A stretch of 64,000 nucleotides of DNA. It comes from an uncultured Pelagibacteraceae bacterium (GTDB lineage: Bacteria; Pseudomonadota; Alphaproteobacteria; Pelagibacterales; Pelagibacteraceae). The stretch is taken from contig CACGMR010000001.1 of the NCBI GenBank assembly GCA_902574215.1, positions 85,154-149,153 of the forward strand, read 5' to 3'. The position numbers and the translations under genes were made by a program. Under the pieces are notes generated by a model. The model did no database searches and had not been told where the DNA came from. It was given only the letters and a program-made list of their open reading frames with translations. The first letter of the stretch is position 1. Each line of letters opens with the position of its first letter. Of this stretch, positions 1 through 64,000 are shown in pieces.

Positions 1-1086
1 TCATTACCAGTAGTAAAAGTTGGAAGAATAGCTGGTCAATTTTCAAAACCTAGAAGTGCACCAACAGAAATAAAAGATGGAGTAGAGCTTCCAAGTTATC
101 TAGGTGATAACATAAATGCTATGGAATTTACTGAAAAGGCTAGAGTTCCAGATCCTAAAAGATTATTCAAGGCATACTCACAATCGGCTGCAACTTTAAA
201 CTTAATCAGAGCATTTTGTCATGGAGGTTTTGCAGATCTTAAGAATGTTCACAATTGGAATTTAGGTTTCATCAAAAATTCACCAGAATTAAAAAGATTT
301 AAAGAATTAGAGGATAATATTGCAAATGCATTAGCTTTCATGGATGCATGTGGAATTAATTCAGATTTTAACAGAAGATTAAAAACTGTTAACTTCTGGA
401 CATCACATGAAGCTTTACTACTTCCTTTTGAGGAAACAATGACAAGAACAGACTCTACAACAGGAGAAAATCATGACACATCTGCTCACTTTGTTTGGAT
501 TGGAGATAGAACAAGACAACTGGATGGTGGCCATGTTGAGTTTTGTAGAGGTATAGAAAATCCAATAGGAATTAAATGTGGACCTACCTTAAAGGCTGAT
601 GATTTAATTGATCTTTGTAATAGAATAAACCCTAAAAATGAAAAAGGTAAAATCACACTAATTTCTAGATTTGGTGCAGATAATGTTGCAAAATTTTTAC
701 CAAAATTAATTAGGGTAATAAAAAAAGAAGGTTTAAATGTAATTTGGTCGTGTGATCCTTGCCATGGAAATACAGTAAAAGCTGCGACAGGATTTAAAAC
801 AAGACCATTTAACAGTGTGTTAAAAGAAGTTAAAAATGTTTTTGCATGTCACCAAAGTGAAGGAAGCTACGCAGGTGGTTTACATATAGAATTAACTGGT
901 CAAGATGTAACAGAGTGTATTGGTGGAGCACAAAAGATATCAGAAAAAGACTTATCATCAAGATATCACACGCATTGTGACCCAAGACTAAATGCAAACC
1001 AAGCCCTAGAATTAGCATTTTTGATTTCAGATGAGATTAAAAAGAATAGCTCTTATTCTAAAAATGCAGATAGAGCGGCATCTTAA
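1..1086 (+). CDS. aroG: 3-deoxy-7-phosphoheptulonate synthase, class II (5' end outside window)
   Basis: Frame 1 is open from base 1 (SLPVVKVGRIAGQFSKPRSAPTE...) into ORF 121..1086; motifs RIAGQFSKPRS, SHEALLLPFEE, WSCDPCHGNT, HIELTGQDVTECIGG are class II DAHP synthase hallmarks. Confidence 0.93.
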   Translation, partial: SLPVVKVGRIAGQFSKPRSAPTEIKDGVELPSYLGDNINAMEFTEKARVPDPKRLFKAYSQSAATLNLIRAFCHGGFADLKNVHNWNLGFIKNSPELKRFKELEDNIANALAFMDACGINSDFNRRLKTVNFWTSHEALLLPFEETMTRTDSTTGENHDTSAHFVWIGDRTRQLDGGHVEFCRGIENPIGIKCGPTLKADDLIDLCNRINPKNEKGKITLISRFGADNVAKFLPKLIRVIKKEGLNVIWSCDPCHGNTVKAATGFKTRPFNSVLKEVKNVFACHQSEGSYAGGLHIELTGQDVTECIGGAQKISEKDLSSRYHTHCDPRLNANQALELAFLISDEIKKNSSYSKNADRAAS

Positions 1087-1124
1087 GACATTGTAAAATT
1101 TTAAATATCTAATACTTTAAAATC

Positions 1125-1862
1125 ATGAATGCTTCAGAAAAAGTAAATTTTATTTCTAATTGGATTAAAGATTATGCAAATAATATGCCAAGTAAGGCAG
1201 AGTCATTGGTTATAGGAATTTCTGGAGGAATAGATTCGTCAGTTTCTAGCACATTAAGCGCACTGACAGGTTTAAAAACTATTGTTTTGTCAATGCCAAT
1301 CAAACAGAAATCACATCAACATGATTTAAGTTTAAAGCATCAAGAGTGGTTAGTTAAAAATTTTAAAAATGTTGAGGCACATACTATCAATTTAGATGAG
1401 TTATTTTTGGCTTTTAGTTCAAGTTTATCAAATTTTGACAATGAACATGGAATGGCGAACTCTAGAGCTAGATTGAGAATGACAACGCTTTATCAAGTTG
1501 CTGCAGCGAATAAAGGAATAGTAGTTGGAACTGGAAATAAAGTTGAAGATTTTGGTGTTGGGTTTTACACAAAATACGGAGATGGTGGGGTAGACATATC
1601 TCCTATAGCTGATTGTAATAAAACCGAAGTTTGGGAACTTGGAAAAGAACTTGGAATTTTAAAAGAAATTATAGATGCGGCCCCTACGGATGGTTTATGG
1701 GATGATGGAAGAACTGATGAAGGTCAGCTTGGACTAAAATATGAGGAATTAGAAGAAGCTATGGATAATCCTAATTCAGCTAATCGAGCTAAATACGAAA
1801 CTATTAGAAAACAAAATTTGCATAAAATGGAGCCAATTCCTGTATGCAAAATTCCAAATTAA
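1125..1862 (+). CDS. nadE: NAD synthetase
   Basis: SGGIDSS P-loop pyrophosphatase motif, GTGNKVEDFGVGFYTKYGDGGVDISPIADCNKTEV. Confidence 0.93.
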   Translation: MNASEKVNFISNWIKDYANNMPSKAESLVIGISGGIDSSVSSTLSALTGLKTIVLSMPIKQKSHQHDLSLKHQEWLVKNFKNVEAHTINLDELFLAFSSSLSNFDNEHGMANSRARLRMTTLYQVAAANKGIVVGTGNKVEDFGVGFYTKYGDGGVDISPIADCNKTEVWELGKELGILKEIIDAAPTDGLWDDGRTDEGQLGLKYEELEEAMDNPNSANRAKYETIRKQNLHKMEPIPVCKIPN

Positions 1863-1864
1863 TC

Positions 1865-1889
1865 AAATAGATTCACAAATCTATTTTTT
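1865..1889 (+). terminator. Hairpin followed by T-run after nadE
   Basis: AAATAGATT-CACA-AATCTATTT perfect 9-bp stem followed by TTT. Confidence 0.6.
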
Positions 1890-1907
1890 AAGTATATTCC
1901 TAAAATA

Positions 1908-3263
1908 ATGAGTAAAGATATTTTTTTAACAAATAATCTAACAAATAAAAAAGAGAAGTTTGTTCCACTAGATAAAAACAACGTTAGAATGTATGTGTGT
2001 GGTCCAACTGTTTATGACGATCCCCATATAGGGAATGCAAGACCAATAGTTGTATTTGATATTCTATTTAAAATTTTTAAAAAAAATTATCCTAAAGTTA
2101 CTTATGTGCGAAATATTACAGATGTAGATGATAAAATTATTAAATCTTCAAAAGAAAATAATATTTCAATTTCAGAATTAACAAGAAAAGTAACAGAAAG
2201 TTTTAGTAAAGATTGTCATTACTTAAATTGTGAAGAGCCAACCCATCAACCTAAAGCAACAGAAAATATAGATTTGATGATTGAAATGATTTCTGAATTA
2301 ATAAAAAAAGAATTTGCTTATGAAAATAATAAACATATTTATTTTGAGGTTAAAAAATTCAAGGAATATGGTCAACTATCAAATAAAAAATTAGATGAAC
2401 TTATTGCTGGATCAAGAGTAGAAGTCAGTGAAAATAAAAAAAATTCAGAAGATTTTGTTCTGTGGAAACCTTCAGAAGATGACGAACCTTCATGGGAATC
2501 TCCATGGGGAAAAGGAAGGCCAGGATGGCATCTGGAGTGTTCAGCAATGTCAAAGAAATTTTTAGGAGATGAGTTTGATGTTCATGGAGGTGGTATAGAT
2601 TTGTTATTTCCTCATCATGAAAATGAAATAGCTCAATCAAGATGTGCTAATGATACAAAAATATTTGCAAAATTTTGGATGCATAATGCATTCATCACTA
2701 TGTCCAATGAAAAGATGGCTAAGTCTCAAGGAAATATTTTAAAAATAAAAGATTTTAGAAATAAGATTAGTGGTCAAGTTTTAAGATTAGCTTTACTAAG
2801 CGCACATTATAAACAACCATTAGATTGGAATGATAAACTTCTAGACGACTGTCAAAACACGATAAATAAATGGTACAATTCATATTTAGATATTGAAAAT
2901 AATTCTAAAGTTTCTGATGAAATTCTTCAGCCACTTTACGATGATTTAAACACACCTGGATATATTGCTAATTTACATCAATTATACGACAAAGCTCAAA
3001 AAGGTAACGATGAAGATAAATCTTTATTTGTTTCTGCTTGTAAATTTGTAGGAATATTAAATGAAAGTAAAGAAAATTGGCTTAAATTTAAAATTAGCAA
3101 AGCTTTAATTTCTGAAAAAGAAATTTTACAAAAAATTCAGGAAAGAAATAAGGCTAGAGAGAGCAAAAATTACGAAGAAGCTGATAAAATTAGAAATGAG
3201 CTCTTAGACAAAGGTGTTTTAATAGAAGATAAAGATGGTAAAACGACTTGGAAATTTAAATGA
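1908..3263 (+). CDS. cysS: Cysteinyl-tRNA synthetase
   Basis: MYVCGPTVYDDPHIGNAR, GWHLECSAMS, DVHGGGIDLLFPHHENEIAQS, KMAKSQGN. Confidence 0.96.
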   Translation: MSKDIFLTNNLTNKKEKFVPLDKNNVRMYVCGPTVYDDPHIGNARPIVVFDILFKIFKKNYPKVTYVRNITDVDDKIIKSSKENNISISELTRKVTESFSKDCHYLNCEEPTHQPKATENIDLMIEMISELIKKEFAYENNKHIYFEVKKFKEYGQLSNKKLDELIAGSRVEVSENKKNSEDFVLWKPSEDDEPSWESPWGKGRPGWHLECSAMSKKFLGDEFDVHGGGIDLLFPHHENEIAQSRCANDTKIFAKFWMHNAFITMSNEKMAKSQGNILKIKDFRNKISGQVLRLALLSAHYKQPLDWNDKLLDDCQNTINKWYNSYLDIENNSKVSDEILQPLYDDLNTPGYIANLHQLYDKAQKGNDEDKSLFVSACKFVGILNESKENWLKFKISKALISEKEILQKIQERNKARESKNYEEADKIRNELLDKGVLIEDKDGKTTWKFK

Positions 3264-4861
3264 GTAAAGAACAACTTTATATATTTGATACAACACTGCG
3301 TGATGGAGCACAAACTCAAGGTGTAGATTTTTCAATTAATGATAAAGAAAAAATCTCATCAGCTTTAGATAAATTGGGTGTTGATTATGTTGAAGGAGGT
3401 TGGCCAGGTGCAAATCCAACTGATACTGAGTTTTTCAATAAAGATCATAATTTTAAATCAACGAAATTAACTGCATTTGGTATGACTAAAAAATCTGAAC
3501 ATAGTGCGGAAAATGACCCTATGCTCTCATCATTAATTAATTCAAAAAGTACTTCTGTTTGCTTGTTTGGAAAATCATGGGATTTTCAAGTAGATGTCGC
3601 ATTAGGAATAAGCAATGAACAGAATTTAATGAATATAAGCGAAAGTACAAAACATATTGTTAAATCTGGAAAAGAGTTCATGTTTGATGCTGAACATTTT
3701 TTCGATGGATATAAAGCTAATCCAGAATATGCAATGTTATGTTTAAAAGCTGCTTTTGATAATGGTGCTAGATGGATTGTACTATGTGATACTAACGGTG
3801 GCACACTTCCACACGAGATAACTGAAATTGTATCTGAAGTAAGCAAGCAAATTCCTGGAAAAAATTTAGGAATACATGCACATAATGATACTGAAAATGC
3901 GGTAGCTAATAGTCTTGCAGCAGTTCAAGCAGGTGTTAGACAAGTCCAGGGTACAATCAATGGTTTGGGAGAAAGATGTGGAAATGCTAATTTAATGTCA
4001 TTAATTCCCTCATTTTTTTTAAAGAAAGATTTTTCAGATAAATTTGAACTAAGTATTAAAAGAGAAAATTTAAAAAACTTAACTCAATGCTCAAGATTAT
4101 TAGATGAGATATTAAATAGAAAACCCAATAAACATTTACCTTATGTTGGAGCTTCTGCTTTTTCTCACAAGGGAGGAATGCATGTTTCAGCTGTTCAAAA
4201 GGATCCTAAAACCTATGAGCACATAAATCCAGAAGAAGTTGGAAACTCTAGAAATATAGTTGTTTCAGATCAATCGGGACAATCTAATATAATGTCGAGA
4301 TTGAATTCAATAGGAATAAATGTTGAGAAAAGTGATCCAAAAATTAAAAAACTTTTAGATGAAGTGAAAGATCGAGAATTTATTGGTTACAGTTATGATG
4401 GTGCTGATGCATCCTTTGAGTTGTTAGCAAGAAGATTAATGGGCGAGATACCAAGATATATTTCTATTAATGAATATGATGTTTCGGTAAAGAAAGATAA
4501 TGCAGGAGAAATAGTTTCATATGCAAAAGCTCAATTAGAAGTAGACGGAGACAAAATTTTGTGTGAAGGACAGGGAAACGGACCTGTTAATGCTTTAGAT
4601 AATGCAATTAGAAAGAATGTTAATAAACTTGCTAAATATTCAGAATATTTAAAAGATTTGAGATTGGTTGACTATAAAGTTAGAATTTTAAATACTGGAA
4701 CAGAAGCTGTAACAAGGGTTAGTATTGAAAGTACAGATTCGAATGGTGTTAATTGGTTTACTATTGGAGTATCACCAAATATCATTGATGCATCTTTCAA
4801 AGCTCTTGTTGATAGTTTAGATTATAAGTTATTTAAGGATAAAGCTCCTGGAAGTTCGTAA
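3260..4861 (+). CDS. cimA: Citramalate synthase
   Basis: DTTLRDGAQTQGVDFS HMGL-like domain plus C-terminal LeuA allosteric-like domain, 533 aa. Confidence 0.88.
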   Translation: MSKEQLYIFDTTLRDGAQTQGVDFSINDKEKISSALDKLGVDYVEGGWPGANPTDTEFFNKDHNFKSTKLTAFGMTKKSEHSAENDPMLSSLINSKSTSVCLFGKSWDFQVDVALGISNEQNLMNISESTKHIVKSGKEFMFDAEHFFDGYKANPEYAMLCLKAAFDNGARWIVLCDTNGGTLPHEITEIVSEVSKQIPGKNLGIHAHNDTENAVANSLAAVQAGVRQVQGTINGLGERCGNANLMSLIPSFFLKKDFSDKFELSIKRENLKNLTQCSRLLDEILNRKPNKHLPYVGASAFSHKGGMHVSAVQKDPKTYEHINPEEVGNSRNIVVSDQSGQSNIMSRLNSIGINVEKSDPKIKKLLDEVKDREFIGYSYDGADASFELLARRLMGEIPRYISINEYDVSVKKDNAGEIVSYAKAQLEVDGDKILCEGQGNGPVNALDNAIRKNVNKLAKYSEYLKDLRLVDYKVRILNTGTEAVTRVSIESTDSNGVNWFTIGVSPNIIDASFKALVDSLDYKLFKDKAPGSS

Positions 4862-4863
4862 GG

Positions 4864-5727
4864 ATGAAAATTAAAAAATTTTCAGAAAAACCATCTGATC
4901 TAAAAGATAGAATAGGAGCCAAACCAATAGTTTGTTACCCAAATACTAATATTGAAGAAAAAAATTTAAGTATTTTACATTCCGCTCGGGAACACTTGGT
5001 TAAAAAAGAGGAAGTTGTAATACCTCCAAGAGATGCAAAAACCTTTGAAGTTAAATTTGGTGAGTTTTTTAGAATTGAAAGTGTAGAGGGACCTCAAGTA
5101 GGTGATTTAAATTTATTTAATTTAAATAATTTAGAGGAAAAATTCTATTCAGGAAAAACAAGAGCACTCTATGGAACTCATCTTTCAGTTGGAGATAAAA
5201 TGTTTAGTAGTTTTCCATATCTTAGATCTTTAGCTACTATAACTTGGGACACTTTAGATTGGTATGATTATGATAAGGATGGAGGATCGGTTCATGATGT
5301 CATTGGCACAAGATGTGATCCTTATACATCAAAACTTTTGAGCGATAGTGATTATCATTATTGTTGTCACTCAAATTTAACAAGAGCTTTGGTTAAAGAA
5401 AAAAATATTCAATTAGAACATGCAGAAAAAATAGTTCATGATGTATTAAATGTATTTATGTTAACTGGATTTACCAATGATACTAAACAATACTTTATGA
5501 AAGCAAGTCCTGTAAGACCTGGTGATTATTTAGAATTTTTTGCTGAAACAGATTTATTGGGTGCACTTTCTGCTTGTCCAGGTGGTGATTGTGGATCTGA
5601 ACATTCATCCGATGTAGCAAAATGTTATCCATTAAAAGTTTCTACTTGGACAGTAGATCCAAAATATTTAAATGATATTAAACCATCAGCTATTTCCAAT
5701 TATAACAGAAATCATGGCATAGATTAA
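4864..5727 (+). CDS. DUF1989 / urea carboxylase-associated family protein
   Basis: Sequence resembles DUF1989 proteins (VEGPQVGDLNLFN..., GTRCDPYT, CCHSNLTRAL). Confidence 0.7.
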   Translation: MKIKKFSEKPSDLKDRIGAKPIVCYPNTNIEEKNLSILHSAREHLVKKEEVVIPPRDAKTFEVKFGEFFRIESVEGPQVGDLNLFNLNNLEEKFYSGKTRALYGTHLSVGDKMFSSFPYLRSLATITWDTLDWYDYDKDGGSVHDVIGTRCDPYTSKLLSDSDYHYCCHSNLTRALVKEKNIQLEHAEKIVHDVLNVFMLTGFTNDTKQYFMKASPVRPGDYLEFFAETDLLGALSACPGGDCGSEHSSDVAKCYPLKVSTWTVDPKYLNDIKPSAISNYNRNHGID

Positions 5728-6440
5728 TGTCTGTTAATAATATTTCTTTCATTTTACACAAACCTCAACTCTCAGAAAATATAGGAGCATGTGCAAGAGG
5801 AATGAAAAATTTCAATTTTAATAAACTTATTATTATTGATCCTAAACCAATATTTCCAAATGATAAAATTTTAGCAACCTCAGTAGGAGCAAAAAATATA
5901 ATTAATAAGGCAAAAAATTTTGAAAATTTAGAAAAACCTTTAAAAAATATTGATATTGTAATTGCAACATCAGCACGATTTAGAAATAAAAATATTAAAC
6001 ATATCCAATTAGAAGATTTAAAAAAAATAAATTATAAAAAGAAAATAGCTTTTTTATTTGGCTCAGAAGCATCTGGTCTATCAAATAATGAAATAAGCTA
6101 TGCCAATTATACTCTTCAAATTCCGACTAATCCTGATTTTAAATCATTAAATCTATCTCACAGCTTAATAATAATTGCTCAATATCTATCAACCATAATT
6201 AATTCAAAAGCATCTTCTTTTAATAAATCAAATAAAGTTAAATCAGCATCTAAAAAAGAAATAGTTGCTATGGCAAAACTCTGTATTCAGAATCTTGAAG
6301 AGGTTAATTTTTTTAAATCAAAAGAGAAGAAACCGATTATGCTTGAAAACTTGAGGAATATTTTTTATAGGATGGAATTATCAACCAAAGAAACACGTAT
6401 TTTATCAGGAGTATTTGCAAGTTTAGGTAAAAAACGTTGA
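5727..6440 (+). CDS. trmJ: TrmJ-like RNA 2'-O-methyltransferase (SpoU/TrmH superfamily)
   Basis: PQLSENIGACARGMKNF, FLFGSEASGLSNNEI, LNLSHS motifs. Confidence 0.8.
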   Translation: MSVNNISFILHKPQLSENIGACARGMKNFNFNKLIIIDPKPIFPNDKILATSVGAKNIINKAKNFENLEKPLKNIDIVIATSARFRNKNIKHIQLEDLKKINYKKKIAFLFGSEASGLSNNEISYANYTLQIPTNPDFKSLNLSHSLIIIAQYLSTIINSKASSFNKSNKVKSASKKEIVAMAKLCIQNLEEVNFFKSKEKKPIMLENLRNIFYRMELSTKETRILSGVFASLGKKR

Positions 6441-6480
6441 TTGACAAAATGATGAGTAAGTTTATAAAGCCCACTATCAA

Positions 6481-7098
6481 ATGACAAAAAGATTAAACTC
6501 TAAACATAAAGTAGACAGAAGATTAAAAGTTAACCTTTGGGGAAGACCTAAAAGTCCTTTTAATACTAGAGCTTACGGACCAGGACAACATGGTCAAACA
6601 AAAACATCAAAGCCATCTGATTATGGAATACAGCTTCAAGCTAAACAAAAATTAAAAGCATATTACGGCAACATTAACGAGAGACAGTTTAGAAATATTT
6701 ACAAAAAAGCGGTAATGCTTAAAGGTGATACCGGAGAAAATTTAATTGGCCTTCTTGAAAGAAGATTGGATGCCGTTATCTACAGAGCAAAATTTGCAAC
6801 AACAATTTTTTCAGCTAGACAATTAATCAATCACGGCCATGTAAAAGTAAATGGTAAAAAAGTAAATATTGGAAGTTATTTAGTTAGAGAAGAAGATTCA
6901 ATTGAGATAAGAGATAAATCTAAACAGCTTGCAATTATCGATATTGCTCTTGCTAATAAAGAAAGAGAAACTCCAGAATATATTCAGATGGATGAAAAAA
7001 ACAAAAAATTAAAGTTTGTTAGAGTTCCAAAGTTTGAAGAAGTTCCATATCCAATTGTTATGGAGCCTAATCTGGTGATTGAATATTATTCTAGATAA
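6481..7098 (+). CDS. rpsD: 30S ribosomal protein S4
   Basis: [41 protein letters not shown]4 domain. Confidence 0.96.
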
Positions 7099-7437
7099 TT
7101 AACTTTTAGCCTTAAAATTTATATTTTTGCTTTCAAAAAGTTTTGCCAATTCACCACTTTCATACATTTCTTTAACAATATCGCATCCACCAATAAATTC
7201 ATTTTTAACATAAAGTTGTGGGATGGTTGGCCAATCACTAAAAACTTTAATACCCTCTCTTAAATTTTGATTTTCTAAAACATTTACTCCTTTAAAGTTT
7301 ACTTCTAGGATTTTTAAAATATTTGAAGTAGCCATTGAAAACCCACATTGTGGAGCGTCAGGTGTGCCTTTCATAAACAGACATACTTCGTTGTTTTCAA
7401 TTTCATTTTTTATTAAATCATTTGTTTGTTGATCCAT
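7099..7437 (-). CDS. grxD: Monothiol glutaredoxin, Grx4 family
   Basis: CLFMKGTPDAPQCGFS (CGFS active site), WPTIPQLYVKNEFIGGCDI. Confidence 0.93.
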   Translation of the reverse strand: MDQQTNDLIKNEIENNEVCLFMKGTPDAPQCGFSMATSNILKILEVNFKGVNVLENQNLREGIKVFSDWPTIPQLYVKNEFIGGCDIVKEMYESGELAKLFESKNINFKAKS

Positions 7438-7668
7438 TTAACTCTCCTTTGTTTTAATTGCTAATGCATGTAGTTCATTGCCCATTCTACCTTTTAATGA
7501 ATTGTAAACCATTTTATGTTGCTCAATTTTACTTTTTCCAGAAAATTGTGACGAGGTAACGGTAGCTGAATAATGATTTCCATCACCTGCTAAATCTTGT
7601 ATTTCAACAATTGCATCTGGCATTGCCTCTTTTATAAAATTCTCAATTTCTTTTAAATCCATCGCCAT
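7438..7668 (-). CDS. BolA family protein
   Basis: Small BolA-like fold sequence adjacent to CGFS glutaredoxin (H..MVYNSLKGRMGNELHALAIKT). Confidence 0.85.
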   Translation of the reverse strand: MAMDLKEIENFIKEAMPDAIVEIQDLAGDGNHYSATVTSSQFSGKSKIEQHKMVYNSLKGRMGNELHALAIKTKES

Positions 7669-9860
7669 TATTTACTCATATAGTTTGTAAGCCAACTTTT
7701 ATTAGAAGTTAATAATTCGTCAATTGTAACTTTTGTCTTATCATTAATATATAGTTCATTTACATTAATTGTACCAAGTTCATCGAAATGGACTGCATTT
7801 TTATGCAATATATCAGCTACTTTTTTAAAATCTTTTTTGTTTATTTCTATAATATATCTACCTTGATCTTCAGCAAAAAAGTATTCTATTTCATTAATTA
7901 GATATTTGGGTTTTTTAATATTTATTCCTTTTTTTCCTTTAATACACATTTTTGATACTGCAGTAATTATGCCTCCTAAAGAAACATCATGAGCACTTTT
8001 TATTAAATTATTATCAATTAATTTGAGTAAAGTTTCTCCATTATTTTTTTCATTAAATAGATTTACCTCAGGTGGAGGTCCATTTTTTTCATCTAAAATA
8101 TTTCTTGCAAATAAACTTTGATCAATATGTCCTTCGGTTTTTCCAATCACTAAAACTATATTATCAACTTCTTTAAAATCCATAGTGATCATATTCTGAT
8201 AATTCTTGATTAACCCAACCCCACCAATTGCAGGCGTAGGTTTTATACCTTCCTCTTTTGTTTGGTTGTAGAAAGATACATTTCCAGAAACTACTGGGAA
8301 TTTTAAATATTCGCTCGCTTCACCAATACCTTGAACACATTCAACAAACTCACCCATGTTTTCTTCATTTTCAGGACTTCCAAAATTTAAACAATTCGTG
8401 ATAGCAATAGGTTTTGCGCCAACAGATATAAGATTTCTAAAACTTTCACAAACTACTTGCTTTCCACCAGTTAAAGGGTGAGCCCAACAATAAATTGCAG
8501 AGGAATCTACCGAAGCAGCAACAGCTTTATCTGTACCATGAACTCTTACAACCCCTGAATCTCCGCCTGGCTTCTGTATAGTATCTCCCATTACAGTATG
8601 ATCATATTGTTGCCAAATCCATTCTTTGCTGCATACATTTGGATTTGCTAAAATTTTTTTTAAAACATCAATAATTTTTAAATGCTTAAGATCTTCTTTT
8701 TTAATTTTATTTTTTTTAGGTAACTTTGCTTTTTTCCATTTTCGATCATACATAGGAGAGTTTTCAACTAATGTATTAACAGGTATGTCTGCAACTTTTT
8801 CATCATCAAAATAAAGTTCTATTTTTTTTGACTTAGTTGTTTTTCCAATTACCGCAAAATCTAAATTCCATTTATCAAATATTTTTTTTGCTTGTTCTTC
8901 TTTACCGTTTTCTAAAACAATCAACATTCTTTCTTGGCTCTCAGAGAGCATAATTTCGTATGGTGTCATTTTGGTTTCTCTGCATGGCACTTTATTTAAA
9001 TTGATTTCAATTCCGAGGTTTCCTTTTGAAGCCATTTCAATACTTGAAGAGGTTAATCCTGCAGCACCCATATCTTGAATGGCTATAATTGAGTCTCCTG
9101 CCATTAACTCTAGACAAGCTTCTAGTAAAAGTTTTTCAGTAAATGGATCTCCAACTTGAACTGTTGGCTTTTTTTCCTCAATTTTTTCATCAAAACTAGC
9201 TGAAGCCATACTTGCTCCATGAATTCCATCTCTTCCTGTTTTAGACCCTACATAAATGACAGGTTTATTTAAACCAGCAGCTTTAGAATAAAAAATCTTA
9301 TCTTTTTTGACTAATCCCAATGTCATAGCGTTAACTAAAATATTTCCGTTATACGAGCTATCAAAGCTTGTTTGTCCAGCTATTGTTGGAACACCCATGC
9401 AGTTTCCATAACCGCCTATGCCGTGAACAACACCTCTTAATAAATTTTTTGTTTTTTTATTTTGTGGTGACCCAAAATGAATGGAGTTCAAGTTAGCTAT
9501 TGGTCTTGCGCCCATTGTAAATACATCTCTCATTATTCCTCCAACACCGGTAGCAGCACCTTGATATGGTTCAATAAATGAAGGGTGATTGTGACTTTCT
9601 ATTTTAAAAACTATCGCATCATTATCCTCAATATCAATAACACCAGCGTTTTCTCCAGGACCTTGAATAACTTTCTTTCCTTTAGTAGGTAGTTTTTTTA
9701 GGTGCAATCTTGATGATTTATAAGAACAATGTTCATTCCACATTGCAGAAAAAATACCTAGCTCTGTGATATTGGGAGTTCTCTTTAATAGCTCACAAAT
9801 TTTAGCGTATTCATCTTTCTTTAAACCGTGATCAACTGCTACTTGTTCGTTTACAATCAT
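7668..9860 (-). CDS. purL: Phosphoribosylformylglycinamidine synthase subunit PurL
   Basis: FSAMWNEHCSYKSS, IKIESHNHPSFIEPYQGAATGVGGI-type motifs, 730 aa small-type PurL. Confidence 0.96.
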   Translation of the reverse strand: MIVNEQVAVDHGLKKDEYAKICELLKRTPNITELGIFSAMWNEHCSYKSSRLHLKKLPTKGKKVIQGPGENAGVIDIEDNDAIVFKIESHNHPSFIEPYQGAATGVGGIMRDVFTMGARPIANLNSIHFGSPQNKKTKNLLRGVVHGIGGYGNCMGVPTIAGQTSFDSSYNGNILVNAMTLGLVKKDKIFYSKAAGLNKPVIYVGSKTGRDGIHGASMASASFDEKIEEKKPTVQVGDPFTEKLLLEACLELMAGDSIIAIQDMGAAGLTSSSIEMASKGNLGIEINLNKVPCRETKMTPYEIMLSESQERMLIVLENGKEEQAKKIFDKWNLDFAVIGKTTKSKKIELYFDDEKVADIPVNTLVENSPMYDRKWKKAKLPKKNKIKKEDLKHLKIIDVLKKILANPNVCSKEWIWQQYDHTVMGDTIQKPGGDSGVVRVHGTDKAVAASVDSSAIYCWAHPLTGGKQVVCESFRNLISVGAKPIAITNCLNFGSPENEENMGEFVECVQGIGEASEYLKFPVVSGNVSFYNQTKEEGIKPTPAIGGVGLIKNYQNMITMDFKEVDNIVLVIGKTEGHIDQSLFARNILDEKNGPPPEVNLFNEKNNGETLLKLIDNNLIKSAHDVSLGGIITAVSKMCIKGKKGINIKKPKYLINEIEYFFAEDQGRYIIEINKKDFKKVADILHKNAVHFDELGTINVNELYINDKTKVTIDELLTSNKSWLTNYMSK

Positions 9861-10540
9861 TTTAAGTTGTTTATTAAGTTTTTAAAAAATAATGATCCAT
9901 CCTCACCTGATAAAGATGTATCAATCATTCTTTCAGGGTGGGGCATCATTCCTAGAACATTTTTTTCTTTATTAAATATACCTGCAATATTTTTTAAGGA
10001 TCCATTAGGGTTAAATTGATCTTCTATTTTTCCATTTTCATCACAATAGTTAATAGCTATTTGATTATTATCTTCAATTTCTTTTAATTGATCATTGGTA
10101 CAAAAATAATTTCCTTCATTATGAGCGATATGAAATTCTAAAACTTCGTTATCAACATTTTTAAAATATTTATTTTTTTTATCATTAATTTTTACAAAAA
10201 CATTTTTACAAATAAATTCTAAATATTTGTTTCTAAGCAAAACACCTGGAACTAAACCAGTTTCTACCAATATTTGAAATCCATTACAGATACCCATAAC
10301 CATACCTCCTGAATTTGCAAAATTAATTACTGACTGCATTATTTTTGATTTAGATGCCATACTTCCACATCTTAAGTAGTCCCCATATGAAAAACCACCT
10401 GGCAATACAACCAAATCACTTTTTGGTAATTCAGTATCAGCATGCCAAACCATTTTATTTTTAAATCCAAATTTTTTTAGAGCAACATCCATGTCTCTGT
10501 CACAATTTGAACCCGGAAAAGTAATAACTGATGATTTCAT
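9857..10540 (-). CDS. purQ: Phosphoribosylformylglycinamidine synthase subunit PurQ
   Basis: FPGSNCDRD, GGFSYGDYLRCG, GICNGFQIL glutaminase, MMPHPER. Confidence 0.95.
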   Translation of the reverse strand: MKSSVITFPGSNCDRDMDVALKKFGFKNKMVWHADTELPKSDLVVLPGGFSYGDYLRCGSMASKSKIMQSVINFANSGGMVMGICNGFQILVETGLVPGVLLRNKYLEFICKNVFVKINDKKNKYFKNVDNEVLEFHIAHNEGNYFCTNDQLKEIEDNNQIAINYCDENGKIEDQFNPNGSLKNIAGIFNKEKNVLGMMPHPERMIDTSLSGEDGSLFFKNLINNLK

Positions 10541-10543
10541 TAA

Positions 10544-10786
10544 TTACTTTGGATCAATAATTTTATAATTTTCAATTACAAGATTTGCCAAAAGTTTTTT
10601 ACACATTTCTTCAACTTTTGCTTTTGCTTTGTCGTTATCAGTTTCTTTAGTGTCTATTTCAAAATATTTACCTTGTCTAACTTCATTAATATCCTGAAAA
10701 CCCATTCCATCCAGAGTTTGATGAATAACTTTTCCTTGTGGATCAAGTACATCCTTTTTTAGAGTAATGATTACAGAAATTTTCAT
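10544..10786 (-). CDS. purS: Phosphoribosylformylglycinamidine synthase subunit PurS
   Basis: 80 aa PurS-like between purQ and purC. Confidence 0.9.
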
Positions 10787-11568
10787 TTTTTCTTTCTTTT
10801 AACTGAAGATAATTTAGTTACATTTACTGCTGAAACATTAGATTGTTCATGAAGTATACCTAATCTTTTAGCAACCTCAGTATATGCTGGAATTAAATCA
10901 CCCAGATCTTTTCTAAACCTATCTTTATCTAATTTTTTTTCTGTAATACTGTCCCACAATCTGCAAGTATCAGGACTAATTTCATCTGCCAAAATAACTT
11001 CATTTTTTCCATCAATTTTAACTCTCCCAAATTCTAATTTAAAATCGATAAGTTTAATTCCGACACCTCTAAACATCCCAATCATAAAATCATTAATCCT
11101 TAAAATCATTTTTTTAACTTTATCTATTTCTATTTTTGATGCCCAATCAAATGCTAAAATATGCTCTTCAGATATTAATGGATCTCCAAGCTTGTCATCT
11201 TTTAAGCAGTATTCAATTAGAGGTTCTTTTAAAACAGTACCATCCTCAATGCCCAATCTTTTAGTAATTGAACCTGTTGCAACATTTCTCACAATAAATT
11301 CTATCGGAATTATTTCTACAAGCTTTATAATTTGCTCACGCATATTTAATCTTTTAACTAAATGATTTTTGATTCCTATTTGAGAGAGGTTAGAAAGTAT
11401 ATGTTCTGAAATTCTATTGTTTAGAACACCTTTACCCTCAATTGTAGTTTTTTTTTGATTATTAAATGCAGTTGCATCATCTTTAAAATATTGAATAACT
11501 AAGTTTTTATCATTTGTTGTATAAATGATTTTAGCTTTTCCTTCGTATAATTTTTTACCTTTTTTCAT
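10783..11568 (-). CDS. purC: SAICAR synthetase
   Basis: [34 protein letters not shown]. Confidence 0.95.
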
Positions 11569-12860
11569 TATTTAAAAACTCTTCTAAATATAAAATCTAC
11601 ATTTTTAAAGTGTTTAGAATAATTAAATATAGATTTTAGTTTTTTTGGTGAAATTTTACTTTTTATCAATTTATCAGATGAAATGACGTCAATTAAATTT
11701 AAATTTTCTGCAAAACATTTTTTTGCATAAGATTGAATCAATCTGTAAGATTTTTCTCTACTTAATCCTGTTTTAGTTAATTCCAACATAACTTCTTGAG
11801 AAAAAATTAAACCTTTTGTTAAATTTAAGTTTTTCAGCATTTTTTTTGGATAAACAATCATATTATCTAAAATATTTGTAAGTCTAACTAATGCAAAATC
11901 AGTTGTTATATTAGCATCTGGTCCGATATTTCTTTCAACACTTGAATGAGAAATATCTCTTTCATGCCAAAGAGCAATGTTTTCAAGTGCTGGTACAACT
12001 GAACTTCTAACCATTCTAGCTAAACCGGTAAGATTTTCACTTAAGATAGGATTTTTTTTATGAGGCATTGCGGAGGATCCTTTTTGATTTTTAGAGAAAT
12101 ATTCTTGTAGTTCATAAACCTCAGTTCTTTGTAAGTGTCTTATTTCAACTGCTACTCTCTCTATTGAACCTGCAATAATTCCTAAAACAGAAAAATAAAA
12201 TGCATGTCTGTCTCTTGGAATTACTTGTGTAGATATTGGCTCAACTTTTAGACCTAATTTTTTGGCAACATGTTTTTCAACGTTTGGATTAATATTGGCA
12301 AATGTACCAACAGCCCCAGAAATTGCACAAGTTGATACTTCTTCAATAGCATCTTTTAGTCTTTTTCTATTTCTTTTAAATTCCTCATAGAACGAAGCCA
12401 ATTTTAACCCAAAAGTAATTGGCTCAGCATGGATACCGTGACTTCTTCCCATACACGGTGTAAATTTATTTTTTTTGGCTTGTTTTTTTAAAACTTTTAA
12501 AATTTGATCTATATCTTTTAAAATGATTTTACCTGATTGGACCAATTGAATATTAAAACTAGTATCTAGAACATCAGATGAGGTCATACCCTGATGAAGG
12601 TATCTAGCTTTAATTCCAGCTTTTTCAGTAACAGAAGTTAGAAAAGCTATTACATCGTGTTTTACCTCAGATTCTATTTTGTGAATTCTGCTTACATTAA
12701 TTCTAGCTTTTTTTCTTACAACTGAAGCAACACCTCTTGGAATTTGTCCAAGTTTTTCCATTGCCTCAGCAGCTGCAACTTCTACATTTAACCAGATTTT
12801 ATATTTATTTTCTTCTGACCAAATATCAGTTAATTCTTTTCGCGAGTATCTTTTAATCAT
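11568..12860 (-). CDS. purB: Adenylosuccinate lyase
   Basis: [36 protein letters not shown] signature. Confidence 0.95.
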
Positions 12861-12863
12861 TAA

Positions 12864-13634
12864 TTATAAGTATGGAGGCTTTGAATAACCTTTAGCAGAT
12901 TCTGTAAAGATTTCATAACCATTTTCAGTAATTCCTAACGTATGTTCAAATTGTACAGATAAAGATTTATCTTTTGTAACAGCTGTCCAACCATCATTCA
13001 ACATTTTTACATCATATTTACCTGCATTTATCATTGGTTCTATCGTAAATGTCATACCAGGTCTTAATTCCATGCCTGTATTTTTTTTACCATAGTGTAA
13101 AATATTTGGTGGCTCATGAAATGTTGTGCTTATTCCGTGACCACAAAAGTCTCTAACAACTGAAAATCCTTTTTCTTCTACAAATGATTGAATTTCATAA
13201 CCAATATCTCCTAATTTAATACCAGGTTTTAAAATTTTAATAGCTCTCATCATAGATTCATAAGTAACATCTATAAGATTTTTTAACTTAACCGGAGTTT
13301 TTCCAACACAAAACATTCTACTTGTATCCCCGTAGTGCTCATCTACAATTGCAGTTACATCTACATTAATTGCATCACCTTCTTGTAAAATTCTATCAGA
13401 TGGTATTCCGTGACATACAACATGATTTAAAGACGTACATAAAGATTTTGTAAATCCCCTGTAATATAGTGGAGCTGAATAACCACCATTATCTCTAATA
13501 AACTCATATCCTAAGTTGTCGATGTAATCTGTAGAAACACCTTCTTTGATATTTTCAGTTAACATATCTAGAGTTCTTGCAGCCAGTTTTCCTGCGACTC
13601 TCATTTTTTCAAATTTTTCTTTATAATCAGTCAT
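12864..13634 (-). CDS. map: Methionine aminopeptidase type I
   Basis: NHVVCHGIPS, NVDVTAIVDEHYGDTSRMF, FCGHGIST, FTIEPMIN, FEHTLGIT. Confidence 0.95.
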   Translation of the reverse strand: MTDYKEKFEKMRVAGKLAARTLDMLTENIKEGVSTDYIDNLGYEFIRDNGGYSAPLYYRGFTKSLCTSLNHVVCHGIPSDRILQEGDAINVDVTAIVDEHYGDTSRMFCVGKTPVKLKNLIDVTYESMMRAIKILKPGIKLGDIGYEIQSFVEEKGFSVVRDFCGHGISTTFHEPPNILHYGKKNTGMELRPGMTFTIEPMINAGKYDVKMLNDGWTAVTKDKSLSVQFEHTLGITENGYEIFTESAKGYSKPPYL

Positions 13635-14325
13635 CTATAATTTTTAATTTTTTATCTATAAAAATTTTCTTAGAACTTATATCACATCTATAAGCCAAAA
13701 AATTAACACCTGCTTTTTTAGCTTTTAGGTAGGCGTTGTAATATTCTTCATCTATATCTTTAGCTATTTTAAAATATTTCATATTTTGAATTTGAACTAA
13801 AAATATTAAGTATGTTTTATAACTTTTTTTTATGGCATCAATAAGGGTTAATAAATGCTTAATTCCTCTAGTTGTTGGCGCATCTGGAAATTCAGCGGTA
13901 TCTTTATTTCTAAATAATGTAACGTTTTTGACCTCAACAAAAGTTTTTTGATCCTTTTTTTCTAATAAAAAATCAAATCTAGTTTTCTTATTAAAAAAAA
14001 CCTCTGCTTTTAAGGAGTCATTATTTTTAAGTTCATTTATAAGATTGTTGTTAAGTCCATGCTCAACTATTCTATTTGCCATATGAGTGTTTACACCAAC
14101 TAAATTTTTTCTAGATTTAATAATTTCTAATCCATATTTAAGTTTTCGTTTTGGATCGTTATTAGGAAGCAAATAAACTTCATTACCTTTATCTAGCAAA
14201 CCTTTCATTGAACCTGTGTTAGGACAGTGAGCTGTGACAATATCTTTACCCAGCTTTACGTCAGTAAAAAACCTTTTATAACGTTTGATTAGTTTGCCTT
14301 TTATTAAAGACTTGGTAAATTCCAT
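13627..14325 (-). CDS. sfsA: SfsA-like sugar fermentation stimulation protein / DNA-binding
   Basis: CPNTGSMKGL, FVEVKNVTL, FPDAPTTRGIKHL. Confidence 0.9.
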   Translation of the reverse strand: MEFTKSLIKGKLIKRYKRFFTDVKLGKDIVTAHCPNTGSMKGLLDKGNEVYLLPNNDPKRKLKYGLEIIKSRKNLVGVNTHMANRIVEHGLNNNLINELKNNDSLKAEVFFNKKTRFDFLLEKKDQKTFVEVKNVTLFRNKDTAEFPDAPTTRGIKHLLTLIDAIKKSYKTYLIFLVQIQNMKYFKIAKDIDEEYYNAYLKAKKAGVNFLAYRCDISSKKIFIDKKLKIIDD

Positions 14326-14345
14326 TACTAAATTATATATTTCAT

Positions 14346-15095
14346 ATGGATAAAAAAGTAAAAGTTAATGCATCGATTTTAATCATTGGTAATGAAATTT
14401 TATCTGGCAGAACTCAAGACACAAATACCTCAACCTTAGCAATTTGGCTTAATTCAATTGGAGTAAATGTTGCTGAAGTAAGAGTAATACCTGATGTTGA
14501 AGATATTATTGTTAATAATTTAAATTTACTTAGATCCACACATGACTATGTTTTTACAACTGGTGGTATTGGACCTACCCATGATGATATTACCGCTCAA
14601 TCAGTATCAAAGGCTTTTGGAATAAAATATGAAGTTCACAAAGAAGCTTTTAAAATATTAGAAGCTTATTACCAACCAGGTGAATTTAATGATGGAAGAC
14701 AAAAGATGGCATGGATGCCGGAGAATGCAAAATTAATTTTAAACCCAACAAGTGGTGCGCCCGGATTTAATGTTGAAAATGTTTTTTCTTTACCAGGGGT
14801 TCCATCAATTTTAAAATCAATGTTAGGTGGCTTAACTAATATTATAGTAGGGGGCAAACCTATTAAAAGTCTTACAATCAGTTTAAGAACTGTTGAAAGT
14901 GAAATAGCTAACTCTTTAACAAAAGTTCAAAATGACAATCAAGATGTAGAAATAGGAAGTTATCCATTTTTTCATGCAGGCAAATTAGGTGTTTCAATTG
15001 TAATAAGGTCTGAGGACCAAAGTAAAATTGATAATTGTAATTCTCAAATTTTAAAATTTGTGAATGAGAAAAAAATTGAGGTAGTAGATAGATAA
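14346..15095 (+). CDS. CinA N-terminal / MoaB-like molybdopterin-binding domain protein
   Basis: IIGNEILSGRTQDTN, FTTGGIGPTHDDITA. Confidence 0.85.
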   Translation: MDKKVKVNASILIIGNEILSGRTQDTNTSTLAIWLNSIGVNVAEVRVIPDVEDIIVNNLNLLRSTHDYVFTTGGIGPTHDDITAQSVSKAFGIKYEVHKEAFKILEAYYQPGEFNDGRQKMAWMPENAKLILNPTSGAPGFNVENVFSLPGVPSILKSMLGGLTNIIVGGKPIKSLTISLRTVESEIANSLTKVQNDNQDVEIGSYPFFHAGKLGVSIVIRSEDQSKIDNCNSQILKFVNEKKIEVVDR

Positions 15096-15496
15096 TGCTA
15101 TATTTTGCTTATGGAAGTAATCTTCATCACTTTCAGATGAAGCGAAGATGTAAAGATAGTGTTTTTTTAAAAAAAATAAATTTAAAAGATTTCAGATTAA
15201 CATTTAGAAGCAAGTACAGAGCTGCAGATATAGAGCCAAAAAAAAAATCTATTGTACCAGGTGCGTTATTTGAAATTTCTAAAAGTGATGAAAAAAAATT
15301 AGATGTTTATGAGGATTTTCCAAATTTATATAAAAAACATTACTTTTATTATTATGGAAAAAAAATTATGACATATACCATGGTAAGAAAAACACCATTT
15401 AAATTTCCAACAGAAAGATACCTAAATATAGTGAAACGAGGTTATAAAGATTGTAAATTAGATATTAAATTTCTTAAACAAGCATTAAAAATTTAA
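15095..15496 (+). CDS. Gamma-glutamylcyclotransferase-like protein
   Basis: YFAYGSNL motif at N-terminus, ~130 aa. Confidence 0.75.
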   Translation: MLYFAYGSNLHHFQMKRRCKDSVFLKKINLKDFRLTFRSKYRAADIEPKKKSIVPGALFEISKSDEKKLDVYEDFPNLYKKHYFYYYGKKIMTYTMVRKTPFKFPTERYLNIVKRGYKDCKLDIKFLKQALKI

Positions 15497-15538
15497 TATA
15501 TTGTTATTTACCAGTTTTAAAAAAAATAAGATTTAATT

Positions 15539-16132
15539 ATGCGTTATAAAAAAAATAATACTAAATATTCCTTAAAGAAGTCAATCAATCAACATCAGAC
15601 TGTATTTGAAAATTTACATAAAAATGAAAAAACCATAGTTGGTTGTATAAAATTAATTGTTCAACAATTAAGAAAAAAAGGAAAAATTTTAATTTGTGGT
15701 AATGGAGGATCTGCTGCAGATGCACAACATTTGGTTGCTGAGCTTTTAGTAAGATTGAAACCTAATAGTAATAGAGCTCCTTTGCCAGCTATATCTTTGG
15801 CTATGGACACCTCTACAATTACTGCCTGCTCAAATGATTTGGGTTATGACAATCTTTTCTCAAGGAATTTTAAAGCCTTACATAATAAAAATGATATTTT
15901 GATTGTAATTTCAACATCAGGAAATTCAAAAAATATTATTAATGTTCTTAAAGAGGCAAAAAAAAATAAAATAATAACCATAGGTTTTCTAGGTTCTGGT
16001 GGTGGTAAAGCTAAAAAATTTTGCCGTAAATCAATAATAGTCAAATCTAACAATGTAGCGCGTATACAAGAGGCGCATATTTTTTTAGGACATTACATTA
16101 TTGAACAAGTGGAAAATAACTTTTTTAATTAA
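15539..16132 (+). CDS. gmhA: Sedoheptulose 7-phosphate isomerase-like SIS protein
   Basis: GNGGSAADAQHLVAELLVR, ISTSGNSKNI, EAHIFLGHYI. Confidence 0.85.
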   Translation: MRYKKNNTKYSLKKSINQHQTVFENLHKNEKTIVGCIKLIVQQLRKKGKILICGNGGSAADAQHLVAELLVRLKPNSNRAPLPAISLAMDTSTITACSNDLGYDNLFSRNFKALHNKNDILIVISTSGNSKNIINVLKEAKKNKIITIGFLGSGGGKAKKFCRKSIIVKSNNVARIQEAHIFLGHYIIEQVENNFFN

Positions 16133-17304
16133 AAGGCAGAATTTAAAATATCACAAATTTTTTTTATTTTTTCTTTTTTTAAATTTGGATAATTGCCAAT
16201 GTAATAAGAAAAATCATGAATGTGTTGAACTTCTTTAAAATTTTTTAAATTAATTTTTGATATATATTTTTTTACATAGGGTTGTAATAGTTGGTTGCCA
16301 CCACCAGCCATTCCACGTCTAAACTCAATATTATTCTTATTCATTACGTTTTCGAGTTTATTTCTATTATAATTACTTTTTTTTCTAAGAATTAATGTAA
16401 AAGCGTAATTGCAACTACCTTTTGTTTTAAAGTCGGTTCTAAATTTAGAATTATCAATAAATTTTAAAAAAAAATCAAAATTTTTAATTCTTTTTTTATT
16501 ATTTGAGTTCAATTTTTTTAATTGACTAATACCTATCAAAGCTCCAATCTCGTTATTTCTCATATTAAAACCAGGAAGCATAAAAACAAATTTAGAATTT
16601 AACCTTTTATATTTAGATAAAATTTGACTTTGCCTTTTTTGGTTTCCAATTTCTCTCAGCATGCCGTGAGATCTTATCATTCTTGCATACTCATATATTT
16701 TTTTGTCATTAGTTGAAATCATGCCACCCTCTATTGTTGACATATGATGAGCATAATAAAATGAAAAATTTGACATTAAACCAAAAGTGCCTAATTTTTT
16801 TCCCTTAAATGTAGCTCCATGAGATTCACAAACATCTTCTATTATAGGTATATTTCTTTTTTTTAGTTCTTTAAGTAAATTTTCACTAAATGAATTAAAT
16901 CCCAGAACATGTGTTATAAAAACTGCTCTGGTTTTTTTTGAAATTTTTCTTAGCACTTGATCCTCATTCATTCCTAAATTTTTAGGATTTATATCAACAA
17001 AGATTGGTTTAAAATTATTTAATATAACTGAACTTATGTCAGAAACCCATGTGAGAGTGGGCACAATTACTTCACCAGTTCCATATATTTCTCTAAGTAT
17101 GAACATGGACAGAAAATTAGCTGATGAACCAGAATTTACAAAAGTACTATACTTTACACCAAGCCAATTTGACCAATTTTTCTCAAATTTTCTTACAAAT
17201 TTTGATTGAGTTAAAATAGGGTTGCTTGAATTTAATAATTTTTTAACACCAATAAAATCAGTTTTATCAAAATTATTGGTCATTAACTTGTGTTCAAATT
17301 TCAT
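16129..17304 (-). CDS. DegT/AHBA-family enzyme of the ColD/E1 (3-dehydratase) type
   Basis: DegT fold; internal-aldimine region reads SFYYAHHMSTIEGG, i.e. His where PLP-Lys normally sits, as in ColD/RfbH(E1). Confidence 0.75.
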   Translation of the reverse strand: MKFEHKLMTNNFDKTDFIGVKKLLNSSNPILTQSKFVRKFEKNWSNWLGVKYSTFVNSGSSANFLSMFILREIYGTGEVIVPTLTWVSDISSVILNNFKPIFVDINPKNLGMNEDQVLRKISKKTRAVFITHVLGFNSFSENLLKELKKRNIPIIEDVCESHGATFKGKKLGTFGLMSNFSFYYAHHMSTIEGGMISTNDKKIYEYARMIRSHGMLREIGNQKRQSQILSKYKRLNSKFVFMLPGFNMRNNEIGALIGISQLKKLNSNNKKRIKNFDFFLKFIDNSKFRTDFKTKGSCNYAFTLILRKKSNYNRNKLENVMNKNNIEFRRGMAGGGNQLLQPYVKKYISKINLKNFKEVQHIHDFSYYIGNYPNLKKEKIKKICDILNSAF

Positions 17305-17475
17305 AAAATATAAATTTAATATTTTTATATATACATATTTTAAAATATGTAACCAGCTAATAACATTGCATGTAAGTTATATTAAAGTAATATTGTATAT
17401 ATAAATTAAAAAATTTTACTTATTCCTCTTGTTCAATTATAAATATTAGCATAAACACCCATGAAATTCATTAAT

Positions 17476-17524
17476 GCCCTCGTGGTGAAATTGGTAGACA
17501 CAAAGGACTTAAAAGCCGAGGGAT
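17476..17524 (+). pseudogene. Truncated tRNA-Leu(TAA): 5' half plus 3' acceptor-strand remnant (left edge of island 1)
   Basis: gccctcgtggtgaaattggtagacacaaaggacttaaaa identical to the intact gene at 30415, then gccgaggga. Confidence 0.9.
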
Positions 17525-17625
17525 AGAAGTTAAAGTCAGTCCATAGTAGTCCAAGATAGTCTAAAACATCCTATAAAATCTCATAAGTTTAATTTGGCTT
17601 TCAATTAAGATTAGAAAATAAGACT
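17525..17625. repeat. Conserved island left-end sequence (copy at 29068-29168)
   Basis: gtcagtccatagtagtccaagatagtctaaaacatcctataaaatctcataagtttaat is nearly identical to the 29 kb copy; AGTCCATAGT/AGTCCAAGAT/AGTCTAAAAC/ATCCTATAAA phased at 10 bp. Confidence 0.85.
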
Positions 17626-17641
17626 TAATTAATTTGTGAAA

Positions 17642-17660
17642 ACCAGCACAAGACCAGCAC
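17642..17660. repeat. Paired direct repeat ACCAGCAC-AAG-ACCAGCAC, island 1 left
   Basis: Identical 19-mer recurs at 28917-28935. Confidence 0.9.
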
Positions 17661-17761
17661 ATAGAATGATAAATATTGTATAGTAAAATAATGAAAAAAC
17701 TTTTAGGGATCGTGATTCTTGGTTTATTCTTCAGTGGGAATTCTTTTAGGGAGGTAAGTTA

Positions 17762-18550
17762 ATGCATTTTCTTTACATTTTAGCGGCAATTCTGCCAGCT
17801 ATTTTAATTTTAATTTACTCTTATAAGCAAGACTCTTTTCCTGAACCACCAAAAATAGTTTTTAAAACTTTCCTTTTTGGTTGCGCAACAATTCTTGGAA
17901 TAGATTTAATAATATCAGAACTAGATAGTTTTAGTGATAACAATTTAAGCGGAGAAACATATAATTTTTTTGATACTTTTATAAGAGCGGCTTTTGTAGA
18001 GGAGTTTTTTAAATTTTGTGTAATTGTTTTTTATTGCACAAGAAAAACAGCTTTTGATGAACCAATGGATGGTTTAGTTTATGGTATAGCGGCATCTTTA
18101 GGTTTTGCAGCTTACGAGAATATCGGTTATGTACTTTATTTTTATAAAGAACCATCATTTGAAATTGCTATATTTAGAGCTTTTACGGCTGTTCCAATGC
18201 ATGCTCTTTGTGGAATTATGATGGGATTTTTAATTTCAAAATGTATTTTTGAAAAAAAAAATAATTACATGAATTTAATTTTAGCCCTTCTGATACCTGT
18301 TAGTATGCATGGGTTATATAATTTTAGTTTCACGAGTGAATTAATTTCACACCAATTAGCATATATGCTGTTGTTTATATTTACCATTATAACAATCATC
18401 ATGTTTAAAAGTTTAAAAAAGAAACAAAAAAAAGGTATAATATTCAATAAAAAATACTTTACGATTTCACTTTATAATTTTGTACAAGTTTCTACAGGGA
18501 TTTTAATTTTTTACTTAGGATTGAATTATTTGGTCTCAATTACAATTTAA
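17762..18550 (+). CDS. PrsW-family intramembrane metalloprotease
   Basis: VEEFFK (EExxK), DEPMDGLVYGIAASLGFAAYENIGY, RAFTAVPMHALCGIMMG; multiple TM segments. Confidence 0.88.
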   Translation: MHFLYILAAILPAILILIYSYKQDSFPEPPKIVFKTFLFGCATILGIDLIISELDSFSDNNLSGETYNFFDTFIRAAFVEEFFKFCVIVFYCTRKTAFDEPMDGLVYGIAASLGFAAYENIGYVLYFYKEPSFEIAIFRAFTAVPMHALCGIMMGFLISKCIFEKKNNYMNLILALLIPVSMHGLYNFSFTSELISHQLAYMLLFIFTIITIIMFKSLKKKQKKGIIFNKKYFTISLYNFVQVSTGILIFYLGLNYLVSITI

Positions 18551-19014
18551 TTTTTTTTATCAATAGAAATTTTTAATTTCATTATTTTGTTTTCTATAGA
18601 CTTAATAGAGTCAAAAATCTCTTTTTTTTCAATTGCACTTATCTCTTCACCTTTATCACTTTTTGGATCCTGAGCTTTTTTAATTACTTCAACAAGTTTT
18701 CCATGAAGAATAGTAAATTTTACTAAAACAGCGTCTAAATCATCATCATTATGTTGATCAATATTTGTAAAATTTGAAGACATTATGTACTCATGTGAGT
18801 TTAGTAGAGGAGGAGCTTTCTTCTTTTTAATACATGCTAAATCTAATTTAATGCTATCATTATGGTCTATTTGTTGAGGTTGATCTGGGTCGCTGCATTT
18901 TCTTAAAAAGGAAACACCTTTACCAATAGCTTCTTCGATTTCGTCTTCACTTAAAATTTTGATAACTTCAGCTACACCATTTTCTATAGATGAGATCTTT
19001 CTTATCTTTGCCAT
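18547..19014 (-). CDS. Hypothetical protein (155 aa)
   Basis: Intact ORF, convergent with PrsW gene; no family recognised. Confidence 0.6.
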   Translation of the reverse strand: MAKIRKISSIENGVAEVIKILSEDEIEEAIGKGVSFLRKCSDPDQPQQIDHNDSIKLDLACIKKKKAPPLLNSHEYIMSSNFTNIDQHNDDDLDAVLVKFTILHGKLVEVIKKAQDPKSDKGEEISAIEKKEIFDSIKSIENKIMKLKISIDKKN

Positions 19015-19128
19015 AAGATATTCTTATAATTAAATAAACATTTATAAAATCACTAATTTATATATTTGTCCAAAATTAATACTGAAATTACACAATAATA
19101 TTAAAAATTATAGTGTAATAGAATTGGT

Positions 19129-19236
19129 ATGAAATTAAACGCCAAAAAAGATAAAAAGATAATGAGAAGGGTATTTGTTATTACTTTGGCTATGATATTA
19201 GCTGCCACCATCATATCTACTGCTTACAGTCTGTAA
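19129..19236 (+). CDS. Possible 35-aa single-TM small protein (not in supplied ORF track)
   Basis: Translation MKLNAKKDKKIMRRVFVITLAMILAATIISTAYSL*; basic N-terminus + hydrophobic helix. Confidence 0.4.
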   Translation: MKLNAKKDKKIMRRVFVITLAMILAATIISTAYSL

Positions 19237-19293
19237 AATATTTTAAATTATAGGATTAAATGGGCTTTTTTTTTATTTCGTATACATTAGTGT

Positions 19294-20721
19294 TTGTATG
19301 TGAAATTTTTTAAACATTTATTCCTTATAATTTGTATTTTGTGCTCACAACAATTAGTTGCAAGTGAATGTGAAAACTTTGAGAATAAAGTTTTATCTAT
19401 TCCTTATCCAGAAAATGGAATGGTTACAGCAGGTGAACAGGCCAGAAACGATCTCGGGATATTTTTTCATCAGGAATATGATTATGACAAAGATGTAATT
19501 AAAATTAAGAGAGATAAAAATAATTACCCTATTTTAAAATTTTCATTTTTCGAAAAGAATTTAGAGCCAAGTAGCTCAATTATTAAAATTGATGAACAAG
19601 ATATTTCTAAATTAACCAAAAATGAAATTGAAAATCTTCTAGATAAAAAAGAGGTTAAAATTTCTACATTACAAGAATCATATGTTGTTAAAGCAGATAA
19701 ATACGATCTATACCCTTTTGAATTAGAGTTCTTTAACATTACTGCAATCGACGAGATAAAAACAAAAGAAGGTGAGTTTACTCTAGATTATAACTTTCAA
19801 GTATCTCATGAAAGGCCTGATTGGATTGAGGCTGGTAGAGAAATTGGAAATTTTACATATTGTTCATTGGAGAAAATTCATGAAAGCAATAAAATTTTTT
19901 CCCCTATTGGAGATTATGAATATTTAGTGCAAATAGGTTATGATCAAGACAAATCTTTTGCTGCCTATGAGCAAAGTTATTATGCAGATTTAGACAAAAC
20001 ATATTCTCTTGCCACTCGATCAGGTGTTGCAAGAATAAAGTCAGATTTTAATTTAAAAAAATTTCCTTTTGATGAACAGGTGTTGATAATTGAGCTATTT
20101 CCACCTTATGGAATAGTTTATAATGAGGACAACTATTACCCCAAACCATTCATCACATCATTTGTACCAAGAAATAATGTTTATTTAGATTTAATAAAAT
20201 ACAAAAATGAAAACTTTTTAAAAGAATGGACTGTTAAAAAAACAGAAATTGACAACATTTTGTATAAAACTAAATCAGCTTCACTGTTTGATAGAAGTAA
20301 AATTAAAGAAGCTATAGAAGATAGAATTCAAATAAAAATTACTGTTGAGAGAAATATTAACTATTTTATTTTTAAAATAATAATTCCAGTATTTTTAATT
20401 TTATCAATTGCGTGGTCTGTAATGTGGATACCACCAAATCAAGTTGAGTCCAGACTTACAACATCGATTGTAGCATTACTTGCTTTAATTGCTTATAACT
20501 TTGTCTTCAATGAAGACATCCCAAAATTATCTTATCTAACAAGCTTGGATAGATACATTTTATTATCTTATTTATTCTGTGCTATTCCAACTTTTCTAAC
20601 TATCTATTTTAGTAGATTGACCAAAAAAGATTATAAAATTGCGATAGCTATCAATAAAAAATCAAGACTATTTGGAATTATTATTTATTTAGTTTCTATA
20701 ATTATTATTTTCACAATTTAA
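19294..20721 (+). CDS. Bacterial pentameric ligand-gated ion channel (Cys-loop superfamily) with extra N-terminal domain
   Basis: FPFDEQVLIIEL (conserved FPFDxQ), M1 IIIPVFLILSIAWSVMW, M2/M3 LTTSIVALLALIAYNFVFNEDIPKLSYLTSLDRYILLSYLF closely follow the GLIC pattern. Confidence 0.87.
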   Translation: MYVKFFKHLFLIICILCSQQLVASECENFENKVLSIPYPENGMVTAGEQARNDLGIFFHQEYDYDKDVIKIKRDKNNYPILKFSFFEKNLEPSSSIIKIDEQDISKLTKNEIENLLDKKEVKISTLQESYVVKADKYDLYPFELEFFNITAIDEIKTKEGEFTLDYNFQVSHERPDWIEAGREIGNFTYCSLEKIHESNKIFSPIGDYEYLVQIGYDQDKSFAAYEQSYYADLDKTYSLATRSGVARIKSDFNLKKFPFDEQVLIIELFPPYGIVYNEDNYYPKPFITSFVPRNNVYLDLIKYKNENFLKEWTVKKTEIDNILYKTKSASLFDRSKIKEAIEDRIQIKITVERNINYFIFKIIIPVFLILSIAWSVMWIPPNQVESRLTTSIVALLALIAYNFVFNEDIPKLSYLTSLDRYILLSYLFCAIPTFLTIYFSRLTKKDYKIAIAINKKSRLFGIIIYLVSIIIIFTI

Positions 20722-21578
20722 CCAGTTAAACCATCACGTTTAGCTTTATAACACTTATCTTTGATATTTTCTTTAAATTGAATATTTTTATTAGCATTAA
20801 TAATTTTCTCAGGATTATTATATCTATCGTGAACAAAAAATTGATTATCATGAATAATAAAATAATCTGTTGGGTACGAATCTGATGTAAAGGGTTTTGT
20901 TGACATCACCTTAAGAGGATTTTCATCATATAAAACTAAAAGTTCCTGTTTTGTGAATTCCCTTGTGTAAGTTTTGATAAACTTATAATTTGTTAAATAA
21001 GCTCTATTAATATCATTTTCATTATTTAAAATAATTGTAAAGTAGAATATTTCGTTTGTATTTTTACAAACTAATAGCAATTTTTTATTAATTTTTGGTT
21101 TACTAAAATACTCTGAGGTTTGGTAAATTTTTCCTGTCCATGATTTTTGAATATATGGAGAAATTATAAAATCTTTTTCCTCAGCAGAAAAATTAAAATC
21201 AAATAAATCAAATAAGTTTTCCGAATATTTGCTAGCTTTTTTCCCTAATTTTGAGATAGTTACACCGTGGTTTAATCCAATTTCCACATTAGATTTATTT
21301 AAAGCCTGATCTAAATGATAATTGTGTGTGTCTTTTGTGACTTTATTGAAAATAATATCTTGATCTAGCTTTGTCTTAATTTTTTCTATACTTTTAGTTG
21401 GTGTATTCATTGCAGCTTCATCAGCAACATTTTTTCCACCCTTAAATAAATCGTCAAAAAAAGAAGGTATACCTTCAATAAATTCTTTAAACAATCTTAC
21501 TTTACCTGCGTGCGCATTACCAAAAACACATGTTGTAAGAAATAATATAATTAAAAAAAAATTAATTTTTTTTTTCAT
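20718..21578 (-). CDS. Secreted hypothetical protein (286 aa)
   Basis: N-terminal signal peptide MKKKINFFLIILFLTTCVFGNAHA; no family recognised. Confidence 0.6.
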   Translation of the reverse strand: MKKKINFFLIILFLTTCVFGNAHAGKVRLFKEFIEGIPSFFDDLFKGGKNVADEAAMNTPTKSIEKIKTKLDQDIIFNKVTKDTHNYHLDQALNKSNVEIGLNHGVTISKLGKKASKYSENLFDLFDFNFSAEEKDFIISPYIQKSWTGKIYQTSEYFSKPKINKKLLLVCKNTNEIFYFTIILNNENDINRAYLTNYKFIKTYTREFTKQELLVLYDENPLKVMSTKPFTSDSYPTDYFIIHDNQFFVHDRYNNPEKIINANKNIQFKENIKDKCYKAKRDGLTG

Positions 21579-21710
21579 CCAAAATTCTAATTAAAATTGG
21601 ACAAATTATATCTATATTTTTAAGTGTTTGTCCAAAAAAAACTATTCAATTACACAAGATTATCTAACTAAAAAATGTATTTTGAATTCATGAAAACAAA
21701 GGAGAAAACA

Positions 21711-21962
21711 ATGAAAAAACTAACTTTAATACCAATTGTATTTACTACATTTTTTTTAATACAATTTGCAATACCAACACAGTCTGTAGCACAAATAACT
21801 TGTTCAACAGATATTTTTGGAAATACACGTTGTGTAGATCGAGATTCAGGTAGTAGCTCTACTACAAGCACTGATATATTTGGAAACGATAATACAACTT
21901 TTAGTGATGGCAGTACAATGCAATGTAGAACTGATATTTTTGGAAACTATGTTTGTAATTAA
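21711..21962 (+). CDS. Small secreted TDIFGN-repeat protein
   Basis: Start moved to 21711 (preceded by aaaggag RBS); MKKLTLIPIVFTTFFLIQFAIPTQSVAQ signal peptide; three TDIFGN motifs. Confidence 0.7.
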   Translation: MKKLTLIPIVFTTFFLIQFAIPTQSVAQITCSTDIFGNTRCVDRDSGSSSTTSTDIFGNDNTTFSDGSTMQCRTDIFGNYVCN

Positions 21963-21971
21963 TAAAAAAAA

Positions 21972-22000
21972 TAAATCTCCCTATTATTTAGGGAGATTTA
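21972..22000. terminator. Strong hairpin downstream of TDIFGN protein
   Basis: TAAATCTCCCTA ... TAGGGAGATTTA inverted repeat. Confidence 0.65.
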
Positions 22001-22007
22001 AATAATC

Positions 22008-22193
22008 ATGAAAAGAAGAAAAAAAACTGAATTTTACTTATTAAGAAAAAGAAGTCTTTCTGAAGGTGACTTATTTATTACCGATTATATTCGAACAAAA
22101 CAAAGATTAGAAATTTTAGAAGAGCGGTTAACCCAATTGAATAACCTTATTAATGATAAGGAAATATTAGTAGATGATGACAAAAAAAATTAA
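22008..22193 (+). CDS. Hypothetical 61-aa charged protein upstream of GrpE/Hsp70 cassette
   Basis: Small intact ORF, co-oriented with the cassette. Confidence 0.45.
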   Translation: MKRRKKTEFYLLRKRSLSEGDLFITDYIRTKQRLEILEERLTQLNNLINDKEILVDDDKKN

Positions 22194-22250
22194 AACTTTA
22201 ATGATAGACAACACTTCCTATAATATGATTAACTATCTACTGGTAAAAAA

Positions 22251-22967
22251 ATGAGTCTATTACAATATTTATTCTTAGGGTTAATTATAATAGCTTTAAT
22301 TTTAGTAATTATATTATTCCTAAAACTTTACCAAAAAATTAAAAGCTCTGACAAAGATAGTATAAATTTAATTCAATTTCCTAAAGAAACCGAAAATAAG
22401 CTAGATCACTTTATAAATTTTGCAAAAAATGATCACCATAATTTAGTTAATGAATTTAAAAAAACTCAAAAATATTCAGATACATTAATTAAAGAACTTG
22501 ATAATAAAATTTCTCCATTTGAAAAAGTAGCTAGAGAAAAAAATGACGAACTCAAAGAGTATAAGAAAGGATATGAGTACTCAAGATATAAGGCACTTTT
22601 GGATGGTATCATTGAAACAATAATATTTATTGAAAATGCAGAAAGCAAAATAAATCCAAATGACGAAATTGCTAAATCTTATTTTCAAAGTACGAAAGAT
22701 AAATTACTAATTATATTAAATAATTCTGGCATCGAACCTTTTGTTCCAGAACTCAATATTCAAAGTTTAGATCACCAAGGTTGTGAGGTAGATATAAATA
22801 CTGAGCCAACAGACAAAAAAGAAAAAAATAATTTAATACACTCTGTGGTTGCCAAAGGTTACAAGCTAAATCTTAAAGACGGTACAGTTAATTACATAAA
22901 AAAAGCATTAGTTAAAGTTTATGAATTTGATAATCAAAATGTTGATAATGAAAAAAAAAATATATAA
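22251..22967 (+). CDS. Membrane-anchored GrpE-like nucleotide exchange factor
   Basis: N-terminal TM, coiled coil, then GrpE-like end: SGIEPFVPELNIQSLDHQGCEVD...IHSVVAKGYKLN...VNYIKKALVKVYEFD; directly upstream of Hsp70. Confidence 0.65.
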   Translation: MSLLQYLFLGLIIIALILVIILFLKLYQKIKSSDKDSINLIQFPKETENKLDHFINFAKNDHHNLVNEFKKTQKYSDTLIKELDNKISPFEKVAREKNDELKEYKKGYEYSRYKALLDGIIETIIFIENAESKINPNDEIAKSYFQSTKDKLLIILNNSGIEPFVPELNIQSLDHQGCEVDINTEPTDKKEKNNLIHSVVAKGYKLNLKDGTVNYIKKALVKVYEFDNQNVDNEKKNI

Positions 22968-22984
22968 GTTTTTAATTAATATTT

Positions 22985-24526
22985 ATGAGTAAAATTATTG
23001 GAATAGATTTAGGTACAACCTTTTCAGCTATAGCTGAGCTAGATGATTTAGGTAATCCAGAGATGTTATCTGACCCTGAAAATAATAATAGAATTACTCG
23101 ATCGGCAGTTTACATAGGGAGAGATAAAGCAATAGTTGGAGACAAAGCTGTTGATGCTGCGGTTACCAATAGAAATAGCACAGTGTTTGAAGTCAAAAGC
23201 CAAATGGAAAACAACGTAGTTTGGTCAAAAAAAGATGGAGAGTGGATAGAACAAGATGCAAAAAAAACAAGCAAGGGCTATACTCCTTCTCAAATATCCT
23301 CAATTATTTTATCTAAACTTAAGGATTACACCTCTGGTGTAAAAAAAGCTGTTGTTACTGTTCCTGCAATGTTTGCTGATGCAGCACGAGATGCAACTTT
23401 AGATGCAGCTAAACTGGCAAAATTAGATGTAGAACTAATTAATGAACCAACCGCTGCTGTACTACATTATGCAAATTTACCTGGCTCATCTATAAATGGA
23501 AGAGTTCTTATATTTGATTTGGGAGGTGGTACATTTGATATAACGATAGCAAATGTTAAAGGAAAGAAGGTCGATGTTATTACATCTGTTGGTGATAAGC
23601 ATCTTGGTGGCAGACGTTTTGATGAAGAAATAATTAATTTAATAGATAAGAAATATAAGAAAGCAAAAGGAAAAGGACTAGTTAAACCTTTAGAAGATGA
23701 GAGTCTTTTTACTATTGCAGAGAGAATAAAGAAAATATTATCCACCAAAGATAAAGCATCGGAAATTATAGAAGGCCCTAAAGGCCCTCAAAAAATTGAT
23801 ATATCTAGAAGTGAATTTGAGAATTCAATAGATACTTATATTGAAAAAATAAAAATGCTCATGGAAGAGGCACTAGAGAGTAAAGACTTAAAGGCCAACA
23901 ACATTTCTCAGACTTTATTAGTTGGTGGCAGTACAAGAATGCCTATTATAAATAAAGTTATTACAAAAATTATGAAAAAAGCTCCTGTTAAAGGAGTTAA
24001 TGTAGATGAGGCTGTAGCATGTGGAGCTGCTATATATGCTGGGCTTCAAAATAAAGGAAATCTAAATTCAGCACAAAAAAAATCGCTATCAAATGTAGAA
24101 TTAAATGATGTTTGTAATTATTACTTGGGCACATTAGCCATTATATATGACAAGGAAAGAGATATGGGGATTCAAATTAATGATATTGTGATTCCAAGAG
24201 ATACAAAACTTCCTTGCTCAATCACAAAAACTTATACAGTAGTATCAGATGGTCAGAAGGGAATTGATTGTTCTGTAACTCAAAGCGAGGGTGAAGAAAA
24301 AGATAAAGAATTCGTTAATATATTGTCAAATGAAATTCTTGATCTTTCCAAAAATGCGAAAGCAGGCGACCCAATTGAGGTTACATATTCTTATGATAAT
24401 AGTGGAAAGATCCATTGTATTTTCGAAGATAAAAAATCCAAAAAAAAACATGAGATTAGTTTAAAGCCAGCAGGCGCTAAGGATTTAAAAGAATTAAAAG
24501 AAAATTTAGATTTTGATATAGAATAA
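22985..24526 (+). CDS. Hsp70/DnaK-like chaperone, short form (513 aa)
   Basis: GIDLGTTFSAIAE, VVTVPAMFADAARDAT, NEPTAAVLHYA, IFDLGGGTFDITI, VGGSTRMPII; C-terminus too short for a full helical lid. Confidence 0.92.
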   Translation: MSKIIGIDLGTTFSAIAELDDLGNPEMLSDPENNNRITRSAVYIGRDKAIVGDKAVDAAVTNRNSTVFEVKSQMENNVVWSKKDGEWIEQDAKKTSKGYTPSQISSIILSKLKDYTSGVKKAVVTVPAMFADAARDATLDAAKLAKLDVELINEPTAAVLHYANLPGSSINGRVLIFDLGGGTFDITIANVKGKKVDVITSVGDKHLGGRRFDEEIINLIDKKYKKAKGKGLVKPLEDESLFTIAERIKKILSTKDKASEIIEGPKGPQKIDISRSEFENSIDTYIEKIKMLMEEALESKDLKANNISQTLLVGGSTRMPIINKVITKIMKKAPVKGVNVDEAVACGAAIYAGLQNKGNLNSAQKKSLSNVELNDVCNYYLGTLAIIYDKERDMGIQINDIVIPRDTKLPCSITKTYTVVSDGQKGIDCSVTQSEGEEKDKEFVNILSNEILDLSKNAKAGDPIEVTYSYDNSGKIHCIFEDKKSKKKHEISLKPAGAKDLKELKENLDFDIE

Positions 24527-24529
24527 TTT

Positions 24530-25753
24530 ATGGAAGGTATAGTTATTTGGATTGTTATAATAGCGGGGTGGTGGGTAATAAAGTCTATTTTTTCTTCAGC
24601 ATTTGGTGGTGGAGGAAGTTTAAGTAATGCAGATCGTCAAGAACTTTACGATAAATTAAAACTGCAGCTTAAAGTATCTGAGGAAATTCCACCAAAAGAA
24701 AGAGGTTTACCAGATCAAAAATGCTTAGCAGTTAAAGTTAAGGGACTTTTTGGCCATCCTACAGAAAATAAAACTAAAATTTTTTTAACAATTCATGATA
24801 ATACGGAGCTAGGTGATGATGAATTTGGGCCACCAGTACTTTCAGCCCACCCATCTTTTGCAGAAAAAAATAATAGAGTTTTTAGCCTTACAACAGTTTG
24901 GGAAACATCTTCAGACACATATTTTCCCGACTGGTATAATTTAATATATATTCCAAAAGAACTTATTCTTGCACCTTATAAGGGAAGAAGAAATCTAAAA
25001 TTTAATTTTACAGCATGTGATACGGACGCTGAAGTTCATCATAGTGCACATGACGACCTAGAAAAAATCAAATATAGCGCTTCTACTATTTACAAATTTA
25101 CATCCAAAGAAATTGGATATCTAGAAGAATTTAAAAATAGAGATAAGGTAGAAGATCTGACAATAAATCTAGCGATGAACATGGCTGCTTCTGATGGTCA
25201 TTTAGATCAAAAGGAATTAAATGTTATTAAAGATTGGGCTAAAAGTTTAACTCTTGAGCTTGATGAAGATAAAGCTTCAGAAAAGAAAAAGCATTTTGCA
25301 AAACTTATTAAGGAAACTTACAAAATAGCACAAACTAAGAAAGCATCTATTTCTAAACTTGTTTCTGAATTTAATGATAAAGCAAGTAAAAGCCAAAAAT
25401 ACCTAGCAATAGAACTAATGTTAAATGTTGCTAGCTCAGACTCAAAATTAGCAAAAGAAGAAGAGCAATTTGTAAATAAGATTGCCAAAAGTATTGGAAT
25501 TGATCTTCAAACTTTTAAAGAAATGAAAAATAAAGTCATTGCAAATGTCGATAAAATTGATTTTGCTGAAAAACCCTCTGAGGCAAGTTTTGGTATAACT
25601 GATGATATGGATGATGCTGAGAAAAGAAAAATTCTTCGAAAAGAATACACTAAGTGGAATGGTCAAACTAATCATAAAGATCCAAAGAAAAAGAAAAGAG
25701 CTAAAGAGATGGTTAAAATAATTGCCGACTTAAGGAAGCAATACAGCCATTAA
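24530..25753 (+). CDS. Membrane-anchored TerB-like protein with degenerate J-like C-terminus
   Basis: N-terminal TM + Gly-rich stretch; MNMAASDGHLDQKELNVI and MLNVASSDSKLAKEEEQFV TerB-type acidic motifs; C-term LRKEYTKWNGQTNHKDPKKKKRAKEMVKIIADLRKQY resembles a J-domain. Confidence 0.65.
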   Translation: MEGIVIWIVIIAGWWVIKSIFSSAFGGGGSLSNADRQELYDKLKLQLKVSEEIPPKERGLPDQKCLAVKVKGLFGHPTENKTKIFLTIHDNTELGDDEFGPPVLSAHPSFAEKNNRVFSLTTVWETSSDTYFPDWYNLIYIPKELILAPYKGRRNLKFNFTACDTDAEVHHSAHDDLEKIKYSASTIYKFTSKEIGYLEEFKNRDKVEDLTINLAMNMAASDGHLDQKELNVIKDWAKSLTLELDEDKASEKKKHFAKLIKETYKIAQTKKASISKLVSEFNDKASKSQKYLAIELMLNVASSDSKLAKEEEQFVNKIAKSIGIDLQTFKEMKNKVIANVDKIDFAEKPSEASFGITDDMDDAEKRKILRKEYTKWNGQTNHKDPKKKKRAKEMVKIIADLRKQYSH

Positions 25754-26904
25754 TGGATTTTTTAGATAAGTTTAAATATCATAAAGATGATCCATCTGAA
25801 TTTGGAATTGATTTAAAAGAATTCAAAAAAAAAACTAGTGAATTAGATAATAGTCACCTATCTAACTTATTAACAAATTCAGTAAGGGTAGATAGGGAAA
25901 TATTACCTAAAGTTGGTAAGGCGATAGATGTTGTATTTAAGAGAATTAAAATTGAAAATGTATTTAATTTTTTTATAACTCCAGACAATAACCAAGCAAA
26001 TGCTTCATGTAGTTTAATGTCTTCAGCATCAAGGCCTGATATTATTTTAACTTCTAGATTAATTGAATTATTATCATTAGAGGAACTCCAATTTGTAATA
26101 GGGCACGAAGTTGCACATTATATCTATCAACACGCACTGTATCCAAATTTCAATAATGTGGACGATAGAAATTTAAAATTAAATATTTTAAATCTAAGTA
26201 GAGCTGCAGAAATAAGTGCTGACAGAATTGGTTTTTTATCATGTGCTAATCTTGAAGATTCGTTACGAGCTAATTTTAAGCTAGCATCAGGACTAAGTGA
26301 TAAATATTTTAATTTTAAACCCTCCACATATCTTGATCAACTTAGAGATTTAGAGGATTTAGGTAAAAGTTCTCACGAGTTATGGAGCACACATCCAAGT
26401 TTCTTAATAAGGATGCAGTCTTTAATCTGGTTTTCTATGACAAAAGAGTATCATGAGTTCTTTGATAAAAAAGTTAAAGGAACATATGATTTAAAAGAAA
26501 TAGACAAGAAACTTGATTTAAAAATCAAAAAAATTACTGGAGATGAATTAGAAAAATCAAATACAGATATATATGAAAGAGCACTTATCTGGGGTTCATT
26601 GAATATTTATTTAAGTGATAAAAAATTCACTAAAATAGAACAAGAAGAATTTGCTAAAAGATTTGGAGAAAAATCTAAAAAGGCTATCTCGTTATTAAAG
26701 GTTTCTAATGCTAGAGACATACTAGATCAAAAGATAGACGAGTCATTTAATGATGCTGCCAAATTATTAAAAACAGATAAAAATAAACTAGTAGAAGAAC
26801 TTAAGTTAGTTGGCAAGGAGACAGGTGGAGATAAAATGAAGAAATTAAAAATTCTTGGAAAGTTGTTAAATATTTTAGGTATTAAAAAACCCGTTAATTT
26901 TTGA
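25753..26904 (+). CDS. M48-type metallopeptidase
   Basis: FVIGHEVAHYIYQH (HExxH) and AAEISADRIGF (ExxxD). Confidence 0.85.
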   Translation: MDFLDKFKYHKDDPSEFGIDLKEFKKKTSELDNSHLSNLLTNSVRVDREILPKVGKAIDVVFKRIKIENVFNFFITPDNNQANASCSLMSSASRPDIILTSRLIELLSLEELQFVIGHEVAHYIYQHALYPNFNNVDDRNLKLNILNLSRAAEISADRIGFLSCANLEDSLRANFKLASGLSDKYFNFKPSTYLDQLRDLEDLGKSSHELWSTHPSFLIRMQSLIWFSMTKEYHEFFDKKVKGTYDLKEIDKKLDLKIKKITGDELEKSNTDIYERALIWGSLNIYLSDKKFTKIEQEEFAKRFGEKSKKAISLLKVSNARDILDQKIDESFNDAAKLLKTDKNKLVEELKLVGKETGGDKMKKLKILGKLLNILGIKKPVNF

Positions 26905-26941
26905 TTTTATAAATTATATAAAAAAATAAAAATATTATTAT

Positions 26942-27106
26942 TTATTTATTACCCACATTTAAAATTAAGAGACCTATACCTCCAAAAACATATGGAGTGA
27001 AAGTAGATAACGGTCCTAAAAAATAAGTAAGATTTATTTGTGCAAAGTTTCCAAGTAAAAAATCTGCAACACCAATAATTATTAATATATATCCTAAGAT
27101 TTGCAT
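26942..27106 (-). CDS. Small hydrophobic protein, 54 aa (not in supplied ORF track)
   Basis: Reverse-strand translation MQILGYILIIIGVADFLLGNFAQINLTYFLGPLSTFTPYVFGGIGLLILNVGNK*; two TM-like helices; more protein-like than the overlapping track ORF 26949..27140. Confidence 0.55.
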   Translation of the reverse strand: MQILGYILIIIGVADFLLGNFAQINLTYFLGPLSTFTPYVFGGIGLLILNVGNK

Positions 27107-27216
27107 GAGAAAGAATTATATATTTATTAGCTAAAAACAATTAAAAAATTTTCACTTAAAAAGTGTATTAAAATTTAAATTAGATTGAATTATCAATATA
27201 TTTCTGAGAATATAAT

Positions 27217-28509
27217 TTGGACATTATGAAGTTGTTTATTTTATTGTTTTTACAATTTTTATTTTTCCTAAATTTAAATGCTAATGAAATTAATTTAAAC
27301 GATCCATTCTATAAGCTAGGTTGGAAAAATTTAGAAAACCCAGAAATTTCTAGAATTCAAATTCCCAATGCGAATGCTAGCATAGAAATCATCAAGTCTG
27401 AGATCTACTTAAATACTAAACAAGATATAAAAAATTTTGAAGAATATTTATATAACCAAGAATATAACATTGATGATATTGATGAAAAATTAATTATTTC
27501 TGACAATGAGCAATACTATAAAATTGAAGCTAAATATTATGATGAAGGTTATATTACAACAGACAGATTTAAAAATTTTAAATCATCAGATTTACTCGAG
27601 ACAATTAACAAAAATAAATCAGAATCAATTGATAAATTTTCTTGGGCTTTAGAGCCAACCATTTCTGAAAATATGATTTCAACTTATGGATATAAGGTGA
27701 AGTGGAAAGATGGAGATATAACTTACTGGTATTATGGAAATATACTAGGCAGAAATGGTTACGTTGAATTAAAAATGGTTCTTTTTGGTGATGAATCAGA
27801 TGGAGATGATTTCTTTAATTATTATGGAGATTTAATTAATCAGATTTCTTCTACTGTTGAATTTAATGATCAATATAAATATTCAGATTTTACTCAAGAT
27901 GACTATCTATCATCTTATACTCTAACAAATATAATTGACGGAAGCTGGGGGGAAGGTACAGCTACTGATCTTACAAATATTATTGCCAATTGTTTAATTA
28001 CAACTGAAGCTTTAAAAAAAGCAGGTATAGCTGAGTCAGATTATCCCAGGTTTGCAGGTAAGGTAATTAATTTTTATATTTCAGATGTTAGAAATGAGAT
28101 CATTGATTTATCTATAGATGATGAGGTGAATGTCATATCAGGAATGTATGGCATTGAAGATAAGCAAAATTTTCAAAAACTTAACATATCTCATAATAAT
28201 CCAAATACTTTTGATCTTAGTTACACCAATATAATAGAAGTAGTTGGTGATAAAAAGACAGACAAGTCAAAATATGAATATAAAAATAAATTGGTTATTA
28301 AAGATGGTATACCTAAGCTTATGTTTGCAAAGATTGATCAAACAGGTTTATCATTTAATAAATGGAATTTAACACTAGGTTGTAAGAGCGAAGACTTTAC
28401 AGAAGAAGAAATAGCATCAGCTAAATTTGTTAAGTCTAAATCAATATCAGGCATGGATCCAAAAAAGCTAGAAGAGATAATTAAAAAACTTAAAGAAAGG
28501 AGCGAATAG
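27217..28509 (+). CDS. Secreted hypothetical protein (430 aa)
   Basis: Signal peptide LFILLFLQFLFFLNLNANE; no family recognised. Confidence 0.65.
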   Translation: MDIMKLFILLFLQFLFFLNLNANEINLNDPFYKLGWKNLENPEISRIQIPNANASIEIIKSEIYLNTKQDIKNFEEYLYNQEYNIDDIDEKLIISDNEQYYKIEAKYYDEGYITTDRFKNFKSSDLLETINKNKSESIDKFSWALEPTISENMISTYGYKVKWKDGDITYWYYGNILGRNGYVELKMVLFGDESDGDDFFNYYGDLINQISSTVEFNDQYKYSDFTQDDYLSSYTLTNIIDGSWGEGTATDLTNIIANCLITTEALKKAGIAESDYPRFAGKVINFYISDVRNEIIDLSIDDEVNVISGMYGIEDKQNFQKLNISHNNPNTFDLSYTNIIEVVGDKKTDKSKYEYKNKLVIKDGIPKLMFAKIDQTGLSFNKWNLTLGCKSEDFTEEEIASAKFVKSKSISGMDPKKLEEIIKKLKERSE

Positions 28510-28512
28510 ATT

Positions 28513-28875
28513 ATGAGTGTAAATATTCTCAATATCAATGATTTTAATAATGAGATAAGAAATTATATTCCTTTTCACGAAGTCAGTAGCCCACCTAGAA
28601 TAGGTGATGTAGAGGGACAAGATTTCGAATGTGGTTGTGGAGATATTCACATTATGAATTTTGATCAACATTATTTCATAGCTGATGGAGGAATGTTTAA
28701 AGCTGTTTTTTTGTCTCCAGCTTGTGGTTTTTTAAATGCATTAAAATTAAAAAAAATGTTTTCAAGTGGAATTGAGAATCTGTGTAGTACTAAATTTTTA
28801 GCTGAAAAACCTAATTATGGATTTCAAAGTTATCCAGATATAGCAGGCTCTATTAACAAGTATTTTGGACGGTAA
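28513..28875 (+). CDS. Hypothetical protein (120 aa), CGCG motif
   Basis: Intact ORF following 27217..28509; FECGCGDIHIMNFDQHYFIADGG. Confidence 0.55.
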   Translation: MSVNILNINDFNNEIRNYIPFHEVSSPPRIGDVEGQDFECGCGDIHIMNFDQHYFIADGGMFKAVFLSPACGFLNALKLKKMFSSGIENLCSTKFLAEKPNYGFQSYPDIAGSINKYFGR

Positions 28876-28897
28876 ATAATTTTTCAATGAAAAAACT

Positions 28898-28960
28898 TAT
28901 AGGACTTCATCGGATAACCAGCACAAGACCAGCACATAGAGAGATAAAATAAAAAAAATT
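28898..28960. repeat. Conserved island right-end sequence (copy at 30293-30355)
   Basis: tataggacttYatSggaYaacYagYacMagacYagYac...agataaaataaaaaaaatttacttatt shared by both copies. Confidence 0.8.
28917..28935. repeat. Paired direct repeat ACCAGCAC-AAG-ACCAGCAC, island 1 right
   Basis: Identical to 17642-17660. Confidence 0.9.
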
Positions 28961-29019
28961 TACTTATTAACCTTGTTCAATTATAAATATTAGCATAAAC
29001 ACTCATGAAATTCATTAAT

Positions 29020-29067
29020 GCCCTCGTGGTGAAATTGGTAGACACAAAGGACTTAAAAGCCGAGGGA
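29020..29067 (+). pseudogene. Truncated tRNA-Leu(TAA), second copy (island 1/island 2 junction)
   Basis: Same 5' half and same gccgaggga remnant as 17476..17524. Confidence 0.9.
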
Positions 29068-29184
29068 TTCACATTTTAGTCAGTCCATAGTAGTCCAAGG
29101 TAGTCTAAACATCCTATAAAATCTCATAAGTTTAATTAAGCTTTCAAATAAGATTAGAAAATAAAGCTTATTTAATTTGTGCAG

Positions 29185-29203
29185 ACTAGTACTAAACTAG
29201 TAC
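29185..29203. repeat. Paired direct repeat ACTAGTAC-TAA-ACTAGTAC, island 2 left
   Basis: 11-bp spacing; 8-mers match 30312-30330. Confidence 0.9.
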
Positions 29204-29233
29204 CTGGATAGATAATATTATAAGCTTTTATCA

Positions 29234-29419
29234 ATGAAAATTAAAAAAGGTATTTTTAGAATTTATATAGTTTTAAGTGTTATGTGGTTTTGTTTTTTTT
29301 TCATTGGTTTTATCGATCAAGACTGGAACTATAATATTGAAAAAGAATTATTAATAATTTCCCTTATACCACTGCCATTATATTTTATTCTTAAATGGAT
29401 AGCTAAAGGTTTTGAATAA
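29234..29419 (+). CDS. Small two-TM membrane protein (61 aa)
   Basis: Hydrophobic IYIVLSVMWFCFFFIGFI and LIISLIPLPLYFILKWI. Confidence 0.5.
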   Translation: MKIKKGIFRIYIVLSVMWFCFFFIGFIDQDWNYNIEKELLIISLIPLPLYFILKWIAKGFE

Positions 29420-30285
29420 TGAAAAAACTTTTAGGAATGATATTGATCAGTTTGTTATGTTTTAATTTTTCTATTGCAGATAACAATGAAGAGCTGAAGT
29501 TAATTGAAGATTATAAAGAAAAATTATTGGATAGTGGAAGTAAACGGGATTTAAAACAAGTTGAAAAAATTTGTTCTAAATACCAAGATGATAAAGCAAA
29601 AAATATAATTGCTGACAGTGAAATCTTGTCATTCCTTTGCTCTGGAGGTGTAAGTATGCTTATTACCAGCGAGTATAATGATATGTTATTAGATAAAAGC
29701 ATATCACATATTGATACGTGCAATGAATATAAGAAAATTCCAATAGAGGTGGGTGAGTACGACCAAATGAGTTTGAATACTCATATAGGTATAATGAATT
29801 ATTGTGAGACTGTTGAGTTAAGAGCAAATTTTAAGCAGGATGCGAAACATAATCTAATTAAAGATTTAGATTTAGAAAAACTTAACTTTAACTTCTTATC
29901 AAATAAATATTATTCATTATCCATACCTGAAAAGGACATTACTAAAAAAGCCTCTTGTTTTCTTAATCTTAAAGAAGAAAAAAGTTTAGACTACAAAGAT
30001 ATAAAGGAAAGATGTGGGGTTGAAAGCGTTACATATCAAGAGGAAAGTCCCGCAGGTTCAGAAGGTGAGCTTGCATCATATGAATTAATAAGTGAAAGTG
30101 ATTTAACACGTAATTGGATTGTAATATTAGATTACTTTTATGCAGATGCTAATGAAGATGGTTATATGGATTTAGTTATAAGATTTAAAAATGATGGTAG
30201 CTATTCTATGGCAGTTCAAACCATGACTACAGTTATAACATCTTTAAGTGCAAATAATTATAAAATACTTAATTATAATAAATAG
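29419..30285 (+). CDS. Secreted hypothetical protein (288 aa)
   Basis: Signal peptide MKKLLGMILISLLCFNFSIA; no family recognised. Confidence 0.6.
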   Translation: MKKLLGMILISLLCFNFSIADNNEELKLIEDYKEKLLDSGSKRDLKQVEKICSKYQDDKAKNIIADSEILSFLCSGGVSMLITSEYNDMLLDKSISHIDTCNEYKKIPIEVGEYDQMSLNTHIGIMNYCETVELRANFKQDAKHNLIKDLDLEKLNFNFLSNKYYSLSIPEKDITKKASCFLNLKEEKSLDYKDIKERCGVESVTYQEESPAGSEGELASYELISESDLTRNWIVILDYFYADANEDGYMDLVIRFKNDGSYSMAVQTMTTVITSLSANNYKILNYNK

Positions 30286-30311
30286 ATTTAAATATAGGAC
30301 TTTATGGGACA

Positions 30312-30330
30312 ACTAGTACCAGACTAGTAC
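30312..30330. repeat. Paired direct repeat ACTAGTAC-CAG-ACTAGTAC, island 2 right
   Basis: 11-bp spacing; 8-mers match 29185-29203. Confidence 0.9.
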
Positions 30331-30414
30331 CTAGGAAGATAAAATAAAAAAAATTTACTTATTCCTCTTGTTCAATTATAAATATTAGCATAAACACTCA
30401 TGAAATTCATTAAT

Positions 30415-30500
30415 GCCCTCGTGGTGAAATTGGTAGACACAAAGGACTTAAAATCCTTGCCGCTTGCGGAGTGCCAGTTCGAGTCTGGCCGAGGGCACCA
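30415..30500 (+). tRNA. tRNA-Leu(TAA), intact, CCA encoded
   Basis: Anticodon arm aagga-cttaaaa-tcctt; acceptor GCCCTCG/CGAGGGC; long variable arm; TTCGAGT. Confidence 0.95.
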
Positions 30501-30504
30501 TTAA

Positions 30505-31275
30505 ATGATAAAAGCATATATTGTTTCTTATCCAAGCTCACGTTCAAAAAAAATTATTAAAATTCTAAAAAAAAAAATTGAATTTACCACTTTAAAAAAA
30601 TCCAAGTTAATAATTGTTATAGGTGGAGATGGTTTTATGCTTCAAACACTAAAAAAACTTTATAAGCATAAAACTCCTTTTTATGGGATAAATTCTGGAG
30701 ACTATGGTTTTTTAATGAATAAATTTTCAAAAATAAATTTTTATAAAGATATTTTAAAATCAAAAAAAATATCCATATCCCCATTAGTAATGAAGGTTAT
30801 TAGTAGAAATAAAACAAAAAAAGAAGCCATAGCAATTAATGAAGTTTCAATTTTAAGACAGAGCAGGCAAGCTGCATCTTTATCAATTAAAGTTAATAAA
30901 AAGTACTTAATAAAAAAACTTAGAGGTGATGGTATGCTTGTTTCTACTCCAGCTGGTAGTACTGCTTATAATTTATCTGTTCATGGACCTATATTAAATT
31001 TAAATTCAAATAAATTAGTTGTTTCTCCAGTAAGTCCATTTCGGCCCAGAAGGTGGAATAGCAGGGTTATCAGTGATAAATCTTTAATAGAAATAAAAAA
31101 TTTAAATCCAAAAAAAAGGCCTATCATGTCAGTTGCTGATAATGTAGAGATTAAGAATTCTGAAAAAATAAAAATATCAGTAAATAAAAAAATAATTTTT
31201 GATATTTACTATTCTAAAAAAAACTCACTTGAAAAAAAAATTAAGATTGAACAAATCAGAAGAGAAATTAAATAA
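30505..31275 (+). CDS. nadK: NAD kinase
   Basis: VIGGDGFMLQTLK (GGDG), GDYGFLMN, LRGDGMLVSTPAGSTAYNLS. Confidence 0.93.
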   Translation: MIKAYIVSYPSSRSKKIIKILKKKIEFTTLKKSKLIIVIGGDGFMLQTLKKLYKHKTPFYGINSGDYGFLMNKFSKINFYKDILKSKKISISPLVMKVISRNKTKKEAIAINEVSILRQSRQAASLSIKVNKKYLIKKLRGDGMLVSTPAGSTAYNLSVHGPILNLNSNKLVVSPVSPFRPRRWNSRVISDKSLIEIKNLNPKKRPIMSVADNVEIKNSEKIKISVNKKIIFDIYYSKKNSLEKKIKIEQIRREIK

Positions 31276-31290
31276 AATTAAAGCAAAAGT

Positions 31291-31890
31291 ATGAATAAAA
31301 AAAAATTAATTTCTTTTGAAAATGAAATAGCAAAATTATTTAATGAAGCAAAAATAAGAGCACCAATACATCTTTATTCCAACAATGAGATATTTCTTAT
31401 TAAATTTTTTAAGAAAATTAAAAAAAATGATTGGGTTTTTTGTTCATGGAGATCCCACTATCAATGCCTATTAAAGGGCGTCCCTCCACAAGAATTAAAG
31501 AAAGAAATTATAGATGGAAAATCAATATCTTTATGCTTTTTAAAACAAAAAATATACTCATCAGCCATAGTTGGCGGAATATTACCAATAGCAGTTGGCA
31601 TGGCACTTTCTTTAAAAAGAAAAAAAACAAAAAATAAAGTTTATTGTTTTATTGGTGATATGACCTCAGAAACTGGAATTGCTCATGAGTGTATAAAATA
31701 CAGTATCAACAAAAACCTTCCAATTCATTTTATTGTAGAAGACAATGGCAAATCTGTTTGTACTAATACAAAAAATACTTGGTCATTAAAAAAATTAACT
31801 TACCAAAAAAAAAAAAATAAATTTATTACATATTATAGATATAAATTAAAATACCCACACGCAGGAGCGGGCAAGAGAGTACAATTTTAA
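31291..31890 (+). CDS. TPP-dependent dehydrogenase E1 alpha-like subunit (short)
   Basis: CSWRSHYQCLLKGV, GGILPIAVGMAL, GDMTSETGIAHECIKYS, VEDNGKSVCT; ends KYPHAGAGKRVQF. Confidence 0.75.
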   Translation: MNKKKLISFENEIAKLFNEAKIRAPIHLYSNNEIFLIKFFKKIKKNDWVFCSWRSHYQCLLKGVPPQELKKEIIDGKSISLCFLKQKIYSSAIVGGILPIAVGMALSLKRKKTKNKVYCFIGDMTSETGIAHECIKYSINKNLPIHFIVEDNGKSVCTNTKNTWSLKKLTYQKKKNKFITYYRYKLKYPHAGAGKRVQF

Positions 31891-32426
31891 TGAAATATTT
31901 TAAAGAACTTAAAAGGTCAATGGATTATCTTGGTAAAAAAAAAGATACTATTTTTATAGGACAAGCTGTAGTGGATCCAGGTACAGCAATGTCAAATACC
32001 CTTAAAGATGTAAAAAAAATAAAACTTTTAGAATTACCAGTCGCAGAGGAGATGCAGATGGGAATGTCATTAGGTTTGTCAATGGATAATAACGTGACAA
32101 TAAGTATTTTTCCACGTTGGAATTTTTTATTACTAGGGATCAATCAGTTAGTAAATCATATTGATAAATTTAAAGTTATGGCAGGAAATAGAATTAAACC
32201 AAAAATAATAATTAGAACTAGTATTGGTTCACAAAAACCTCTACATCCTCAATATCAGCATATAGGTGATTTTTCAAAATCCATTCAATTAATGTGTAAA
32301 AATTTGGAAGTAATTAAATTATCAGATCCTAGTAAAATTTTTAATTCTTATAAAAAAGCTTATGAAAGAAAAGATGGAAAAAGTACAATTCTTGTAGAAT
32401 ATGGAGACTACTATAATTCCAAATAA
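31890..32426 (+). CDS. E1 beta-like / transketolase Pyr-domain subunit
   Basis: MKYFKELKRSMDYL, FIGQAV, ELPVAEEMQMGMSLGLSMD, next to the E1 alpha-like gene. Confidence 0.7.
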   Translation: MKYFKELKRSMDYLGKKKDTIFIGQAVVDPGTAMSNTLKDVKKIKLLELPVAEEMQMGMSLGLSMDNNVTISIFPRWNFLLLGINQLVNHIDKFKVMAGNRIKPKIIIRTSIGSQKPLHPQYQHIGDFSKSIQLMCKNLEVIKLSDPSKIFNSYKKAYERKDGKSTILVEYGDYYNSK

Positions 32427-32479
32427 TAAAAGTTTGACTTAAACATGTAATTGTTATTTATCTGAGAAAAGTTGATCAA

Positions 32480-33415
32480 ATGAAAAAAATTTTAATTACA
32501 GGTGGCGCGGGTTATATTGGTTCATATTTGAGCACCATGTTAGTTGAATTAGGTCATCAAGTGACAGTTATCGATCTGTTAAAATATTCAACAACATCAT
32601 TAAATCATCTTTTTAAATATTCAAATTTTAATTTTATTAAGGGTGATGTTAAAAATTTAAATTTGTTAAAAAAACATGTTGTAAAAAATGAATTCATTAT
32701 ACCATTAGCTGCTTATGTAGGTGCTCCATTGTGCGAAAAAAATAAAAAAGATACAAAAAAAGTAAATTTAGATAATATTAAAAGTATTATAAAAATGTTA
32801 AAAAAAAATCAAAAAATAATATACCCAACAACAAATTCTGGTTATGGAATTGGTGAAAAAAATAAATTTTGTGATGAAAATTCAAAGTTAACACCAATTT
32901 CATTATATGGGAGAACAAAAGTTGACGCAGAAAAAGAAGTTATGAAATTTGAAAATGCAATAAGTTTTAGGTTGGCTACAATATTTGGGTATTCTTATAG
33001 AATGAGAACTGATTTGATAGTAAATAACTTTGTCTTAACTGCAGTTAAAAAAAATAAATTAAGTATATTTGAACCACATTTTAGACGAAATTTTATACAT
33101 ATAGAAGATGTTTGTAATGCTTTTATATTTTCAATAAATAATTTTAAAAAATTAAGAGGAAAAGTGTTTAATTTAGGATTATCAACTGCAAATATAACAA
33201 AAATTCAATTGGCCAAAAAAATCCAAAAAAAGAAAAAAGATTTAAAAATTAAAATTTTTAAAAACAGAAAAGATCCAGACCAAAGAGACTATTTTGTAAG
33301 CAATAAGAAAATTGAAAAACATGGTTTCAAAGCAACTTTTGGTTTAGATAGGGGTATTGACGAGTTGTTAAATATTTTTAATAATTCAAAAGTTGACTAT
33401 AAAAATAATTATTAA
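32480..33415 (+). CDS. NAD-dependent epimerase/dehydratase (extended SDR)
   Basis: ITGGAGYIGSYL, YGRTKVDAEK. Confidence 0.85.
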   Translation: MKKILITGGAGYIGSYLSTMLVELGHQVTVIDLLKYSTTSLNHLFKYSNFNFIKGDVKNLNLLKKHVVKNEFIIPLAAYVGAPLCEKNKKDTKKVNLDNIKSIIKMLKKNQKIIYPTTNSGYGIGEKNKFCDENSKLTPISLYGRTKVDAEKEVMKFENAISFRLATIFGYSYRMRTDLIVNNFVLTAVKKNKLSIFEPHFRRNFIHIEDVCNAFIFSINNFKKLRGKVFNLGLSTANITKIQLAKKIQKKKKDLKIKIFKNRKDPDQRDYFVSNKKIEKHGFKATFGLDRGIDELLNIFNNSKVDYKNNY

Positions 33416-33429
33416 TTTTAAAAATAATT

Positions 33430-34725
33430 ATGAAAATACCTAGAGGCAAACTTTATATCTCTTTTAAGCAGCTATTAGTTTCATTTTTCAAAGTATTATT
33501 TAATATTGATCAAGATAAAAATTTTAAAGTTAACAAATTTAATGATCTAGTTAAAAATTATTATTCTAGGAATTTTTGTTATTCTTTTTCAACAGCAAGA
33601 GTGTCACTTTATTGTTATCTTAAATCATTGGATTTAAATGAAGGCGATGAGGTATTAATGACGCCAATTCAAATACCAGATTTTATAAATGTAGTTAATT
33701 CATTGAATTTAAAGCCAGTTTTTTTAAATATAAATGAAGATGATCATTCCATAAATAAAGAGGATTTAATTAATCAGACTAACAATAAAACAAAAGTTAT
33801 TATAATTACTCACTATCATGGCGTGTTAGGAGATATGAAAAATATTAAAAAATTTTGTGATGATAATTCTATAATTCTAATAGAAGATATTTCTCATGCT
33901 TATGGGTCGGTATTTGATAATAAATTAGCAGGCACTTTTGGTCATGCAGCTATAGGGTCCTTGTCACCAGGAAAAATTGTAACCTCTATAGGTGGTGGTT
34001 TTTTAATTTTTGATAACAATATTATTAATTCAAAAATCAAAACATTTTATGAAAATAATCTTGAAAAACCAAAGAAGAAATTATTGTTTAAAATAATTTT
34101 TTTTCAATTAATGGTAAAAGTTGTTACATCAAAGATTTTTTTCGGTAATTTTTTTTATTATATATTTTTATTATTACCAAAGGTGAAAAAGGAAAATAAT
34201 TTTAAAAATAAAACATACTTAAATAATAAGATAGAAACAATTTATGCAAATCCTGTAATTATTAGAGAATTACCAAAATATTTTTTTTATTATTTCTTAG
34301 ATTTTCAAGCTGAAATTGCAATAAGCACATTTAATAGAAATTTAAAATCAGGAATTAAAAAAAGACAAAATTTTGTTAAAAAAGTTATAGAAAATTTATC
34401 TGATGGATCCAAATTTCTAATACCAAAAACTATTTTCTCATTTGAGAATTGGGCTTTTTGGCATTTTCCCATAGTCCTTAAAAATGATGATGTAAATAAA
34501 TGTAAAAATTATTTTTTAAAAAATAGTATTGATATTGTTGGTTACGGAATGATTAATTGCAATAAGGAAAAAGCTTTTGAACGCTTTAAAAGACAAAATC
34601 TTATAGTTGCTGAAAAAATTTATGAAAATACACTTTTTTTACCCATACATGACAGTTTTGGAGATGAAGAAGCAATAAAAATCTCTAAAGTTCTTAATTC
34701 ATATGTTAGAGATACAACAAGATGA
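33430..34725 (+). CDS. DegT/DnrJ/EryC1-family aminotransferase-like
   Basis: IIITHYHGVLGDM, LIEDISHAYGS, SLSPGKIVTSIGGG retaining the PLP-Lys position. Confidence 0.75.
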   Translation: MKIPRGKLYISFKQLLVSFFKVLFNIDQDKNFKVNKFNDLVKNYYSRNFCYSFSTARVSLYCYLKSLDLNEGDEVLMTPIQIPDFINVVNSLNLKPVFLNINEDDHSINKEDLINQTNNKTKVIIITHYHGVLGDMKNIKKFCDDNSIILIEDISHAYGSVFDNKLAGTFGHAAIGSLSPGKIVTSIGGGFLIFDNNIINSKIKTFYENNLEKPKKKLLFKIIFFQLMVKVVTSKIFFGNFFYYIFLLLPKVKKENNFKNKTYLNNKIETIYANPVIIRELPKYFFYYFLDFQAEIAISTFNRNLKSGIKKRQNFVKKVIENLSDGSKFLIPKTIFSFENWAFWHFPIVLKNDDVNKCKNYFLKNSIDIVGYGMINCNKEKAFERFKRQNLIVAEKIYENTLFLPIHDSFGDEEAIKISKVLNSYVRDTTR

Positions 34726-35516
34726 AATATAAAAATTTTTTAATTACTGGAGCTGCTAGTGGACTAGGAAAATGCATGACTCAACAATTGCTTGATGCTG
34801 GCAAAAAAGTAATTGCACTCGATATAAATGATTTAAATATTGAGGAATTTAATCAAAATGAAAATTTAAAATTTATTAAATTTGATTTAAAAAATTATTC
34901 TGAAATAGATAATATAATTGATAACTTAAATGATATTAAAAATGTAGATTGTCTTGTAAATTCTGCTGGTTATGAGGCTGCAGGTTTTATTGACGAACTT
35001 CCAATAGATGAAATAATAAGAAATTTTAACGTTAATACAATTGCTCCTATCAAACTGTCACAAAAATTATTACCGATACTAAAAAAAAATCAAGGATGTA
35101 TTGTTAATCTTATTTCGGCAATGGCGACTATCGCTGTACCAGGTAGATTGCCATATTGTATGAGTAAATCAGCCTTACAGATGTTCTCAAATATATTAAG
35201 ATGTGAATACAAATATCATAATATCAATGTATTAACCGTGTACCCTGAAGTCATGGAAACACCTTTTTGGCAAAAAATTGTATATTTTGGAAGAATTAAA
35301 TCAGAGGCAATAAACGATCCTAGAAAAAAAAGAGATCCAAACATAGTTGCAACTGAAGTAATTAAATCAATTTCAAAACAAAAAAGTTTTTTTTGGCGTT
35401 TCTCTTTTACAAATTATTTTGCAATTTTTTACACAATTTTTACACAAATTGGAGATAAAATTGTAGATGTTATATGTAAAATAAAGGACTCAAACATTAC
35501 TCCAAAAAATCATTAA
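34722..35516 (+). CDS. Short-chain dehydrogenase/reductase
   Basis: ITGAASGLGKCM, NSAGYEAAG, YCMSKSALQM. Confidence 0.88.
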   Translation: MKYKNFLITGAASGLGKCMTQQLLDAGKKVIALDINDLNIEEFNQNENLKFIKFDLKNYSEIDNIIDNLNDIKNVDCLVNSAGYEAAGFIDELPIDEIIRNFNVNTIAPIKLSQKLLPILKKNQGCIVNLISAMATIAVPGRLPYCMSKSALQMFSNILRCEYKYHNINVLTVYPEVMETPFWQKIVYFGRIKSEAINDPRKKRDPNIVATEVIKSISKQKSFFWRFSFTNYFAIFYTIFTQIGDKIVDVICKIKDSNITPKNH

Positions 35517-36475
35517 TGAATTTTACCAAAACCCCTTATCGAATATCTTTTTTTGGTGGTGGTTCTGATTTTCCTGAATGGTATTTAAAGAATGGTGGTG
35601 GTGAAGTAATTTCAACTACAATCAATAAATATGTTTATATTACAGTTAGAGAACTTCCTGCCTTTTTTAAGCATAAATATAGAATTGTTTATTCTAAAAT
35701 TGAAGAAGTAAAAAAATTATCAGACATAAAACATTCAGTAGTTAGAGAGTGTCTAAAGAGATCGGGTTTAAAATGTGGTCTAGAAATACATTATGATGGT
35801 GATATGCCATCAAAAGCTGGCATGGGATCTAGCTCCTCTTTTACGGTTGGATTAATAAAAGCTATTAATGATTTTAAAAATGTAAAACTTTCAAAAGAAA
35901 AACTTGCATCGAAGAGTATTGACTTAGAAAGAAAAATCTTAAATGAGTGCGGAGGTTATCAGGATCAAATAGCAGCCACATACAGGGGTTTTAACAATAT
36001 TATTTTCAAAGATAATGGAAAAATATTAGTAAAACCAATGATTAAGGATAAAAAACAAATTAGAAAATTCAATAATAATCTAGTGTTAGTTTATACAGGA
36101 ATAACTAGAAACGCTCATTTAATTTCTAAAAATTATGTCCAAAAATTAAATAAAAGTAAAAAAAAAAATATTTATGAAATATTAAGTCACACTAAAGAAG
36201 CAAAAAAACTGTTTAAGTCTAATAATTTTGATGAAGTTGGTTTATTGTTAAATGAAACATGGAAAATTAAAAAGGGAATATCTAATCAAATTTCAAATAA
36301 AAAGATAGATGACATATACAATTTATCATTAAAAAATGGTGCTCTGGGTGGTAAATTACTTGGAGCTGGGGCAGGTGGTTTTATTGTTTTTTATGCTAAG
36401 AGTGAAAATAAAAAAAAATTATTAAAATTCTATAAAAATAAAAAAATACAAACAATAGATTTTAAATTTGAGTGA
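35516..36475 (+). CDS. hddA: GHMP kinase, D-glycero-D-manno-heptose 7-phosphate kinase-like
   Basis: TPYRISFFGGGSDFPEWY, PSKAGMGSSSSFTVGLI, GGYQDQIAATYRGFN. Confidence 0.82.
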   Translation: MNFTKTPYRISFFGGGSDFPEWYLKNGGGEVISTTINKYVYITVRELPAFFKHKYRIVYSKIEEVKKLSDIKHSVVRECLKRSGLKCGLEIHYDGDMPSKAGMGSSSSFTVGLIKAINDFKNVKLSKEKLASKSIDLERKILNECGGYQDQIAATYRGFNNIIFKDNGKILVKPMIKDKKQIRKFNNNLVLVYTGITRNAHLISKNYVQKLNKSKKKNIYEILSHTKEAKKLFKSNNFDEVGLLLNETWKIKKGISNQISNKKIDDIYNLSLKNGALGGKLLGAGAGGFIVFYAKSENKKKLLKFYKNKKIQTIDFKFE

Positions 36476-38433
36476 TGCATATTTTTTTACCTTTTTTTCA
36501 AAGACTAAAAAATATCAAAAACAGTGAATTGTTTTATATATTTATTTTTTTTTCAACATTATTTTTAATTTTTATAACAAATAATATTTTTAGAGATAGT
36601 AATATTTATGGATCTGATATTTTTTATCAACAGACCTCATCTAAAACTGCAATATTTTATATATTTTTATATTATTTAATTTTTAATATTTTTTTTTTTC
36701 TTAAACAAAAATTTTTATTAATTGAGAAGAAATCTATTTTTATATGGATATTTTTTTTAATAATTTTATACAAAATTTATCTTTATAGATTTCCATTTGA
36801 TTTTGGACCACTGGATATACATGTTGAACAATATTTTCTTAAAGGTGAATTTAATTATTATAAATCAATTTTTTATTTTATTTATTATTTAGAATTATTA
36901 TTTGATAATTCAAAATACTTATTTGCAAAAATTCAAGTATTATTTAGTTTAATTGCAATAATAATAATTAATTACATTTCCCAAAAATATAACAAACCTT
37001 CTGATTTTAAATCTTATTTTACCATTATATTGTTAATTCTTTATATGCCTTGGAACATGGTTGAAACTATGATTGGTCCAGATGTTTTGTTTAATTTAAT
37101 TTTTTATACCTCTATCTATTTAATATTAAATCTTAAAAACGAAAACTACTTAGTAAATACAATAATATTAAATTTATTATTTGCTTTGGGTTGTTTTACT
37201 AAAGATACCTTTTTTTATATTTCATTAATTTTAATTTTTTTTATCTTATTTACCGAATTTAAGCGTAAATTTATCATATCTATAATTCTATTAATAAATA
37301 TTTTTATATTCTCAAATTTTGTAACAAAAATTAATCAAGAAAAATATAACGTGAATTCATTTTATAAAAATCAAGTTCTTTTATTAAAATTAATGTCTTA
37401 TGGGTATTTTAATGAAGCTTTGAAAGTTACATATGTAGATAACTTAAGTGATGAAGCTAGAATTTTCCATTATGATATAGAAAAACTTTATCATTCTACT
37501 ATTACACCACACAAAAGAGAGCCATTTGTAAATCATAAACTTCCAAAATTTTGGATTAATATCAGGCCAGATTTTGAAAATATAACTAGAAAAGGTGTAG
37601 TTACTAGACCTAATGCAAATTTAGAGAAAATTAGCAAAGAAATTAATCAACAATTATTATTTAAAAAAAATCAGGGTTCTGAATTTTTAACTCAAAAAGA
37701 AATTGAAGAGATGTTTAGATTTTCTTCAGAAAAATTAGATAATAAGCAAGACAAAGAGATGCTTAAATATATAAAAGATATTTTAATATTTGAGTATATT
37801 AATACTAAAACTTGCAGCAATAATATTAACCAGACACCAATAACCTGCATTGAAAAAATAATACAAACATTTGATAAAAAATTTATTACAGACCGTTCTG
37901 ATGATTGGTATTATAAAAGAATTGCTTTAAATCAATCAGTAAAATTCGACCAAACAGAAAAAAAATATACTTCTCATGAATATATTAACACTCTTCCAGA
38001 AATCCTCTTACAAAAACCATTTTTGTATATTTCTCAAAGTATATTAAGTTTTTTTGGTAATACTGGTTATGTACCTACGCCAACTGCTATGGGTAAAGCA
38101 AATAGTTTTTTTAATGATAATAATATTCCAAAATTTTTAACTAGAGAATTTCAAAAAATTTTTATTTTAATTATAAATTATTGGTATTTATTTTGCTTAT
38201 TTTCTTTTATACATGCTGTTTTCTTTTTAAAAGAAAGAGATTTAAAATCAAAAAATATCTTATTTTCAATTTTGCCTTTATATTTTGGATTATTTCTATC
38301 CTTTTTTTCTATGGGTGAAGTTGTAAGACAAATGTTACTTGTAATTCCGTTTATATTTTATAACTTTTTAGTTGTGATTAATTTTATATTTAAAAGAATT
38401 AATTACTTACTTTTTGGCCAAATAAAAATTTGA
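36475..38433 (+). CDS. Multi-TM membrane protein, possible GT-C glycosyltransferase-like
   Basis: Many TM helices with acidic residues in early loop (PFDFGPLDIHVEQYF). Confidence 0.5.
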   Translation: MHIFLPFFQRLKNIKNSELFYIFIFFSTLFLIFITNNIFRDSNIYGSDIFYQQTSSKTAIFYIFLYYLIFNIFFFLKQKFLLIEKKSIFIWIFFLIILYKIYLYRFPFDFGPLDIHVEQYFLKGEFNYYKSIFYFIYYLELLFDNSKYLFAKIQVLFSLIAIIIINYISQKYNKPSDFKSYFTIILLILYMPWNMVETMIGPDVLFNLIFYTSIYLILNLKNENYLVNTIILNLLFALGCFTKDTFFYISLILIFFILFTEFKRKFIISIILLINIFIFSNFVTKINQEKYNVNSFYKNQVLLLKLMSYGYFNEALKVTYVDNLSDEARIFHYDIEKLYHSTITPHKREPFVNHKLPKFWINIRPDFENITRKGVVTRPNANLEKISKEINQQLLFKKNQGSEFLTQKEIEEMFRFSSEKLDNKQDKEMLKYIKDILIFEYINTKTCSNNINQTPITCIEKIIQTFDKKFITDRSDDWYYKRIALNQSVKFDQTEKKYTSHEYINTLPEILLQKPFLYISQSILSFFGNTGYVPTPTAMGKANSFFNDNNIPKFLTREFQKIFILIINYWYLFCLFSFIHAVFFLKERDLKSKNILFSILPLYFGLFLSFFSMGEVVRQMLLVIPFIFYNFLVVINFIFKRINYLLFGQIKI

Positions 38434-39116
38434 GATACAACCTGATATAAATAAGCCGAACCCCATCTTATTATTTGTAATTTTCTTTCCCCACCTATTC
38501 TAGGGGGCTCGATTGATGGTATTTCAGATATTTTTAGTTTTGATCTTGCTGCCCTTATCGACATTAATGGTTCCCAACTTATTTTTGTAAAGAAGATCTT
38601 TTCAGGATTTTTATAGCCATTTTCGTCTAAGAGATCTAAATCTATAATAATTTTTTTTTTGAAAGCCCTATAAATTGTCATTGCATCAGTAAAATTTTTT
38701 CCATGTATAAAATTTATAATAAATGTAAAGAACCAATTCCCAAAAGCAGTAATAATATCATCATCCTCGCTTTTTATATTTCCTAAATATCTTGAAGCAA
38801 TTACTAAATCATTTCCTTTTTCTATTTCATTAAGTATTTTAGGGATATCTTCTGGAATGCAATTTCCGTCAGGGCTGAATGTTAGCACTATATCTCCTTT
38901 AATTAAATTAAAAGATTCAAAATATGCACTTCTTAATCCTTTTTCCTTTTGTATATATAATTCATAATTATTTTTTTTTACCCACTCTATAGTTCCATCT
39001 GTTGAACCACCGTCAACAAAAAGAATTTGATCAAATTGCTGTTTATCTATTCTAGAGAATATTTGAGTTATTCCCTCAATCTCATTTAAACACAAAACTA
39101 ACAATGTTTTTTTCAT
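38403..39116 (-). CDS. Glycosyltransferase family 2
   Basis: LFVDGGSTDGTIEWVKK, DIVLTFSPDGNCIPEDIP, ASRYLG. Confidence 0.88.
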   Translation of the reverse strand: MKKTLLVLCLNEIEGITQIFSRIDKQQFDQILFVDGGSTDGTIEWVKKNNYELYIQKEKGLRSAYFESFNLIKGDIVLTFSPDGNCIPEDIPKILNEIEKGNDLVIASRYLGNIKSEDDDIITAFGNWFFTFIINFIHGKNFTDAMTIYRAFKKKIIIDLDLLDENGYKNPEKIFFTKISWEPLMSIRAARSKLKISEIPSIEPPRIGGERKLQIIRWGSAYLYQVVSQIFIWPKSK

Positions 39117-40669
39117 TAAGAATTTTCTTTCTCTTCTTCTTCGACTAGTTTTCTTTTTAAATGTATTTTTGACATTTCTTTAATATTTAATACTGCTATT
39201 TCACCGAATTTTTCTTTAACCCTCTCCAAAAAGGGTTTGTATGTATGATATCTTATATAATCTCTATCTCGTAATTTTAATATTTTTGCAGCAGATAATT
39301 TATTTGATGAAAGTGGTTGTGCATTATACGAATGAAACGAAAAGCCCTCGTAACTATCTGGCAACTTTATTCCATTATCAATAGCTTCTTTATATAATTG
39401 ACTGCCTGGCAATGCCATCGCTGGGTATGTGTTCCAACCCAAGGTACAAAGTTTTTGACTTAATTTAAAAGTTTGCTCCAAGCTCTTTTCGTCATCACCT
39501 GGAAGACCGTAAATGTAATTTGCTATAACTTCTATATCAGCCTTGTGGACTTCAGAAATTACTTTTTCCACATCAACATCTTCAAACTTACCTTTAGACA
39601 CCTCTAATCTAACATTTTTATTAGCGCTCTCAATTCCTAGTGCTAACCATTTTATTCCAGCTTTTCTTAGAAGCTTTAGTGTTTCGGTTTTTTTTATAGT
39701 ATCAATTCGAGAATAAGCCCATATTCTTAAATCATCTTTCTTGTTTAGAATAGAAAGTTTTTCACATAATGGTTTATAATATTTTGGATTTAATAAAAAC
39801 ATTTCATCAGTTATTTTTATAGTTCTAACTCCTAATTTATAAAGTTTTTCAAATTGTTTAAAAACAAAGTCAGTTGACCAAAACCTCATTTTATTAAATT
39901 GATTTGCAACTCCAACTTCATTTGAATTATCTCTATTAATTAAATTTATCATACAAAAAGTACATTTAAATTGACAACCTAGTGACGTTTGAATAGCTAC
40001 GTAAGGTGATCTATTATCATTAGAATATTCAGCATGCCACATTGGAGCTCTATACAAATCAAAAATATTTTTTTTATAAGGTAATAAATCCCAAGCATAT
40101 CCAGGTAAGTCATGATCCATTTTTGCTGTAGGAACAGTTGTTTCTGGCTCGGTAATTAAAATTTTATTATCTTCAGTTCTAAGGGCTATACCTTTAATAT
40201 TTTCAAGATTTTTTTCATTAATATTTTTTAATTGAAGAACGTTTAAAATTGCATAAACACCTTCATTCATAAAAACAAAATCTATACTCAATTCTTCTTC
40301 CAAAGTTTTTTTTGGTAGTGCCTGAACATGAGACCCCACAAATGAGATTATAAAATCTTTATTTTTTTTTTTAAGAAAATTTGCTAATCGAGTTGCTCCA
40401 CTCATGCTAGTGGTTCCAGAATTTACGTTTTGTCCATAGACAACAAAACAAATTAATCTAGGTTTTAGTTCATTTATTTTTACAAATGCATTTTCATCAG
40501 AAATATTTTCAGCTAATGTGTCTAAGATACCAACTTTAAAACCTTTTTTTCTACAACTTTCAGCTAAAAGTAACGACCATGTGGGTGTTTCTATAGCCGA
40601 ATATTTATTTGAGAGTTCTTGATAAATATTTTGCGAATTATTTGGGGTAACAAAGAGTACATCAAGCAT
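39116..40669 (-). CDS. Cobalamin-binding radical SAM protein
   Basis: N-terminal B12-binding-like region; GCQFKCTFCMI (CxxxCxxC); C-terminal YRYHTYKPF. Confidence 0.87.
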   Translation of the reverse strand: MLDVLFVTPNNSQNIYQELSNKYSAIETPTWSLLLAESCRKKGFKVGILDTLAENISDENAFVKINELKPRLICFVVYGQNVNSGTTSMSGATRLANFLKKKNKDFIISFVGSHVQALPKKTLEEELSIDFVFMNEGVYAILNVLQLKNINEKNLENIKGIALRTEDNKILITEPETTVPTAKMDHDLPGYAWDLLPYKKNIFDLYRAPMWHAEYSNDNRSPYVAIQTSLGCQFKCTFCMINLINRDNSNEVGVANQFNKMRFWSTDFVFKQFEKLYKLGVRTIKITDEMFLLNPKYYKPLCEKLSILNKKDDLRIWAYSRIDTIKKTETLKLLRKAGIKWLALGIESANKNVRLEVSKGKFEDVDVEKVISEVHKADIEVIANYIYGLPGDDEKSLEQTFKLSQKLCTLGWNTYPAMALPGSQLYKEAIDNGIKLPDSYEGFSFHSYNAQPLSSNKLSAAKILKLRDRDYIRYHTYKPFLERVKEKFGEIAVLNIKEMSKIHLKRKLVEEEEKENS

Positions 40670-40773
40670 TTTGATAATATATTATATTAAATAAAATAAA
40701 GTGTTTTTAAACTAATTTAAATTTATAAATTTTATGATTTACATCAAATAACTTCAATTTAAATTAAATAAAT

Positions 40774-41997
40774 ATGTATAAATCGAAAAACATAACCCAA
40801 GCAGCTATATTAGTTGGTGGATTAGGCTCAAGATTAAGAAAAGTAACTAAAAATACTCCAAAGCCTTTAGTAAAATTTAATTTTAAACCATTTATAAATT
40901 ATTTAATTGAATATTATGAAGCTAATGGTTTTACTGAAATATTACTTTTGTGCTCATATAAATATACTCTATTTAAAAAAAAATATCATAATAAAAAATT
41001 TAGAAATATTAAAATTAAATGTATTGAGCAAAAAATTCCTAATGGCAATCTTAGAGCATTAAAAATTGCATATAAATTTTTGAAACAAGATTTTTTGTTA
41101 TGCAATGGTGACACTTTTATAAATATTAATTTAGAAAAAATTAAAAATTATTATTTTTCAAAAAAAAAAATAAAATCATTAGCCATCTTAACAAATCATA
41201 ATAAAAATAAATCAAAGAGGTATACTTTTTTTTCACTTAATAAAAAAACAAAAAAAATCGAAATTAATAAAAATCTTAATTTTTCTAATACTGGTATATA
41301 TATTTTTAATAAAAATTTTCTGAAAAAATTTCTGAATACAGATAAATCCAGTATAGAAAAAGATTTAATACCAAAAATTATACAGAAAAAAAATTTATAT
41401 GGTTCTCTCACCAAAAAACAATTTATCGATATAGGCACACCAGAAGATTTTTTTAAAACAGAAAATTTTCTTGAAAAAAATTTCCCCAGACCTTGTGCTT
41501 TTCTTGATAGAGATGGTGTTATCAATAAAGATCTTGGCTATGTTCATCGTGTTAAGGATTTTGTTTGGATGCCTAAAATTAGAGAAATAATTAAATATTT
41601 ATATTTTATTGGGTATAGAATTATTGTTGTTAGCAACCAGTCAGGTGTTGGAAGATCCTATTATAAAGAAAAAGATGTAAAATTAATTGAAAATCACATT
41701 TCAAGAGAATTAAATAAAAAAAAAGTAAAAATTGATGCATTTTATTATGCATTTTATTTTAAAAAATCAAAAAACAAAAAATATAGAAGCAATTTATCTT
41801 TAAGAAAACCTAACAACGGTTTTTATTTCAAAGCCAAAAGTCAATTTAATATAATCAACAAGTATTCTTTTATGATTGGAGATCAATTGAGTGATAAAAA
41901 TTTTTCAAAAAAATCTAATTTGAAGTTTTTTTATTACAAAGATACTAAAAATATTGTTAAAAAAATAAAAAAATTTATCAACTATGAGTTTAAATAA
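40774..41997 (+). CDS. Fused nucleotidyltransferase (HddC-like) and HAD phosphatase (GmhB-like)
   Basis: N-term AILVGGLGSRLRKVTKNTPKPLV; C-term FLDRDGVINKDLGYV, SNQSGVGR, IGDQLSD. Confidence 0.85.
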   Translation: MYKSKNITQAAILVGGLGSRLRKVTKNTPKPLVKFNFKPFINYLIEYYEANGFTEILLLCSYKYTLFKKKYHNKKFRNIKIKCIEQKIPNGNLRALKIAYKFLKQDFLLCNGDTFININLEKIKNYYFSKKKIKSLAILTNHNKNKSKRYTFFSLNKKTKKIEINKNLNFSNTGIYIFNKNFLKKFLNTDKSSIEKDLIPKIIQKKNLYGSLTKKQFIDIGTPEDFFKTENFLEKNFPRPCAFLDRDGVINKDLGYVHRVKDFVWMPKIREIIKYLYFIGYRIIVVSNQSGVGRSYYKEKDVKLIENHISRELNKKKVKIDAFYYAFYFKKSKNKKYRSNLSLRKPNNGFYFKAKSQFNIINKYSFMIGDQLSDKNFSKKSNLKFFYYKDTKNIVKKIKKFINYEFK

Positions 41998-42058
41998 TAA
42001 ATAATTGTTTTATTACTTATTGGATAAACTTTTAATAAAAGTATAAAAGAATAAAATA

Positions 42059-43039
42059 GTGATAAATAGAAAATTTAAATCAATTTTAATAACTGGCATA
42101 TCTGGCTCAGGTGGAAGCTATTTAGCCGAGTATGTTTGTAAAAATTTTCCAAAAATTAAAGTTCATGGAATTTCTAGATGGCATGTAAATTCTACAAATA
42201 AAAATCTTTCTAAAATAGCTAAAAAAATCTTTTTACATGAATGTGATCTTATAGATTACTCATCTATACATAACACTTTAAAAAAATCTAAACCAGATGC
42301 AATTTTTCATTTGGCGTCTCATGCTAATGTACGTGCATCATTTGAAACACCTTTATCTGTAATGAATAACAATATAAACGGTACAGCAAATTTGTTGCAG
42401 GCAATTAAAGATTTAAAAATTGATCCTATAATTCAAATATGTAGCACATCAGAAGTGTATGGTAATGTAGATAAAAAATATGTACCTATTAAAGAAAATT
42501 GTCCTCTAAGTCCGGCAAGCCCGTATGCACTTTCGAAAGTTTCACAAGATTTATTGGGAGATGTTTATTTCAAAAATTATGGTTTAAAAGTGATTAGAAC
42601 TAGAATGTTTACATATCTTAATCCTAAAAGAGCAGATTTATTTGCTACATCTTTTGCAAGACAAGTTGCTTTAATTGAAAAAGGTCATCAAAAAATTCTT
42701 TATCATGGAAATTTAAATTCCATTAGAACTATAATTGATATTGAAGATGCGATGAGTTCTTATTGGATAGCTGCTACGAAAGGTAGAATTGGTGAAGTTT
42801 ATAACATAGGGGGAAATAAAATTATTAAAGTTGGAGAATTTTTAAAAATATTAAAAAAATTAGCAAAGACAAAAATTGTTTCTAAAGTTGATAAAAAGCT
42901 TTTAAGACCTACAGATGTAACACTCCAGATTCCAAATTTAAGTAAATTTAAAAAGCATACTGGATGGAAACCTAATGTTTCTTTCGAAACTTCTCTAAAA
43001 AATTTATTAGATTATTGCAGATCTAACCTCACTGTTTGA
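42059..43039 (+). CDS. GDP-mannose/GDP-heptose 4,6-dehydratase-like epimerase
   Basis: ITGISGSGGSYLAEY, AIFHLASHANVRASFE, CSTSEVYGNV, SPYALSKVSQD. Confidence 0.82.
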   Translation: MINRKFKSILITGISGSGGSYLAEYVCKNFPKIKVHGISRWHVNSTNKNLSKIAKKIFLHECDLIDYSSIHNTLKKSKPDAIFHLASHANVRASFETPLSVMNNNINGTANLLQAIKDLKIDPIIQICSTSEVYGNVDKKYVPIKENCPLSPASPYALSKVSQDLLGDVYFKNYGLKVIRTRMFTYLNPKRADLFATSFARQVALIEKGHQKILYHGNLNSIRTIIDIEDAMSSYWIAATKGRIGEVYNIGGNKIIKVGEFLKILKKLAKTKIVSKVDKKLLRPTDVTLQIPNLSKFKKHTGWKPNVSFETSLKNLLDYCRSNLTV

Positions 43040-43061
43040 TTGCTACTTTTATTTTATATAT

Positions 43062-44240
43062 ATGAAAAAAATTATATTTCTATTATCTGTTTTATTTTTG
43101 TTTTATATTATACTTTGTTTTTCCTTTAAAATTTTTCCCTATAAAATAGTACAAACATTTTACCAAAAAAATTTCGTTAAAGTAGAAAATGACTCTCAAA
43201 ATAAAGATATGCCAAAAATATCCACCAATGATGAAATTTTTAAAAATGCTAAATTATTAGATATAAACATTAATTTAGATATTTATTTAGAAAATAATTA
43301 TTTATATTTACGAGATAAAATTCTTGAATTAACAATAAGTAATCAAAATTCAGCAAAACTTAATATTTATAATCAAATAAAAGATGAATTAAATAATAAG
43401 ATTTCATCTAATTTTAATTTAGAGAGTAATTACAAACACCTAAATTTAAAATTAGAAAGCTATAAAGATTTTGAAATTAATTCAATTTTAAGTCTTGCTC
43501 ATTCTAAAGAAATTTCAAAATGTTTGACCATTTATATTGAAGGTCATGGTGGCGATCCATTTGTTTTTGTAGAACACAATTTATTACTAAAGAAAATATT
43601 AACTGAAAAAAAATGTGATTTTTTATCTATGTCAATGCTTGGATTAGGATTTAACAACCATAAATATGAATTTCCAACTAGATATGGTACCTTTGAAGTG
43701 AAGAAAAACGTTAGCATGAATCATGAATTCTATGGTTTATTTTATGATGAAAATAATAAAAACCTAGATCATTTAGCTTTATTTTTAAGTCCTCATTATC
43801 ATATGATTGATCAACTAGTTGATGAGTTTAAATATGAGGATATAAATTTAGTTGGTGTCTCAGGGGGAGCTTGGTATGCCACATTACTTGGTTCAATCAT
43901 GCCAAAAATTGATCACACAATATCTGTGGCAGGACCCTTACCATTTGAGTATTCTGTTACCAGAGACAACACAGGTGATTTTGAATATTACACCAGTAAA
44001 ATTTACGACTATGTAAATTATTTTCATTTATATAAATTAATGACGTTAGATGAAGATGGAAAACCACTTAGAAAAGCTAAATTAATTTTTTCAAAAAATG
44101 ATCCTTGTTGTTTTAGGGATCCTTATGTTTCGCACCTAAAAACAAATATAGATAGTCTAGGATGGAAAAATCTTGATGTAATTATTTTAGATGAAGCTCA
44201 ACATACAATAAATCATAATTTTGTATTTTCGATGCTTTAA
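43062..44240 (+). CDS. Membrane-anchored/secreted alpha/beta-hydrolase-like protein
   Basis: N-terminal TM; LVGVSGGAW nucleophile elbow; downstream Asp/His (DEAQHTINH). Confidence 0.5.
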   Translation: MKKIIFLLSVLFLFYIILCFSFKIFPYKIVQTFYQKNFVKVENDSQNKDMPKISTNDEIFKNAKLLDININLDIYLENNYLYLRDKILELTISNQNSAKLNIYNQIKDELNNKISSNFNLESNYKHLNLKLESYKDFEINSILSLAHSKEISKCLTIYIEGHGGDPFVFVEHNLLLKKILTEKKCDFLSMSMLGLGFNNHKYEFPTRYGTFEVKKNVSMNHEFYGLFYDENNKNLDHLALFLSPHYHMIDQLVDEFKYEDINLVGVSGGAWYATLLGSIMPKIDHTISVAGPLPFEYSVTRDNTGDFEYYTSKIYDYVNYFHLYKLMTLDEDGKPLRKAKLIFSKNDPCCFRDPYVSHLKTNIDSLGWKNLDVIILDEAQHTINHNFVFSML

Positions 44241-44259
44241 ATATAATTTAACTAATTGA

Positions 44260-44309
44260 TGGTCCCCCCCCCGCACGGATTCGAACCGCGGACCTATTGA
44301 TTACAAATC
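44260..44309 (-). pseudogene. Truncated tRNA-Thr 3' half with 9-C acceptor tract (left edge of island 3)
   Basis: cgcacggattcgaaccgcggacctattgattacaaatc identical to intact tRNA-Thr; acceptor strand has ccccccccc instead of gccccc. Confidence 0.9.
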
Positions 44310-44371
44310 GAGAGTCTAAATTCAAAAAGATAAATACTATCAACGTTAATTGAAAGTATTTTCAAATCTAT

Positions 44372-44389
44372 ACACACTATGAACACAGT
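44372..44389. repeat. Paired repeat ACACACT-ATGA-ACACAGT, island 3 left
   Basis: 11-bp spacing; similar to CCACCCT-CTGA-CCACACT at 45821. Confidence 0.6.
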
Positions 44390-44411
44390 GATAAAGTTTT
44401 GATTATAATAA

Positions 44412-45278
44412 ATGAATATTATTAAAAAAATTCGTCAAGCAGCAATCGCTTTTGCTGGAATATTATCAACCCCTTTTGGAAAATCTCTAGAAAAAAAATT
44501 TGGTTATATAATTGATGAAACTCCTACTAAATATGATTTAAAAATTGATGAGGAATATATAAAAACTGGTATTGGTGGTTTCACTCATAGACATTTTGAT
44601 GATCATTCTTTTCTTTCAATGTGGGAAAAAGTTAAAGAGACATTACCAAACGACACAAAATTTGAAGAGATAAAGAATTATTTTATTTCTTTGTCTAAAG
44701 ATCTTCAAACTCCTATGGGTATTCCTTTACACAAAATAAATGATAAAGAAACTTATGATCAATTTGCTTCATATATGAGCAAACATTTTGCAATTAAAAA
44801 AAGTTGGTTGCTAGATATTCAGAGCGTTAATTTAGCAGAAGTGTTTGGTGCAACTATAGGAGTTGTAGCTCTGTTATTTGGTTGGAAGAAAAGTGAAAAG
44901 GAAGAATTTGCCGATTTAGCATCATCATTAGTAGTAGCAGGTGCATTTGGTGCCAATCCAATTCTTTTGATTGTGTCTTTAGTTTCATTAGCAAAATCTT
45001 ATACGAAAGATAAAAATAAAAATAAGTTTAAGAAGGGTACATTAAGAGGTGTTCTGGGTATGGGTTCTTTTATTATGACTGCAAGTCTGTTTTCTAGTCC
45101 TATCATTGGAATAATAATAGGATTAATAGTAGCTATAAGCGTTAAGAAATCTTTGAAAAAAATTGATCTTTCAGAAATTTATGAATGGTTTAAGGAAAAT
45201 GTTAAAAAATATGGTTCAATTATAATTGAAACAACTGGAATAGAAAAATTATCAAATAAAATTAAGAATTTAGTTTAA
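44412..45278 (+). CDS. Hypothetical membrane protein (288 aa)
   Basis: Central/C-terminal hydrophobic segments; no family recognised. Confidence 0.6.
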   Translation: MNIIKKIRQAAIAFAGILSTPFGKSLEKKFGYIIDETPTKYDLKIDEEYIKTGIGGFTHRHFDDHSFLSMWEKVKETLPNDTKFEEIKNYFISLSKDLQTPMGIPLHKINDKETYDQFASYMSKHFAIKKSWLLDIQSVNLAEVFGATIGVVALLFGWKKSEKEEFADLASSLVVAGAFGANPILLIVSLVSLAKSYTKDKNKNKFKKGTLRGVLGMGSFIMTASLFSSPIIGIIIGLIVAISVKKSLKKIDLSEIYEWFKENVKKYGSIIIETTGIEKLSNKIKNLV

Positions 45279-45281
45279 ATA

Positions 45282-45782
45282 ATGAAAAAACTTTTAGGGA
45301 TATTGGTTCTAGGTTTGTTGTTATTTGCATGTAGTGAAGATAAATCAGAAACTAACAGAAAAAAAAGTACAATCAAATTGTCATGTAAAATTAATAAAGT
45401 TCATGTGATTAAAGGTTATGATGGATCAAATAAAGATATTTGGTTTGACGAAAAATTTATTGAAGAAAATTTAGGTGAGATGGCTGAGCCTTTAATACTC
45501 GAAACTAATAAAAATAGTTACGCTATGTGGATTGATGGAATTGGAACTATAGCAATGTATCACAATGAAAATGGTATAGGTTATTTAAATGAAAGAGATA
45601 CAAACAATGAAAAATTTGTAACTTTGCATTTAACATCAATCAGTTACAAGAATTTTGAATTTATCTCAGAGTCTTCGGTCTATATTAATAAAGACGATGA
45701 TCGTTACAATTACAATTTTAATAACAAACCTGAGCCTACCTCTATAGGCTATGGTAAATGTCAAAAATTAAAATGGGATTAA
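45282..45782 (+). CDS. Putative lipoprotein (166 aa)
   Basis: MKKLLGILVLGLLLFACSED lipobox LLFAC. Confidence 0.65.
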   Translation: MKKLLGILVLGLLLFACSEDKSETNRKKSTIKLSCKINKVHVIKGYDGSNKDIWFDEKFIEENLGEMAEPLILETNKNSYAMWIDGIGTIAMYHNENGIGYLNERDTNNEKFVTLHLTSISYKNFEFISESSVYINKDDDRYNYNFNNKPEPTSIGYGKCQKLKWD

Positions 45783-45820
45783 AATAATAAAACAGCTGCT
45801 TGATTGGTCTACAAATCCGT

Positions 45821-45838
45821 CCACCCTCTGACCACACT
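45821..45838. repeat. Paired repeat CCACCCT-CTGA-CCACACT, island 3 right
   Basis: 11-bp spacing; counterpart of 44372-44389. Confidence 0.6.
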
Positions 45839-45902
45839 TAATGTTATAAATTAGTTAAACTTTATATTTGCAAAAATAATTAGTGTTGATTTTATTGAGT
45901 GA

Positions 45903-45978
45903 TGGTGCCCCCGCACGGATTCGAACCGCGGACCTATTGATTACAAATCAATTGCTCTACCAGCTGAGCTACAAGGGC
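45903..45978 (-). tRNA. tRNA-Thr(TGT), intact, CCA encoded
   Basis: Reverse complement GCCCTTGTAGCTCAGCTGGTAGAGCAATTGATTTGTAATCAATAGGTCCGCGGTTCGAATCCGTGCGGGGGCACCA. Confidence 0.95.
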
Positions 45979-46011
45979 ATGCGCAATAACTATTAACTAT
46001 TTAATAAATAA

Positions 46012-46755
46012 TCAACTCTTTTTTTTTATATAACTAAGATGATGAAACACTATTGCGGCACTATTTGAGATATTTAAACTTTCTATATCTTCATTAATAT
46101 TAATTTTAACAAAAAAATCTGCATATTTGCCTGTATGCTGTCTCATACCAAATCCTTCTGATCCAAATAGAAGAATGTTGTTTCCTTTCCATTTTATGTC
46201 TGTAAAATCTTTTTGACCTTTTGCATCAAAACCATAAACCCAGAAATTTTTTTCTCTTAAATTTTTTAAGGTTGAATTAATATTAGATACTTGGAATATA
46301 TTTATGTGTTCCATGCATCCACTAGCTGATTTATACATCAACTTACTATCACGTGGAAAATGTCTTTCTTTAATTATCAATCCATCAATATCAAACGATG
46401 TGGCACTTCTGATTAATGAACCAATATTTCTTGGATCAGTAACCTCATCAAGACATACAAATGTTAAATTATTTTTATCTTTTATAAATTGTTTTAGATC
46501 TGGTTGATCTAAATGTTCAATCTCTGCAACGTAACCATTATGCATTAATTGTTCTTTAGAAGTATATTTGTCTAATTCCTTTTTAGATTTAAAGTAAACT
46601 TTGACATCCTCTAAAATGTTTTTATTTGGGTTTTTTCTATGAATATTTTTTTTTGACTCCTCTGTTAAAAATACTCTTAAAACCTTTCTTTTAGGGTTTC
46701 TAAGAGCCTCAATAACTGCGTGTTGACCAACAATAAAAAATGATGATTTATTCAT
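46012..46755 (-). CDS. rlmB: 23S rRNA 2'-O-methyltransferase RlmB/TrmH family
   Basis: GQHAVIEALRNPKR, DEVTDPRNIGSLIRSA, LLFGSEGFGMR, LNISNSAAI. Confidence 0.9.
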   Translation of the reverse strand: MNKSSFFIVGQHAVIEALRNPKRKVLRVFLTEESKKNIHRKNPNKNILEDVKVYFKSKKELDKYTSKEQLMHNGYVAEIEHLDQPDLKQFIKDKNNLTFVCLDEVTDPRNIGSLIRSATSFDIDGLIIKERHFPRDSKLMYKSASGCMEHINIFQVSNINSTLKNLREKNFWVYGFDAKGQKDFTDIKWKGNNILLFGSEGFGMRQHTGKYADFFVKININEDIESLNISNSAAIVFHHLSYIKKKS

Positions 46756-46884
46756 AAATTAGTATCTGTTTTATACGGTTTTTTTAATATTTTCCTATTA
46801 AATCACGTGTTGCATTTGTACAAATAAAATATATAAAACGCTTGTTATTTGAAGCTTTATTGAACAAGGGGACACTTCCCCAAA

Positions 46885-46970
46885 GGAGGGGTTCCAGAGC
46901 GGTCAAATGGGGCGGGCTGTAAACCCGTTGACTTCGGTCTTCGAAAGTTCGAATCTTTCCCCCTCCACCA
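46885..46970 (+). tRNA. tRNA-Tyr(GTA)
   Basis: GGAGGGG acceptor, gggctgtaaaccc anticodon arm, long variable arm, ttcgaat, CCA. Confidence 0.95.
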
Positions 46971-47014
46971 TTTAATAAATTTTAAATAACATGGAGTGTT
47001 ACTCTTGGGGTTGT

Positions 47015-47088
47015 GCGGGTGTAGTTCAATGGTAGAACGCTAGCCTTCCAAGCTGGATGTAAGGGTTCGATTCCCTTTACCCGCTCCA
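47015..47088 (+). tRNA. tRNA-Gly(TCC)
   Basis: gcgggtgtagttcaatggtagaac, gccttccaagc anticodon arm, gttcgattc, tcca. Confidence 0.95.
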
Positions 47089-47134
47089 AGAAATTAAAAT
47101 TAGATGAAACAAAAAAAACTGAGGTAAAAACGTA

Positions 47135-48325
47135 ATGTCAAAAGAAAAATTTGTAAGAAATAAACCCCACTGTAACATTGGGACTATTGGTCATGTCGAC
47201 CATGGTAAAACAACTCTTACTGCCGCGATTACAAATGTATTAGCACAAGCGGGCGGCGGAACTGCAGTTGCTTATGATCAGATTGATAAAGCACCTGAAG
47301 AAAAAGAGAGAGGTATAACAATTTCAACAGCACACGTTGAGTATGAAACTGAAAAAAGACACTATGCTCATGTAGATTGTCCTGGTCACGCTGACTATGT
47401 TAAAAATATGATCACTGGTGCTGCACAAATGGATGGAGCAATCTTAGTTGTTAATGCAGCTGATGGTCCTATGCCACAAACAAGAGAACACATTCTTTTA
47501 GGAAGACAGGTTGGTATACCTGCAATTGTTGTTTACTTAAATAAAGTAGACCAAGTTGACGATAAAGAAATGATTGAACTTGTTGAAGAAGAAATTAGAG
47601 AGCTTTTAACTTCATACAAATACCCTGGTGATAAAACACCAATCGTTAAAGGTTCAGCTTTAGCAGCAGTTGAAGGTAGAGATGATGAAATTGGAAAAAA
47701 TTCAATTTTAGAATTAATGAAAGCTGTTGATGAACATATTCCACAGCCAGCTAGAGAAGTTGACAAACCATTCTTGATGCCAGTTGAGGACGTATTCTCA
47801 ATTTCTGGAAGAGGAACAGTTGCAACTGGAAGAGTTGAGTCTGGTGTAATTAAAACTGGTGAGGAAGTTGAAATAGTTGGAATTAGAGAAACTAAAAAAT
47901 CAGTTTGTACTGGAGTTGAGATGTTTAGAAAACTTTTAGATTCTGGTGAAGCTGGTGATAACGTTGGAATTTTATTGAGAGGTATTGAAAGAACTGACAT
48001 TGAGAGAGGTCAAGTACTTTGTAAACCTGGTTCAATTACTCCACATACTAAATTTGAAGCTCAAGCATATGTACTTAAAAAAGATGAAGGTGGAAGACAT
48101 ACTCCATTCTTTACTAAGTACAGACCACAGTTTTATTTTAGAACAACAGACGTTACAGGTGAAGTAGAGTTACCAGCTGGTACTGAAATGGTTATGCCAG
48201 GTGATGATGCTAAATTTACTGTTAAACTAATTACACCAATTGCTATGGCAGAGAAATTAAACTTTGCAATTAGAGAAGGTGGAAGAACTGTTGGAGCAGG
48301 AGTAGTAACTAAAATTATAGAGTAA
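47135..48325 (+). CDS. tuf: Elongation factor Tu
   Basis: [30 protein letters not shown]. Confidence 0.98.
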
Positions 48326-48335
48326 CTCTATAAAT

Positions 48336-48411
48336 AGGAGTGTAGCTCAATTGGTAGAGCGCCGGTCTCCAAAACCGGAGGCTGAGGGTTCGAGTCCCTC
48401 CGCTCCTGCCA
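48336..48411 (+). tRNA. tRNA-Trp(CCA)
   Basis: aggagtgtagctcaattggtagagc, ccggtctccaaaaccgg anticodon arm, gttcgag, cca. Confidence 0.95.
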
Positions 48412-48428
48412 ATTTGAGCTTATAAATT

Positions 48429-48620
48429 ATGAGAAACCCGATTAAATTTATACAAGAAGTTAAACAAGAAGCTTTCAAAGTTACATGGCCAACTTGGAAA
48501 GAGACATTGCAAGGTGCTTTAATGGTTTTTGTTATGGCAGTTGTTATGTCTTTATTTTTTCTTCTTTTAGATCAGGTTTTAAAATTTTTCTTAGAACTTT
48601 TACTTAAAGTGAGTATTTAA
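48429..48620 (+). CDS. secE: Preprotein translocase SecE
   Basis: FIQEVKQEAFKVTWPTWKET + TM. Confidence 0.95.
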   Translation: MRNPIKFIQEVKQEAFKVTWPTWKETLQGALMVFVMAVVMSLFFLLLDQVLKFFLELLLKVSI

Positions 48621-49150
48621 TGAAAAATTGGTACATTGTTCAGTCACATTCTAGTTTTGAGAATAAAGTTGCCTCTTTAATTAAAGAGGAGGCAGATAAA
48701 GCTAAAATTGCTGATAAGTTTGAAGAGATTATTGTACCTACTCACGATGTTACTGAGGTTAAGAGAGGTAAAAGAATTCAAAGAAAAAAGAAATACTTTC
48801 CTGGATATGTGCTAATTAAAAGTGAGATGGATAACAATATTTATCATATGATTAAGAATATAAAGAGAGTAAGTGGTTTCTTGGGTACAAAAGGCATTCC
48901 TGTTCCAGTTTCAGATAAAGAGGTAGAGAAGATTTTAGGTCAGATTAAAGATGGTGTTGCTCAGCCAAAATCTGGTATGGATTACAGTGTGGGTGAAAAA
49001 GTTCAGGTTGTAGATGGTCCATTTGCATCTTTTACTGGAATGATTGAAGAAATCGATGAAGAAAAAGCTAGACTTAAGGTGTCAGTTTCTATATTTGGTC
49101 GTCCTACACCTGTAGATTTAGAATATAACCAGGTTGAGAAGGTAAGTTAA
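48620..49150 (+). CDS. nusG: Transcription antitermination protein NusG
   Basis: [37 protein letters not shown]. Confidence 0.96.
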
Positions 49151-49575
49151 TGGCAAAAGAAATAAGTGGATTTATAAAATTACAAATTAAAGGTGGTCAA
49201 GCTAATCCAGCTCCCCCAGTTGGCCCTGCATTAGGTCAACGTGGAGTAAATATTATGGAGTTTTGTAAAGCTTTTAATGATAAAACTAAGTCAATGGCAG
49301 GCAAACCTGTGCCAGTAGAAATTACAGTTTATAAAGATAAAAAATTTGATTTTAAAATTAAATCACCTCCAGCATCTTTTTATATTAAAGAAGCAGTAAA
49401 ACTTAAAGGAGGATCTAAAGAACCTGGAAGAAATATTGTTGCTTCAATTTCTAAAAAACAATTAGAGAGTATAGCTAAAGAAAAAATGAATGATTTAAAT
49501 GCCCATGATATTGAAGAAGCTATAAAAATTATTGCAGGATCTGCTAGATCAATGGGTATTGAGGTAAAAGAATAA
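49150..49575 (+). CDS. rplK: Ribosomal protein L11
   Basis: [30 protein letters not shown]. Confidence 0.97.
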
Positions 49576-50264
49576 TGGCATCTAAAAGATATAAAAAATT
49601 ACCTGAAAAAACGAAAGACTTAAGCGCTGAGTCTATAGAAAAACTATTACCTGAACTTAAGAAAAACTGCACAACTAAATTTGATGAAGCTTTGGATTTA
49701 AGTTTTCAAATAAACAATAAGCAAAAGAAAAGTGAAGTTAACATCAGAACAGTTGTTAATTTACCTGGTGGAACAGGCAAGAAAGTTAAAGTTGCTGTAG
49801 TTTGTGAAGATAATAAAGCGCAAGATGCAAAAGATGCGGGTGCAGATATTGTAGGTGGTGATGAATTTGTTGAAAGAATTAAAGGTGGAGAGTTAAATTT
49901 TGAAAAATTAATTTGTACACCTGGAATGATGATTAAACTTTCTAAATTAGGAAAAGTTTTGGGTCCAAAAGGATTAATGCCTAATCCAAAGCTTGGATCA
50001 GTTTCTGAAAATATTAAAGAAGCTGTAACAAATGCTAAATCTGGTCAAGTAGAAATTAGAAACGATAAAGACGGAAACATTGGAGTTAGTATTGGTAAAA
50101 AATCTTTTACTGATGATCAATTACTAAAAAACTACAATGCAATTTTAGATGCTTTAGATAAAGAAAAATCAAATAATACTTTAAAAGGTGATTTAATTAA
50201 AAGTGTATTTGCTACATCAACAATGGGTGTTTCATATAAAGTTAAATTAGGGAAATCGATATAG
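49575..50264 (+). CDS. rplA: Ribosomal protein L1
   Basis: CTPGMM..LGKVLGPKGLMPNPKLGSV. Confidence 0.97.
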   Translation: MASKRYKKLPEKTKDLSAESIEKLLPELKKNCTTKFDEALDLSFQINNKQKKSEVNIRTVVNLPGGTGKKVKVAVVCEDNKAQDAKDAGADIVGGDEFVERIKGGELNFEKLICTPGMMIKLSKLGKVLGPKGLMPNPKLGSVSENIKEAVTNAKSGQVEIRNDKDGNIGVSIGKKSFTDDQLLKNYNAILDALDKEKSNNTLKGDLIKSVFATSTMGVSYKVKLGKSI

Positions 50265-50266
50265 TT

Positions 50267-50788
50267 ATGATGAACAAAGAACAAAAGAAAAATTATATTG
50301 AAGAAATGACTAGTAAGTTTGAAAACAGCAAAGCTGTTATGGTTACCCATTACCAAGGTTTAACGATGACTCAATTAGATGAATTGAGAGCTAAAATGAG
50401 AGAACATGGTATTATTTTTAAAATAACAAAGAACAGAATTACAAAATTAGCTTTAGAAAAAACAAAGTGTAAAGATTTATCTAATTTATTTACTGGTCCT
50501 ACAGCAGTTGCATTTGGAGAGGATGCTATAATGTCTGCAAGGATTCTTTCAAAATTTGCAAAAGATAATGAAAACTTAAAACTAATTGGCGGAATCATGG
50601 ATAACGAGGTCTTAGATCAGACTGGTGTCCAAAATGTAGCTAGTTTACCTACATTAGATGAAGCAAGAGCCAATATTGTGGGTATTTTGAACGCTTCTGC
50701 ATCTAAATTAATCAGTATTTTGCTTGCACATTCAGAAAAAATGAGTAGTTTGTCCGCAGAAAATTCTGAAACACAACCCAAAGAGTAA
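50267..50788 (+). CDS. rplJ: Ribosomal protein L10
   Basis: Position between rplA and rplL; L10-like [22 protein letters not shown]. Confidence 0.96.
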
Positions 50789-50793
50789 TACAT

Positions 50794-51159
50794 ATGCCTG
50801 ACCTAAACAAAATTATTGAAGACTTATCAAGTTTGACTGTTGCAGAAGCAGCTGAACTTTCAAAACAATTAGAAGAAAAATGGGGTGTAACCCCAATGGC
50901 AGCAGCAGCTCCAGCAGCAGCAGGTGGTGCGGCTCCAGCAGAAGATAAGGATGATTTTACAATCATGTTAGTTTCTGCAGGTGATAAAAAAATTAATGTT
51001 ATCAAAGAAGTAAGAGCAGCTACTTCATTAGGTTTAAAAGAAGCTAAAGATCTTGTAGAGGGAGCACCAAAAGAGGTTAAATCAGGTGTAAATAAAAAAG
51101 ACGCTGAAGAGATCAAGGCTAAGTTAGAAGCTGCTGGCGCTAAAGTAGAACTTAAATAA
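50794..51159 (+). CDS. rplL: Ribosomal protein L7/L12
   Basis: [31 protein letters not shown]. Confidence 0.97.
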
Positions 51160-51178
51160 ATTAAATAGAAAGAATTCG

Positions 51179-51203
51179 AATACTGATTATTTCAATCAGT
51201 ATT
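51179..51203 (+). promoter_or_regulatory. rplL-rpoB intergenic hairpin
   Basis: AATACTGATT-ATTTC-AATCAGTATT perfect 10-bp stem. Confidence 0.7.
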
Positions 51204-51214
51204 TATAAATATAA

Positions 51215-54200
51215 ATGCAATTATCTTTTACTGAAAAGAAAAATATTAGAAAAAGTTTTGGCAAACTGAAAGAAAGTCTATCTATTCCAAACTTAATAGA
51301 AGTACAAAAAAACTCTTATAGAGAATTAACAGAATTTAATCAGGAAGCAGCTGAAATCACCAAAGGTTTTGATAGAGTATTTAAAAGTATTTTCCCTATT
51401 GAGGATCTGAATGACAAAGCAACATTAGAGTATGTTTCTTACAGATTAGATAAACCAAAATTTGATGTTGAAGAATGTATTACAAGAGGGCTTACATATT
51501 CATCAGCACTTAAATGCACTTTAAGGTTAGTTGTTTACGAAATAAATCAAGAAAATAATACAAAAGATATTTTGTCAGCAAAAGAACAAGAAGTCTATAT
51601 GGGTGAAGTTCCTATGATGACTAACAGTGGGACTTTTATCACAAATGGTGTTCAAAGAGTTGTTGTAAACCAAATGCATCGAAGTCCGGGAGTATTTTTT
51701 GACCATGATAAAGGAAAAACTCATGCAAGTGGTAAACTTCTATTTAATTGTAGAGTAATTCCTAACAGAGGCTCTTGGTTAGATTTTGAATATGATGTTA
51801 AAGATTTCCTATATTTTAAAATCGATAGAAAAAAGAAAATTTTTTCATCAACTTTATTATTAGCTTTAGGTTATACAAAATCAGAAATAGCAGATGAGTT
51901 CTATGAGAGCGAACAATATACATTTGACTCAAAAACTGAAAAGTGGAAAACTAAATTTAATCCAGAAAACTACAAAGCTAAAAATTTCTCAGAAGAGGTA
52001 ATTGATGCAAAGACAGGTGAAGTAGTAATTAAATTAGGTGACAAAATTAATTTCTTAAGTGCAAAAAAATTAGCTAATGATGGTTTAAAAGATATACTTG
52101 TTTCTAGAGAGTCTATTTTTGGTAAATTTTTACATAGAGATGTTAAAGTTAATGAAGAAGAAGATGGTGTGTTCAAAATTGGTACTGAATTAAATGATAC
52201 AATTATACAACAAATTTTAGATGCTAATATACATTCACTTCAAATTTCAGTTACAAATTCTATAAACAAAGGACCTTATCTACTTACAACTATTTTGGCT
52301 GATAAAAACAAAACCAAAGATGAAGCTATCACGGAAATCTATAAAATGTTAAGACCTGGTGAACCTCCAACTATTGAGATAGCAACACAAATATTTAATA
52401 ATCTTTTTTTTAGTTCAGATAGATATGATTTGTCTGATGTTGGAAGAGTTAAAATGAACTCTAGATTAAACCAAGAGTGTTCTGATAAAATAACCATATT
52501 AAGAAATGACGATATCATTGCAATAATTCACAAAATGTTAGATTTACGTGATGGCAAAGATGATGTTGATGATATTGACCATTTAGGAAATAGAAGAGTG
52601 CGTTCTGTAGGAGAGTTAGTTGAAAACCAAGCAAGAGTTGGTGTTTATAGAATGGAAAGAGCTATTAAAGAAAAAATGACAACCCTCGATGTTGAGTCAG
52701 CAATGCCCCAAGATCTAATTAATGCAAAACCATTAACAGTTTCATTAAAAGATTTTTTTGCAAGTTCACAGCTTTCTCAATTTATGGACCAAACAAATCC
52801 ATTATCTGAAATTACTCATAAAAGAAGGGTTTCGGCGTTAGGTCCAGGAGGTTTGACCAGAGAAAGAGCAGGCTTTGAAGTTCGAGACGTACACCCAACA
52901 CACTACGGAAGAATATGTCCAATTGAGACACCAGAGGGCCCAAACATTGGTTTGATAAATAGTTTATCAACATATGCCAAAATTAATAAATACGGCTTTA
53001 TTGAAAGTCCATATAAAAAAGTTAAAGATGGTATTGTTCAAGACAAAGTTGAATATTTGTCTGCAATGGAAGAAACAAAATTTACTATTGCTCAAGCAAA
53101 TACAAAACTAGATAAAAATGGAAAAATTACCGAGGAATTAGTTTCATGTAGACAAAATTTAAACTTTCTTTTAGCTAAACCTGACTCAATTGATTACATC
53201 GACGTATCACCAAAACAACTTGTTTCCGTTGCAGCATCATTAATTCCTTTCTTGGAAAATGACGATGCAAACAGAGCATTGATGGGATCAAATATGATGA
53301 GGCAAGCGGTTCCATTGTTAAAACCTGAGTCACCACTTGTCGGAACAGGAATTGAAAGTGATGTTGCACTAGACTCTGGTGTTACAATTGTTGCTAAACG
53401 TGACGGAATTGTTGATAAAATTGATGGTAAAAGAATTGTAATAAAAGTAACTGAAGAAACAGACTTTAGTAAGTCTGGTGTTGATATTTATAATCTACAA
53501 AAATTTAAAAGATCAAACCAAAATACATGTATCAACCAGAGACCACTAGTAAGAGTTGGTGATAAAGTTAAATCTGGAGATATTATTGCTGATGGTCCTT
53601 CAACAAAATTAGGTGAGCTTGCGCTAGGTAAGAATGTAACGGTCGCATTCATGCCATGGCAAGGTTACAACTTTGAGGACTCCATCCTAATCTCAGAAAG
53701 GTGTGTTACAGATGACGTATTTACATCTGTTCATATTGTTGAATATGAAATAATGGCGAGAGATACTAAGCTTGGAGAAGAAGAAATAACAAGAGATATA
53801 CCAAATGTAAATGAAGAAGCTTTAAAAAACCTTGATGAATCTGGAATAGTTTATATTGGTGCAGAGGTTAATGCTGGAGATATTTTAGTTGGCAAAGTTA
53901 CTCCAAAAGGTGACTCAGCATCTGGTCCAGAAGAAAAATTATTAAGATCAATATTTGGTGAAAAAGCTATTGATGTAACTGACACATCTTTAAGAATGTC
54001 TAGAGGATCAAGTGGAACAGTAGTTGACGTAAGAGTATTCAATAGACATGGAATTGAGAAAGATGAAAGATCAATAACTATTGAAAGAGCTGAAATTGAA
54101 CAAGTTCAACAAGATAAAATTGTTGAGGAAGAAATATTAGAAAGAAGTATTAAACAAAGAGCTTCACAATTCCTATCAGGATCATCTTTAACTAAAAAAG

Positions 54201-55303
54201 TAAAAGATTTATCCGAAGGTACCAAGTTAGATTTTGATACAATTAATAAACTATCAATTAATGATGTATTCAAAATCACAGTAGGAAATTTAAATAATGA
54301 AGCAACATTAGCTAAGTTAAAGGATCAATATAATAAAGCTAAACAAGACATAACAGAGAGATTTGAAGATAAAGTTTTAAAAATTAGAAGTGGTGATGAT
54401 TTATTACCAAGTGTTATGAAAATGGTAAAAGTATTCGTTGCTATAAAAAGAAGATTAAGACCTGGTGATAAGATGTCTGGAAGACATGGAAACAAAGGAG
54501 TTGTAAGTAAAATTGTACCTGTTGAAGATATGCCATATCGAGAAGATGGTAGACCAGTTGATATTGTTTTAAATCCCCTAGGTGTCCCAAGTAGGATGAA
54601 TGTTGGACAAATTTTAGAGACACATTTGGGTTGGGCATGTAAAGAATTTGGCGAACAAGTTAAAAATTTAGTAAATGAAAATAACAAAAAAATTGAAAGA
54701 ACAGAAAAAATTGAAAAATTCTTAAAATCTGTTTATGGAGAAGAAATTTTTAAAGATAAAGTAGACAAGTTAAGCAAGAGTGAATTTAAAGACCTTTGTG
54801 AAAATTTACAAAATGGTATTGCAATCTCAACGCCTGTTTTTGATGGTGCGAAAGAAAAAAATGTTACAGAGATGCTTGAACTAGCAAATTTACCAGGATC
54901 TGGACAAACTTACTTATGGGACGGAAGAACAGGAGAAAAATTTGATAGACCGGTTACGGTTGGTATAATTTACATGCTAAAACTTCATCACTTAGTGGAG
55001 GATAAAATTCATGCCAGATCTACCGGACCTTACAGTTTGGTTACCCAACAACCGCTTGGTGGTAAAGCACAATTAGGTGGTCAAAGATTTGGTGAAATGG
55101 AAGTCTGGGCTCTTGAAGCTTATGGAGCATCATATACATTACAAGAAATTTTAACTGTCAAATCTGATGATGTTGCAGGAAGAGTTAAAGTTTACGAGAC
55201 TATAGTAAAAGGTGAAGAAAATTTTGAGTCTGGAATACCAGAGTCATTTAACGTTTTAGTCAAAGAAATTAAATCATTAGCATTAAATGTGGAGCTTAAT
55301 TAA
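51215..55303 (+). CDS. rpoB: RNA polymerase subunit beta
   Basis: [62 protein letters not shown]. Confidence 0.99.
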
Positions 55304-58300
55304 TGAAAAAAGAATTAACAGATCTATTTAAGGGAAGCGAAATTTCAGAAGCTCAAAATTTTAATAGCATTAAAATTTCACTTGCAAGTCCAGAGAAAAT
55401 TAAATCTTGGACTTTTGGTGAAATAAAAAAACCTGAAACAATAAATTACAGAACTTTTAGACCTGAAAAAGATGGTTTGTTCTGCGCAAGAATTTTTGGA
55501 CCTATAAAAGATTATGAATGTTTGTGCGGTAAGTATAAACGAATGAAATTTAGAGGAATTATATGTGAGAAGTGTGGTGTTGAAGTTACAAAATCAAATG
55601 TAAGAAGAGAAAGAATGGGCCATATTAATCTTGCTACACCGGTAGCACATATTTGGTTTTTAAAGTCTCTCCCAAGCAGAATTGCTTTGGCTGTAGATAT
55701 GAAGTTGAAGGAAATTGAGAGAGTTCTTTATTTTGAAAACTTTATAGTAATAGAACCTGGTTTAACTGGATTACAAAAAAATCAACTTTTAAATGAGGAA
55801 GAATTAGCAAAATATCAAGATGAATTTGGTGAAGAGAGTTTTACAGCTGGTATAGGTGCAGAAGCTGTTCTAGAGATGCTAAAGAATTTAGATTTAGAAC
55901 TAGAAAGAAAAAATCTTGTTAGCTTTATTAAAGAAACTAAATCAAAAGTTAATGAAGAAAGAGCAATTAAAAGATTAAAATTAATCGAGTCTTTTATTGA
56001 AACCGGCCAAAAACCTGAGTGGATGATTATGACTGTGGTCCCAGTTATACCACCTGAATTAAGACCTTTGGTTCCTCTAGATGGTGGAAGATTTGCTACT
56101 TCAGATCTTAACGATTTGTATAGAAGAGTAATTAACAGAAATAATAGGTTAAAAAGATTAATGGATCTTAAAGCTCCAGATATCATTGTAAGAAATGAAA
56201 AAAGGATGCTTCAAGAGTCTGTAGATGCTCTATTTGATAATGGTAGAAGAGGCAGAGTAATTACTGGTACAGGTAAGCGACCACTTAAATCTCTTGCAGA
56301 AATGCTAAAAGGAAAGCAAGGTAGATTTAGACAGAATCTATTAGGTAAACGAGTTGATTATTCAGGAAGATCAGTAATCGTTGTCGGTCCAGATTTGAAA
56401 CTTCATGAGTGTGGTTTACCGAAAAAAATGGCTTTAGAATTATTCAAACCATTTTTATATGCAAGATTAAATAAATTAGGTTTAGCTTCAACAATTAAAC
56501 AAGCTAAAAAATTAGTTGAAAAAGAAACAAACGCAGTTTGGGACGCTTTAGAATTGATAGTTAGAGAACATCCTGTTCTTTTAAATAGAGCGCCAACACT
56601 TCATAGACTTGGAGTTCAAGCATTTGAGCCAAAATTAATTGAGGGTGATGCTATTGAATTACATCCTTTAACTTGTGCAGCATTTAATGCTGATTTTGAT
56701 GGTGACCAAATGGCAGTTCACGTTCCATTAAGTTTAGAAGCACAATTAGAGGCAAGAATTTTAATGTTATCTACAAATAATATTCTTTCTCCATCAAATG
56801 GTAAACCAATCATTGTTCCAAGTCAGGATATGATTTTAGGAATTTATTACCTTTCTCAAGAGCCTATATCTGATAAACCAGCTGGGTACTTTACAAACTC
56901 AGATCAAATTGAATTTGCATTATCATCCGGTCAAATAAATGTTCATAGCACCATTATTTCAAGATATGAGACTGTAGATGATCAAGGGAACAAAAGAATG
57001 GAAAAATACACTTCCACAGCCGGAAGATTTTTATTAGCAAATTTATTACCAAAGAATAGTAACATTAAGTTCTCTTTAGTGGATAGATTATTACCTAAAA
57101 AAGTAGTTTCAGAAATAATTGATATTGTATTTAGATTTTGTGGTCAAAAAACAACTGTAATTTTCTGTGACAAACTAAAAGATTTAGGATTTAAACATGC
57201 TTTTAAAGCAGGAATTTCATTTGGAAAAGATGATCTTGTAATTCCAGTAAATAAAACTCAATTAATTGAGGATACAAAGAAATTAATTGCAGATTATGAA
57301 ACTCAATACGCTGAAGGTTTGATTACTAGAGGTGAAAAATACAATAAAGTTGTTGATGCTTGGTCTAAATGTACAGACAAAGTTGCTGGTGAAATGATGA
57401 AGGGTATTTCGGCTACAGAAAAAACTGACGAAGGATTGAAAATAAATTCTGTATTTATGATGGCAGACAGTGGAGCAAGAGGATCTGCGGCTCAAATGAA
57501 ACAATTAGCAGGTATGAGGGGTTTAATTGCTAAACCTTCAGGAGAAATTATTGAAAGTCCGATTATTTCAAACTTTAAAGAGGGGTTGACTGCTTTGGAG
57601 TATTTTAACTCTACTCACGGAGCTAGAAAAGGATTAGCAGATACAGCACTTAAAACAGCAAGTTCTGGTTATTTAACTAGAAGATTATGTGACGTAGCTC
57701 AAGACTTAACAGTAACAAAAGTTAAATGTGATGATCCTGGATTTATTGAGCTTTCTGAGATTTTAGAAGGTGGTAATGTGGTAGTAAGTTTATCTGAAAG
57801 AGCTTTAGGAAGAGTTACTGCAGCTGAAGTTAAAAACCCTTTATCAGGAGAAGTCATTATTAAAAAATCTGAAATGATTGATGAGGCTGGTTGTGACAAA
57901 ATTGATGCTGCAGGCGTTAAATCAATAAAAGTTTATTCAGTAATGACATGTAGTTCTAAAGAAGGTGTTTGTGCTACTTGTTATGGAAGAGATTTGTCTA
58001 GAGGTAAGATGGTTCACGTTGGAGAAGCTATTGGAATGATATCAGCTCAATCAATTGGAGAACCAGGAACACAGTTAACAATGAGAACTTTTCACGTTGG
58101 AGGAACAGCATCTGTTAAGCAAGATTCTCAAATAGTTACTAAAAGTGAGGGAATTTTAAAAATAATAAACTCAAATATTTTAGAGGACTCGAAAAAGAAC
58201 TTGATTGTTATGGGTAGAAATACTCAACTTTCTATAGAAGACGAAAAAGGAGTTCAGATAGCAGTTTATAAAGTTGCTTACGGTTCAAGATTATTTTTCA

Positions 58301-59475
58301 ATAACGGAGATAAAGTTAAAGCAAATACTAAAATATGTGAATGGGATCCATACACTACTCCAGTTATTGCAGAAAAAAGTGGTACAGCTAGTTATGTAGA
58401 TTTAATTGATGGTGTTTCAATTCAAGAAACTACTGACGATGCAACAGGAATTTCATCTAAGTCAGTAATTGATTGGAGAGGTCAATCTAAAAGTACTGAT
58501 TTAAAACCAAGAATAACTTTAAGAGATGATAAAGGTAATGTAATAAAAAAAGCAGATGATAATGAAGCAAGATATTATTTAGTGCCAGATTCAATTTTAT
58601 CAATCAAAGATGGTCAAAAGGTTTATGCTGGTGACGTGATCGCTAGACTACCTAAAGAAACTACAAAAACAAAAGATATTACCGGAGGTCTTCCAAGAGT
58701 TGCTGAGTTATTTGAGGCTAGAAAAGCGAAGGATAGCGCAATCATTGCAGAAAATAATGGTAGTGTAGTTTTTGGTAAAGAAGTAAGAGGTAAACAGAGA
58801 GTATCTATAGTTCCTGAAGATGGGTCTGAACCTTCAAATTATTTAATTCCAAAAGGTAAACATATTAATTTCAACCCTGGTGAAAAAATTCAAAAAGGAG
58901 AGTATCTTTTAGATGGTCAACCATTGCCACATGATATTTTAAGAATTTTAGGTATTAAAGAATTAACGGAATACTTTGTTAACCAAGTTCAAGAAGTTTA
59001 TAGATTACAAGGTGTAATCATAAATGATAAGCATATCGAAACTATTTTAAGACAAATGCTTAAAAAAGTTGAAGTAAAAATGTCAGGTGACTCAAGTTAT
59101 TTACCAGGTGAAGTGATTGATAGAATTAAGTTCGATAATACAAACGAAAAATTAGTTGCTGAAGGCAAAACCCCTGCTGTCGGTGAGAGAGTCCTTATGG
59201 GTATCACTAAAGCCTCACTTCAAACTGAATCGTTTATTTCAGCTGCTTCGTTCCAAGAAACAACAAGAGTATTAACAGATGCTGCAATTAAAGGAAAAGT
59301 TGATCCATTAAATGGGCTAAAAGAGAACGTAATTGTTGGAAGATTAGTTCCTGCAGGTACTGGTAATATTAAAAATAGATGGAACAATAAAGCGCTAGAG
59401 GATGATAATAATTTCTTAGCTGAGCAGGATAAAATAGAAGCTTCAGAACCTGAAGAAACACAGACAAATCAGTAA
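55303..59475 (+). CDS. rpoC: RNA polymerase subunit beta'
   Basis: [40 protein letters not shown]. Confidence 0.99.
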
Positions 59476-59504
59476 AAAAATCACCTAAAAATTGCAGTTT
59501 TAGT

Positions 59505-59532
59505 TTGACAAAGATCTATTAATAAGTAATTT
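59505..59532 (+). promoter_or_regulatory. Candidate sigma70 promoter upstream of rpsL
   Basis: TTGACA - 16 nt - TAATTT. Confidence 0.5.
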
Positions 59533-59554
59533 GGCGTTGTTTTTGGTTGGAATG

Positions 59555-59605
59555 TAGTACTTCTAACAGTACTAAACGCTGCCACAAAATAACCTGTCAG
59601 TTATT
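59555..59605 (+). promoter_or_regulatory. rpsL 5' leader with two short hairpins
   Basis: TAGTAC-TTCTAACA-GTACTA (59555-59574) and AATAAC-CTGTCA-GTTATT (59588-59605). Confidence 0.45.
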
Positions 59606-59643
59606 TTCATCTAAAAATAAATTAATTAATTTTAAAAAAATTT

Positions 59644-60015
59644 ATGCCAACTATTAATCAGTTGTTAAGAAAAAAAAGAGTGAAACCAGCAGCAAGAAAC
59701 AAAGTTCCTGCTCTACAAAAACAACCTTTAAAGAGAGGTGTTTGTGTAAAAGTTTACACAACAACTCCTAAGAAACCAAACTCTGCATTAAGAAAAGTTG
59801 CCAGGGTAAGATTATCAAATGGATTTGAAGTTACAGCTTACATTCCTGGTGAAGGTCACAATCTACAAGAACACTCGGTAGTACTGATTAGAGGTGGTAG
59901 GGTAAAAGATTTACCAGGAGTACGTTATCATATTCTAAGAGGCAATCTAGATACGCAAGGTGTTGCAAACAGAAAACAAAGAAGATCTTTATACGGAACA
60001 AAAAAAGGTAAATAA
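59644..60015 (+). CDS. rpsL: Ribosomal protein S12
   Basis: [32 protein letters not shown]. Confidence 0.98.
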
Positions 60016-60485
60016 TGTCTAGAAAAAAAACTCAACCAAAAAAAAATATAGTTCCAGATCCAAAATTTAAATCAACTATCATTCCAAAATTAATCAACAA
60101 TATAATGTACGATGGTAAAAGAGGTATTGCTGCTAAAATAGTTTATGACGCTATTGATAAAATTAAAACAAAAACGAAAGATGAGCCAATTAATATTTTT
60201 AATGAAGCAATTAACAATATCAAACCAACTGTAGAAGTTAGATCTAGAAGAGTAGGTGGTGCAACTTATCAAGTTCCTGTTGAAGTAAAAAATAAAAGAG
60301 CACAAGCCTTAGCAATTAGATGGTTAGTAGAATCAGCAAGAAAAAGAAAAGATAAACATATGGCAGATAAAATTTTTAATGAGCTTTACGATGCTTATGA
60401 AAAAAAAGGTGCTGCTGTTAAAAAAAGAGAGGATGTACATAAAATGGCAGAGTCTAACAAGGCATTTGCTCATTTTAGGTGGTAA
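60015..60485 (+). CDS. rpsG: Ribosomal protein S7
   Basis: VEVRSRRVGGATYQVPVEV. Confidence 0.98.
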   Translation: MSRKKTQPKKNIVPDPKFKSTIIPKLINNIMYDGKRGIAAKIVYDAIDKIKTKTKDEPINIFNEAINNIKPTVEVRSRRVGGATYQVPVEVKNKRAQALAIRWLVESARKRKDKHMADKIFNELYDAYEKKGAAVKKREDVHKMAESNKAFAHFRW

Positions 60486-60491
60486 TAAGAT

Positions 60492-62570
60492 ATGGCTAGA
60501 ACTCATTCATTAGATAAATATAGAAATATTGGGATTATGGCTCATATAGATGCTGGTAAAACAACTACTACCGAAAGAGTTCTTTACTATACAGGTAAGA
60601 GCCATAAAATTGGTGAGGTACATGATGGTGCTGCAACAATGGATTGGATGGAGCAAGAACAAGAAAGAGGAATTACAATTACATCTGCGGCTACTACCTG
60701 TTTTTGGAATGATCATAGAATTAATATTATAGACACACCTGGTCACGTTGATTTTACTATTGAAGTAGAAAGATCTTTAAAAGTTTTAGACGGTGCTGTT
60801 GCTGTTTTTGATGGTGTTGCAGGTGTAGAGCCTCAATCTGAAACTGTATGGAGACAAGCAGATAAATACAAAGTTCCAAGAATTTGCTTTGTTAATAAAT
60901 TAGATAGAACAGGTGCTGATTTCTTTAGATGTGTAGATATGATCAGAGATAGATTAGGTGCCAAACCTTTAGTTGTGCAAGTTCCTATTGGTGTTGAAGC
61001 TTCTTTATCTGGAGTAGTTGATCTTGTTAAAATGAAAGCTCAAGTTTGGAAAAATGAAGCACTAGGAGCTGAATGGGAATACAAAGAAATTCCAGAAGAC
61101 TTAAAAGAAATTTCAGAAAAATATAGAACAGAATTAGTAGAAACAGCTGTTGAACAAGACGAAAAGCTAATGGAGGCTTATTTAAATGGCGATGAAATAA
61201 AAGAGGAAGATTTAGTTAAATGTATAAGAAAAGGAACGCTTAATTTTAGTTTTGTTCCAGTATTAACAGGTTCAGCATTTAAAAACAAAGGTGTTCAGCC
61301 TTTACTTGATGCTGTTGTAAATTATTTACCAAGTCCAGTGGATATTGGTTCTATCAAAGGAACTAAATTAGGTAGTGAAGATGAAATGGAAATGAAATTT
61401 GAAGACAGTGTTCCATTCTCTGCTTTAGCTTTTAAAGTTGCTAACGATCCATTTGTTGGCTCATTAACTTTTATTAGAATCTATTCAGGTACGATTAAAA
61501 CTGGTACGGCAGTATTCAATTCCTCTAAAGAGAAAGAAGAAAGAGTTGGAAGAATGCTTCTAATGCATGCAAACTCTCGAGAAGACATTAAAGAAGCCAA
61601 TGCAGGCGACATAGTAGCATTAGCTGGATTAAAAAATACTATTACAGGACACACTTTATGTGACAAAGAAAATTCTGTTCTTCTTGAACCAATGGAATTC
61701 CCTGATCCAGTAATTGAAATTGCAGTAGAACCAAAAACAAAAGCGGACCAAGAAAAAATGGGTGAAGCTTTAGGTAGGTTAGCCAAGGAAGATCCATCCT
61801 TTAGAGTTACATCAGACGAAGAGTCTGGACAAACAATTATTAAAGGAATGGGCGAATTACACTTGGATATTATTGTTGATAGAATGAAAAGAGAATTTAA
61901 AGTAGAGGCTAATGTTGGAGCTCCTCAAGTAGCTTATAGAGAAACTATAGAAGCTGCTTCAGAGGTTGAATATACTCACAAAAAACAAAGTGGTGGTGCT
62001 GGTCAATTTGCAAAAGTTAAACTTTTAGTTGAGCCTCAAGAACCTGGCAAAGGTCGAGATGTTGAGAGCAAAATTAAAGGTGGTGCAATTCCAAAGGAAT
62101 TTATCCCAGGTGTTGAAAAGGGCATAGAAACAGTTTCGGATACTGGAATTTTAGCTGGTTTTCCAATGATTGATTACAAAGTAACAATCTTAGATGGTTT
62201 ACATCACGATGTTGACTCAAGTGTATTAGCATTTGAATTAGCAAGTAGAGCTTGCTTTAAAGAGGCTTGTACAAAAGGTGGTTTAAAATTATTAGAACCT
62301 GTAATGAGAGTTGAAGTAGTAACACCTGAAGATTACATGGGCGATGTTATTGGTGATTTAAACAGTAGAAGAGGTCAAATCAGTACTCAAGAGCAAAGAG
62401 GTAATGCAACTGTAATTACAGCAATGGTTCCTTTAGCTAACATGTTTGGTTATATAAATAATTTAAGATCAATGTCTCAAGGTAGAGCACAATATTCAAT
62501 GTTTTTTGATCATTATTCAAAAGTCCCACAAAATGTTCAAGACGAAGTAACTAAGAAGATTGCAGGTTAA
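60492..62570 (+). CDS. fusA: Elongation factor G
   Basis: [38 protein letters not shown]. Confidence 0.99.
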
Positions 62571-62572
62571 TC

Positions 62573-62881
62573 ATGGAAAAACAGAATATTAGAATTAAAT
62601 TAAGAGCATATGATAACAAAGTTTTAGATGCTTCTACTGAAGAAATTGTGAATACAGTAAAAAGAACTGGAGCAACAATTAAGGGACCAATTCCATTACC
62701 TACTAGAATTGAAAGATATACAGTTTTAAGATCACCTCACATTGATAAGAAAAGTAGAGAACAATTTGAGTCAAGAACACATAAAAGATTAATTGATATT
62801 ATTGAACCGACACCACAAACTGTTGAAGCATTAATGAAACTTGATTTAGCTTCTGGTGTAGATGTGGAGATAAAAATTTAA
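62573..62881 (+). CDS. rpsJ: Ribosomal protein S10
   Basis: [43 protein letters not shown]. Confidence 0.98.
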
Positions 62882-62883
62882 TC

Positions 62884-63594
62884 ATGAGTGAGATAGCTTT
62901 ATTAGGAAAAAAAATAGGAATGACGAGAGAGTTCTATAAATCTGGTCAATTAGTTCCTGTGACTGTACTTAAGGTTGAAAAAGCTAGAGTTATTCAGGTT
63001 ATTGAAGAAGAAAAAAGAGGATATAAAGCTGTTCAGCTTGGATATGGAAAAATTAAAAATTCAAAATTAACAAAAGCAATGAAAGGTGTTTTTTCTAAAA
63101 AAAATACAGAAGCTAAGAAAAAATTAAAAGAATTTAGAGTAAATGATACATCTGTTTACAAAGAAGGAAACGAGTTTGGTTTAGAAATATTCAAAGATAT
63201 TAAATTTGTAGACACAAGATCAAAGACAATTGGTAAAGGTTTTGCGGGTGCTATGAAAAGACATAATTTTGGTGGTTTAAGAGCCAGTCACGGTGTTTCA
63301 ATATCACACAGAGCACATGGTTCAACTGGGCACAGCCAAGATCCAGGAAAAGTTTTTAAAGGAAAAAAAATGGCTGGTCATATGGGTGACAAGCTAAGAA
63401 CAATGCAAAATATTGAAATAATAAAAACTGACTTGGAAAACGAACTTCTTTACTTAAAAGGATCAATACCTGGTTCAAAAAATGCTGAAGTAATGGTTAA
63501 AAAATCAGTTAAAAATATAAGTAAAATGACAATTGGTGAGAAACAAGCAGCTGCTGAAGAAGCTAAAAAAACACCTGAGAAAAAGAAAAAATAA
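62884..63594 (+). CDS. rplC: Ribosomal protein L3
   Basis: LGKKIGMTREF, HNFGGLRASHGVSISHRAHGSTG. Confidence 0.97.
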   Translation: MSEIALLGKKIGMTREFYKSGQLVPVTVLKVEKARVIQVIEEEKRGYKAVQLGYGKIKNSKLTKAMKGVFSKKNTEAKKKLKEFRVNDTSVYKEGNEFGLEIFKDIKFVDTRSKTIGKGFAGAMKRHNFGGLRASHGVSISHRAHGSTGHSQDPGKVFKGKKMAGHMGDKLRTMQNIEIIKTDLENELLYLKGSIPGSKNAEVMVKKSVKNISKMTIGEKQAAAEEAKKTPEKKKK

Positions 63595-64000
63595 TGAAAT
63601 TAGATAAAATTAGCATAGACGGGAAAAAAGATAGTATTGAAGTTTTGGATAAAATTTTTTCTGCAAAAATTAACCATAAATTAGTTAGCGCTGTTCTTTA
63701 TAAAACAAATGCTAATTACAAAGGAAGACATGCCAAAACTAAACAACAAAACGAAGTAAAAGGACCAACATCAAAAATATATGCTCAAAAAGGAACTGGT
63801 GGTGCAAGACATGCCAGTAGAAAAGCTCCTATATTTGTTGGCGGAGGTATTGCTCATGGACCAAAAGGTGAATTAGCATACAAGAAAAGAAAATTAAATA
63901 AAACTGAGAAAAAACAGAGTGTAGCTTCATTAATTACAGAAAAAAATAATAATAAAAATTTATTAATCTTAAATGATTTTAGTTCTGAAATTAAAAAAAC
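63594..64000 (+). CDS. rplD: Ribosomal protein L4 (3' end outside window)
   Basis: ATG overlaps the rplC stop; QKGTGGARHASRKAPIFVGGGIAHGPK. Confidence 0.93.
   Translation, partial: MKLDKISIDGKKDSIEVLDKIFSAKINHKLVSAVLYKTNANYKGRHAKTKQQNEVKGPTSKIYAQKGTGGARHASRKAPIFVGGGIAHGPKGELAYKKRKLNKTEKKQSVASLITEKNNNKNLLILNDFSSEIKK

What the first reader, a model, noticed from the sequence alone, without database searches (positions are those of the whole stretch)
17476..30500. Two stacked islands at tRNA-Leu(TAA) defined by duplicated promoter + 5' half of the tRNA
Three copies of a block (cttgttcaattataaatattagcataaacacYcatgaaattcattaat + gccctcgtggtgaaattggtagacacaaaggacttaaaa) occur at ~17.4, ~28.97 and ~30.37 kb. 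Only the last continues into a full tRNA. This is an array P-5'half/[island 1]/P-5'half/[island 2]/P-5'half-3'half. In the classic tRNA integration described for phages and ICEs, the 3' half is duplicated. Here the repeated side is the 5' half with its upstream region, with the crossover near the anticodon loop, so each arriving island would supply a new promoter and 5' half.
Basis: partly seen in the sequence, partly recalled or inferred. Interest (0 to 1): 0.85.

Follow-up and report, generated by a model that had tools for sequence, protein, structure and literature searches.

The report
Stacked integrase-less islands at a tRNA gene
In this SAR11 ocean bacterium two gene islands have been inserted one after the other into the same leucine tRNA gene, each leaving the old front half of the gene behind and bringing a new one; the same kind of island, without a recombinase gene of its own, sits in many relatives at this and two other genes.

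Summary
Confirmed and extended. Three identical 5' halves of tRNA-Leu(TAA) lie at 17476, 29020 and 30415; only the last is a whole tRNA. They bound island 1 (17515-29058, 11.5 kb) and island 2 (29059-30453, 1.4 kb). Relatives show the site unoccupied, singly occupied and stacked; one pair (L069/L059) catches the second insertion, with the upstream block and 5' half replaced by the newcomer's. (1) Each island carries at both ends a tandem pair (11-bp period) of an island-specific 7-nt motif: 37 of 41 islands match exactly end to end, no permutation comes near, and the 3-nt spacer is free to vary. (2) Integrase-bearing SAR11 islands carry the same kind of matched pair just upstream of the integrase, so these are most likely integrase arm-type sites; yet no tRNA-Leu island examined encodes an integrase, even in closed genomes. 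(3) The same island ends occur at tRNA-Ser(TGA) and at codon ~20 of a small protein gene, again with the 5' side duplicated. Best reading: integrase-less cargo islands, integrated by a tyrosine integrase supplied in trans, accreting at three sites and restoring the target's 5' end. The integrase is not identified. 5'-half sites on tRNA-Leu are known from pelagiphages and T7-like cyanophages.

The parts
17403..17475 (+). upstream block (putative tRNA promoter), original host copy
   Evidence: three-way repeat; leftmost copy has no island right end before it
17476..17514 (+). orphan 5' half of tRNA-Leu(TAA), copy 1
   Evidence: exact 39-nt match
17515..29058 (+). island 1 (11,544 bp), crossover to crossover
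   Evidence: bounded by 5' halves; matching arm pairs at both ends
17538..17561 (+). AGTC x3 at 10-bp spacing in the left tail of island 1 (17538, 17548, 17558)
17642..17660 (+). left arm pair of island 1, ACCAGCACaagACCAGCAC
17762..18550 (+). cargo: PrsW-family intramembrane protease
   Evidence: PF13367 4e-36
18547..19014 (-). cargo: unknown protein (sub-threshold Phage_CP76 match)
19294..20721 (+). cargo: ligand-gated-ion-channel-like protein
   Evidence: PF02932 1.2e-7, NF033918 2e-20 (below its cut-off)
20718..21578 (-). cargo: protein of unknown function
22251..22967 (+). cargo: GrpE-like protein
   Evidence: PF01025 1.4e-6
22985..24526 (+). cargo: Hsp70/DnaK-like protein
   Evidence: PF00012 6.5e-83
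24530..25753 (+). cargo: TerB-domain protein
   Evidence: PF05099 5.6e-15
25753..26904 (+). cargo: M48-family metallopeptidase
   Evidence: PF01435 6.7e-16
27217..28509 (+). cargo: DUF2167 protein
   Evidence: PF09935 4e-12
28513..28875 (+). cargo: small unknown protein
28917..28935 (+). right arm pair of island 1, identical to the left pair
28947..29019 (+). upstream block brought by island 1
29020..29058 (+). orphan 5' half of tRNA-Leu(TAA), copy 2 (brought by island 1)
29059..30453 (+). island 2 (1,395 bp), crossover to crossover
29185..29203 (+). left arm pair of island 2, ACTAGTACtaaACTAGTAC
29419..30285 (+). cargo of island 2: 288-aa protein with signal-peptide-like start, no known family
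30312..30330 (+). right arm pair of island 2, ACTAGTACcagACTAGTAC
30342..30414 (+). upstream block brought by island 2, now in front of the working tRNA
30415..30500 (+). complete tRNA-Leu(TAA): 5' half from island 2, 3' half from the host
   Evidence: ARAGORN, Rfam

Best explanation
The interval is two cargo islands inserted site-specifically, one after the other, into the anticodon loop of the tRNA-Leu(TAA) gene. Each circular island carries a copy of the gene's upstream region and 5' half. Recombination leaves the old 5' half stranded on the left and gives the host's 3' half the island's 5' half, so the tRNA is rebuilt and the site is ready for the next arrival at its tRNA-proximal side. 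SHOWN by comparison: unoccupied, single and stacked states; renewal of the 5' side; matched island-specific tandem pairs at the two ends; no integrase gene in the islands; the same ends at tRNA-Ser(TGA) and at the 5' end of a small protein gene. INFERRED: the tandem pairs are arm-type binding sites of a tyrosine integrase whose N-terminal domain recognises one motif variant; the integrase acts in trans and is not encoded in the islands or, in closed genomes, anywhere in the host except a conserved Xer-like recombinase without an arm-binding region; crossover in the anticodon loop; ongoing mobility.
For: Empty versus occupied flanks (L065 versus L051, L035, L042, L058) and stepwise stacking (L059 versus L069 97% over 2.9 kb; L057 versus L063/L087/L076). 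The variable interval lies between conserved sfsA-cinA-GGCT and NAD kinase. Pairs match within islands: 37 of 41 exact, 4/287 mismatches, 0 of 20,000 permutations as good; the spacer between repeats mismatches at 48/123 and the 12 nt before at 324/492, so the match is not simply a copied end. Arm motif goes with the sequence class of the left tail (0 of 2000 permutations), as expected for several integrase lineages. Integrase-bearing SAR11 islands carry a tandem pair of 10-12-bp (mostly 11-bp) period within about 50 bp upstream of int in nearly all cases, with a second copy in the same orientation several kb away in seven loci (L125, L204, L208, L209, L211, L214, L218). No PF00589 match lies in a tRNA-Leu island in 40 genomes; closed genomes G298 and G385 hold arm-bearing islands and a single PF00589 hit elsewhere. 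Cargo is shared with islands at other sites and with integrase-bearing islands (98% over 855 bp L042/L171; 94% protein L062/L208).
Against: No integrase with arms of the CYNGNNN kind of these islands was found, so the trans-acting enzyme is hypothetical. 12 of 53 island intervals lack a recognisable pair at one or both ends, and some look decayed. No excised circle was seen. The large viral and metagenome collections could not be searched (machine gave no answer).
Confidence: 0.75

Rival explanations
1. Phage satellites: the islands use the integrase of a pelagiphage that attaches at the same tRNA-Leu 5' half, and perhaps its capsids.
For: HTVC105P, HTVC109P and MedDCM-OCT-S35-C6 carry the tRNA-Leu 5' half just downstream of their integrase; PMC3861242 reports a 46-bp tRNA-Leu match in such a phage.
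Against: The phage attP regions show inverted GTAGCGGA/TCCGCTAC motifs, not the island tandem pairs (sequence, by eye). PHROGs named no packaging or capsid family among the top hits of 92 cargo proteins (only the first 25 families are listed). The islands also use tRNA-Ser and a protein gene. The island left end has no meaningful match in the phage collection.
Confidence: 0.2
2. The conserved ~317-aa Xer-like recombinase beside HVR2-type genes, present in nearly every SAR11 genome, integrates the islands.
For: It is the only tyrosine recombinase found in closed genomes that hold islands.
Against: It starts directly with a SAM-like core-binding domain and lacks the extra N-terminal region seen in the arm-bearing integrases; one universal enzyme would not explain 16 matched arm variants or three unrelated target sequences.
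Confidence: 0.12
3. Dead remnants: ordinary integrase-bearing islands that lost their integrase after insertion and no longer move (decayed CIMEs).
For: Some intervals lack arms or have degenerate halves; CIME formation by decay is documented (PMC5704250).
Against: Both ends stay matched at the arms while neighbouring bases diverge; no intermediate with an integrase remnant was seen; the islands are common, some shared at 97-100% identity between genomes, and stacked.
Confidence: 0.2
4. Assembly or single-cell amplification artefact, or plain tandem duplication of the tRNA 5' half.
For: The window's genome is incomplete (69%, 43 contigs).
Against: The same structure occurs in many independent genomes including single-contig ones; the intervening DNA differs each time.
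Confidence: 0.01

Closest known systems
CIMEs and tandem accretion of integrative elements (streptococcal ICE/IME islands; PMC5704250)
   Same: Elements with both att ends and no integrase or transfer genes, stacked at one chromosomal site by site-specific accretion.
   Different: Those described there are generally decayed ICEs or IMEs, with 3'-end gene targets as examples; here integrase-less islands are the rule, as small as 0.27-1.4 kb, target the 5' side, occur at three sites and carry matched island-specific arm pairs.
dusA-type genomic islands (PMC4482086)
   Same: Insert in the 5' end of a gene and replace it with an island-borne 5' end and promoter; the original 5' end is left upstream.
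   Different: They encode their integrase and target dusA; stacks of integrase-less islands are not what that paper describes.
T7-like cyanophages and pelagiphages attaching at the 5' half of tRNA-Leu (PMC8776855, PMC3861242)
   Same: tRNA-Leu, the same half and the same side of the crossover.
   Different: Phages with an integrase and different attP flanks; the islands have no recognised phage genes.
Tycheposons (Prochlorococcus; recalled from memory, described second-hand in PMC10872708)
   Same: Cargo islands at tRNA genes in streamlined ocean bacteria.
   Different: Defined by hallmark genes including a tyrosine recombinase, absent here.
Integrase-bearing SAR11 islands at tRNA-Gly, -Met, -Ser, -Val (L125, L204, L218, L219, L224, L227, L229, L230)
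   Same: 5' part of a tRNA duplicated, tandem arm pair near int, matching pair at the far end where it was seen.
   Different: Carry an integrase next to the left end; other targets and arm motifs.

Membership tests
CIME / accreted integrase-less element | retains attL and attR (matching ends) | tested here: met
   matched arm pairs and 5' halves at both ends of both islands
CIME / accreted integrase-less element | lacks integration and transfer genes | tested here: met
   no integrase, relaxase or transfer family among the cargo matches of the window islands; no PF00589 match in tRNA-Leu islands of 40 genomes
CIME / accreted integrase-less element | derived by decay from an ICE or IME | tested here: inconclusive
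   no decayed transfer genes recognised; integrase-bearing relatives exist at other sites
CIME / accreted integrase-less element | moves by accretion with, or in trans of, an active element | not testable with these tools
   needs excision assays
tycheposon | hallmark tyrosine recombinase inside the element | tested here: not met
tycheposon | integration at a tRNA gene | tested here: met
pelagiphage prophage | phage structural, replication and integrase genes | tested here: not met
phage satellite (PICI/PICMI-like) | own integrase and packaging or capsid-interference genes | tested here: not met
   no integrase; none named among the listed families (first 25 families shown only)
phage satellite (PICI/PICMI-like) | induction and packaging by a helper phage | not testable with these tools
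   needs infection experiments
dusA-type 5'-end island | integrase of the dusA family, target dusA | tested here: not met
   no integrase; targets are tRNA-Leu, tRNA-Ser and a 75-aa protein gene

The most novel reading that the evidence does not exclude
SAR11 bacteria share a large family of integrase-free islands whose ends bear interchangeable, matched arm 'address codes' (at least 16 seen), so that each island is served by one of a pool of integrases travelling separately (on phages, vesicles or rare helper islands); the same islands use three different genes as docking sites and renew the gene's 5' end at each arrival.
Probability: 0.45. Interest if true: 0.85.

Novelty: new variant of a known kind. 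Interest (0 to 1): 0.7.

Why it matters
SAR11 cells are among the most numerous on Earth and have small genomes with few recognised mobile elements; how they gain and lose genes is poorly understood. A common, stacking island system with diagnostic ends gives a simple sequence signature for finding recent gene gain in any SAR11 genome or metagenome. It also poses a clean question: which integrase moves elements that carry none, and why the arm sites stay matched.

Tried and rejected
Arm pairs as a chance repeat: rejected by permutation. Arm match as a trivial copy of one end to the other: rejected by the diverged spacer and preceding bases. Orphan 5' half plus tail as a structured RNA: the acceptor strand can pair with CGAGGG of the tail, but folding is no better than shuffles (z -0.7 and -0.4). 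First pattern for island right ends had the wrong spacing but by luck revealed loci of the protein-gene site. Integrase-bearing island at tRNA-Leu(TAA): the candidate L216 turned out to sit at the neighbouring tRNA-Thr (fragment read by eye). Island left end in phage and plasmid collections: no meaningful match. IMG/VR and related scans did not complete (8 attempts). Defence-system reading of the cargo: type I restriction specificity subunits and a mad5 match occur, but the window's own cargo (PrsW, Hsp70/GrpE/TerB/M48) is not shown to be defensive.

Full report
WHAT IS THERE. The 39-nt 5' half of tRNA-Leu(TAA) occurs three times, exactly, at 17476, 29020 and 30415; only the third continues as a tRNA, 30415-30500. 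About 70 nt upstream are repeated too. Copies 1 and 2 go on alike for some 160 nt (GCCGAGGGAT..., then AGTC three times at 10-bp spacing), which is the shared left end of two islands. The right ends are also alike: a TATAGGATTTTATAGGATAAC-like sequence, a tandem pair, then GAGATAAAATAAAAAAAATTTACTTATT-like sequence and the upstream block. Taken crossover to crossover, island 1 is 17515-29058 and island 2 is 29059-30453.

CARGO. Island 1 encodes a PrsW-family protease, a ligand-gated-channel-like protein, GrpE-like and Hsp70-like proteins, a TerB-domain protein, an M48 peptidase, a DUF2167 protein and unknowns; island 2 encodes one 288-aa unknown and a possible 61-aa protein. No integrase, transposase or phage structural gene was recognised. 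Elsewhere the same kind of island carries type I restriction genes, methylases, HAD hydrolases, transporters and other genes.

RELATIVES. Of 151 genomes of the genus, 119 match the block, many with two to six places. In 60 fetched loci plus the window, zero to three halves precede a full copy, which is always rightmost where it is present. The interval lies between conserved sfsA-cinA-GGCT genes and NAD kinase. The 325 bp that abut a 5' half in L051, L035, L042 and L058 abut the full tRNA in L065 (83-97% identical), the unoccupied state. The island next to the full tRNA in L069 is followed in L059 by a 5' half and one more island (97% over 2.9 kb); the same holds for L063/L057. In L059 the stranded block equals L069's tRNA block and the working tRNA now has a different one. 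This is the predicted renewal of the 5' side.

MATCHED TANDEM PAIRS. Most islands have at each end two direct repeats of a ~7-nt motif at 11-bp period. Of 53 intervals between halves, 41 have a recognised pair at both ends; left and right 7-mers are identical in 37 of these (4 mismatches in 287 positions; permuted pairing never gave fewer than 68 in 20,000 trials), while different islands show 16 variants. The 3-nt spacer differs at 39% of positions and the 12 nt before the pair at 66%, so a recent copying of one end cannot explain the match; constraint on the motif can. The 12 nt after the pair are more alike (21% different). Motif variants follow the sequence class of the left tail.

WHAT THE PAIRS PROBABLY ARE. 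Arm-bearing tyrosine integrases were found in 19 of 399 genomes of the genus and 18 of 398 of the order, sets that overlap. Just upstream of nearly all of them lies a tandem pair of 10-12-bp period, mostly 11 (TGTCACAagccTGTCACA, GGTCGCActatGGTCGCA, CTGCAACactaCTGCAAC and others); a second copy in the same orientation lies several kb away in seven loci. Several of these islands also duplicate the 5' part of a tRNA (tRNA-Gly, -Met, -Ser, -Val). By analogy with arm-type sites of phage integrases (general knowledge, for instance mycobacteriophage L5), the pairs are read as arm sites; this is inference. Cargo is shared between integrase-less islands and integrase-bearing ones (L062/L208, 94% protein identity).

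NO INTEGRASE. In 40 island-bearing genomes no PF00589 match lies in a tRNA-Leu island; most have one match only, a ~317-aa Xer-like recombinase beside glycosyltransferase genes, probably the 'probable phage integrase' of HVR2 in PMC2217521 (inference). Closed genomes G298 and G385 hold islands with arm pairs and just that one match. So the enzyme that moves these islands is not encoded in them and was not found.

OTHER SITES. The same right ends occur in front of tRNA-Ser(TGA) (including in the window's own genome, L129) and in front of a 75-aa protein gene, whose first ~20 codons are left behind as 22-aa stubs. Thus the class duplicates the 5' side at three unrelated targets. A 267-bp island without cargo (L092, 7208-7475) has its left and right ends joined at one arm pair.

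KNOWN AND NEW. 5'-half attachment at tRNA-Leu is published for T7-like cyanophages (all four att motifs match the first half, PMC8776855), and pelagiphages carry this very half. Replacement of a gene's 5' end is known for dusA islands (PMC4482086). Stacking of integrase-less elements is known as accretion of CIMEs (PMC5704250). What I did not find described is a genus-wide family of small integrase-less islands with matched, island-specific arm pairs at three 5'-side targets. The tycheposon paper itself was not in the library, so I cannot say whether it already lists SAR11 elements of this kind.

LIMITS. Loci were chosen for multiple copies, so no occupancy frequency is claimed. The promoter role of the upstream block is positional only. 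The integrase, excision and current mobility are not shown. Large viral and metagenome collections were unreachable.

Noticed in passing
window 17690-17721 and 29419-29442; L171 8690-8723; L042 5407-5440: A ~32-bp DNA module ATGAAAAAACTTTTAGGGATCGTGGTTCTGGG (signal-peptide start MKKLLGIVVLG) recurs 32 times in 23 loci; L042 and L171 share an 855-bp cassette at 98% that starts at it although their islands sit at different genes with different arms, suggesting cassette exchange at the module.
   Followed up: partly
L092 7208-7475 (oriented): Cargo-less 267-bp island: left end and right end fused at a single arm pair.
   Followed up: partly
L095, L099, L104 and others: A conserved ~317-aa Xer-like recombinase beside surface-polysaccharide-type genes is the only tyrosine recombinase found in most of the SAR11 genomes examined.
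   Followed up: partly
L096 4590-4830, L098 2910-3110: Pelagiphage attP regions carry the tRNA-Leu 5' half flanked by inverted GTAGCGGA / TCCGCTAC motifs.
   Followed up: partly
window 17515-17522 and 29059-29066: The tail after the orphan 5' half contains CGAGGG, able to pair with the tRNA acceptor strand CCCTCG; folding is not better than shuffles.
   Followed up: yes
L035 4534-6711, L042 3016-5193, L065 5941-8118 (oriented): A 2177-bp interval between halves, of the same length in three genomes, without arm pairs, with two minus-strand ORFs: an older or different insertion.
   Followed up: no
window 59531-59621: Rfam rpsL sRNA (RF01823), 91.6 bits.
   Followed up: no
L252 1963-17197: A 15-kb island at the same site in a closed genome, with a PD-(D/E)XK nuclease, a pilin-like N_methyl protein and an 853-aa protein, mostly of unknown families.
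   Followed up: partly

What the first reader, a model, noticed from the sequence alone, without database searches (positions are those of the whole stretch)
19294..20721. Pentameric ligand-gated ion channel in a marine mobile island, with an extra PDZ-like N-terminal domain
The C-terminal part matches the Cys-loop/GLIC family (FPFDEQ; M1-M3 as in GLIC). About 130 extra residues precede the ligand-binding domain and contain SSSIIKIDEQDISKLTKNEIENLLDKKEVKISTL, which resembles a PDZ 'GD.I..ING..v' strand/helix. A periplasmic PDZ-like sensor fused to a pLGIC would be unusual.
Basis: partly seen in the sequence, partly recalled or inferred. Interest (0 to 1): 0.72.

Follow-up and report, generated by a model that had tools for sequence, protein, structure and literature searches.

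The report
PDZ-capped neurotransmitter-receptor-like channel in SAR11
A tiny ocean bacterium (SAR11 group) encodes a relative of animal nerve-receptor ion channels that carries an extra peptide-binding-type (PDZ) domain on its outside and sits beside genes for a membrane protease and a putative regulator, which gives a testable lead on what such bacterial channels do.

Summary
The ORF at 19294-20721 (+) is an intact pentameric ligand-gated ion channel (pLGIC): FPFD Pro-loop, M1 proline, four TM helices, acidic ring before M2. Residues ~49-140 fold with high confidence (pLDDT 94-97) and superpose on PDZ domains of periplasmic proteases (Z 9.0, 1.8 A over 78 residues). A profile of 63 homologous N-domains finds PDZ domains by sequence (E 5e-10). 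It is not a one-off: 30 of 397 sampled Pelagibacteraceae genomes carry PDZ-pLGICs, and one more is in another alphaproteobacterial family. I found no report of a PDZ-pLGIC; described bacterial pLGIC extensions are PBP-I, Cache/MCP-N and DeCLIC's jelly rolls. New here is a conserved neighbourhood: a CII/CP76-like small protein, a PrsW-family intramembrane protease (often overlapping the channel gene), and in some loci a Tat-exported amine oxidase plus a second, PDZ-less pLGIC that keeps an aromatic loop B. The window has the reduced form (PrsW, CII-like, PDZ-pLGIC). Best model: a cation-selective channel whose PDZ domains bind a periplasmic peptide or partner and modulate gating, in one module with PrsW. 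Fold and linkage are shown computationally; function is inferred. Mobility is not shown.

The parts
19294..20721 (+). PDZ-pLGIC gene, 475 aa (TTG start; GTG at 19300 is the likelier start by comparison with relatives)
   Evidence: ORF; PF02932 E 1.2e-7; PDB pLGIC matches; alignment of starts
19294..19365 (+). signal peptide, residues 1-24
   Evidence: hydrophobic N-terminus, conserved position in relatives; helix in model; cleavage site inferred
19438..19713 (+). PDZ domain, residues ~49-140; carboxylate-loop-like D53-L54-G55-I56
   Evidence: pLDDT 94-97; Z 9.0, rmsd 1.8 A over 78 residues to CtpA PDZ; profile to PDZ E 4.8e-10; G55 97% conserved
19717..20355 (+). pLGIC extracellular/periplasmic beta-sandwich domain, residues ~142-354
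   Evidence: model; GABA-A ECD match Z 17.7, 2.9 A over 205 residues
20062..20073 (+). Pro-loop motif FPFD, residues 257-260
   Evidence: invariant in 63 relatives
20356..20718 (+). transmembrane domain M1-M4, residues ~355-475
   Evidence: model helices 355-376, 386-407, 417-445, 447-474; PF02932; DeCLIC/sTeLIC/ELIC alignments
20446..20514 (+). M2 pore helix with E385 just before it, L396 (9'), A400 (13'), F403 (16')
   Evidence: residue counts in 63 relatives: E/D385 63/63, L396, A400, F403 63/63; ELIC alignment
17762..18550 (+). PrsW-family glutamic intramembrane protease, 262 aa
   Evidence: PF13367 E 4e-36; E80, E81, H147, H183 invariant in 42 linked PrsW; linkage
18547..19014 (-). CII/CP76-like small protein, 155 aa, divergent from the channel gene; putative regulator
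   Evidence: PF06892 E 0.0025, below cut-off; next to PDZ-pLGIC and divergent in 37 of 37 immediately adjacent cases
20718..21578 (-). exported 286-aa protein of unknown family, also next to the channel in L031
   Evidence: gene orders; no convincing family match
27217..28509 (+). DUF2167 protein; relatives lie directly upstream of PrsW in L031, L034, L058
   Evidence: PF09935 E 4e-12; gene orders; link in the window itself is weak because it is 6.5 kb away

Best explanation
The gene encodes one subunit of a (probably homo-)pentameric, probably cation-selective channel of the pLGIC family in the inner membrane. Each subunit carries a PDZ domain of the bacterial periplasmic-protease type in front of its ligand-binding domain, so five PDZ domains would crown the channel in the periplasm. 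The PDZ domains most likely bind a protein or peptide end (for example the C-terminus of an envelope protein or of a channel partner) and bias gating or place the channel next to that partner. The channel works as one module with the neighbouring PrsW-family intramembrane protease, which is a candidate for processing the channel or a partner, and with a CII-like protein, a candidate regulator. Shown here (computationally): pLGIC homology and fold, PDZ fold, gene linkage. Inferred: pentamer, ion selectivity, peptide binding, coupling to gating, the roles of PrsW and of the CII-like protein.
For: pLGIC: PF02932, PDB sequence matches, Foldseek top hits DeCLIC/ELIC/GABA-A, GABA-A ECD Z 17.7 at 2.9 A, invariant FPFD/R353/P365, acidic 385 and L396/A400/F403 in 63 of 63. 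PDZ; also with window-like N-domains only, hhalign to four protease PDZ domains gives 65.8% (E 5.7e-5) against at most 0.9% for 20 column shuffles and 0.2% for the reversed profile. Groove: G55 of the carboxylate-binding loop is the most conserved residue of the domain, 97%. No conserved loop B or C aromatics in the PDZ-pLGICs, which is compatible with sensing moved to another site. Module: PrsW within 2.7 kb of 16 of 30 and within 10 kb of 23 of 30 PDZ-pLGICs in 397 genomes, genome co-occurrence Fisher p ~1e-20 (not corrected for phylogeny); PrsW and channel genes directly consecutive in 22 loci, 20 of them overlapping.
Against: No experiment. No PDZ ligand is known, and the GD motif of canonical PDZ domains is SS in this protein. 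The CII-like match is below Pfam's cut-off. In the large clade L035-L069 the PrsW gene is not adjacent (6.5-7.6 kb away or not found), so the module is not universal. A shared position in a variable region could explain part of the linkage. Lack of conserved binding-site aromatics could equally mean diversified small-molecule ligands.
Confidence: 0.5

Rival explanations
1. Amine-receptor subunit: PDZ-pLGICs are accessory subunits that co-assemble with, or evolved from partners of, the PDZ-less pLGICs encoded beside a Tat-exported flavin amine oxidase. The short subunit binds an amine in its loop-B site, the oxidase removes or makes the ligand, and the PDZ subunit modulates or anchors the heteropentamer. 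In lineages such as the window's, the PDZ subunit works alone.
For: Eight loci hold both channel types; all 8 also hold the amine oxidase, PrsW and a CII-like gene. Oxidase PF01593 E 1.7e-44, with twin-arginine leaders. Short channels keep 'FPFDxQxLxxELWSE[FYW]P' in loop B and match ELIC over their whole length. ELIC is opened by primary amines and lies beside a putative amino-acid decarboxylase gene (PMC3119659).
Against: Most PDZ-pLGIC loci have no short channel or oxidase; the window's genome (69% complete) shows neither.
Confidence: 0.22
2. The PDZ domain is an anchor or protease handle: it presents the channel to PrsW or to periplasmic proteases, or clusters it in the envelope, and has no part in gating.
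For: PDZ of the RseP/DegP/CtpA type, a domain type that in proteases serves substrate handling; gene overlap with an intramembrane protease.
Against: PrsW is equally linked to PDZ-less pLGICs (6 of 7 short-only loci), so PDZ and PrsW are not tied to each other one to one.
Confidence: 0.2
3. The extra region is not a PDZ domain but another small beta domain that the model forced into a PDZ-like shape, or a decayed relic without function.
For: The window sequence alone gives no Pfam PDZ hit; GD motif absent; Foldseek E-values are only ~0.02.
Against: All 50 structural matches listed are PDZ-bearing chains, Z up to 9.0 at 1.8 A; relatives score as PDZ by sequence, best E 2.9e-7 in 21 of 63 members; shuffled controls fail; the domain is as conserved as the ECD, 0.40 against 0.375 mean majority frequency.
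Confidence: 0.05

Closest known systems
DeCLIC (Desulfofustis pLGIC with N-terminal domains; PMC9897478, PMC12664993)
   Same: bacterial pLGIC with an extra periplasmic domain before the ECD; best Foldseek match of the full model; similar TM sequence
   Different: DeCLIC's extension is two jelly-roll lobes making up about half of the receptor mass; here it is a single ~92-residue PDZ domain
ELIC (Erwinia) and GLIC (Gloeobacter)
   Same: core ECD plus four-helix TMD, FPFD Pro-loop, 16' Phe as in ELIC
   Different: no N-terminal domain; ELIC has the amine site with Glu131/Phe133 in loop B, not conserved in the PDZ-pLGICs
[quoted passage not shown]
   Same: sensor-type domain fused in front of the pLGIC core
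   Different: none of the described fusions is a PDZ domain; the text has no mention of PDZ
PDZ domains of S41/Ctp, DegS/DegP and RseP proteases
   Same: fold and bacterial-type carboxylate-loop position
   Different: in those proteins PDZ is joined to a protease, not to an ion channel
PrsW intramembrane protease of sigma-W signalling
   Same: PF13367 match and invariant Glu-Glu and His residues
   Different: below NCBIfam's PrsW equivalog cut-off (136.9 against 225 bits); no sigma factor or anti-sigma gene recognised next to it; linked to a channel

Membership tests
pentameric ligand-gated ion channels (Pro-loop receptors) | profile match to the transmembrane domain | tested here: met
   PF02932 32.7 bits against cut-off 28.1
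pentameric ligand-gated ion channels (Pro-loop receptors) | Pro-loop FPFD, pre-M1 Arg, M1 Pro | tested here: met
   F257-D260, R353, P365 invariant in 63 sequences
pentameric ligand-gated ion channels (Pro-loop receptors) | beta-sandwich ECD plus four TM helices | tested here: met
   model and PDB comparison
pentameric ligand-gated ion channels (Pro-loop receptors) | pentamer that conducts ions on a stimulus | not testable with these tools
   no complex prediction or electrophysiology available
PDZ domain | PDZ fold | tested here: met
   Z 9.0, 1.8 A, 78 residues to CtpA; DegS, DegP, HtrA PDZ also matched
PDZ domain | sequence homology at profile level | tested here: met
   63-member profile to PDZ E 4.8e-10; 21 of 63 members hit PF00595; the window sequence alone does not
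PDZ domain | carboxylate-binding loop (X-phi-G-phi) | tested here: met
   D53-L54-G55-I56, G55 in 61 of 63
PDZ domain | GD-x-I-x-x-I/V-N-G motif | tested here: inconclusive
   clear in paralogues such as L022 and L025; SSSIIKIDEQ in the window
PDZ domain | binding of C-terminal peptides | not testable with these tools
   needs a binding assay
DeCLIC-type N-terminal domain | two jelly-roll lobes | tested here: not met
   single PDZ domain against NTD1/NTD2 jelly rolls (PMC9897478)
PBP-I, Cache or MCP-N fused pLGIC | match of the N-domain to those families | tested here: not met
   no such Pfam hit among the best families of 63 N-domains; PDZ instead
PrsW intramembrane protease (window 17762-18550) | Glu-Glu and His catalytic residues in a PF13367 protein | tested here: met
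   PF13367 E 4e-36; E80, E81, H147, H183 invariant in 42

The most novel reading that the evidence does not exclude
SAR11 and neighbours have a previously undescribed envelope signalling module: PDZ-capped pLGICs that sense peptide or protein ends (or an amine, via PDZ-less partner subunits and an exported amine oxidase) and are set or switched by a PrsW intramembrane protease and a CII-like regulator, that is, an ion channel joined to regulated intramembrane proteolysis.
Probability: 0.3. Interest if true: 0.88.

Novelty: new variant of a known kind. Interest (0 to 1): 0.68.

Why it matters
The natural role and ligands of bacterial pLGICs are still largely unknown, and only one N-terminal extension (DeCLIC) has been characterised structurally. 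A recurrent PDZ-pLGIC in one of the most abundant groups of marine bacteria, with conserved partner genes, turns an open question into concrete tests: which peptide the PDZ domain binds, whether PrsW cuts or activates the channel, and whether the short partner channel beside the amine oxidase is gated by the oxidase's substrate. It also shows a new way in which an animal-type receptor core was combined with a protein-interaction domain.

Tried and rejected
Viral origin: two scans of 2.9 million viral contigs found no relative, so nothing ties it to phages. Chance PDZ motif: rejected by relatives, model and shuffled controls. DeCLIC-like jelly rolls, PBP-I, Cache, MCP-N as the extra domain: not supported. 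Pfam PDZ on the window protein alone: no hit, reported as such. PrsW linkage within 10 kb: 7 of the 23 cases lie 6.5-7.6 kb away with a larger PrsW variant and may be ordinary synteny, so the firmer number is 16 of 30 within 2.7 kb. Single origin of the PDZ fusion: the channel-only tree (PDZ cut off) needs 2 label changes against a shuffled mean of 16.5; the Pelagibacteraceae PDZ-pLGICs form one supported group, but the deep long branches do not decide L111, L093 and L105. Mobile element: length variation at the site seen, integrases and repeats not followed up. Literature searches for PDZ with pLGIC, PrsW with ligand-gated channels, SAR11 with ligand-gated channels gave nothing relevant; the library holds open-access papers only, so absence there is weak evidence.

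Full report
Observation. The ORF 19294-20721 (+) is open, 475 codons, starting TTG. Close relatives begin at the codon that corresponds to the GTG at 19300, so that may be the real start. The protein has a signal peptide (to about residue 24), a region of about 118 residues, a pLGIC ligand-binding domain and four TM helices. Pfam finds PF02932 at 1.2e-7; by sequence the best solved structures are ELIC (2.3e-15) and DeCLIC (4.5e-14). The genome is a 1.0 Mb, 69% complete assembly; its relatives are labelled Pelagibacteraceae. Only this one pLGIC was found in it.

The channel core. In 63 relatives FPFD (257-260), R353, P365 and many TM residues are invariant. Residue 385, just before M2, is Glu or Asp in 63 of 63; L396, A400 and F403 are invariant. 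By alignment to ELIC, with the 16' Phe fixed by PDB entry titles (F247S = 16'), these are the 9', 13' and 16' positions. An acidic ring at the inner end of M2 predicts cation selectivity (general knowledge of pLGICs; not measured). The model (mean pLDDT 85) matches DeCLIC, ELIC and GABA-A chains, and its ECD superposes on a GABA-A ECD at 2.9 A over 205 residues.

The N-terminal domain. In the full-length model residues 49-140 have pLDDT 94-97; predicted alone the domain keeps the same strands. The fifty entries listed in the structural second look are PDZ-bearing: CtpA/CtpB/Prc, DegS, DegP, HtrA (best Z 9.0, 1.8 A, 78 residues). Foldseek gives the same families, though with E-values of about 0.02. 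By sequence, a profile of the 63 N-domains finds PDZ domains of the site-2 protease aq_1964 (4.8e-10) and of DegP/HtrA, and 21 of 63 members hit Pfam PDZ, best 2.9e-7. Divergent paralogues carry the textbook motif, for example VNYGDKIISVNG in L025 and VTPGDEIISING in L022. The full-length profile also picked up an S41-type, a DegP-type and an RseP-type protein in other genomes through the PDZ part alone. The window sequence by itself gives no Pfam PDZ hit. A test restricted to 28 window-like N-domains against four protease PDZ domains still gives 65.8% probability, E 5.7e-5, against at most 0.9% in 20 shuffles and 0.2% for the reversed profile. The PDZ assignment is therefore solid for the family, and for this protein through its family and model. 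The most conserved residue of the domain is G55 (61 of 63), in the position of the carboxylate-binding loop.

Distribution. 30 of 397 sampled genomes of the same family carry a PDZ-pLGIC; a further 5 hits are to PDZ-less short channels linked to the same neighbours (two of these in genomes that also have a PDZ-pLGIC) and 10 are more distant pLGICs. The genome collection gave 78 loci, nearly all Pelagibacteraceae, with one record labelled SAR86 and one labelled Alphaproteobacteria. In 289 genomes of the class, one genome of another family (L111) has a 461-aa pLGIC with a PDZ-like N-domain (LEVGDRILAVDQ) directly after a CII-like gene. A tree built from the channel part only groups the PDZ channels (2 label changes against 16.5 in shuffles), so one origin of the fusion is plausible but not proven.

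Neighbourhood. Directly left of the channel in the window lie a PrsW-family protease gene (17762-18550 +, PF13367 4e-36) and a small divergent gene (18547-19014 -, CP76/CII-like, 0.0025, below cut-off). Across the loci: of 63 loci with PDZ-pLGICs only, 51 have the CII-like gene and 27 PrsW within 3 kb; all 8 loci with both PDZ and short pLGICs have PrsW, an amine oxidase and a CII-like gene; of 7 short-only loci 6 have PrsW and 4 the oxidase. Where the CII-like gene immediately precedes a PDZ-pLGIC it is divergent in 37 of 37. PrsW and channel genes are directly consecutive on the same strand in 22 loci, and 20 pairs overlap, as in translationally coupled operons. In the 397-genome sample PrsW is within 2.7 kb of 16 of 30 PDZ-pLGICs (7 more at 6.5-7.6 kb), and presence in genomes is associated (Fisher p about 1e-20, no correction for phylogeny). 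The putative catalytic residues E80, E81, H147, H183 are invariant in 42 linked PrsW proteins. The CII-like family also occurs in some genomes where I did not check for a channel.

Amine oxidase branch. The oxidase (PF01593, 1.7e-44) has twin-arginine leaders, so it is probably periplasmic. The short channel next to it keeps ELWSE[FYW]P in loop B, where ELIC has Glu131 and Phe133 (PMC3119659). ELIC is opened by primary amines and lies beside a putative amino-acid decarboxylase gene (same paper). An amine ligand for the short channel is a reasonable hypothesis. The PDZ channels show no conserved residues in loops B or C. The window's genome shows no short channel or such oxidase, but it is incomplete.

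Mechanism. Most likely a cation channel with five PDZ domains at its periplasmic top that bind a peptide or protein end and adjust gating or location, regulated together with PrsW. Identity (pLGIC plus PDZ fold) I hold at about 0.93; the mechanism at about 0.4; the combined statement at 0.5. Rivals are an accessory subunit of an amine receptor, and a pure anchor or protease handle.

Comparison with the literature. [quoted passage not shown] the 2025 DeCLIC paper says DeCLIC is the only pLGIC with a partially characterised NTD (PMC12664993). Pelagibacter pLGICs were noted in 2016, in a study that cut off the termini on purpose (PMC4795631). I found no mention of a PDZ-pLGIC or of a PrsW link in the held open-access papers. 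Hence 'new variant of a known kind'.

Island. The distance between the CinA-like gene and NAD kinase is 15.4 kb here, 2.5-3.4 kb in G976, G078 and G971, 9.1 kb in G312, up to 34 kb in G238, and about 1-5 kb in another family of the order. The site next to tRNA-Leu is therefore variable. 'Island' is fair; 'mobile' is not shown.

Noticed in passing
L074, L080, L082, L088, L089, L091, L101, L103 (e.g. L103:1823-7517): Operon-like cluster PrsW, PDZ-pLGIC, DUF805, Tat-exported amine oxidase, PDZ-less pLGIC, CII-like gene: an amine oxidase beside neurotransmitter-receptor-type channels in SAR11.
   Followed up: partly
L075:5692-8804, L077:5146-8249, L079:5146-8263: Two different PDZ-pLGIC genes back to back (overlapping in L075), suggesting heteromeric channels.
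   Followed up: no
window 19369-19371 and 19861-19863 (C26 and C190): A cysteine just after the signal peptide and one in the ECD tend to be present or absent together in relatives (both in 38 of 63, Fisher p 0.055); possible disulphide tying the N-terminal helix to the ECD.
   Followed up: partly
window 22985-26904: Hsp70-like, TerB-like and M48-like protease genes in a row next to the channel region; conserved partners not examined.
   Followed up: no
window 15100-30400 against relatives: Variable-length region between CinA-like gene and tRNA-Leu/NAD kinase (2.5-34 kb in relatives), a hot spot for gene content.
   Followed up: partly
window 33430-45300: Second low-GC stretch with surface-polysaccharide type genes (aminotransferase, epimerases, radical SAM, nucleotidyltransferase), GC down to 20%.
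   Followed up: no
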